DNA from: Candidatus Woesearchaeota archaeon
GTDB taxonomy: Archaea > Nanobdellota > Nanobdellia > Woesearchaeales > JAFGLG01
DNA length: 33,386 bases
Direction: 5' to 3'
NCBI GenBank assembly: GCA_016928155.1
Contig: JAFGLG010000014.1
Span: 1-33,386 of the forward strand
Shown: positions 1 to 33,386 of the stretch, piece after piece
Layout of the letters: the number at the start of each line of letters is the position of its first letter
Numbering within the stretch: the stretch's first letter is position 1
Notes under the pieces: generated by a model
Told to the model about the DNA's origin: nothing
The model's database searches: none
The model's input: only the letters and a program-made list of their open reading frames with translations
Position numbers and translations under genes: made by a program

Positions 1-2
1 AC

Positions 3-3000
3 AATAATGCGAGCATCTATCCGGGAGCACCAGAGATCCCTTATGATGGTATCGATCAGGACTGCGATGGTGCAGACCTCACAGATGCCGACAATGACGG
101 CTATGAAGCAGCAATAGTAGGCGGAACAGACTGCGATGACAACAATGCAGATGTGAATCCTGGAGCAGTCGAGATCCCATACGATGGTCTTGACAATGAC
201 TGCGATCCGGCAACGCTTGACGATGACCTTGATGGAGACGGATATGTCCTGGCAGATGACTGTGATGACCTGAACGCAAGCATCAACCCAGGCATGCCGG
301 AGATCCCGTACAACGGAGTCGACGACGACTGCAATGCATCAACACCAGACGATGATCTTGACAGTGACGGATACAACTCCACTGTCACAGGAGGGGATGA
401 CTGCAATGATTACAATCCTGACATAAACCCGGGCATGGCAGAGATACCATACAACGGCATCAATGATGACTGCAACCCGGCGACTGTCGATGATGATCTT
501 GATGGTGATGGTTATCTGCTCATTGATGACTGCAACGACCTGAACGCAAGCATCAACCCAGGCATGCCGGAGATACCGTACAACGGAGTGGATGACGACT
601 GCGATCCGGCAACACCGGATGATGATCTTGACAGTGACGGATATGATCTGGCTGATGACTGCAATGACAATGATCCGAATGTCAATCCGGGCATGGCAGA
701 GATACCATACAACGGCATTGACGATGACTGCAATGCATCAACACCAGACGATGATCTTGACAGTGACGGATACAACTCCACCATTACAGGCGGGGATGAC
801 TGCGATGATAACAATGCAGCTGTCTATCCCGGAGCTGTAGAGGTCTGTGATGGAGCGGATAATGACTGTTCTGGAACTGTTGATGACAATCTTGCACCTG
901 AACCTTGCGCTCTGCAGCATGGCATCTGCACAGGATCAGTCAAAACCTGCGGCGGTGTCCTGGGCTGGTTGGACTGCAATGCATCTGAGTATGGCCAATA
1001 TTATGAGGCTGGCGATGAGACATCGTGCGATGCCCTGGACAATGACTGCGATGGGATAATTGATGATGGCATCTTCCAGCAGTCTGGATCCAGTGATGTC
1101 GGCGAATGCTCATATGGTGAGATGATGTGCATCCTTGGTTTCTGGGTGAATATCACCATGCCTGTTGAGCCTGTGGATGAGACCTGCGATAGCTTGGACA
1201 ACGACTGCGACGGGCTGTTCGATGAGGACTTCGATAATGATTTTGACACTTACACAACATGCGGCACCAACACCACAACCGGTGATCCTGTTGATCCCGA
1301 TTGCAATGATCTGAATGCAAGCATCAACCCAGGCATGCCGGAGATACCGTACAACGGAGTCGACGATGACTGCGATCCGGCAACACTTGACGATGACTTG
1401 GATGGCGATGGATACAATTATACTGACGACTGCAACGACCTGAACGCAAGCATCAATCCGGGCATGCCAGAGATCCCGTACAACGGAGTCGACGACGACT
1501 GCAATGCATCCACATATGATGATGATCTTGATGGTGATGGTTATCTGCTCATTGATGACTGCGATGATTTGAATGCAAGCATCAACCCAGGCATGACAGA
1601 GATCCCATACAACGGAGTCGACGATGACTGCGATCCGGCAACACTGGACGATGACTTGGATGGCGATGGATATGATCACACTACAGACTGTGATGACACA
1701 GATCCTGAGATAAATCCTGGCATGATTGAAACATGCGATGGGAAGGACAATGACTGCTCTGGCACTGTTGATGATAATCTTGTTCCAGACCCTTGTCCTC
1801 TTCAGATGGGTGTCTGCGCAGGCTCCACTGAGATCTGCGGTGGTGTTCTTGGCTGGCTCGGATGTGATTCCTTGAGCTATGGCCCTGATTACGAGGCCGG
1901 CAATGAGACATCCTGTGATGCCTTAGATAATGACTGCGATGGTTCGCTGGATGAGTATATCTACAACCAGACAGGCGACACTGATGTAGGTGAGTGCGCT
2001 TATGGATACAATCAGTGCGTGGTCGGCAGTTGGTATGTCATACAGCTTCCTGTCAATCCTGTCCCTGAACTGTGTGATGGTCTGGATAATGACTGTGATG
2101 CATTGTTTGATGAGGACTTCGATAATGATTTTGACACTTACACAACATGCGGCACCAACACCACAACCGGTGATCCTGTTGATCCTGACTGTGATGATAC
2201 GGATCAGTCAGTGAACCCGGGAGCTGCAGAAATCTGCAATCTTGTTGATGATGACTGCGATGGACTAGTCGATGAGGATGGCTGTTCCTGCTCTGATAGT
2301 GATGGAGGCCTGAACTTCTCGGTTCAGGGCTCAGTTTCAGGCTATGGATGCCTGGATTCATCCTGCGGTGACATTGATGAGTCTGATTATTGTGACAATG
2401 GCAGCATTGTTGAGTATTACTGCATGCCTGACGGCCAGTTCAATGTGACAACATCTGATTGCCAGTGGGGATGTGAAGATGGAGCATGTCTCCCTCAGCC
2501 TGTATGCATAGACAATGATGGGGACAGCTATAATGGCTCTGAGAGCATAGGAAATTGCGGCATCATGGACTGCAATGATCATAATGCAACAATAAACCCG
2601 GGCATGACAGAGATACCGTACAACGGAGTGGATGATGACTGTGATCCAGCCACTTTGGATGATGATCTTGATGGTGATGGTTATCTGCTCATTGATGACT
2701 GTGATGACCTGAATGCAAGCATTAACCCGGGAGCAGCTGAGATCCCTTATGATGGGATTGATCAGGACTGTGATGGTGCAGACCTGACAGACGCCGACGA
2801 TGATGGCTATGACGCAGCAATAGTAGGAGGTACAGACTGCGATGACAATAATGCAAGCATCAACCCTGGAATGCCAGAGATCCCATACAACGGAGTGGAT
2901 GATGACTGCAATCCTGCGACATTGGATGATGACCTTGATCAGGATGGTTATAATTCCACAGCAACAGGAGGCACAGACTGCAATGACAACGATCCGGCTA

Positions 3001-4381
3001 TAAACCCGGGTGCAGCAGAATTATGTGATAATATTGATAATGACTGCAATGGTGTTGCTGACAACATACATCAGTCATGCTCTGTGAATTGGCAGGGTAT
3101 CTGTGCTGAAGGCCAGGAGACCTGCGTATCAGGCATCTGGTTCGGATGTCCGGCCCCTCAGGCAGAGACCTGTGATGGTATCTTGGATGAGGATTGTGAT
3201 GGCATTGTCGATGATGGATGCGAGTGCAGTGCTGGCGATACAAGGCCTTGTCCCATGCAGCAGGGAGTCTGCGCTGGTTCATTTGAATCCTGCGAGAATG
3301 GCGCTTGGCCGGGCTGTGGTTTGGATGAATATGGCCCACAGTATGAACCAGGAGATGAGACCATGTGCGATGCCTTGGACAATGACTGTGATGGCCAGTG
3401 GGATGAGGACATAACCCGGCAGACTGGCTCCACTGATGTAGGCGAGTGCTCTTATGGCCTCATGAGATGCGTAATAGGCTTCTGGATGAACATCACTATG
3501 CCTGTAGGCCCGGTTCCTGAACTGTGTGATGGTCTGGATAATGACTGTGATGCATTGTTTGATGAGGACTTCGATTATGATTTTGACACTTACACAACAT
3601 GTGGTACAAATACTACAACCGGTGATCCTGTTGATCCTGACTGCAATGACTATGATGCCACTGTCTATCCTGGTGCGCCTGAAGTTTGCGATAATCAGGA
3701 TAATGATTGTGACTCAGTGATTGATATGATCTCTCAGGCTTGTTCAGTGTCCCATTATGGCATCTGCGCTGTCGGCACAGAAATATGCGCAGCCGGTGTC
3801 TGGGATGGCTGTCCTGCGCCTCAATCAGAGATCTGCGAAGGTCTTGTTGATGAAGACTGCAATGGGATTGTCGATAACGGATGCCAGTGCACAATAGGCG
3901 ACACACAATCATGTCCGGTCCAGCTGGGTGTCTGCTCTGGAAGCACAGAGACCTGTGTTGATGGTGTCTGGCCTGGCTGTGTCGATGCTGATTATGGCTC
4001 AGATTATGAGCCTGGTGCAGAAGCTTCCTGTGATAACATGGACAATGATTGTGATGGCTCTGTTGATGAGTACATCTCTTATTCATTCGGCTCTGGGGTC
4101 GGTGAGTGCAGGGAAGGTGTCGCTACATGCTTCTTTGGCGTGTGGTACAACACTACAATATCTGTGGATCCTGCGCCAGAGGCATGCGATGGCAGGGATA
4201 ATGACTGCGATGGATTGTTTGATGAGGACTTTGATGCTGACAGCGATGGTTATACCGCTTGCGGCACAAGCCCCCTTGACGGCAGCTTCATAGGCATCGA
4301 CTGCGATGACAATGACGAAACAATCCACCCTGGCGCTCCTGAGCTTAATGACAATATCGACCAGAACTGCGTGAATGACGC
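3..4381 (+). repeat. Tandem coding repeats (MopE-type units, with DNA-level copies)
   Basis: The coding region is a mosaic of units of about 130 nt and larger modules of about 420 nt. The four larger modules lie at about 890-1310, 1790-2210, 3240-3650 and 3900-4310. Some stretches are identical at the DNA level: 1221-1297 and 2109-2185 match over 77 nt, and 3559-3635 is a diverged third copy. Identity at the third codon position points to recent duplication or gene conversion. Such a region can change copy number and can be collapsed in short-read assemblies. Confidence 0.85.
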
Positions 4382-5438
4382 TCCTACGCTGCAGGTCCAG
4401 GAGACCTACATTGTTACAGAAGGTGATCTTTTGCAGGTGATTGCGCTTGCTTTTGACACTGATGGCGATGAGGTCTTCCTGGCCTACGGTACTCCGTTGG
4501 ACGCGAACGGCACTTGGCAGACCGGCTTCAATGATGCTGGGAATTATAGTTCAAGCGTGACTGCTTCAGATGGCCAGCTCCAGGTGACAGCTTATTTCAG
4601 CATTGTTGTGCTTGAAACTGGGAATCATGCGCCTGTAGTTGGGCCTGTTGCTGACATCACAGTGTATGAAGGAGAAGTCGTGCAGGTCGCTGTTGATGCA
4701 TATGATCCTGACAATGATCCTTTGGTCATGTCTTATTCAGCTCCGCTGGATTCCAATGGTTATTGGCAGACTGGCTATACTGATGCTGGTGTCTATCCTG
4801 CGACTGTCAGTGTGACAGATGGCTCTGCTGTTGTGGTCAGGCAGTTCACGATAACTGTGCTTGAAGTTGGGAATCAGCCTCCTGTATTGGATGACCTCAG
4901 GGACATCTCAGTTTATGAGGGTGAGTTCGTGGATGTTGATGCCCATGCTTATGATCCGGAAGGCGCTCCTGTCACAATAGCTTACTCTGCTCCGCTTGAT
5001 GCAGATGGTGAGTGGCAGACTGCTAAAGGTGATATGGGAACATATATCATCACTGTGACTGCTTCAGACAGCAATCTGTCAGTCTCCAAGACATTCACAT
5101 TGACTGTCTCTGAGAAGCCTGTGGAAGCTGTGTATGTCGATGCCCTGCAGATCATCAATGAGGATTCTGTGCTTGATGACGGCGAGGTGGTGGCTCTTGT
5201 CAGATTCACAAATTCAGGTGACAAGGACATGAAGAATGCCAGGGTCAGGGTGACTTTTGACGAGACTGGCTACTCTTACAGCAAGAGCATAGACAAGCTG
5301 CCTGATGGCGAGTCAGAGGCTGTGATACTGCATATCCCGCTGCCGCATGATTTTGCGCCAGGCGTGTATACTTTGAGATTCACGATCTCGAATGATAATG
5401 TGCACAGGGTCAAGCACAGGGACTTTGCAGTCTATTAG
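3..5438 (+). CDS. Giant MopE-like metal-binding repeat protein with C-terminal Ig-like domains (5' partial)
   Basis: The frame is open from the first bases of the window to TAG at 5436-5438, so the true start and any signal peptide lie upstream. An apparent GTG start at 153 is only a Val codon inside a repeat. Up to about position 4380 the protein is made of Asp/Asn/Cys-rich units of about 43-46 residues with cores such as DDDLDGDGY, DDCDD and NPG..EIPYNGVDDDC. These match the putative metal-binding motif of the MopE type and resemble calcium loops. Four larger modules of about 140 residues, with extra cysteines, are interspersed. Residues encoded by about 4380-5110 form three cadherin/PKD-like Ig domains (repeated P.LD..G.WQT), and the last ~95 residues resemble a CARDB-type beta domain. 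No C-terminal anchor is visible. The likely role is an extracellular, calcium-stabilised surface or adhesin protein; the ligand is unknown. Confidence 0.85.
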   Translation, partial: NNASIYPGAPEIPYDGIDQDCDGADLTDADNDGYEAAIVGGTDCDDNNADVNPGAVEIPYDGLDNDCDPATLDDDLDGDGYVLADDCDDLNASINPGMPEIPYNGVDDDCNASTPDDDLDSDGYNSTVTGGDDCNDYNPDINPGMAEIPYNGINDDCNPATVDDDLDGDGYLLIDDCNDLNASINPGMPEIPYNGVDDDCDPATPDDDLDSDGYDLADDCNDNDPNVNPGMAEIPYNGIDDDCNASTPDDDLDSDGYNSTITGGDDCDDNNAAVYPGAVEVCDGADNDCSGTVDDNLAPEPCALQHGICTGSVKTCGGVLGWLDCNASEYGQYYEAGDETSCDALDNDCDGIIDDGIFQQSGSSDVGECSYGEMMCILGFWVNITMPVEPVDETCDSLDNDCDGLFDEDFDNDFDTYTTCGTNTTTGDPVDPDCNDLNASINPGMPEIPYNGVDDDCDPATLDDDLDGDGYNYTDDCNDLNASINPGMPEIPYNGVDDDCNASTYDDDLDGDGYLLIDDCDDLNASINPGMTEIPYNGVDDDCDPATLDDDLDGDGYDHTTDCDDTDPEINPGMIETCDGKDNDCSGTVDDNLVPDPCPLQMGVCAGSTEICGGVLGWLGCDSLSYGPDYEAGNETSCDALDNDCDGSLDEYIYNQTGDTDVGECAYGYNQCVVGSWYVIQLPVNPVPELCDGLDNDCDALFDEDFDNDFDTYTTCGTNTTTGDPVDPDCDDTDQSVNPGAAEICNLVDDDCDGLVDEDGCSCSDSDGGLNFSVQGSVSGYGCLDSSCGDIDESDYCDNGSIVEYYCMPDGQFNVTTSDCQWGCEDGACLPQPVCIDNDGDSYNGSESIGNCGIMDCNDHNATINPGMTEIPYNGVDDDCDPATLDDDLDGDGYLLIDDCDDLNASINPGAAEIPYDGIDQDCDGADLTDADDDGYDAAIVGGTDCDDNNASINPGMPEIPYNGVDDDCNPATLDDDLDQDGYNSTATGGTDCNDNDPAINPGAAELCDNIDNDCNGVADNIHQSCSVNWQGICAEGQETCVSGIWFGCPAPQAETCDGILDEDCDGIVDDGCECSAGDTRPCPMQQGVCAGSFESCENGAWPGCGLDEYGPQYEPGDETMCDALDNDCDGQWDEDITRQTGSTDVGECSYGLMRCVIGFWMNITMPVGPVPELCDGLDNDCDALFDEDFDYDFDTYTTCGTNTTTGDPVDPDCNDYDATVYPGAPEVCDNQDNDCDSVIDMISQACSVSHYGICAVGTEICAAGVWDGCPAPQSEICEGLVDEDCNGIVDNGCQCTIGDTQSCPVQLGVCSGSTETCVDGVWPGCVDADYGSDYEPGAEASCDNMDNDCDGSVDEYISYSFGSGVGECREGVATCFFGVWYNTTISVDPAPEACDGRDNDCDGLFDEDFDADSDGYTACGTSPLDGSFIGIDCDDNDETIHPGAPELNDNIDQNCVNDAPTLQVQETYIVTEGDLLQVIALAFDTDGDEVFLAYGTPLDANGTWQTGFNDAGNYSSSVTASDGQLQVTAYFSIVVLETGNHAPVVGPVADITVYEGEVVQVAVDAYDPDNDPLVMSYSAPLDSNGYWQTGYTDAGVYPATVSVTDGSAVVVRQFTITVLEVGNQPPVLDDLRDISVYEGEFVDVDAHAYDPEGAPVTIAYSAPLDADGEWQTAKGDMGTYIITVTASDSNLSVSKTFTLTVSEKPVEAVYVDALQIINEDSVLDDGEVVALVRFTNSGDKDMKNARVRVTFDETGYSYSKSIDKLPDGESEAVILHIPLPHDFAPGVYTLRFTISNDNVHRVKHRDFAVY

Positions 5439-5444
5439 CCCTTA

Positions 5445-5453
5445 AATTTTTTT
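5445..5453 (+). terminator. Probable T-tract terminator between convergent genes
   Basis: A short A run followed by seven T lies 7 nt after the stop of the repeat protein and reaches the stop codon of the minus-strand kinase gene. Archaeal RNA polymerase terminates at T tracts without needing a hairpin. The gap between the convergent genes is only 13 nt. Confidence 0.45.
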
Positions 5454-5940
5454 AATGTTTTTTCCTTATTTCCTTGAGAATTCTGTTCACTGTCTGCTCC
5501 ATTGTATTCTCTTCTGTGTTGATGATCACATCATGCTTTGTCGGTTTAACATACCCATGTATCCTCTTCACAATGCCGGGTCTGCGCTTCCCTGATCTCA
5601 TGTGATCCCTTTTCAGGGCTGTGTCGACACTGCAATGCAGGAAGAAGGAGTGCAATGTGTAACCGTATCTCTTCATGTGCAGCCCTAGTTTCTTCTTCAG
5701 GCTTTCTGCATTCATCTCCTGGACTAAGATGTTCTGCTTGAGTTTCATAAGCTCTTTTGCCATCATGTGCACAGCTTCCTTTGCTATCCTCTTTGCATTC
5801 TGCTTTCCTGCTCTCTGCAGGTGCTTCTTGATGTAAGCCCTGTCTATGAATGCATATGATTTCAGTTTCTTGTAGAGGATGTCGGCAATCGTTGACTTCC
5901 CTGCAGCCATGGGTCCGGTTATATTGAGAAGCTTAGGCAT
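5452..5940 (-). CDS. Small P-loop kinase (adenylate/cytidylate kinase-like)
   Basis: The 162-residue protein opens with a beta strand and a classic Walker A motif GPMAAGKST at residues 9-17. A basic LID-like segment (RDHMRSGKRRPG) follows at about residues 112-123. The length and layout fit small archaeal nucleoside or nucleotide kinases of the AAA_18/AAA_33 type, which move a phosphate from ATP to a small molecule or a nucleic-acid end in the cytoplasm. The substrate cannot be read from the sequence. The gene converges on the large repeat gene. An AT-rich TATA-like stretch lies about 30 nt before the ATG, and a GGAGG lies about 13 nt before it, rather far for a ribosome site. Confidence 0.75.
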   Translation of the reverse strand: MPKLLNITGPMAAGKSTIADILYKKLKSYAFIDRAYIKKHLQRAGKQNAKRIAKEAVHMMAKELMKLKQNILVQEMNAESLKKKLGLHMKRYGYTLHSFFLHCSVDTALKRDHMRSGKRRPGIVKRIHGYVKPTKHDVIINTEENTMEQTVNRILKEIRKKH

Positions 5941-6003
5941 GGCACATCTCTGGTCCTCCTGTTATTTAATTATTTTGGTCGTCACTGTTCACACATCCCA
6001 AAG

Positions 6004-6013
6004 TTTTATATAA
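6004..6013 (+). promoter_or_regulatory. TATA box for the gene at 6053
   Basis: TTTTATATAA is centred at about 6009. By archaeal spacing the transcript should start near 6035, giving a leader of about 18 nt before the proposed ATT codon, just enough to include the AAGGCGAT ribosome-site-like sequence at 6042-6049. Confidence 0.55.
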
Positions 6014-6052
6014 TCGGGCATCTTATCTCAAAAAAAGTCCCAAGGCGATACA

Positions 6053-6595
6053 ATTCCTGGCTACCTAGGCATAGATGAATCGAACCATGGACGTTTCCCG
6101 GAGTTCTACGTGTGCGTTTTTTCCACCAATCATAAGGATACCGAGTGCAACGGACATAGGTTCTCTAAGATCAAGAGCACAAGCACACCCATCCCGAATA
6201 TCCTTGGGCCTAACACTAACAGGGAATTCAGATATATCGAGGTTGATCATGATTACAAGCAGAGGTTCGGCCCCCATCGCATCAAGGTTGTTGCGATAGG
6301 GGAGTTCATCAGGGAATTCTCTGGTCTGGAGCTTTGTCTCTTTGATGGCGAACTCCAGCAGGTCTATCGTGATGAGTTGGCAAAGGCTGTTGGTTCCATG
6401 CCTGATTTCAGGTCAGAGAAGGGGGCTGATGTCCGTTACAGGCTGGTCAATCTTGCTGACCATATCGCCAGGATGATGTATAAGTATAGGACTGTGCAGA
6501 AGCTCTCTCATAATTTCAATCTGTATGATTCTGAGAGGATTGAGCCTGATCTTGATGCATGGCAGCATTTCTTCAGGAAGTTCAGGACAGCATGA
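6053..6595 (+). CDS. Unknown protein starting LGIDESNHG, probable ATT start
   Basis: The frame is open from 6014 to TGA at 6593-6595, with no ATG, GTG or TTG before the GTG at 6110. The sequence upstream of that GTG reads as real protein (YLGIDESNHGRFPEFYV) and runs smoothly into the rest, so the GTG is too late. ATT at 6053 is the best start: it sits 3 nt after an AAGGCGAT sequence and gives a 180-residue protein. The early strand with conserved-looking Asp and Glu recalls the first strand of RNase H-like folds, but this is only a resemblance. The C-terminal half is helical, with many Tyr, Arg and His. The family is not recognised and no function is assigned. A frameshift or sequencing error near 6050 is the main alternative to the odd start. 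Confidence 0.6.
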   Translation: MPGYLGIDESNHGRFPEFYVCVFSTNHKDTECNGHRFSKIKSTSTPIPNILGPNTNREFRYIEVDHDYKQRFGPHRIKVVAIGEFIREFSGLELCLFDGELQQVYRDELAKAVGSMPDFRSEKGADVRYRLVNLADHIARMMYKYRTVQKLSHNFNLYDSERIEPDLDAWQHFFRKFRTA

Positions 6596-6650
6596 ATCAA
6601 TGGATTGCATTTACTGATAATTGATTATTTACTTATTGATGACTGGTAAC

Positions 6651-6658
6651 ATTTAAAA
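6651..6658 (+). promoter_or_regulatory. TATA box for HIT gene (leaderless)
   Basis: ATTTAAAA is centred about 27 nt before the ATG at 6682. No ribosome site precedes that ATG. The spacing implies that transcription starts at or next to the start codon. Confidence 0.55.
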
Positions 6659-6681
6659 TGTCAGTATTTTCCCCTTGATTC

Positions 6682-7194
6682 ATGCAAGGGAATGATGTTT
6701 TCTGCACTCACTTGGAGCATTGGAGAGGGAATGGCCAGATGCTGTATGAATCTGGTCTGGCTTATGCCATTTTGAGCCCCACACCTATAACGCCGGGCCA
6801 TGTCCTTGTTGTCCCGCGGATGCATGCTGCAAAGATGGCTGATCTTGATGAGATGACAGGCAAGGCCATGTGGGATGCGGCTGAAGATGCATACAATGCT
6901 CTTATAGGAAGATTCTATTCAGGCAGGGAAGCGATGCAGGGATTGCATGATTTCTATGAAGGGCTCAGGGATCATCCCCCTAATGATCTGGGTATTGGAG
7001 AAAGGGCTGCAGGATGTTGCGAGGCCATGCTTCATGATCCGAGGTTGTATATTATCCCTGTCGGCTATCATTTTGGCGGCAGCGGCAAAGGTGTCCAGCT
7101 TACTGTCAGGGATCATGCGCATGCTCATCTTCATCCTATCAGGAAAGATATCAGCCTGTCTCAGGCACTTGCGAACTCTCCTGATTTCTACTAA
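6682..7194 (+). CDS. HIT-family nucleotide hydrolase/transferase
   Basis: The 170-residue protein has the N-terminal HIT signature SPTPITPGHVLVVPRMH (about residues 32-48). The C-terminal histidine triad is HAHAHLHPI, with His145, His147 and His149 in the HxHxHxx pattern; the middle His is the expected nucleophile. HIT proteins cleave or transfer nucleoside phosphates such as Ap4A, AMP-lysine or AMP-NH2 in the cytoplasm. An insert of about 45 residues (about 78-122) separates the two halves, so the protein is longer than the usual 110-140-residue HIT protein. It probably has its own promoter, and EndoQ follows after 33 nt under a separate TATA box. Confidence 0.85.
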   Translation: MQGNDVFCTHLEHWRGNGQMLYESGLAYAILSPTPITPGHVLVVPRMHAAKMADLDEMTGKAMWDAAEDAYNALIGRFYSGREAMQGLHDFYEGLRDHPPNDLGIGERAAGCCEAMLHDPRLYIIPVGYHFGGSGKGVQLTVRDHAHAHLHPIRKDISLSQALANSPDFY

Positions 7195-7197
7195 ACC

Positions 7198-7206
7198 TTT
7201 TTAAAC
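7198..7206 (+). promoter_or_regulatory. TATA box for EndoQ gene (leaderless)
   Basis: TTTTTAAAC begins 4 nt after the HIT stop codon and is centred about 26 nt before the ATG at 7228. There is no ribosome site, so the transcript is predicted to be leaderless. Confidence 0.55.
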
Positions 7207-7227
7207 AATTATTCATTATTCCAGGCC

Positions 7228-8487
7228 ATGGGGGAGCGCATAATATCTGACTTGCATATCCATGGACGTTTTTCCAGAGCCACTTCTAAACAGCTGGATT
7301 TTGTGAATCTTGAGAAGTATGCAAGATTGAAAGGCATAAATCTGCTTGGCACTGGTGACTTCACCCATCCGAAATGGCTTGGTGAGATAAGGTCGAATCT
7401 GAGCGAGGATGGCTCTGGGATCCTTAAGACAGGGTCTGGCTTTCATTTCATGCTCACTTCTGAGATTTCTCTGATGTACAGCCAGGATGGCAGGGGCAGG
7501 AAGGTGCATCTTGTGATCCTCGCCCCGGATCTTGGTGTTGTTGCTCAGATAAATGAATATCTTGGCAAAAAAGGCCGCCTGGATTATGATGGCAGGCCGA
7601 TCTTCGGCAAGCTTCCATGCGACATGTTTGTCGACGACATGAGGAGGATAAGCACTGATATTGAGGTGATAGCCGCTCATGTTTGGACCCCGTATTTCGG
7701 CCTTTTCGGCTCCATGTCTGGCTTTGATTCTGTTGAGGATGCTTTCAAGGACCAGTCAAAGCATATCCACGCTCTGGAGACTGGCCTGAGCAGTGATCCT
7801 GAGATGAACTGGCGTCTTTCGAAGCTTGACCGCTATTCTCTTGTCTCTTTTTCTGATCTTCATTCTTTCTGGCCCTGGAGATTAGGCAGGGAAGCTACGA
7901 TTTTTGATGCGAAGTTGGATTACAAGAGCATCCTCAGTGCGATAAGGAACAAGGAAATTGCTGAGACTATCGAGGTTGACCCGAATTATGGCAAATATCA
8001 CTTTGATGGTCATAGGGATTGCAAGGTCTGTCTGGAGCCAAAAGATACTGTGAAGCATAAGGGCATCTGTCCTGTCTGCGGAAAAAAGCTGACAATCGGT
8101 GTCCTCAACCGTGTTGAACAGCTTGCAGACAGGCCATTAGGCACCAAGCCAGAGGGCGCTGCACCATTCAGGAGATTGATTCCCTTGTCAGATATGATCT
8201 CTGCTCTCACTGGTTCTGCTGTCTCATCTCAGAAGGTCTGGAAGGTGTATTATGACTTAATCAAGAGGTTCGGCACTGAACTTGATGTCCTGCTGGATGC
8301 TCCTGAAGAAGAATTGAAGAAAGTTGTTGATGGTCCGCTGGCAGATTCCATAATCCTGAATCGGCATGGGAACATCAGGATCCTGCCCGGTTATGATGGT
8401 GAGTATGGTGTTCCTGTTCTGGGTGAGATGCCGAAGAGATCAGAATTCAGGCCCAAGCATATCCAGAAAGGATTATCTGATTTCTAG
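7228..8487 (+). CDS. endoQ: Endonuclease Q-type PHP-domain DNA repair nuclease
   Basis: The 419-residue protein matches the length and layout of archaeal EndoQ. That enzyme nicks DNA on the 5' side of deaminated bases (uracil, hypoxanthine) and some abasic sites. The PHP metal motifs are visible: SDLHIHGRFSRATS (residues 7-20, with Asp8, His10 and His12), GTGDFTHP (Asp44, His47), AAHVWTPYFGLFGS (about residue 150) and FSDLHSFWPWRLGREAT (about residue 210). A zinc finger C-x2-C-x12-C-x2-C follows at Cys265, Cys268, Cys281 and Cys284, then a helical C-terminal part. All expected elements are present, so the enzyme should be active. The name comes from recognising the family rather than from a search; the general class (PHP plus zinc finger) is certain. 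Confidence 0.88.
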   Translation: MGERIISDLHIHGRFSRATSKQLDFVNLEKYARLKGINLLGTGDFTHPKWLGEIRSNLSEDGSGILKTGSGFHFMLTSEISLMYSQDGRGRKVHLVILAPDLGVVAQINEYLGKKGRLDYDGRPIFGKLPCDMFVDDMRRISTDIEVIAAHVWTPYFGLFGSMSGFDSVEDAFKDQSKHIHALETGLSSDPEMNWRLSKLDRYSLVSFSDLHSFWPWRLGREATIFDAKLDYKSILSAIRNKEIAETIEVDPNYGKYHFDGHRDCKVCLEPKDTVKHKGICPVCGKKLTIGVLNRVEQLADRPLGTKPEGAAPFRRLIPLSDMISALTGSAVSSQKVWKVYYDLIKRFGTELDVLLDAPEEELKKVVDGPLADSIILNRHGNIRILPGYDGEYGVPVLGEMPKRSEFRPKHIQKGLSDF

Positions 8488-8523
8488 TTCTGAGAATTCT
8501 CTGCCTCTTTGTTTTCTCTGATT

Positions 8524-8595
8524 GAAAATCTTCAAGGATAAGGGCAAATTCGCGGTGCGAATTTGATGCGGCAAGATAAATTCTTGAAGATTTTC
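8524..8595. repeat. Nested perfect inverted repeats (possible structured RNA)
   Basis: A perfect 13-bp inverted repeat (GAAAATCTTCAAG at 8524-8536 and its complement at 8583-8595) encloses a perfect 9-bp hairpin (CAAATTCGC at 8545-8553, loop GGT, complement at 8557-8565). Neither strand shows convincing C/D or H/ACA box signatures, and there is no poly-T tail next to it. It lies in the 230-nt spacer between EndoQ and the Lys-rich gene. It could be a structured RNA, a processing signal for the EndoQ mRNA, or the trace of a mobile element. Confidence 0.6.
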
Positions 8596-8681
8596 CTGCT
8601 AAAGGTGCATCAAGGCACTGGATTAGGCGCTCAAGCAAGACTCAATCACACCACATAGAATTGCACGAATAACGTCGAGAA

Positions 8682-8708
8682 AAAAAGATGTGGCCCCGCG
8701 AGGGGCTA
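8682..8708 (-). terminator. Intrinsic-type terminator for the Lys-rich gene
   Basis: Arms at 8691-8697 and 8702-8708 form a 7-bp, G+C-rich stem with a four-base loop. On the minus strand the hairpin is followed by seven T (8682-8688). It begins about 9 nt past the stop codon of the 34-residue basic protein, so it should end that short transcript. Confidence 0.7.
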
Positions 8709-8716
8709 CGAGAAAA

Positions 8717-8821
8717 TTACTTTTTCTTCTTCTTTGCAACCTTCTTCTTTGCTTTCTTCTTGGTTGCCTTCTTCTTTACTGCTTTCTTTTTAGTTGCCTT
8801 CTTAACTTTCTTTTTTGCCAA
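8717..8821 (-). CDS. Small Lys/Ala-rich basic protein (34 aa), TTG start
   Basis: Reading the minus strand from TTG at 8821-8819 gives 34 residues beginning MAKKKVKKATKKKAVKKK and ending at TAA (8719-8717). The protein is almost entirely Lys, Ala, Thr and Val and resembles the basic tails of histone H1-like or HU-like proteins. A strong GAGGTG site 7 nt upstream, two upstream TATA-like boxes and a downstream terminator support a real, separately expressed gene. It probably binds nucleic acid as a charge-neutralising chromatin or RNA factor; this is inference from composition only. Confidence 0.65.
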   Translation of the reverse strand: MAKKKVKKATKKKAVKKKATKKKAKKKVAKKKKK

Positions 8822-8828
8822 TGCAATT

Positions 8829-8880
8829 CACCTCAAAAGGTTTGATTGATGTTTTTAAATCGTCGCTAGTATTTAAATAT
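8829..8880 (-). promoter_or_regulatory. Promoter and ribosome site of the Lys-rich gene
   Basis: On the minus strand GAGGTG (8834-8829) lies 7 nt before the TTG and decides that start. Upstream are ATTTAAAA-type boxes at about 8851-8860 and 8869-8880. The distal box would give a leader of about 30 nt containing the ribosome site, unlike the leaderless neighbours. Confidence 0.55.
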
Positions 8881-8881
8881 T

Positions 8882-9112
8882 TTCATTTTATCGCTTTTTT
8901 TCCGAAAATTTGCAAAAATTTTCTAAAAATTTCATTTTTTTGTCAGAATTTTTTTTATTTTCTGCAAAATTGGGTGTGATTCCAAAAAAATTTGTTGTTT
9001 TGTGCATCAAATGTCCATTTTCCGGTTTGTCGTCGGCAGATTTAGGGTGTTCTTGCATGGATTTTGCTTGGAAAACATGAAAAAATGCATGAAACTGGGA
9101 GATTCCTGCTGA
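8882..9112. other. AT-rich intergenic spacer, no gene seen
   Basis: This stretch between the Lys-rich gene promoter and the M50 protease stop is rich in short T and A runs. T runs on the minus strand near 9081-9086 could serve as a terminator for the M50 operon. A 33-codon ATG frame at 9011-9112 (+) has no promoter or ribosome site and is not called. Confidence 0.4.
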
Positions 9113-9682
9113 TCACGCAAGGAAGAAAGGGAAAAGCAGGACTGCAGCACAGATGATCATGCTGAAATAGACCGCCCGGTTCCATGCAAATATTTTTCTT
9201 CCGTCAAAATTGCCGAAAGGCAGCATGTTGAACAGCGCGAGCCATGCATTGATCTGTGTCCCGAAAAGCGCTATCGATTGGAGGATTCCTTGAGAGAAGA
9301 ATGATATGGCAAGGAAAATGACTGCGATCAATATGTTTGTGAGAGGCCCTGCCATCGATATCTTGCCGTTTCGCGCCTTATCAACATTTCCGTGTATCAG
9401 CACTGCCCCTGGCGCTGCAAAGAGGAAACCTGTGAAAGATATGATTATCGCAAAAAAGAGCATGCGGAAATCTGCCCGGTATTCTGCCCAGCATCCGTAT
9501 CTCTGGGCCACGAGCTTATGCCCGAGCTCATGGAAGACAAAGCCGGTGCCTACTGCCAGTGCGCTGTGCAGCAATGTGACAAGAAAGCCTTTTCCCGGAT
9601 CAAGCATCACTATGGTGAATGCCATTGTGATGGCAGCCCAGCTTATTGCAAGGTGCTTTATCTCTATGCCTGAGAATCTCAT
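9113..9682 (-). CDS. M50-type intramembrane zinc metalloprotease (site-2 protease-like)
   Basis: The 189-residue, strongly hydrophobic protein has the zinc motif HELGH (His51, Glu52, His55) in one membrane helix. A conserved GPLTN follows (Asn116), and the third zinc ligand is in NMLPFGNFDG (Asp160). This is the core of the M50/S2P family, which cleaves membrane proteins within the bilayer, often to release regulators. About five or six membrane segments are seen. The start is the ATG at 9682-9680, not an upstream in-frame one: it overlaps the TGA of the preceding gene as ATGA, and the extra 45 residues of the longer frame are not membrane-protein-like. It is compact, with no PDZ or CBS domain. 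Confidence 0.85.
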   Translation of the reverse strand: MRFSGIEIKHLAISWAAITMAFTIVMLDPGKGFLVTLLHSALAVGTGFVFHELGHKLVAQRYGCWAEYRADFRMLFFAIIISFTGFLFAAPGAVLIHGNVDKARNGKISMAGPLTNILIAVIFLAISFFSQGILQSIALFGTQINAWLALFNMLPFGNFDGRKIFAWNRAVYFSMIICAAVLLFPFFLA

Positions 9683-9912
9683 TTTGTCGTCGGTGATTTC
9701 TTCAGCTTGCTGACGATGTTGTTCTCTATGAAGAACCAGATGAAGAAGATTGTCACTGTAAGGACAAGCACATGCCTGAAGTTGAACTGATGGATTCCTG
9801 CCCAGTCCAGGAGCCACATGTAGAGTATTGAGAATACGCCGTAAAGGACTAGCCTGTAGAACACTGCCACGAAGATGATCTTTATGAGGTCTGATAGCTT
9901 CCTCTTTTCCAT
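9679..9912 (-). CDS. Small membrane protein, first gene of the M50 operon
   Basis: The 77-residue protein has a basic N-terminus, two or three hydrophobic helices (about residues 10-33 and 45-66) and a basic C-terminus ending KKSPTTK. No family is recognised. It overlaps the M50 protease by ATGA, so the two are translationally coupled and probably act together in the membrane, for example as a partner or substrate of the protease. The ATG at 9912 lies 26 nt from a TATA box, with no ribosome site, so it should be leaderless. Confidence 0.7.
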   Translation of the reverse strand: MEKRKLSDLIKIIFVAVFYRLVLYGVFSILYMWLLDWAGIHQFNFRHVLVLTVTIFFIWFFIENNIVSKLKKSPTTK

Positions 9913-9943
9913 GCCTATTATAATATAGGCCGGTTTTATAAAG
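9913..9943 (-). promoter_or_regulatory. Promoter and possible operator of the M50 operon
   Basis: On the minus strand CTTTATAAAA (9943-9934) is a good TATA box, 26 nt before the ATG. Between box and start codon lies an inverted repeat with 6-bp arms, GCCTAT (9913-9918) and ATAGGC (9925-9930), covering the expected transcription start. That position would suit a repressor; the repeat is short and may be chance. Confidence 0.5.
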
Positions 9944-10222
9944 TTATTATTGAAATATTTATTTTCAATATTGATATTATTTTGCTGGTGACTGGAAAAT
10001 CAGAAAAAGTTATACCTACATATTTGCAGAAGATGCAATTCTGTAAGATTTGTAGGGTTAACTGGATCAAGTATCAGAGGTTCTTGACAGTCCTTGTTAT
10101 TGTCCTGATATGATTATATGAATTCAAGAAGAAAAATGAGCATAGCCCAAAACCAGTATTGTCCTACAATATCTCAACGGGTAAAAGAAACGTGGGTTTA
10201 ACTCTAAGATTGTTTCTATAGG
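9944..10222. other. Gene-free spacer with a possible decayed reading frame
   Basis: No intact gene is seen. One plus-strand frame is open from about 9979 to TAG at 10219-10221, apart from a TGA at 10111-10113. It includes MQFCKICRVNWIKYQRFL from the ATG at 10033. It could be the remnant of a small gene, but in a sequence this short an open frame may be chance. Confidence 0.25.
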
Positions 10223-10398
10223 AATTTTAGGAAACTATAAATATAACTAACTAAAATTAAATAATATTAAATAAAAAATAGAGAAAATTAATAAAATAAA
10301 GTATATATTCCTGAATATATATTAAATAACTATATAAAAAACAATAACATTTATAAATAACTAATTAAAATAAAACAACTATCTTTAAAAAAGAAGGG
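10223..10398 (+). promoter_or_regulatory. Extremely AT-rich control region of the regulator-giant protein operon
   Basis: About 175 nt with very few G or C. It contains several TATA-like boxes (for example about 10331-10340 and 10350-10360) and a perfect inverted repeat of 9-bp arms, TATATATTC (10302-10310) and GAATATATA (10313-10321). A 19-nt direct repeat with two mismatches lies at 10243-10261 and 10357-10375, bracketing the region. GAAGGG lies directly before the ATG at 10399. The palindrome is a candidate operator for the winged-helix protein encoded next. Confidence 0.45.
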
Positions 10399-10914
10399 AT
10401 GCATTTGAAGGATTTCAGGCTGAAGATAATTGACCTGTTCGCTAAGGACCTCTCGCAAGACTTCACCATCCTCCAGATCTCCAAACAATTCAAGAAATCC
10501 TATTCTTTCATCAACAAGGAAGTCAGGAATCTTATCAATCAAGGAATCCTCAGGAAAAGGATTGTCGGCAACGCGATCCTATGTTCCCTTGATTTCTCTA
10601 ATCATCGCACCATACTCTATCTTGCATTGAATTCCTTTGAGAACAAGACAGAATCCCAGAACACTGATTTTGATGCATTGATTGAAGAGCTCCAGAAGCA
10701 TGATGTGATCCACTCTGTCTATTTCTCTGATAAGACTCTCTGCATAATCTGCGAGAATCAGGTGCGCGTCTCTCATTTTGTCCCTTATGATATCAAGTTC
10801 CTTGCTCTTGACAAGAGGCAGTTCCGCGAGCACATCAGGGAGCATCTGCTCAAGGATCCCCTCGTGCTTTCTGGTTTCGAGAATTTCTGGACATTGGTGG
10901 GTGATGCAAGATGA
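10399..10914 (+). CDS. Winged-helix DNA-binding regulator
   Basis: The 171-residue protein has a helix-turn-helix at about residues 20-50 (DFTILQISKQFKKSYSFINK), followed by a short wing and a Lys/Arg-rich turn (GILRKRIVGNAILC). This is an archaeal MarR/ArsR-like winged helix. The C-terminal half (about 88-171) is alpha/beta and may be a degenerate nucleotidyltransferase-like or ligand-binding domain, as seen in other archaeal winged-helix proteins; that part is inference. Its last codons overlap the next gene as ATGA, making it the first gene of the surface-protein run, and it may regulate its own AT-rich promoter. Confidence 0.7.
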   Translation: MHLKDFRLKIIDLFAKDLSQDFTILQISKQFKKSYSFINKEVRNLINQGILRKRIVGNAILCSLDFSNHRTILYLALNSFENKTESQNTDFDALIEELQKHDVIHSVYFSDKTLCIICENQVRVSHFVPYDIKFLALDKRQFREHIREHLLKDPLVLSGFENFWTLVGDAR

Positions 10915-11918
10915 AGAAGGCGCAGGTCACAATTTTCATTGTCATCGGACTGGTTGTGATAATCGCAGCTGGACTGATATTCTACATAAGGGGTCTCCAG
11001 CAGGAGGAGATAACTGCTGAGAGGGAACTCATGTTCGAAGCCCCTTATCAGGTCAGGCCGATACAGGAGTATGTGCAGCAGTGCCTGGAGGAGGTCACAG
11101 AAAGGAGTGTATATCTGGCCGGATCCAGGGGCGGAAGGATATACCCTGTCGGAGAATATCTTGACACAGGATACACGAACACCACTTATTATTATGATTA
11201 CGGAGAGGACAATAGCCCGTCTCTTGAAGAGATCGAGGCCCACATCGCAGTATTTGTCGAGGATAATCTTGACAGATGCTCCAACTTCAGTATTTTTGAG
11301 TCTCAGGGATTTGAGATTGAGACCCGCAATATTACAGCAAATGTGAGTGTTTCCTGGAATTCTGTCTTCTTCAGGATTTATTATCCAATAGAAATCAGAA
11401 AAGGGAATTCAGAATATTCCCTGCTTGATTTCGCGGATAGGGTACATATGCCATTTGGCATGGCATTCAACATATCCCAGCAGATACTGGAGATGGAATT
11501 CAGAGATCCGGATTATATTGATCTCAGCCTGCTTTCGCAGTTTGATGCAAATGTCACTGTAATCCCTCATGATGAGGAGAATGTCCTGTATTCCATCATC
11601 TGTGATGTCCCGGGACAGCAGCCTTTCAGCTACCTGTTTGCCAACAGGTTCGAATACAACAGTCCGCCGAGATTGAGCATTCCAGATACCTTGACACTGA
11701 CTGAGGATGTTGCTTTCTCTTACCAGGTCATTGCATCAGATCCTGACGGAGACAGGCTGACATATCACGACGACATTTCTATGTTCGATATCTCAGATAC
11801 AGGCATGATTGAATTCACCCCAGGGATACCGGGCGAGTTCGATGTCACGATAACAGTGCGTGACTCAAAAGGGAAATATGATCAAAAAGTTATGAAGGTG
11901 ATCGTCAATGAAAATTAG
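10911..11918 (+). CDS. Pilin-type-anchored extracellular protein with C-terminal Ig-like domain
   Basis: The 335-residue protein begins with a class III signal-peptide pattern: KKA before QVTIF, then a hydrophobic segment (about residues 5-27). Prepilin/prearchaellin peptidases cut such sequences before the Gln. The rest is extracytoplasmic, with an alpha/beta region and a cadherin/He_PIG-like Ig domain at about residues 249-335 (SDPDGDRLTY, then GEFDVTITVRD). It is translationally coupled to the regulator and overlaps the next small gene by 11 nt. It probably lies at the membrane surface, perhaps as part of a pilus-like or secretion structure serving the giant protein. Confidence 0.75.
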   Translation: MKKAQVTIFIVIGLVVIIAAGLIFYIRGLQQEEITAERELMFEAPYQVRPIQEYVQQCLEEVTERSVYLAGSRGGRIYPVGEYLDTGYTNTTYYYDYGEDNSPSLEEIEAHIAVFVEDNLDRCSNFSIFESQGFEIETRNITANVSVSWNSVFFRIYYPIEIRKGNSEYSLLDFADRVHMPFGMAFNISQQILEMEFRDPDYIDLSLLSQFDANVTVIPHDEENVLYSIICDVPGQQPFSYLFANRFEYNSPPRLSIPDTLTLTEDVAFSYQVIASDPDGDRLTYHDDISMFDISDTGMIEFTPGIPGEFDVTITVRDSKGKYDQKVMKVIVNEN

Positions 11919-12054
11919 GAAGATGTATGAGTTCATGGAGAAGCAGCCTCTTGAGGCTGTACGTGTCCTGAACAGGGGGAGTTATCACACAGGTGAGGAA
12001 TGGCAGGAGAAGAGCATCTACGCCTATATGGGCGAGAAGAAGATCCCTTCCTGA
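11908..12054 (+). CDS. Small unknown protein (48 aa)
   Basis: The ATG at 11908 opens a 48-residue frame starting MKIRKMYEFMEKQPLEAVRV and ending at TGA (12052-12054). It overlaps the end of the preceding gene by 11 nt in another frame and stops 9 nt before the next start. It is basic and probably mainly helical, with no signal peptide or recognisable domain. Its tight packing in the operon is the main support. Confidence 0.5.
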   Translation: MKIRKMYEFMEKQPLEAVRVLNRGSYHTGEEWQEKSIYAYMGEKKIPS

Positions 12055-12063
12055 GGTGCAAAG

Positions 12064-12237
12064 ATGAGCGCAAGACCTAAGCATCATGGAAGATATTATG
12101 GATTGAGTGCAGAAGAGATAATCGAAGGTTACATGGCAAAGATAGAGAATAAGGCCTTTGAAGCAGTCAAGTTCCCTAAAGAGGAGAAGAGGGACTATGA
12201 CCTCAGGGATGTGCTGAAGATGATGGAGGATATGTAA
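12064..12237 (+). CDS. Small unknown protein (57 aa)
   Basis: The ATG at 12064 follows a good GAGGTG site (12053-12058) at a spacing of 5 nt. It encodes 57 residues starting MSARPKHHGRYYGLSAEEII and ending at TAA (12235-12237). The protein is charged, with an Arg/His/Tyr-rich start and two likely helices; no domain is recognised. The ribosome site overlaps the stop of the 48-residue gene, so the two are coupled. It may be a small regulator or chaperone for the large surface proteins, which cannot be decided from sequence. Confidence 0.6.
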   Translation: MSARPKHHGRYYGLSAEEIIEGYMAKIENKAFEAVKFPKEEKRDYDLRDVLKMMEDM

Positions 12238-12396
12238 AAGGATATGCTCATCTCCCTGCATCTGACTGCCGATGGCGGTTGGGGGGTGGGCCAACAATCA
12301 AAGAATCAGAAGATAAGAAAAGAAAAAACATTGATCGGGCAAAAAACAGCGGGACCCCAAGCGTGTTGGGGCTAAACAAAAAGACAAAACAAGCAA
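12238..12396 (+). other. Leader of the giant gene with small hairpin
   Basis: There is no clear TATA box in these 159 nt, so the giant gene is probably read from the upstream operon. A hairpin of CCCCAA (12355-12360) with TTGGGG (12366-12371) lies 25 nt before the start codon and could affect translation or mRNA stability. A 43-codon frame at 12244-12375 has weak support and is not called. Confidence 0.4.
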
Positions 12397-12552
12397 ATGA
12401 ACAGGAACAACATCATCAGGAAAAGGGAAAGGAAGAGCATGTTTGAACTCATAGCTGCGCAGTTCAACCACAGGAACTTCTGCAGGTTCATGTCCCTCTT
12501 TATAATCTACCTGATGATATCGCTCACTTTCAATGTGTCATTAGCTTACGCT
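12397..12552 (+). other. Signal peptide of the giant protein
   Basis: Basic residues (RKRERK, then RNFCR) precede a hydrophobic core at residues 31-50 and an AYA cleavage site before Gln53. The 30-residue n-region is long; beginning at Met15 (12439) would shorten it to 16 residues. Confidence 0.8.
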
Positions 12553-15500
12553 CAAAATGAGGCAACCGAAGCCATAAAATCTGAGGATCCAGTTGAAGGA
12601 TGCGTCAAGAACCCCTCATCATGCGATTGGAACTCCTTAAGCCAGGAAGATTTGCAGAGGGTTCTTGCAGCTGACGCCCTTGATATCAATCAGATACCCC
12701 CAGATATTATTCTCGCGAATATTGACGCTCTGGGAAGCCGTGTGAACCAGCTTAAGAACTATGAAGCATTCCAGAATCCTGCTGATCTGCAGAAACTCCT
12801 GAACTATCTGGATGCGAGCAGGATTCCTGCGCTGACAGGTGATCAGATTGACAATGCATTGAAGGGTCCGCCTCCTGGAACACTCAGGCCTGATCAGCGG
12901 GCAAGCCTCAACTCAGGCCAGCTGGCAACAGGTGATGTGATCTCCAATCTCGGCGACATGTCTACAGAACTTGCCAATCCTGCTTTCCAAAGCCAGCTAA
13001 GCGCAGCATTGAAGAGCAAATTTGGCCTTGGTTTTGATGTTGATTTCTCTGAATATTCAGGAGACAAGTTCAGGGTTGATTCAAATGGGATTGTGAGCCA
13101 TTGTGATCATGCGAGATGTGATACTATCGATCTGAATTCATTGAGATCACAAAACCTCAAATCCGTGAATATCGTCACTGTAGGCACAGGGGAGCACGGC
13201 AAAGAACATGGATTCACGCTTGTTACCAAGAAAGAAGAAATCAGGATAACAGGTTCATCTGATACAGGTTTCAGTATCACTGGGATGGTCGATGGTAAGG
13301 CTGTTACTGAAATGAATGGTGAGACTCTTAATCTTGGAGGAGGCTCTTACACAATAACCGGCTGTGACACCGCAACAAATACATGCACAATAGCATTGAC
13401 AGATGGAAGTACTGTCGGCTATGATGGGATCAGCATGAAGTGCAAGGAAGCTGAATGCTCCTGGACCCTGACAACTTACACAGATGGAAGCGTGGACGTC
13501 GCCATGACTGGACAGCAGCAGGTATCTTCCACAAATCCAAAATATCAGGACTTGAGCGCAAGCGCATTTCAGGATGGCAGCATAAGTTTAGGATTAGGGA
13601 AAAATGTCAATGGCTACAGGGATATCCTGAGCATATCCGGCACAAATGCGCATCTTGATTATGCATCAGTAGACTCCCTGAAAGATGAGACTCTCAGGCT
13701 TGATGGCAGTTTCATATTGAATCTTGACGCAAATGCCCAGCCTGTTGATCTTGACTTGATTGGCAGGAGCTCATGGGCTTCAGTGGGGGATGACAGGATA
13801 GGTGGAGAATCAACTCTTTATTCGGAGAACAGGTTCGGTGCTGAAGATATCAACAGGAAAATCATCTTCCAGGGAGGCGCCCCGACCACGCTTCAGGAGA
13901 AAGAGAGGACTCTGAAGGAATATGATGAGCGCAGGAGAGAGCTGATTGCACAGCTCGGCACTGAGGATCACCATGAAGTTATTGCCTTGGACAACAAGAT
14001 ACACAATCTTCAGAAGGATTACGATCTTGAATACCAGAGATTCCTTGCTGATTATCCAGGTTATGCTGGCGTCGCATATATAAGCATGGTGAGCACAAGG
14101 GACAGGTCACTTGAGAGATATGAGAATGGACAATATACCTGGAAAGATAGTGATGCTAATCACATAAGGGTTATGTCAGTCGGTGACAATTATTTCCAGG
14201 TCAAGGATGAGAGGGTCTGGGCAGGTCCTGGAGTGATTCAGGGCATTGATCCTTCAGGAGCAGGCAGCATGTTCAGCACCATCACTCCGACCTCTTATGT
14301 AGAGAATGACTTCGATTTTGCCCATGTCTGGAATAAAGTTCTGGTGGACGGCAGAGAGATAGAATTTGAGAATAAATATCACAAGGACAGTGATGGGGAT
14401 TATCATGCAATGATGGGGACTCCTGATCTTCCTGCCAATGCCAATCTGGACATGCCCACTTATTTCAGGGTTCTTGGCCCTGTCACGAGGACAAAGACAG
14501 TGAATGCTGATGGGGTCATTGAGTATGGCCAATGGCAGTCAGGAGTGTTCTATGTCGACCCATTGACAGTTGAGATAGCTCATTTCCTTGGGGAAGGTAA
14601 GGATTATGTCTCATTGGCAGAGGTAAATGAGGAGAGAGAATATGAGATAAGGCTATTGAATGTATTGGCTACACCGGGAGGGAAGGCCCTGGTCGACCAG
14701 ATACAGGGAATTTCTGACAGGTGCAAGACGCGCTCTTGCAGAAAGAACCTTGAACCGATCCTGGCAGGATTCAGCACAGATATTAAAGCGAATCAGCTTC
14801 TGGGTAATATTGACAAGACAACAGGCCTCTACCAGAAGCAGCTCACTCTTGGTGAAGGCCTGCGTCAGGTTGATTTTGATGCGCTGAAGACGATTGGTGA
14901 TACCAAGTTTGACGGATTCTGGACAAGCAAGAGGCATACGACTGAAGCGCATGATCTTTTCAGGGATACAAAGAATATGCTGGATCTCATTGATAGTATT
15001 GCAGGCAGGGAATATGGCGAAATAAATTTCTATTTTGGGCACAACAAGGATGATGCAGCTGCCATGGATCTCACTGTCAAGACACTTAGGGAACTTGGTG
15101 ATCTCAGGCAGGCTGCTGGTCTGATGACTGATAAGAGTTACGATAATCTGTTTGACAAGAACAGCCAGCAGTACACCCTTGATCTCGGCCAGATATACAG
15201 CGATCTTTATGGCCAGACAAAGGACCTTTTCATGACAGATGCGATGAGGAAGGAGGGGGAGAGAGGATATCTCGATAAGGCTGCTGAAATGTTTAGTAAG
15301 CTCACAGATCCGGTGCAAAAAGGCTGGCAGCTCGGCAACCTGTACAATACCGCAAGCCAGTATGATAAGGCGCTGCAGAACTATAATGATGCGCTGAAAG
15401 GAGCACAAGGTGATTCGAGGAACGCCATTCTGCAGTCAATGGCACAGGCTTATCTGAACAAGCAGGGATATAAGAGTGAGGGTATCAACAGTTATGGTGA

Positions 15501-18500
15501 GCTCAGCGCAGGCCTGCAGGCGATTGTTGACCTGATGAAGCATGATCAATCACTGTCATTGACACAGCAGGATGTGGCCAGGTTGTCAGATGAGTTCATA
15601 GCATCCCAGTGGGTGAATTTCCTCAACAAGAGATTGGGAGAGGCAAAGACCGCAGAGGACCTTGAAAAGCTCTTTAGGCTTTCCCAGGAGAGGCTTCCGG
15701 AAACTCATCCTGAAGTTGATACAACTGATTATTATCTTTTCATGTCTAGGCTGTATAATCAGATGGGCAGGGGTGAAGAGGCTGATCTGAATTTCAACAT
15801 ATACACAAGCAAGAAGTTCAATGAGCTTGGGACAACAATAAGGTCAGGCACATACGCTGATGTTATCAGAGGGATGGACAGCGTGATAGACGCACAGGAG
15901 CATCTGTCTAACCTGCATGCGCTCAATCAGAGATGGTTCGACTCACTGGAAAGCCTTGATAGCTCAAGGACTCTTGATCCGAGGAATGTGTACAAGTATG
16001 ATGGCCAGGAATCAGGCATACTTCTGCAGTGGGGTCAGGCGCGCCCTGACTCAGATATCTATAAGGATTCAGACGCTATGGCCCTGAAAGCCATCGAAGG
16101 TGCTATGCAGAAGATGCAGGAAGCGAGAGAAAACCAGGATCTGACATCTGCTGAGAGGGATGAGCTGATCAAACAGATGAATTCATTCCGGGACAGCATG
16201 CTGATAAACAGGATGAATGCGCTGCTCGGTGTGAAGCAGGAAGGCACCACAAAAGATGACCTCTTGTATTTCTTGGAGAAGTTCTCTGGACTGAAAAAGG
16301 AACAGTCAGAAGCATTGAGCAAAGGGATGCAGGACAGGATAGGGGAGAACAATCAGCTTCAGATGCTTCTGGATGCCTTTGAGAATAAGATGGTCTCTGA
16401 AGCGGCCTTAGACAATCTTGTCAAATCAAACAATCTCCAGAATCAGTACAATTCACGGCTTGAACAGTTCCTTGCTGGGAAGGGGATATCATTAGATAAG
16501 TACAGGAAGATGACATCAGCTGATCAGAATAGACTCAGCAAAGAATTCTCAGATTCATCAAAGGAGATTCAGGATCTTAGGGCACAGCTCAGCCTGACCA
16601 GTGCAACAGCCAACAGGGACATCGCGATTGCTCTTTATGGAAAGACAGCCAAAGCCTTGCCTTATATGAGGGATTATGCGCTTACCACAACTAAGTTATC
16701 TGATCTTGAGGATTATTTCAGCACAAAAGAGAAGCTTGGCATTGCACGGGATGCAGATGATGCAGATGCCTTCAGGATATATAATGCAAGGCGTCTGGAA
16801 AGAGCAAATGATCTTGCCAGAAGCGGAAATCTTGATGGGGCAAAGAAGGATCTGGAATATGTTGCCAAAAACGGCCCGACTGCAGAGATGAGAGCAGGTG
16901 CTCAAAAGTCATTGACTGCCATTGATGATCAGATTAAACTGAGGGATGCAGCTGCTTTGGCCGATAGCGGGGACCTCCAAGGAGCTAGAGATGCTTTATT
17001 GAGGTTGAAGGACTCATCAGTCAAGGATCAGGCAGAGAAATTGCTGAAAAATATCGATAGCCGGATCCAGAGAGTCAAAACCATTGAAGTGGAGAACCAG
17101 AGACAGGATAGTCTGAAGAAGAAGGATGAAGAAATCGAGAAGAGATTGAATTTGATAGGGAGCAGAGGGTGGATTGTCGGTGGTACAGGTGACCAGGATG
17201 ATCAGGCAAGAGAATTCTTTACTTTGATAAGCCAGTTGAAGAGTGATGAGAAAAGGCAAGAATGGCTGGGTAGATTAGAGGCACAACTGGCTAATGACCA
17301 AAGATTCAGAGCAATTTCTGCAAAACCAGCAGCACAGCTTACTGATGAGGAACGAAGATTTGCAGGAGTATATTATGAAGCGATGCTTGCCAAGCTGAAT
17401 CTTCTCACAGGGACAGATGTAAGGAATCGCGGGATTGATAATCTTGATATCGGATCCCTTGATACAGACACATACAGGGAAGTCCTGAAGGTATTTGAGA
17501 TGACACGCGGGCTGAGCAATCGTGCGTTTACAGAACCTGATTCCGGCTTCCTTGTCGGATGGTTAGAGGAGCTTGGTAGACATGCAAACCGTGATGTCAC
17601 TTCAACAGACCGATTTTTTGACCAGACAGCTTTGGACAATCACCTTAATAGTCTGGAGAATAACTTGAGATCAAGGGCAACTGAGGATTCATTCTCAGTT
17701 GGCAGCAGTCTTGAAGGGATATCTGATCTTGACGGATTGTTCTACGCAGCACAGAATAAGGATTATAATCGGCTTTCCCAGGATTTTTCTATTGATTTCA
17801 GTGGCATGAATCGGCAACAGATGGAATCATTGGCTTCAGTGCTTATGGCCAGCGCAATCCAGGAAAAGGTAGAACTGGCTCTGAAGAATAATGATGTCTC
17901 AGGACTTGAACCAATCCTGCAAAGCTATGTTGACAATCAGAGAGACCAGAATAATCTGATTAATATCCAGCAGGCTCTGTTTACTGCAGGTTCAGCTGCG
18001 CCTGATCTGCGTGATAGATTCTTGAAAGAACTCGACGCATTTTATAAGGGTCCGGCCAAGGAAGGATTCAATCTTGACTTCAATTACATGGCGAATAGTC
18101 AAAGGATTGATCTCTATGATGGTCTATATGGCCACGGGCAGGCCACTGAGACAATCAAGATCCTTCAGGAATCTGGGATGCTTACTGAAGATCAGGCAAA
18201 TTCTTTGGGAGGCATGATCACAGAAAGGTCTTTAAAAGACCAGCAGAGGGCGCAGGAGCAAAGAAGATTGGCTGAGATAAGGCAGGCAGATGAGAACACG
18301 GGTTATAGTGGTGTTCTCAACAGATGGATCGATGCATCTGATAAGATTGGCCACATGGCAGGTTCAGGTATTGGGCTTATAGTGGACATGGCTAATGGTG
18401 TAGATGCAGGAACAGCACTCCGAAACTATATGAATGATGCAACAGGAGGTATTGCAGGTGCAGTTGGCATTATTGACGCTGGTCTTGGCTTTATTTTTAC

Positions 18501-21500
18501 ACCAGTGATGGATGTTCTGAATGTTGGTGACTGGTATTATCTGCAGCAGACTCAGGGAATGAGGCAGTTTGGAGAACAAGAGCACATCATAAATTCCAGA
18601 TATAAATCAATAGAAACTGCCTTGGCTAATGCCATGAGCCAGGACCCAGAGCTTCTGCTCAGGGGCATAAGGGCGCAGTATGGCGGAGAGCCTCTGTCAG
18701 CTGAAGACTCCAAAAAATTGTTTGGCAATGGCTTCACCCAGAAGGACCTGAATCATCTGAGGAATATTGATGCAGAGAACAGGGGTGCGCTCTCGGCGAT
18801 GCTGGCAAAGAGGAGTGCTGATTCTTCTTCTGAATTCAGAAACATTGACACTTTCTACACCGCTCTTGCAGATAATTATCAGCAGATAAGGGACATAAAC
18901 CGCTTCTCGAAGGAGAAATGGGGATATGATGAAGATGGTCATCATATGTTCGGGGATATTTGGTACAACCAGATACCAGCAGGAGCGACACAGCCGGTCA
19001 CTGCAATAACCCAGGCATTGAAGAATCTTGCGTGGGACTCATGGAATTATGACGACGAAAGCATCCATGATCAGACCAGCACATTCAGGGAACAGAGCAG
19101 GGCTATCTGGAACATGGAAGCATTAGGTCTGAGCGCGACAGATGTCGCAAGTATGGAAAATGAAGAACTGAAAAGAATGCTGACTGAGGTAAACTCAAAA
19201 TTGAATCCGCAGCAGATTTCGACCATGGCCCAGAATATGAGGTCTGCTGCAGACAACAATGCGCAGCTGCTGCTCTCAAGAGCAGGTGATGCCAGCAGGA
19301 TGGGAGATTTTGCTGGAGCTGATTCCCTCAGTGCCAAAGCCTACTCCACTCTTGCTGACCAGGCCTATTATCTTAACAGGTTTGATGATGCTGTGAACTA
19401 TGCACGCACTGCCGCTGATCTTGATGATGATTATTCTGGGGATTATGCTTGGATGATGACAAAAACAATAGCGACTGAGAATGCCATAAAAGTCGGAGAA
19501 GCAGCAAGGCAGGTAGGTGACCTATATGTTGTGATGACTGTTGCTGGAGCTACATTCAGTAAATTACAGAATGGCTTAACAAGAATCATACCCCAGAGAT
19601 GGACAGGCATTGCTCCTGCTGAGACAAGAGTAATAGACCAGATGATCGCCCGTGAAGCCAGTCTAGGTACCACAAACATGCAAGCCATTGGGAATATGGC
19701 AAAGAATTCGTTGAAGGAATTCAACAAATTCTATAACCCACTGGAGTCCAGGGCTTGGACCATGAACCTTGAACTTGGAGCAGTTCACCAGGCAATTGAG
19801 GGTGTATCAAGTTCAATGCATGGAGAGAGCATGGGGCCTTATGATCCTAACTCCGGCGAGAAGGCCTTGTATTTCAACATTGCTCTCTTTGCAAAGCATC
19901 TCTATTCAGCAGCAAAAGGCAAAGGTACCGGTCCCTTGGAGACCCGTCCTGAATATGAGACCAGGGCTAGTAAGAATACTGCTCTGACCACCAGCAAAAA
20001 TGCACAAGGGGGTACTGAACATTTCATAGGCCCTGAAGGTAACAGGATAAGAATAAACGGAGAGAGTGTGGTAAGGGATGGGAAAACATATACGATAGAA
20101 GTGGAGACCACAGCACTTGGAAATGAGAGGATAATGCTGCGGGATGCAACAGGCCAGAGGACACAGATTGCCAGGAACAGCATCCTTGATCTGCAATTCA
20201 GAGATCCAGTTTTGAGCACCCGTATAGCTGATATGAAAAGCCAGATAAGGACAGATGCATTGATGGAGATTGCCCGGAATGAGGTCAACAAGAATCTGGA
20301 TGAGATTGCCAGATATGGGATTCCAAAGGGAACAACTGTTAGGGAAGAATTTGACACATCCACACCTGAAGGATTGAGGAGGCTTAGTGACCAGATGAGT
20401 GTCCAGAGATTGCTTGAGAGCAGTGAATACAAAGCATTATCATCTGACAAGCAGAGGGAAGTGCTCAGCCTGCATGACCAGATAATCTCCAGGTCCTTTG
20501 AGGCAAGAGCTTCAGATATTGATTCAAGATTAAGCAAAGCAAGAACAGACTTGAGTGATATGCAGACAAGAGGATTGGATACTAGAGCAATTGATGCTCA
20601 GAGAGCCATAGTGCTTGATTTACAGAAGGCGTATGGTGCTGAAAGCAATAAATTTGCTGAAATGCAGAGGGCTTCTTTATCAGAAGCAAAAAAGCATCTT
20701 CAATCTGAACTTGATACAAGAGGATTATTCAGCAGGAGCCAAGCAGAGATTCAAAGAAGCATTCTGGAGAACGAGCTTCGCAGCAAAATGCTTGAATTCG
20801 GATCAAAAGGTACAGAGAAAACCGATAGGGAGTATGATATAGAGATTGCTGAGATAAGATTGAAAGATCTGGAAAGCAGAGCCAGGACCTCGGAGAATGC
20901 TGAAGAAAGACAAAGACTTTCAGAGCAGGCAAAAACACAGAGATCAGAAGTTGAAAAGATGAGGGATTCGCTTCTGGATATTGATGCACAGTACCTGCAG
21001 ACCCAGATTGATACCCATAGAGCACAAGCAGCTTTGCTGGAAGCTACCAAATCAAGATTATCAAAGGCAAGGAAAGACCAGGCTGATACAGAAATACAAA
21101 CGCAGGAATCATTAATTGAATTGGCTGAAAGACAGAAAAGATTGATTGCCGATGAGAAAGCCGCTATTGAAGCTATGGCCAGGGTTTCTGGTGCCAGCCA
21201 AGATCATATTCAAAGGATGACCGAGTTAAGGGATACATACGAGCAGGCCAGGTCAAGATTAAGGGAAGCAGAGAGATTATTGGAGAATGCTGCAGAAGCT
21301 GAGCATATAACTATCCTCGACACACAGAGAACTCTTAGACAGACTGAACTGCAGGCCACAGTCCAGGAAGCGCTGTCTGTAGAATACAGCAGGATGACAG
21401 GAGTCGAAATAGAGGCTATGAAAACCAAGAAAAATAATCAAGAGCAGAAATCATCATGGCAGGAACAGGCCGGAAAGGTTTTGGAGTCGCAGAAAAAGGC

Positions 21501-24500
21501 TTTGGAATCCAACATTGAGATGCTTAAACTGGGCGGCGGATCAAAAGCGCAGATTGATGTCCAGTTGGGAAGGCTTAGAGAAGTAGAAGCAAGACTCAAA
21601 GAGCTCGAAGGATTAAAAGAAAAATCCGATTCAGAAGTCTCTGAGTTCATATCTAAAGAATCAAGTAGTGTGGATTCTCCGATATTAAATCAGTATGCAT
21701 TGCCTTCAAAGCCTGTTCTGGATAGGGGGATCCAGTTTGATATTGCTTTAAGTGTCACTGAGGCGATGAAAGCACAAGTAACTGGCCAAACCCCGTCAGC
21801 AGCAAAAGCGAAGAGGTTAGTTGAAGAGATCTATGACGCTGTTGAGAAATGGAGATATGAAGAGGGTAAACAGCAATATTTCACAGACGGCAAATTGAAT
21901 TTGCAGGGGATTGAATATCTCACCCGAGAGTATCTGCCGGAATTCTTCAAGGATGCCCTGAAAAACAAGAATCAGGTTGATGCGAAAAGTGGAGAGAAAC
22001 TGGTCGAAGAGAGTGATTTTGGGAATGTGATTTCTGCTGTAAAGAATGCCCTGCTTGGTGAAGTGACACTTCCTAAGAATGCCAGGGAAGCATTTCAGCC
22101 GTTTGCTGAATCAACCAGAGGTTCGTTTGACAGGCTCCTGACAAACAGCGAAATAGATGCATCAACAGGAAGGCTTAAGGTAAAAGCAAATGCTGATCAG
22201 GAATACAAGGATCTTGTGGATGAATTGAATAAAAGGCTTGATGTCTTGGAGCAATTGATGCGGATAAAGGAGGGATGGCCTTCAACCCAGCATTTCAACG
22301 CAGCCCAGGTAGAGTTTGCAGTGAGGTTCCTCCAAGCTTCAAATGGAGCTTATGAGATAGGCACAGGTGTTGGGAAGAGTTCTGTGCTTGTCCACATGGA
22401 AGCTATGTTTGACACTGGCAATGGCAGGAAAGCCATGGTTGTCGCCCCTGACAGCACTAAGCTGCAGGAGATGGTCGGGATAAGACTGCCGAATGGTGAG
22501 TACAGCAGGCTCAGGGTACTGTTCAATGAAAATACAGGAAAGAGAGCGGTTGTTATTGAAAAAGGAAGGACTGATTATGAGAAAATAAGGGATAGCTTGC
22601 GTGATGCAGATGCTATTTACACAACTCCTGAATTCCTGCTGGAGGTTAAGCTGGAGCTTCGCAAGCAGTTTGAGCTTGGGCCAAAGGCAGATGCAAACCG
22701 GATAAGGACCCTGACTGAAATCTATGATACAGTCAAGAGGAACATCGCGACAATAGATGAGATCCATCTTCTTGCAGAGGCAAACAGCAGGTTGAGGGTT
22801 GGCGGAAATGACAGGCCGGCCTCTGTAGAGAACAAGGTTGCTGCAATACTGATTGATGAGATATTCAAGAGAGCACAAATAGATGTTAATAACCCTGCTC
22901 AGGTCCAGACCCGAATTGATGTTGAGGGCAGGAATATTGAAATGCCAAATCCCGTGCTGACCGAAGCAGGGAGAAGTAAATTTATGGCTGAAGCTCAAAA
23001 ACTTGGGATCACAACTGAAGCCGGATTGCTGAAATACCTGAAAAGCAGGGCATTCAGGGATAAGGCAAGGGAGTGGGGTATCACAGATTACAATGCAGAT
23101 ACAGTATTTACTGCGATGAGATCGGCAGGACTGACAAATTTTGAAGGCCAGGGTATGACCGCTTCCACTAACGCCAAGCTTGAGGCCATGAGAAAAGTCT
23201 GGGAGGGTGACCTGGGTTATGAACCTGGTCAGGGCGGCAGTCAGGGAAGGGTTGTTCCTATCTCATTCTACCGTAATGCGCCTGATATGCGGCTTGGGAA
23301 TGAAGTCTATTCCTTGGCTGTTGAGATTGAATGGGCACAGAGAATCAAAGAAAAGCCGAATCTGGAATCAGTGAAGACCAGCGGGGATGCTACAAGTGTG
23401 GATTATTACAGCATTGTGAGGGACATAACAAGCTCGGGGAGATTGAAGGGATTCTCTGGCTCCAACATGAATGTCGAGACACTGAGGATGATGTTCGGAA
23501 TCGAAGGCCAGTATAGCCTGAATCCTATGGCAAAATATTTCAGTGATGTCATGCCTGAATTGCCGGGAGGCTTCAGATCAGAACCGATTCATACCATAAC
23601 AGACCGAAAGGTTACTATCGTCAATAATATAGAAGAATCTAATATGAGAGGCAAGTCTGTAGTTGACGGGACAGGCGGAACAGATGGCAAATTAACAAGG
23701 GATAAATTCCAAAGGGATAATATAGGGCTTGATCAGTTGATAAGTCTTACTGAATCAGGGACAGAATGGGTACACCGAAAGTATAATGCAGAAACAGGTA
23801 AATATACTGAAACAATAATGACAGCAACTGAAGCAAAGAAGTTCATTGATGGAAAGAATCTGGCTGAAGCTAATATTGCTATCTTGGCAAACAAGGGCAA
23901 CAAGTTTGGCCTTGATTTTGTTGTAAAAGGGGACTTTATGGTCCTGACTGATGCAAAAACAGATATGAATTCTGTTATTCAGGCCCTTGGAAGAGCAGAT
24001 AGGGGAATTTTTGAGAATGAAAAAAGCATAACTCATATTGGTTCTGAATCCACTGTCAGGGAGTTGTTTGATCTATACCAAAGGAATGGAAAGGAGAATC
24101 TGCAGAGGTCAAATCTTCAGGAACTGGAATCTGCTATCCATTCCATGGCCAATGATATTATCAGGGAAGCTAGGGATGCCACATTGAATCAGATGTCAGC
24201 TGAAGGTACAACAGCAGAAAGGAGGGCAGAACTCCAATCCCAATGGGATAAACTCCAAGAGGCTATAAAAACAAGAAGACAGGAGCAGGGTTATGAGCAA
24301 TTCCTGAGGACAGCAAAAGCAGAACAGAGCATAACTTACCTGCAGGAGAGTTTGGCAAGAGAGTATGAATCAGTCAGGAGATTGATATCTGAACTTAGTT
24401 TGCAGGGAGAAGCTAAGACTATACTCGAAACAGCTACAGGAGAAAGGGCTCCGATACTGGAATTTGCACGAACTGAAAATCAGGGTGCAAAAGGCATCCT

Positions 24501-27500
24501 GAATGCAAAGAGTTTCGCTGAGTTCGCAGATATTTTCAGGGGAAGGGTTACTCGTGAGATGCTCCCGGAATATACCGCAGGCACATCTCAGGTTAGGTCA
24601 GAGATTGTGAGCGAGACTGTAAGGGTAGCAGAAGCCAGAGATGTTGCAGCTCAAAGGATGGATACTGCAGTCAGAGAAGTGGGAGAAAGGGTAGATATAA
24701 TCAGGGCTCAGAACAGAGGAAGAGACATTGAGACCCCGAATCAGGCAGCATTTGCCCCTTTGTTTTTCTTTGGTCATTCTGATGACAAAGCAAGAGAGAT
24801 GTATTACAGGCTTACTAATCTCAGGAGCATGATGGGTCCTGTGTCTTCTGCACTTGCTGTATTTGATGAGACTATATCAGCGGAATCTCTTGTTGATATG
24901 CTGATGTCTGTTGATGCTAACACTATCCAGATAGCAACACCGACTTGGGAAATGACGACATCCACTCTGCAGAGTCTGCAGGAAAAAGGAATAATAGGAA
25001 AAATCAACTTACAAGGTCAGACTGCAAGTTTCCAGTTCGGTGAAAGGCAGATAACCATCCAATATCTTGGGAATCAGCAGACAATAAATCCACAAGAAAT
25101 GGAATATCAGGTTTACTATGCAGCAGCAGATTTGACACCGCAACAGATAGAATCAGGCATATCAGGTCTGCAACAAGGTGGCTTCTATATCAACAGGGCA
25201 GAGACTGGCCAGGTCCATGTCGCTGATGGCTTGCTCCCAGTATCAATGGGTTCACTGAACACTTTACCAAGTGCAGTCCAGACTGCAATGGGATTGAGTT
25301 CACCAAATGCATTGGCTGAACAGAATCAGCACCAGCTCTTTACAAAACCAGGTGCAAGAAGTATAAATGACCAAAACCGGCCTTTCCTGACACAGATAAT
25401 GGACAAGCTGAATGGATTGAATCAATTCACGCAAGAAGGTATCACATCTCAAACAGTCTCACAGACAATCACAGAAATAGCCGCATTGATAGCAAAGCTT
25501 CCTGCTGGTGAACAGCTTGGAGTGGCATCTGAGATAGCCCATTATCTTGGATCAAGAGAATTCAATGAACTGCTTCCAGCAACTGCTGTTGACAGCCAGA
25601 GTCAGTATGTTGCTGAATTCCTGGATTTGACTGCGAATGTCGCCTTGCCTGCTGTTGTGACTGCAGAATCTGCCCAAGTGACTCCGAGTGCCCCAAAAAT
25701 CCCTAACTTCATCTCGACAACACCAAAGACAGAAACCTCATTCGACCTCGCCCCTAACACTTATGTTGACAGGAACAATCCGCAGAACTCATACACATTC
25801 AATGATGATGGCACAATAACCTTTGGAGAAGGCGCAGATCAGAGGACATACACCCTTACTCATGTTGGTGATCAGCATTACTTCATCTCAAATGATAATC
25901 CTCAGGAAGCCCTGGCTTTTAGGACAGTCACAACATCTGTAGGTGAAGTTGTAAAGGAGACCAGAGAGATAGGAGTTATCAATCTTGGTAATGAGGTCAG
26001 GTCTCCAGGTTGGACAGATGCTAGGAGAGCTGAACTCAGCGCAGAGAGGGTCAGGGATAATCTCCTGCTTCCAGGAGAGGCTGCAAGGTATACAGTAATT
26101 GGAGATAAAGCTCAAGGTGTGACAGAATTTGAGGAATTTGTTTCACTATTAATGACAGATCCTAGAGCTGCAAGAGCCAGCAACTCTGAAGCTTATGATT
26201 ATTTTGTGGAGAATTATGAGGACCGGGTGAGGGAACTCCAAGCCAAGGTGGACGAGCTCCAGCAGGAGAGAGATCAATTGGAAAAGGATTCCTTGAGGCA
26301 GAGGGCACTTAATGATAAGATAGCAGAGATACAGGCATCGATTGCATTTGAAGGCACACCAGAACCTCAACAGGCTGCACAATATGCCCCATTGCTTGTC
26401 AAGCCAACATCACAGATTGTCACTGAAGCCTTCATAGATGCAGATATGCAGGCATTGATAGCTTCGCAAGAAGCAGTGGACTTGAGATCCCTTAATGTAA
26501 ATCAGAGATCTAGAATAATTGAGGAGATATCAAAAGCGATAACAATAACCAGAGGAGAAGTGGTTGTGTCTCAAGGAATGGATCTTGATTCGGTCATCGG
26601 AAATGCAATCAAGACACATGCCCCTTCATTATTTGAAAGAACAGAAATCAAGGACCAACTAGTTGAGACTGTCTGGGATACAATCACAGATAGGCATTTA
26701 CCTAAGCAGTTCACAGCCCCTGTCGCTACACTTAATGATGATAGGTTAAAAGAGGTTATGCAGCTTGAACTTACCCCTGTCTCTGAACCTGCAGCTGGAC
26801 CAGCTGAACCTGAGGCATCTACAGAACCAAAAGCGCCAGCAGCTGAAGAAGCTCCTGCTCAAGAAGCACCAGCCCAAGAGCCTGTTGCAGAAGCTCCAGC
26901 TGGATTTACAGATGAACAGAGTAAAGCCCTCACCGCAGCATTGACCTCTCTTGGATTAAATACTGCAGGAATAGATCCTGTAATTGCCTGGGATGTGTTG
27001 AGACAGATCTCAAGAGAGACCCTGGCTTCAAATCCGAGAGGATGGTGGAATTTCATCTCCAACAGCAGGGCAAGTTACATCAGAGGGATTCAAGAAAAGT
27101 TAGATAGTAACTCTCAGGATCCCACTGTCCAGGCCCAGATAACGATTCTTGAAGCTCTTGCATCCAAAGGACGGGGCTCAACAAGGATAATGCAGGATTT
27201 CCTCAACGCAGCAAGACAGAACCCGAGGACAATTGAAGAGGCAAAGGCTTCTGCTATTTATCAATTCCAAGGTGTGATATCTGATATCCAGAAAGAGATC
27301 AACAAGTGGAATAGTGCTAATCATGATCAGCAGATTGAATTGACTGAAAATGCATTGGTCCAGACTTATGAAGCCATGACCAAACCTAATGGATACTTAC
27401 AGAACCTGAAGAAGGGTGGTTGGTTCTGGGGAAGGATGCTGCCAAGAGGAGGCACTGCTGTACTGACTGATGCGAGGAAGGTTGTTAAGGAACAATCATA

Positions 27501-30500
27501 TGATCCCACTAACCCAAGTGAATATATTGCTTCAAAGATCATTGTCGATCAGGTTGGTGCTTCAAGGCTTGTTGCTGCAATAAAATATGGTTTCCTAGGC
27601 CAGATAGGTGGAGCATTCGGAGCAGCAGGTCTTAGCACAGCAGTAGGCACTGCACAGACTGCAGGTTATGCTGGCAAAGTAACTGCAGCCATAGTATTAG
27701 GTGGTGGAGCATTGACAACAGCATTAGGCATACCTGCTCTTGCTACAGCAATAGGTTACATAAAATCATCCCCATACAGCAGGGCATTGGCTCTCGAGAA
27801 GAGATTCAGTGATGCCAAGAAGGCAATAGAAGGGTTATCACAGACTTCAGCCCAGCAGCCTCAGCAAGCCCAAGAAACCCCAGAGATGAAGACCTCAAGT
27901 ATCAGTAAGGGTCAGGTTGGACATTTTGAATACCCCACAAGCAACGGAAGATTACTAGGCTTCACCTCAATAGGTGGAAGGCAATCCAATGAAGATGCGA
28001 TTGCTTCATATTCTGATCCTTCAAACAGCAGGACTTATCTTGTCGTAGGAGATGGTGTGGGAGGTCATTCTGCAGGAGAAGTGGCTAGTGATATATTTGC
28101 AGAAACCGCTTTAAAAACCCTGAAATCAAAAGCTGGTCAAGAAGACGCAATTCATGATGCATTTGTTTCTGCAGCTATTCAAATTGATCTATCAAGGACT
28201 CCTGATAAGAGTAATATGGGTACAACAGGGGTTATTGTAGAAATTGAAGGGGATATAATGACGCATGAGCATCATGGCGATTCAAAAATAATGGTTTTTG
28301 GCAAGGATGGAAAGATCAAGTACATCACTATTGAGCATAGCGCGCTTCAGGATATGTTTACCGGAAATACAGAAGGATTTGCGACAACCCAAGATATTGA
28401 AAGTCAGAAAAAAACCAACCTACTCGCCAGTGCGATTCTGAGTAGTGTAAGCAATGATCCTGGACAATCAAAATTAGCATCAGAGAATCATGATACTTTT
28501 GTCAATGTGAGAGATGCAACCCCTGATCAGTTGAGCGATCATGGGTATATCCATCCAGATTTGATGACTGAAGATAGAGTATCAAGAGTTATTACTCTTG
28601 AAGAAGGCGATGTTGTTGTTGTAACTAGTGACGGATTGACAGATTATGCTACATTGGCCCAGATCAGTGCTCAGATAAGGGGTTCTGTCTCTGACATACA
28701 ACAAGGCCTTGCCCAGGCTGCAACTCAAGGAGACATAAGAGATAATCTTGGTTTCATTGTTTATCAGCACACGAGCACTCAAGTTCCTGAACAGCCATCA
28801 CAGACAGAAACAGAATCAGCAGCACAGGCAGCCGCCCTCGTCACACCGACAACAAGAGGGGAACAGAGGGCTTCTTTGCAGACTCTGAATGAGAGGTTCG
28901 GAGATGAATATAAAGGTAGGATAGACTTGATGGCTGCTAGGCTAGAGCTGGCTCTCCCTGCAGGTATCACATTGGACAATCTGAGAGAGCTTCATGATAC
29001 AAGGATACCACTGGCTACTGAAAGTGGTCTGGTCCAGGCCACTGTGAGGATAGGCACAACTGCAGATGGTGCAAAGGCTGAGCTCACTCCAGATGGCTGG
29101 GTAATCACCTTGGATCCTAGTAGGATAGGACAACAGGTGCAGGGCATCGAAGGCACTGCACAGGACATTGCAGTCAGGGGCATCGAAGGCACTGCACAGG
29201 ACATTGCAGTCAGGGCTTTCATCGTTCATGAGCTTGGTGAGATATACACGAGGAATGATCCGTTGCTGAGAGGTTTAGAGAACATAAGGCCGGTTGCTCA
29301 TATCGCTGCGACAATAGCTACTAAGAATTATGTGAGAGCTAATGTACCAAGAGCAGATTACATCAGCATAAACAATGCTATCAATGCTTTGCTGGCACAG
29401 TCGCCTGAGCAGACTGCTCCTGTTGGGCAGCCTTCACAGGGATTCTCATCGAAGCAGATCTCCAATGCAGAATATATCCTTGGGGCGCAGGACCGTCTTA
29501 TTCCTGAAGAAGATTTGGATAAGATTAATAAAGCTGAAGAGGCCCTTAATAGGTTGCCATCAGTGACTCTCTTGTCCAACCCTTATGCTGAGGCTGATGT
29601 CGGGATATTGGGCAATAAGGGCGCAAAGCTCCTGGAGCTGAAGAGAATGGACCAGAATGTTCCTGAAGCCTTCATACTGAACCAGGAGGCCTTCAGGCAG
29701 TATGCAAAGGGAAGATCATTGCCTGTTGAGCTTCTCAGGGAGATCCGTCTGGCATTGATGGGACTTGAGATGCAGACAGACAGGTATTTTGGTGACTCAG
29801 AGAACCCGTTGTTCCTGTCAGTCAGGTCTGGCTCTTCTGTATCCATGCCTGGTGTTCTTGAGACTGTCCTGAACATAGGCCTGACCCGTGATACTATAAC
29901 TGCATTAGGGAGGCAGATTGGTGTTGAAGAGGCTGCTTATACATTCAGGAATTTTGTCCAATCCTACTCTGAGACTATACTCCATGAGCCTTCTGGTGTG
30001 ATAGCAGTTGAGGATCATATTGCAGAGCTGAAGGCATCAGGAGGCCTGACTCTTGAATCTCTTGTTGATATCGTCGATAGGTATAATGCGCGGAGGGCTT
30101 CTGCTGGTCTCAGCGAGATCCCACAGACTCCATTGAGCCAGATGAGGCAGGCTATAGTGGCTGTGTATGAATCATGGTATTCTGACAAGGCTGTTGAATA
30201 CCGCAGGAGCAGGGGCATCTCTGATTCTATCGGTACTGGGATTACAGTCCAGAGGATGGTGTTCGGCAATGCAGCTGAGACAAGAGGTGTTTCAGCTTCA
30301 GGTGTAATCCTATCAAGGAACCCGAACACAGGCGAGCCAGGGATGGTGGGCAACATGGTGAGAGGCGGCCAAGGGGAAGCTGTTGTTTCAGGGACTCAGG
30401 AGACAAGGCCCATCTCTGATCTGAAGGGTATTGATCCTCAGCTGTATTCAAGGCTTGAAGCTGTATCAATATACATTGAATCACAGTTCAAGGATATGGT

Positions 30501-31791
30501 TGATATAGAATTCACAATTGAGGATGGTGAGCTGTACATCCTGCAAGCTAGATCAGGCAAGAGGAAGCCAGCTGCAAATCTCAGGATTGCTGCTGATTTC
30601 GTAAGGGAGGGTAGGATCAGCAGGGAAGAGGCTTATGAGATGTTCAGGTCTAATTATGAGATTCCTGCAACGAATCCTGGCGTGCCGATGGATGAGGTGA
30701 TGGAAAGGTTGTCTAATCCGACGATAGGGTCAGAAGAAGGCTTAGAGAGGTTCATGCAGGGCCTGCCTTCATCCAATGGTGTAGGTACCGGAAGATTGGC
30801 ATTCACTGAAGAGCAGGCAAGGAGATATTATGAAGCAGGTGAAGCTTACATATTTGTGGCTGATACTATCGAGTCTGGCACAATGGAGGAGACCATGAGC
30901 AGGGCTGATGGTTTGATCACTAAGACTGGTGGCCCGATGAGTCATTTTGCTCTTCTGGCAAGGAGCACTTATGGCATACCCCATATCATCAGCTCAATGC
31001 AGGGTGATGTGTACATCAAGAGCATAGACCAATCCTCAGGTATCATGACTATGAGTGATGGCACTATACTCAGGGATGGCATTGTGGTCACTATTGATGG
31101 CGGGTCCGGCTCTGCATTCAGGGGGACACCGAAAGAGAACACTGTACAGGCTAATGAACCAAGTGAGGAGGATGTCAGGATTGTCTTCGGTGACAATCCG
31201 GCGCAGTTCCTTTTCCCTGAACAGCTGATGAAGGTGGATGAGACTGTATTCGAACAGCTCGCCTCTCAGAAATCATTCAGGGTGTCAGGTGAAGGCAGCC
31301 TCACCTCAGGTGAGCATCCCTTGAGTGCCACGAACATGAAATTCATCATCGTGTATGGATTGAATTTCCCTGATGAAGTGACTGTATTCAGGGGAAGCCT
31401 GCATGACACCATACTTGCAAACAACCCGCAGATAAGGAGGTCTTCTGCAAGGAGGGTGCATGGCCAGATAACTCCTGAGGCCATTGAGTTCTATGACTCT
31501 GGGATCACAGATGAGGAGATTGCTATGCTCTTTGCTAATAGCCCAGATGGCCTGTCAAGGAACGGCAACAGGTTTGTAAAGGTGCCCTATTCGACAAGAG
31601 GGCCGATAACTGTAGCGGGTGTCAGGTCCCAGGTCATCACTAATGTGGAAGAGGGTAAGGTTGAAGGTTACTCTACTGGCGAGGCAAGGCAGAGGGAGGC
31701 GGAAGAACCTACTGTTATTGATATTGATGACGACAATGTTGATCTTAATGCATTAATTAATAATATCGCTGAAAATATTGTCTGCTCCTAG
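12397..31791 (+). CDS. Giant secreted multidomain protein (6,464 aa): TPR, coiled coil, SecA-like motor, PP2C and PPDK-like domains
   Basis: One uninterrupted frame of 6,464 codons ends at TAG (31789-31791). Domain order: signal peptide (1-52); beta-rich part with five Cys pairs (53-781); TPR-like helices (about 944-1041, with more near 1472-1558 and 2312-2349); a weakly hydrophobic segment (2017-2041); a long coiled coil (2662-3085); a SecA-like DEAD ATPase (3287-3905); mixed helical and beta parts; an Ala/Pro/Glu linker (4794-4836); a Gly/Ala hydrophobic hairpin (5058-5122); a PP2C phosphatase (5175-5458); and PPDK-like ATP-grasp and phosphohistidine domains (5728-6238). From residue 782 to 6462 there is no cysteine. 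The start could also be ATG at 12439, which gives a shorter, more usual signal peptide. It is probably exported by Sec and acts at the surface or in another cell. No close full-length relative is recalled; large secreted proteins with some of these domains are known from uncultured bacteria and archaea. Confidence 0.9.
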   Translation: MNRNNIIRKRERKSMFELIAAQFNHRNFCRFMSLFIIYLMISLTFNVSLAYAQNEATEAIKSEDPVEGCVKNPSSCDWNSLSQEDLQRVLAADALDINQIPPDIILANIDALGSRVNQLKNYEAFQNPADLQKLLNYLDASRIPALTGDQIDNALKGPPPGTLRPDQRASLNSGQLATGDVISNLGDMSTELANPAFQSQLSAALKSKFGLGFDVDFSEYSGDKFRVDSNGIVSHCDHARCDTIDLNSLRSQNLKSVNIVTVGTGEHGKEHGFTLVTKKEEIRITGSSDTGFSITGMVDGKAVTEMNGETLNLGGGSYTITGCDTATNTCTIALTDGSTVGYDGISMKCKEAECSWTLTTYTDGSVDVAMTGQQQVSSTNPKYQDLSASAFQDGSISLGLGKNVNGYRDILSISGTNAHLDYASVDSLKDETLRLDGSFILNLDANAQPVDLDLIGRSSWASVGDDRIGGESTLYSENRFGAEDINRKIIFQGGAPTTLQEKERTLKEYDERRRELIAQLGTEDHHEVIALDNKIHNLQKDYDLEYQRFLADYPGYAGVAYISMVSTRDRSLERYENGQYTWKDSDANHIRVMSVGDNYFQVKDERVWAGPGVIQGIDPSGAGSMFSTITPTSYVENDFDFAHVWNKVLVDGREIEFENKYHKDSDGDYHAMMGTPDLPANANLDMPTYFRVLGPVTRTKTVNADGVIEYGQWQSGVFYVDPLTVEIAHFLGEGKDYVSLAEVNEEREYEIRLLNVLATPGGKALVDQIQGISDRCKTRSCRKNLEPILAGFSTDIKANQLLGNIDKTTGLYQKQLTLGEGLRQVDFDALKTIGDTKFDGFWTSKRHTTEAHDLFRDTKNMLDLIDSIAGREYGEINFYFGHNKDDAAAMDLTVKTLRELGDLRQAAGLMTDKSYDNLFDKNSQQYTLDLGQIYSDLYGQTKDLFMTDAMRKEGERGYLDKAAEMFSKLTDPVQKGWQLGNLYNTASQYDKALQNYNDALKGAQGDSRNAILQSMAQAYLNKQGYKSEGINSYGELSAGLQAIVDLMKHDQSLSLTQQDVARLSDEFIASQWVNFLNKRLGEAKTAEDLEKLFRLSQERLPETHPEVDTTDYYLFMSRLYNQMGRGEEADLNFNIYTSKKFNELGTTIRSGTYADVIRGMDSVIDAQEHLSNLHALNQRWFDSLESLDSSRTLDPRNVYKYDGQESGILLQWGQARPDSDIYKDSDAMALKAIEGAMQKMQEARENQDLTSAERDELIKQMNSFRDSMLINRMNALLGVKQEGTTKDDLLYFLEKFSGLKKEQSEALSKGMQDRIGENNQLQMLLDAFENKMVSEAALDNLVKSNNLQNQYNSRLEQFLAGKGISLDKYRKMTSADQNRLSKEFSDSSKEIQDLRAQLSLTSATANRDIAIALYGKTAKALPYMRDYALTTTKLSDLEDYFSTKEKLGIARDADDADAFRIYNARRLERANDLARSGNLDGAKKDLEYVAKNGPTAEMRAGAQKSLTAIDDQIKLRDAAALADSGDLQGARDALLRLKDSSVKDQAEKLLKNIDSRIQRVKTIEVENQRQDSLKKKDEEIEKRLNLIGSRGWIVGGTGDQDDQAREFFTLISQLKSDEKRQEWLGRLEAQLANDQRFRAISAKPAAQLTDEERRFAGVYYEAMLAKLNLLTGTDVRNRGIDNLDIGSLDTDTYREVLKVFEMTRGLSNRAFTEPDSGFLVGWLEELGRHANRDVTSTDRFFDQTALDNHLNSLENNLRSRATEDSFSVGSSLEGISDLDGLFYAAQNKDYNRLSQDFSIDFSGMNRQQMESLASVLMASAIQEKVELALKNNDVSGLEPILQSYVDNQRDQNNLINIQQALFTAGSAAPDLRDRFLKELDAFYKGPAKEGFNLDFNYMANSQRIDLYDGLYGHGQATETIKILQESGMLTEDQANSLGGMITERSLKDQQRAQEQRRLAEIRQADENTGYSGVLNRWIDASDKIGHMAGSGIGLIVDMANGVDAGTALRNYMNDATGGIAGAVGIIDAGLGFIFTPVMDVLNVGDWYYLQQTQGMRQFGEQEHIINSRYKSIETALANAMSQDPELLLRGIRAQYGGEPLSAEDSKKLFGNGFTQKDLNHLRNIDAENRGALSAMLAKRSADSSSEFRNIDTFYTALADNYQQIRDINRFSKEKWGYDEDGHHMFGDIWYNQIPAGATQPVTAITQALKNLAWDSWNYDDESIHDQTSTFREQSRAIWNMEALGLSATDVASMENEELKRMLTEVNSKLNPQQISTMAQNMRSAADNNAQLLLSRAGDASRMGDFAGADSLSAKAYSTLADQAYYLNRFDDAVNYARTAADLDDDYSGDYAWMMTKTIATENAIKVGEAARQVGDLYVVMTVAGATFSKLQNGLTRIIPQRWTGIAPAETRVIDQMIAREASLGTTNMQAIGNMAKNSLKEFNKFYNPLESRAWTMNLELGAVHQAIEGVSSSMHGESMGPYDPNSGEKALYFNIALFAKHLYSAAKGKGTGPLETRPEYETRASKNTALTTSKNAQGGTEHFIGPEGNRIRINGESVVRDGKTYTIEVETTALGNERIMLRDATGQRTQIARNSILDLQFRDPVLSTRIADMKSQIRTDALMEIARNEVNKNLDEIARYGIPKGTTVREEFDTSTPEGLRRLSDQMSVQRLLESSEYKALSSDKQREVLSLHDQIISRSFEARASDIDSRLSKARTDLSDMQTRGLDTRAIDAQRAIVLDLQKAYGAESNKFAEMQRASLSEAKKHLQSELDTRGLFSRSQAEIQRSILENELRSKMLEFGSKGTEKTDREYDIEIAEIRLKDLESRARTSENAEERQRLSEQAKTQRSEVEKMRDSLLDIDAQYLQTQIDTHRAQAALLEATKSRLSKARKDQADTEIQTQESLIELAERQKRLIADEKAAIEAMARVSGASQDHIQRMTELRDTYEQARSRLREAERLLENAAEAEHITILDTQRTLRQTELQATVQEALSVEYSRMTGVEIEAMKTKKNNQEQKSSWQEQAGKVLESQKKALESNIEMLKLGGGSKAQIDVQLGRLREVEARLKELEGLKEKSDSEVSEFISKESSSVDSPILNQYALPSKPVLDRGIQFDIALSVTEAMKAQVTGQTPSAAKAKRLVEEIYDAVEKWRYEEGKQQYFTDGKLNLQGIEYLTREYLPEFFKDALKNKNQVDAKSGEKLVEESDFGNVISAVKNALLGEVTLPKNAREAFQPFAESTRGSFDRLLTNSEIDASTGRLKVKANADQEYKDLVDELNKRLDVLEQLMRIKEGWPSTQHFNAAQVEFAVRFLQASNGAYEIGTGVGKSSVLVHMEAMFDTGNGRKAMVVAPDSTKLQEMVGIRLPNGEYSRLRVLFNENTGKRAVVIEKGRTDYEKIRDSLRDADAIYTTPEFLLEVKLELRKQFELGPKADANRIRTLTEIYDTVKRNIATIDEIHLLAEANSRLRVGGNDRPASVENKVAAILIDEIFKRAQIDVNNPAQVQTRIDVEGRNIEMPNPVLTEAGRSKFMAEAQKLGITTEAGLLKYLKSRAFRDKAREWGITDYNADTVFTAMRSAGLTNFEGQGMTASTNAKLEAMRKVWEGDLGYEPGQGGSQGRVVPISFYRNAPDMRLGNEVYSLAVEIEWAQRIKEKPNLESVKTSGDATSVDYYSIVRDITSSGRLKGFSGSNMNVETLRMMFGIEGQYSLNPMAKYFSDVMPELPGGFRSEPIHTITDRKVTIVNNIEESNMRGKSVVDGTGGTDGKLTRDKFQRDNIGLDQLISLTESGTEWVHRKYNAETGKYTETIMTATEAKKFIDGKNLAEANIAILANKGNKFGLDFVVKGDFMVLTDAKTDMNSVIQALGRADRGIFENEKSITHIGSESTVRELFDLYQRNGKENLQRSNLQELESAIHSMANDIIREARDATLNQMSAEGTTAERRAELQSQWDKLQEAIKTRRQEQGYEQFLRTAKAEQSITYLQESLAREYESVRRLISELSLQGEAKTILETATGERAPILEFARTENQGAKGILNAKSFAEFADIFRGRVTREMLPEYTAGTSQVRSEIVSETVRVAEARDVAAQRMDTAVREVGERVDIIRAQNRGRDIETPNQAAFAPLFFFGHSDDKAREMYYRLTNLRSMMGPVSSALAVFDETISAESLVDMLMSVDANTIQIATPTWEMTTSTLQSLQEKGIIGKINLQGQTASFQFGERQITIQYLGNQQTINPQEMEYQVYYAAADLTPQQIESGISGLQQGGFYINRAETGQVHVADGLLPVSMGSLNTLPSAVQTAMGLSSPNALAEQNQHQLFTKPGARSINDQNRPFLTQIMDKLNGLNQFTQEGITSQTVSQTITEIAALIAKLPAGEQLGVASEIAHYLGSREFNELLPATAVDSQSQYVAEFLDLTANVALPAVVTAESAQVTPSAPKIPNFISTTPKTETSFDLAPNTYVDRNNPQNSYTFNDDGTITFGEGADQRTYTLTHVGDQHYFISNDNPQEALAFRTVTTSVGEVVKETREIGVINLGNEVRSPGWTDARRAELSAERVRDNLLLPGEAARYTVIGDKAQGVTEFEEFVSLLMTDPRAARASNSEAYDYFVENYEDRVRELQAKVDELQQERDQLEKDSLRQRALNDKIAEIQASIAFEGTPEPQQAAQYAPLLVKPTSQIVTEAFIDADMQALIASQEAVDLRSLNVNQRSRIIEEISKAITITRGEVVVSQGMDLDSVIGNAIKTHAPSLFERTEIKDQLVETVWDTITDRHLPKQFTAPVATLNDDRLKEVMQLELTPVSEPAAGPAEPEASTEPKAPAAEEAPAQEAPAQEPVAEAPAGFTDEQSKALTAALTSLGLNTAGIDPVIAWDVLRQISRETLASNPRGWWNFISNSRASYIRGIQEKLDSNSQDPTVQAQITILEALASKGRGSTRIMQDFLNAARQNPRTIEEAKASAIYQFQGVISDIQKEINKWNSANHDQQIELTENALVQTYEAMTKPNGYLQNLKKGGWFWGRMLPRGGTAVLTDARKVVKEQSYDPTNPSEYIASKIIVDQVGASRLVAAIKYGFLGQIGGAFGAAGLSTAVGTAQTAGYAGKVTAAIVLGGGALTTALGIPALATAIGYIKSSPYSRALALEKRFSDAKKAIEGLSQTSAQQPQQAQETPEMKTSSISKGQVGHFEYPTSNGRLLGFTSIGGRQSNEDAIASYSDPSNSRTYLVVGDGVGGHSAGEVASDIFAETALKTLKSKAGQEDAIHDAFVSAAIQIDLSRTPDKSNMGTTGVIVEIEGDIMTHEHHGDSKIMVFGKDGKIKYITIEHSALQDMFTGNTEGFATTQDIESQKKTNLLASAILSSVSNDPGQSKLASENHDTFVNVRDATPDQLSDHGYIHPDLMTEDRVSRVITLEEGDVVVVTSDGLTDYATLAQISAQIRGSVSDIQQGLAQAATQGDIRDNLGFIVYQHTSTQVPEQPSQTETESAAQAAALVTPTTRGEQRASLQTLNERFGDEYKGRIDLMAARLELALPAGITLDNLRELHDTRIPLATESGLVQATVRIGTTADGAKAELTPDGWVITLDPSRIGQQVQGIEGTAQDIAVRGIEGTAQDIAVRAFIVHELGEIYTRNDPLLRGLENIRPVAHIAATIATKNYVRANVPRADYISINNAINALLAQSPEQTAPVGQPSQGFSSKQISNAEYILGAQDRLIPEEDLDKINKAEEALNRLPSVTLLSNPYAEADVGILGNKGAKLLELKRMDQNVPEAFILNQEAFRQYAKGRSLPVELLREIRLALMGLEMQTDRYFGDSENPLFLSVRSGSSVSMPGVLETVLNIGLTRDTITALGRQIGVEEAAYTFRNFVQSYSETILHEPSGVIAVEDHIAELKASGGLTLESLVDIVDRYNARRASAGLSEIPQTPLSQMRQAIVAVYESWYSDKAVEYRRSRGISDSIGTGITVQRMVFGNAAETRGVSASGVILSRNPNTGEPGMVGNMVRGGQGEAVVSGTQETRPISDLKGIDPQLYSRLEAVSIYIESQFKDMVDIEFTIEDGELYILQARSGKRKPAANLRIAADFVREGRISREEAYEMFRSNYEIPATNPGVPMDEVMERLSNPTIGSEEGLERFMQGLPSSNGVGTGRLAFTEEQARRYYEAGEAYIFVADTIESGTMEETMSRADGLITKTGGPMSHFALLARSTYGIPHIISSMQGDVYIKSIDQSSGIMTMSDGTILRDGIVVTIDGGSGSAFRGTPKENTVQANEPSEEDVRIVFGDNPAQFLFPEQLMKVDETVFEQLASQKSFRVSGEGSLTSGEHPLSATNMKFIIVYGLNFPDEVTVFRGSLHDTILANNPQIRRSSARRVHGQITPEAIEFYDSGITDEEIAMLFANSPDGLSRNGNRFVKVPYSTRGPITVAGVRSQVITNVEEGKVEGYSTGEARQREAEEPTVIDIDDDNVDLNALINNIAENIVCS
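12553..14739 (+). other. N-terminal extracytoplasmic region with paired cysteines
   Basis: Residues 53-781 hold cysteines in five close pairs (69/76, 236/241, 323/330, 349/354, 776/781), each separated by 4 or 6 residues as in disulfide-closed hairpins. The part around residues 229-488 is rich in short beta repeats with Gly, Thr and Asp (for example TGSSDTGFSITG), like adhesin or beta-helix segments. No named family is recognised. Confidence 0.6.
15226..15519 (+). other. TPR-like helical repeats in the giant protein
   Basis: Residues 944-1041 contain TPR patterns such as YLDKAAEMFSKL and LGNLYNTASQYDKALQNYNDAL. Similar but weaker helical hairpins recur at about 1472-1558 (NLDGAKKDLEYV, DLQGARDALLRL) and 2312-2349 (YYLNRFDDAVNYARTA). 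TPRs usually bind other proteins. Confidence 0.6.
20380..21651 (+). other. Long coiled coil in the giant protein
   Basis: Residues 2662-3085 are almost free of Pro and Gly and rich in Glu, Lys, Arg, Gln, Leu and Ala, with heptad-like spacing. If continuous, about 420 residues of coiled coil could span several tens of nanometres. It sits directly before the motor domain and may act as a stalk. Confidence 0.75.
22255..24111 (+). other. SecA-like DEAD motor domain in the giant protein
   Basis: Residues 3287-3905 carry superfamily 2 motor motifs in order: a Gln-containing entry helix (FNAAQVEFAVRFL), Walker A GTGVGKS (Lys3327), motif Ia VVAPDSTKL, motif Ib YTTPEFLLE, Walker B DEIH (Asp3454-His3457), motif III-like GFSGS (3685-3689) and motif VI QALGRADRG (3862-3870). 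The layout follows SecA: EIGTGVGKS corresponds to SecA MKTGEGKT, and RLKGFSGSNMNVET to SecA KLAGMTGTADTE. ATP hydrolysis is expected. Assignment to the SecA branch rather than another helicase is from pattern only. Confidence 0.75.
26776..26904 (+). other. Ala/Pro/Glu-rich linker
   Basis: Residues 4794-4836 are a low-complexity run of Ala, Pro and Glu (repeated EAPAQE-type units). It is probably a flexible hinge between the motor-containing part and the hydrophobic/PP2C/PPDK part. Confidence 0.75.
27568..27762 (+). other. Gly/Ala-rich hydrophobic hairpin (possible membrane segments)
   Basis: Residues 5058-5122 form two segments of about 25 residues rich in Gly, Ala, Leu, Ile and Val, with small-residue spacing as in glycine zippers (GQIGGAFGAAGLSTAVG, then AAIVLGGGALTTALGIPALA). 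They could span or insert into a membrane. A signalling region (PP2C, PPDK-like) follows directly. Confidence 0.5.
27919..28770 (+). other. PP2C-type Ser/Thr phosphatase domain
   Basis: Residues 5175-5458 show the PP2C motif set: GGRQSNEDA (Asp5200), VVGDGVGGHSAGEVAS (Asp5219, Gly5220), MGTTGV, HHGDSKIMVF, VVVTSDGLTDY (Asp5412) and RDNLGFIV (Asp5449, Asn5450). The acidic residues that hold the two catalytic metals are present, so the domain is predicted to be active on phosphoserine or phosphothreonine. Confidence 0.88.
29143..29214 (+). repeat. Perfect 36-bp in-frame tandem duplication
   Basis: Bases 29143-29178 are repeated exactly at 29179-29214, doubling the 12 residues GIEGTAQDIAVR. Identity at silent positions means the duplication is recent. 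It lies between the PP2C and PPDK-like domains and keeps the frame. Confidence 0.95.
29578..31110 (+). other. PPDK-like ATP-grasp and phosphohistidine domains (no PEP/pyruvate barrel)
   Basis: Residues 5728-6238 follow pyruvate phosphate dikinase: LGNKGAKL (5739-5744), SVRSGSSVSMPG (5808 onward), QRMVFGN, SRNPNTGEP and EFTIEDGELYILQARSGKR (Glu6038, Arg6052) form the ATP-grasp part. TKTGGPMSHFALLAR carries the phospho-accepting histidine (His6183). The C-terminal PEP/pyruvate TIM barrel of true dikinases is absent; only about 225 unrelated residues follow. An ATP-driven histidine phosphorylation with an unknown acceptor, as in rifampin phosphotransferase-type relatives, is the likely chemistry. 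Confidence 0.85.
31111..31791 (+). other. C-terminal domain of the giant protein, unknown
   Basis: Residues 6239-6464 are not recognised. They include TVFRGSLHD (Arg6332) and VPYSTRGP, followed by an acidic tail (VIDIDDDNVD) and the only late cysteine (C6463, second-last residue). The FRG and ST features faintly recall ADP-ribosyltransferases, but this is not strong enough to name the domain. Confidence 0.4.
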
Positions 31792-32594
31792 AATCCCGGG
31801 CCTGCACACCTGTTTCTTTCGAATATCTTGACAAGCATTTCAGGATTTGCTATCAGATTCTGGTCTACCTGGCACAGGTACTCAGAGAATCTGTCGCCGA
31901 TATTGCTCTCTTTATTTTTTGGCAATATTGCATCCCCCAATGTGTTCATTAGGCTAAGTATAGCATGGTTCCAGTTTGGATAGGGTGTATCATTGAATTC
32001 AGGCGGCAGTCCTTTGGATGACATTGAAAAATATTTTCTCGTCAGTCTGATTATATTGTTCCATGCGGATTCAAGCTGGATTTTGATTTCTGGCTCAGTT
32101 GATTGGGCTTGGCTTCTGGAAAACCTGTTAAGTGCAGTGTATGTCTCGAGTGAAAGTGCCACAATGTCTCTTCTGAATTCCTTATCACTCATGGAAGATC
32201 CTCTGGAGGAAAGGTAATCAGCGAGCTCGGATGGTGCGTTCATAGGAGGCCTTGCGAAATTGATTCTTGGCCTGGCTTCCACAAGCCCATTATGTGCCCT
32301 AAAGAAACCTATCTTGTGATCTCCGTTTAGAACCTCATATCCTGTAAGTGCCCATGCATATTCAGCTTCTCTGATTTCACCTAAGAAATGTCTGATGTCG
32401 TCTGGATTTTGTGCTTCCCTGAAATCTATTGAGAGATCATGGACCTTTGCACATAATCCATCTCTTTCAGAATGATTGAAGGATGCCCTGTCTCCTTCCT
32501 TGAATAGGAATACATGGATGTTTGGATTATAGAGATCCTGCAATGCTGGTTGGTCATTGCCATAGGCTCGGAACATCATTGTGAAGCTGGGCAT
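31788..32594 (-). CDS. Unknown protein convergent with the giant gene
   Basis: The 268-residue protein has no signal peptide, membrane segment or recognised motif. It looks cytosolic and mixed alpha/beta, with helical patterns around residues 130-200. Its stop shares 4 nt with the end of the giant gene on the other strand. A TATA box at 32603-32612 is only about 14 nt from the first ATG, while Met6 (32579) and Met7 (32576) lie 29-32 nt from it. In a genome where leaderless starts sit about 26 nt away, Met6 is a likelier start. The position suggests an association with the giant protein, but no function can be given. Confidence 0.65.
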   Translation of the reverse strand: MPSFTMMFRAYGNDQPALQDLYNPNIHVFLFKEGDRASFNHSERDGLCAKVHDLSIDFREAQNPDDIRHFLGEIREAEYAWALTGYEVLNGDHKIGFFRAHNGLVEARPRINFARPPMNAPSELADYLSSRGSSMSDKEFRRDIVALSLETYTALNRFSRSQAQSTEPEIKIQLESAWNNIIRLTRKYFSMSSKGLPPEFNDTPYPNWNHAILSLMNTLGDAILPKNKESNIGDRFSEYLCQVDQNLIANPEMLVKIFERNRCAGPGF

Positions 32595-32602
32595 ATTCCA
32601 TA

Positions 32603-32612
32603 CTTTATAAAA
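32603..32612 (-). promoter_or_regulatory. TATA box of the unknown minus-strand gene
   Basis: On the minus strand TTTTATAAAG is a good match to archaeal TATA boxes. Its spacing argues that translation begins at Met6 or Met7 of the annotated frame. It is divergent from the AbrB promoter about 50 nt away. Confidence 0.5.
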
Positions 32613-32659
32613 CTTTCTAGATTTACTACTACCTAATAATTAAAAAAATAAGCAATAAC

Positions 32660-32720
32660 TTTATATAGATTAGTACTATTTTATCCCTAAAATAATATAA
32701 TAATATACTAAAATAGTACT
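32660..32720 (+). promoter_or_regulatory. Promoter and candidate operator of the AbrB-type gene
   Basis: TTTATATA (32660-32667) is a TATA box placing transcription start near 32690. A perfect 12-bp inverted repeat, AGTACTATTTTA (32672-32683) and TAAAATAGTACT (32709-32720), brackets that start point; its right arm ends 3 nt before the ATG. AbrB/MazE proteins commonly bind such repeats to repress their own genes, so this is a likely autoregulatory operator. Confidence 0.6.
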
Positions 32721-32723
32721 AAA

Positions 32724-32879
32724 ATGCCAAAAGTAATAGTCAACAACGGACAGTATAAGATAACTATTCCTAAAGAGCTTGCTCTGCAGAAGGGCTGGGA
32801 TTCTAAGACCAGATTGATGTTCATCCAGAATGAGAAAGGTGAGATAATCCTGAAAGAGGTGAAGCTTGATGAGAAGTGA
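32724..32879 (+). CDS. AbrB/SpoVT-type DNA-binding regulator
   Basis: The 51-residue protein is the size of a single swapped-hairpin AbrB domain and contains its core GQYKITIPKELALQKGW, followed by a strand pattern ending GEIILKEV. Such proteins act as dimers that bind operator DNA, either as antitoxins (MazE) or as general regulators. No toxin gene follows; instead the next gene, which overlaps it by 11 nt, encodes a secreted protein. The regulator therefore probably controls that surface-protein gene together with itself. Confidence 0.8.
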   Translation: MPKVIVNNGQYKITIPKELALQKGWDSKTRLMFIQNEKGEIILKEVKLDEK

Positions 32880-33386
32880 CACCTCTAAGAGATGCATCTC
32901 CCTCTTGATGATTCTGATTTTCCTGTTCGCAAACATCTCTTTTGTCTACGCGCAGACTTGCATGACCAGGAATGCTGCCACTGGAGAGATCCTGTCAAGA
33001 CTGCGCGCTGATCCCCTTGTATGGGGCCTTGTTCTGCAGGAATACGACTCAGACAGTGATGGGACCTTGAACACCCAAGAGCTTGGCAATCTTCAGGCTG
33101 CTGTCATGGGCAGGGTCGATGCAGTTATTGTCAACAGGAACTATGAAGAGCTTGTAGAGGACTCAGGTCTTGTTGGCAAGATAACCTCAGAGGATGCTGA
33201 TGTCATAACCAGGGCAGAGGTCCAGAGCATCGCCTTTTCAAGATCGCCTTCAGCTCCCATTAAACTTGACCTCGGCAGGCTTGAGAATTCTCTGCTTTCT
33301 GAAACAGAAGTGCAGAGCAGGTTCGGTCTCTCACCAACAGAAATCGCGAACCATGATGGTGTCAAGCTAGGTGGCAGGATAGGTGA
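32869..33386 (+). CDS. Secreted EF-hand protein (3' partial)
   Basis: The ATG at 32869 lies 7 nt after GAGGTG (32856-32861), inside the end of the AbrB gene, and the frame is open to the window edge. The N-terminus is a signal peptide (hydrophobic core LLMILIFLFANISF, cleavage after VYA). At about residues 63-75 DSDSDGTLNTQE is a canonical EF-hand calcium loop. The signal peptide resembles that of the giant protein (AYA or VYA before Gln), and this may be the start of another very large surface protein; the visible 172 residues show no other domain. Confidence 0.8.
   Translation, partial: MRSDTSKRCISLLMILIFLFANISFVYAQTCMTRNAATGEILSRLRADPLVWGLVLQEYDSDSDGTLNTQELGNLQAAVMGRVDAVIVNRNYEELVEDSGLVGKITSEDADVITRAEVQSIAFSRSPSAPIKLDLGRLENSLLSETEVQSRFGLSPTEIANHDGVKLGGRIG

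Follow-up and report, generated by a model that had tools for sequence, protein, structure and literature searches.

The window analysed here is a whole contig of 33,386 nt from an archaeal host genome (G000; 1.48 Mb, 99.7% complete), and it carries a Lys/Ala-rich open reading frame of only 34 codons. Such a frame raises two questions, namely whether it is a gene at all and, if it is, what a peptide of this composition would do. We refer to it as the K gene and to its product as the K peptide.

Organization of the K-gene unit

The K gene lies on the minus strand at positions 8717–8821, begins with TTG and ends with TAA. It is located between the gene for endonuclease Q (EndoQ; plus strand, 7228–8487), which is its convergent neighbor, and an M50 peptidase ORF identified by a profile match (minus strand, 9113–9817), which is its upstream neighbor on the same strand. 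The initial annotation described a miniature transcription unit with two TATA-like boxes, a GAGGTG, a TTG start, a 34-residue frame and a hairpin followed by T7, and every one of these elements was found, on the minus strand. By sequence pattern, the first TATA-like box (AATATTTAAATAC, 8881–8869) is located at −56 relative to the start and the second (GATTTAAAAAC, 8861–8851) at −38, and the GAGGTG ribosome-binding site occupies positions 8834–8829. Transcription directed by the second box would begin at or inside the ribosome site, so the box at −56 is the likelier promoter and the one at −38 is probably not the promoter in use. The 3′ end of the unit is terminator-like, with a GC hairpin and T7 (8709–8680) in which the stem GCCCCTCGCGGGGC spans 8706–8693 (8709–8690 in its extended form) and the T7 run spans 8686–8680.

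The product, MAKKKVKKATKKKAVKKKATKKKAKKKVAKKKKK, contains 22 lysines in 34 residues (∼65% lysine), is restricted to K, A, V and T and has no acidic residues. The frame is not a chance product: the real window contained one ORF of at least 20 residues of which at least half were lysine, and none was present in 40 Markov shuffles.

The window has other features besides the K gene. A nested inverted repeat (8524–8594), with an outer stem of 16 pairs and an inner stem of 9–10 pairs, is located between EndoQ and the K gene; its fold z-score is −3.3 on the plus and −4.1 on the minus strand, and partial look-alikes occur elsewhere in the genome (the best with 85% identity over 32 bases). It is possibly the EndoQ end or a small repeat element. 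A single open frame of 6464 residues occupies 12397–31791 on the plus strand, and positions 3–3002, part of an ORF at 3–5438, match PF11617, ‘Putative metal-binding motif’ (Cu-binding_MopE), in 15 stretches (E 5.8e-148).

Recurrence of K genes in related genomes

A protein search with the 34-mer in 60 drawn relatives returned no match beyond the K gene itself, because the low-complexity sequence scored poorly, and DNA patterns succeeded instead. None of the 60 relatives belonged to the family of the host, so the conservation described below is that seen in other families of the order. The repeat pattern KKK.xKKK.xKK was present in 107 of 335 genomes of the order and a reversed control pattern in 11 of 335 (as read from the table); the 30 loci that were fetched included 11 stand-alone K-rich genes, the remainder being tails on larger proteins or unrelated frames. 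A start-anchored pattern matched 32 of 336 genomes, with no matches for its control, and of its 36 places, 17 were stand-alone genes of the plain K-rich kind, 18 encoded longer proteins or Cys-tailed ones, and one (G348) was left unread.

The search for similar small Lys-rich genes in related genomes that the initial annotation had suggested thus yielded 38 comparable stand-alone loci in the order, which consist of 36 genes set out first and two found beside EndoQ (L064 and L102). Loci duplicated between sets were counted once (L029 is G317, and L032 is G315), the first of the two K genes of L219 was used in the set of 36, and the set leaves out the genes of G257:C92, which ends in CCCCSC, and G033, which ends in CRCC. 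The encoded peptides range from 8 to 115 residues, the shortest form in the order being MAKKKKKK, and their length differs even among close relatives: 58 residues in G315 and 14 in G317 of the same genus, and 36, 8 and 11 residues in G085, G094 and G095 of one family. Very short forms are also present in other orders of the class (MAKKKAKKKAKKKR in G362 and MAAKKKKKAKKR in G391). Among the 36 genes of the first set, the start codon is ATG in 30 and TTG in 6, a TTTA[AT]A motif is found at −36 to −75 in 27 (6.6 expected from shuffles), and GAGGT lies within 20 nt of the start in 34, many of which were found by a pattern that itself contains GAGGT. Absence of a conserved frame or ribosome site in relatives had been set beforehand as the outcome that would speak against the gene; the frame, start and ribosome site in fact recur in other families of the order.

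Codon comparisons of close pairs point to coding-type, purifying-type substitution, with synonymous and non-synonymous differences of 5 and 0 (G067/G019), 13 and 2 (G067/G066), 15 and 4 (G110/G114) and 14 and 4 (G114/G115). Distant pairs are less one-sided (32 and 15 for G064/G065, 21 and 17 for G184/G188, 6 and 5 for G139/G142). These numbers are support and not proof, since the alignment of low-complexity proteins itself favors synonymous matches to some degree.

The host genome contains a sister gene of 56 codons, in which the tail AVKKKATKKKAKKK, of the same KKKA type as the K gene, follows a small domain. The two genes differ by eight synonymous and eight non-synonymous codons. The near identity of the tails would suit a K gene that arose from a larger protein with a lysine tail, by decay or by copying of that tail, and that has no function itself. 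We regard this as highly improbable: the K gene has its own promoter, ribosome site and terminator, genes of its kind recur with synteny across families, and their codons change in a purifying-type manner. The proposal of the initial annotation that a stand-alone basic protein had been overlooked is supported by the recurrence, the synonymous excess and the synteny, and the K gene is probably a real but unannotated micro-gene for a nucleic-acid-binding peptide. The length range of 8 to 115 residues, the recurrent EndoQ neighbor described below and the second KKKA-tailed gene of the host are points that the initial annotation did not contain.

KKKA tails were also observed in small proteins, behind a motif similar to KVGVKKxxGYLYFIDKxGDVSRAKMARGGK that occurs once or twice. 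One is encoded at L003:1384-1554 (G000:C5), and others are present at L116, L117, L121, L123, L125, L126, L145, L146, L154, L157, L158, L160 and L166. Pfam scans of two members gave no family match, and the one compared with the PDB had no match better than E 0.29. These proteins are a possible chromatin or RNA protein family.

The hairpin 3′ end

In a terminator scan of window positions 1–20000, which returned 21 sites compared with a shuffle mean of 13.7, the K-gene hairpin ranked first and was the sole site with 5/5 GC pairs; its fold z-score is −2.28. The GC stem and U run are those of an intrinsic (hairpin-U) terminator, and termination at this site is a prediction. A hairpin end, scored as a GC stem with a T-rich stretch after it no more than 120 nt from the stop, was found at 15 of 38 K genes and, among the other ORFs in these loci, at 3 of 262. 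In a control drawn more strictly and more widely, it was present at 8 of 294 unit-end ORFs, one of the eight being the K gene of L083. The hairpin is present in all nine EndoQ-linked K genes, that of the window included, and in 6 of the remaining 29.

According to the available text of PMC8716108, archaeal terminators are U-tracts that mostly lack a hairpin. Taken together with its rarity at the control ORFs, this indicates that the earlier remark that a hairpin terminator is unusual for archaea was right for this group of genomes, and that the hairpin is a trait of the K gene. That the gene so clearly favors a hairpin 3′ end in genomes whose other genes seldom do poses a further puzzle, which concerns archaeal termination or mRNA stability.

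A 3′ structure of this kind could also mean that it is the RNA that functions, with a short K-rich frame that is either incidental or regulatory, particularly as the hairpin is kept at EndoQ-linked loci while the peptides shrink to 10–18 residues, and as some leaders fold better than shuffles. We consider this reading quite improbable, given that close K-gene pairs show the synonymous excess, that stem sequences vary between lineages while the peptide composition stays constant, that the leader in the window is no better folded than shuffles (z 0.2) and that an Rfam search of the window gave no match. A conserved leader hairpin, which inspection of several relatives had suggested, was rejected as a general feature, as fold z-scores are mixed among relatives. 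Inverted repeats of differing sequence are located between the promoter and the ribosome site in L205, L206, L083, L221 and L222 (fold z −1.0 to −2.8), and they are absent in the window.

Genomic neighborhood of K genes

The EndoQ of the window, a PHP and zinc-ribbon protein, matches PDB 5zb8 (Pfu EndoQ; E 1.7e-49) and TIGR00375, and is closest to sequences from MAGs named Nanoarchaeota, Nanoarchaeia and Woesearchaeota, which places the host among the Woesearchaeota-type DPANN archaea. EndoQ is convergent with the K gene, 73 to 1242 nt beyond it, in 7 of 36 K loci. In the reverse count, a K gene was detected in 5 of 80 EndoQ loci (peptides of 10, 14, 18, 58 and 114 residues) and in none of the other 75. 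By a hand estimate, ∼0.4 would be expected if each 1.2-Mb genome had one randomly placed K gene (509,183 bases in the 80 loci). The loci with both genes total nine, as L029, L032 and L083 are common to both counts, and in L064 the K gene is on the same strand as EndoQ. An EndoQ tree with 84 rows requires six changes, at least four of them forced, to accommodate the nine K-linked rows, so the linkage is not confined to one recent clade. This fits an old association with many later losses or breaks, although several of the contigs stop a short way past EndoQ.

No neighborhood is universal among the K-gene loci. An M50 peptidase gene, located upstream in the window, is found ∼80–110 nt downstream of the K gene in G085, G094, G095 and G270. 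Genes for DNA replication, repair or topology account for 8 of 40 immediate K-gene neighbors (Nth, EndoQ, DNA ligase, topoisomerase I twice, PolB, RFC and TatD) and for 1 of 30 control ORFs, a Mrr-type nuclease (one-sided Fisher p 0.04). These counts cover the 40 of 46 neighbors and 30 of 43 control ORFs that were scanned, with labels assigned non-blind and lineages that are not fully independent. Ambiguous cases, namely DHH and PLD proteins and, in the control set, two AP_endonuc_2 TIM barrels, were excluded; the EndoQ entry, for which Pfam gave no match, took its label from its BLAST cluster. In the f20 genomes, the neighboring genes encode a PLD-domain protein and another, unnamed one, and show no clear link to DNA. 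The enrichment of DNA genes beside K genes is weak.

Relation to linker histones and other basic proteins

The 34-mer matched no Pfam family at E ≤ 1 and no NCBIfam family, and a sequence search of the PDB returned no match. The likeness to histone H1 proposed in the initial annotation therefore applies to composition and does not extend to family membership. Like the H1 C-terminal tail, which the available portions of PMC6136690 and PMC9239181 describe in these terms, the K peptide is Lys/Ala-rich (22 of 34 residues are lysine), of low complexity and expected to be disordered and charge-driven. Unlike H1, it is archaeal, 8–115 residues long and stand-alone. Because it lacks the globular winged-helix domain and matched neither Pfam nor NCBIfam models, the K peptide is, judged by its sequence, not a member of the linker-histone family, and its resemblance to H1 would at most lie in a tail-like mode of working. 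According to the available text of PMC6136690, archaea have yielded no linker histones homologous to H1.

The bacterial H1-like proteins AlgP, PhaF and the Burkholderia hist_H1_lk_Burk family (NF038053) are, like the K peptide, prokaryotic and possess a Lys-rich repeat domain, which in AlgP binds DNA (PMC9239181, available text). However, they have extra domains or KPAA-type repeats, whereas K peptides consist of KKKAx repeats only and reach no family score: the curated score of NF038053 was reached neither by the 34-mer nor by a 114-residue relative, whose match was at chance level (E 0.48; 10.6 bits compared with a cut-off of 80). Another comparable protein is WP_019177984.1 of Methanomassiliicoccus luminyensis, a lysine-rich candidate nucleoid-associated protein of 74 residues in the available part of PMC7613761. 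It is likewise small, basic and archaeal, although from a different lineage, and the two are likened by description only. Our working definition of archaeal nucleoid-associated proteins asks for small size, basic charge, abundance and enrichment in the nucleoid, and the K peptide has the first two of these properties. In literature searches outside subscription journals and preprints, such a gene was not described in the title or abstract opening of any paper listed.

Chromatin setting and proposed function

The host genome contains one histone match (G000:C9:150519) and one Alba match (G000:C5:31037), both folded domains whose sequences are unrelated to the K peptide and which are its presumed co-residents in chromatin. 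Histone matches were found in 32 of 34 K-positive and 31 of 39 K-negative genomes (Fisher p 0.09), and Alba matches in 28 of 34 and 37 of 39, respectively; G141 was omitted from both lists, and the histone match of G011 is below the cut-off and has an internal stop. The K gene is not a mark of histone-poor genomes, and its role as a histone replacement was rejected. The counts instead suggest that it adds to histone–Alba chromatin.

With 22 lysines and no acidic residues, the K peptide is expected to be unfolded and to bind polyanions through its charge. Our preferred reading, which we rate just short of an even chance, is that it is a disordered polycationic peptide, most likely DNA-condensing or DNA-bridging in the manner of an H1 tail. 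The K gene would be transcribed from its own archaeal promoter, translated via a strong ribosome site and closed by the hairpin-U end. The predicted disordered peptide would bind nucleic acid by charge alone, with DNA as the most likely target, and would neutralize and bridge the DNA that lies between stretches covered by histone or Alba, so that it alone would do the job of the H1 C-terminal tail. As such binding would need charge and not shape, the peptide would be free to shrink to MAKKKKKK or to grow to 115 residues, with promoter, start and 3′ end remaining constant as its length changes. The length tolerance, the constant promoter and 3′ end, the single-gene units and the proximity to DNA genes all fit an H1-tail-like peptide that neutralizes and bridges DNA.

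Counting against DNA as the target, poly-lysine binds DNA no more readily than it binds RNA, rRNA and polyphosphate. As charge alone does not choose between polymers, the main rival is an RNA-directed polycation, i.e. a micro-protein on rRNA or mRNA that assists ribosome assembly or stabilizes the ribosome, which we consider somewhat unlikely. Its size and charge would be suitable, and eL41 is a ribosomal protein of comparable size and charge. However, the spread in length, even within one genus, is unlike that of a fixed ribosomal subunit, and the 34-mer matched no ribosomal family of Pfam, that of eL41 included, at E ≤ 1, a search in which a profile can miss short biased sequences. Some K-gene neighbors are translational (L37ae, Trm1 and TP_methylase), but genes of this type are no commoner there than in the controls, which include CysRS, TRM5, NMD3 and RTC. 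A binder of polyphosphate or another polyanion, or a polyamine-like charge buffer, is improbable. Very short forms such as MAKKKKKK do resemble a bare polycation, and AlgP, a protein with an H1-like C-terminal part, is located on polyphosphate granules (PMC9239181, available text), but no polyphosphate gene was present among the scanned K-gene neighbors.

If the DNA-bridging reading is taken further, the linker-histone substitute of Woesearchaeota-type DPANN would be the tail alone, an encoded polylysine of free length, expressed from a histone-mRNA-like message with a 3′ stem-loop and tied to base-repair and replication genes; we hold this extended form to be unlikely. If true, a tail-only linker substitute would be among the smallest chromatin proteins known and would open archaeal chromatin compaction to testing with synthetic peptides. 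Archaea are described as being without linker histones in the available text of PMC6136690, and a conserved tail-only gene would show linkers arising as bare polycations. More generally, the K genes show that in DPANN genomes a recognizable promoter, ribosome site and terminator can accompany genes of as few as eight codons, which is below the usual limits of annotation and profile searches.

Other K-rich micro-proteins were observed at L011, L012, L184, L189, L197, L250, L251 and L017. They have a K-rich beginning and end in a cysteine motif, which is CPFC, CEFC, CRCC, CCCCSC or CSCGSGK...CC, the last of which we take to resemble the SEC-C zinc motif.
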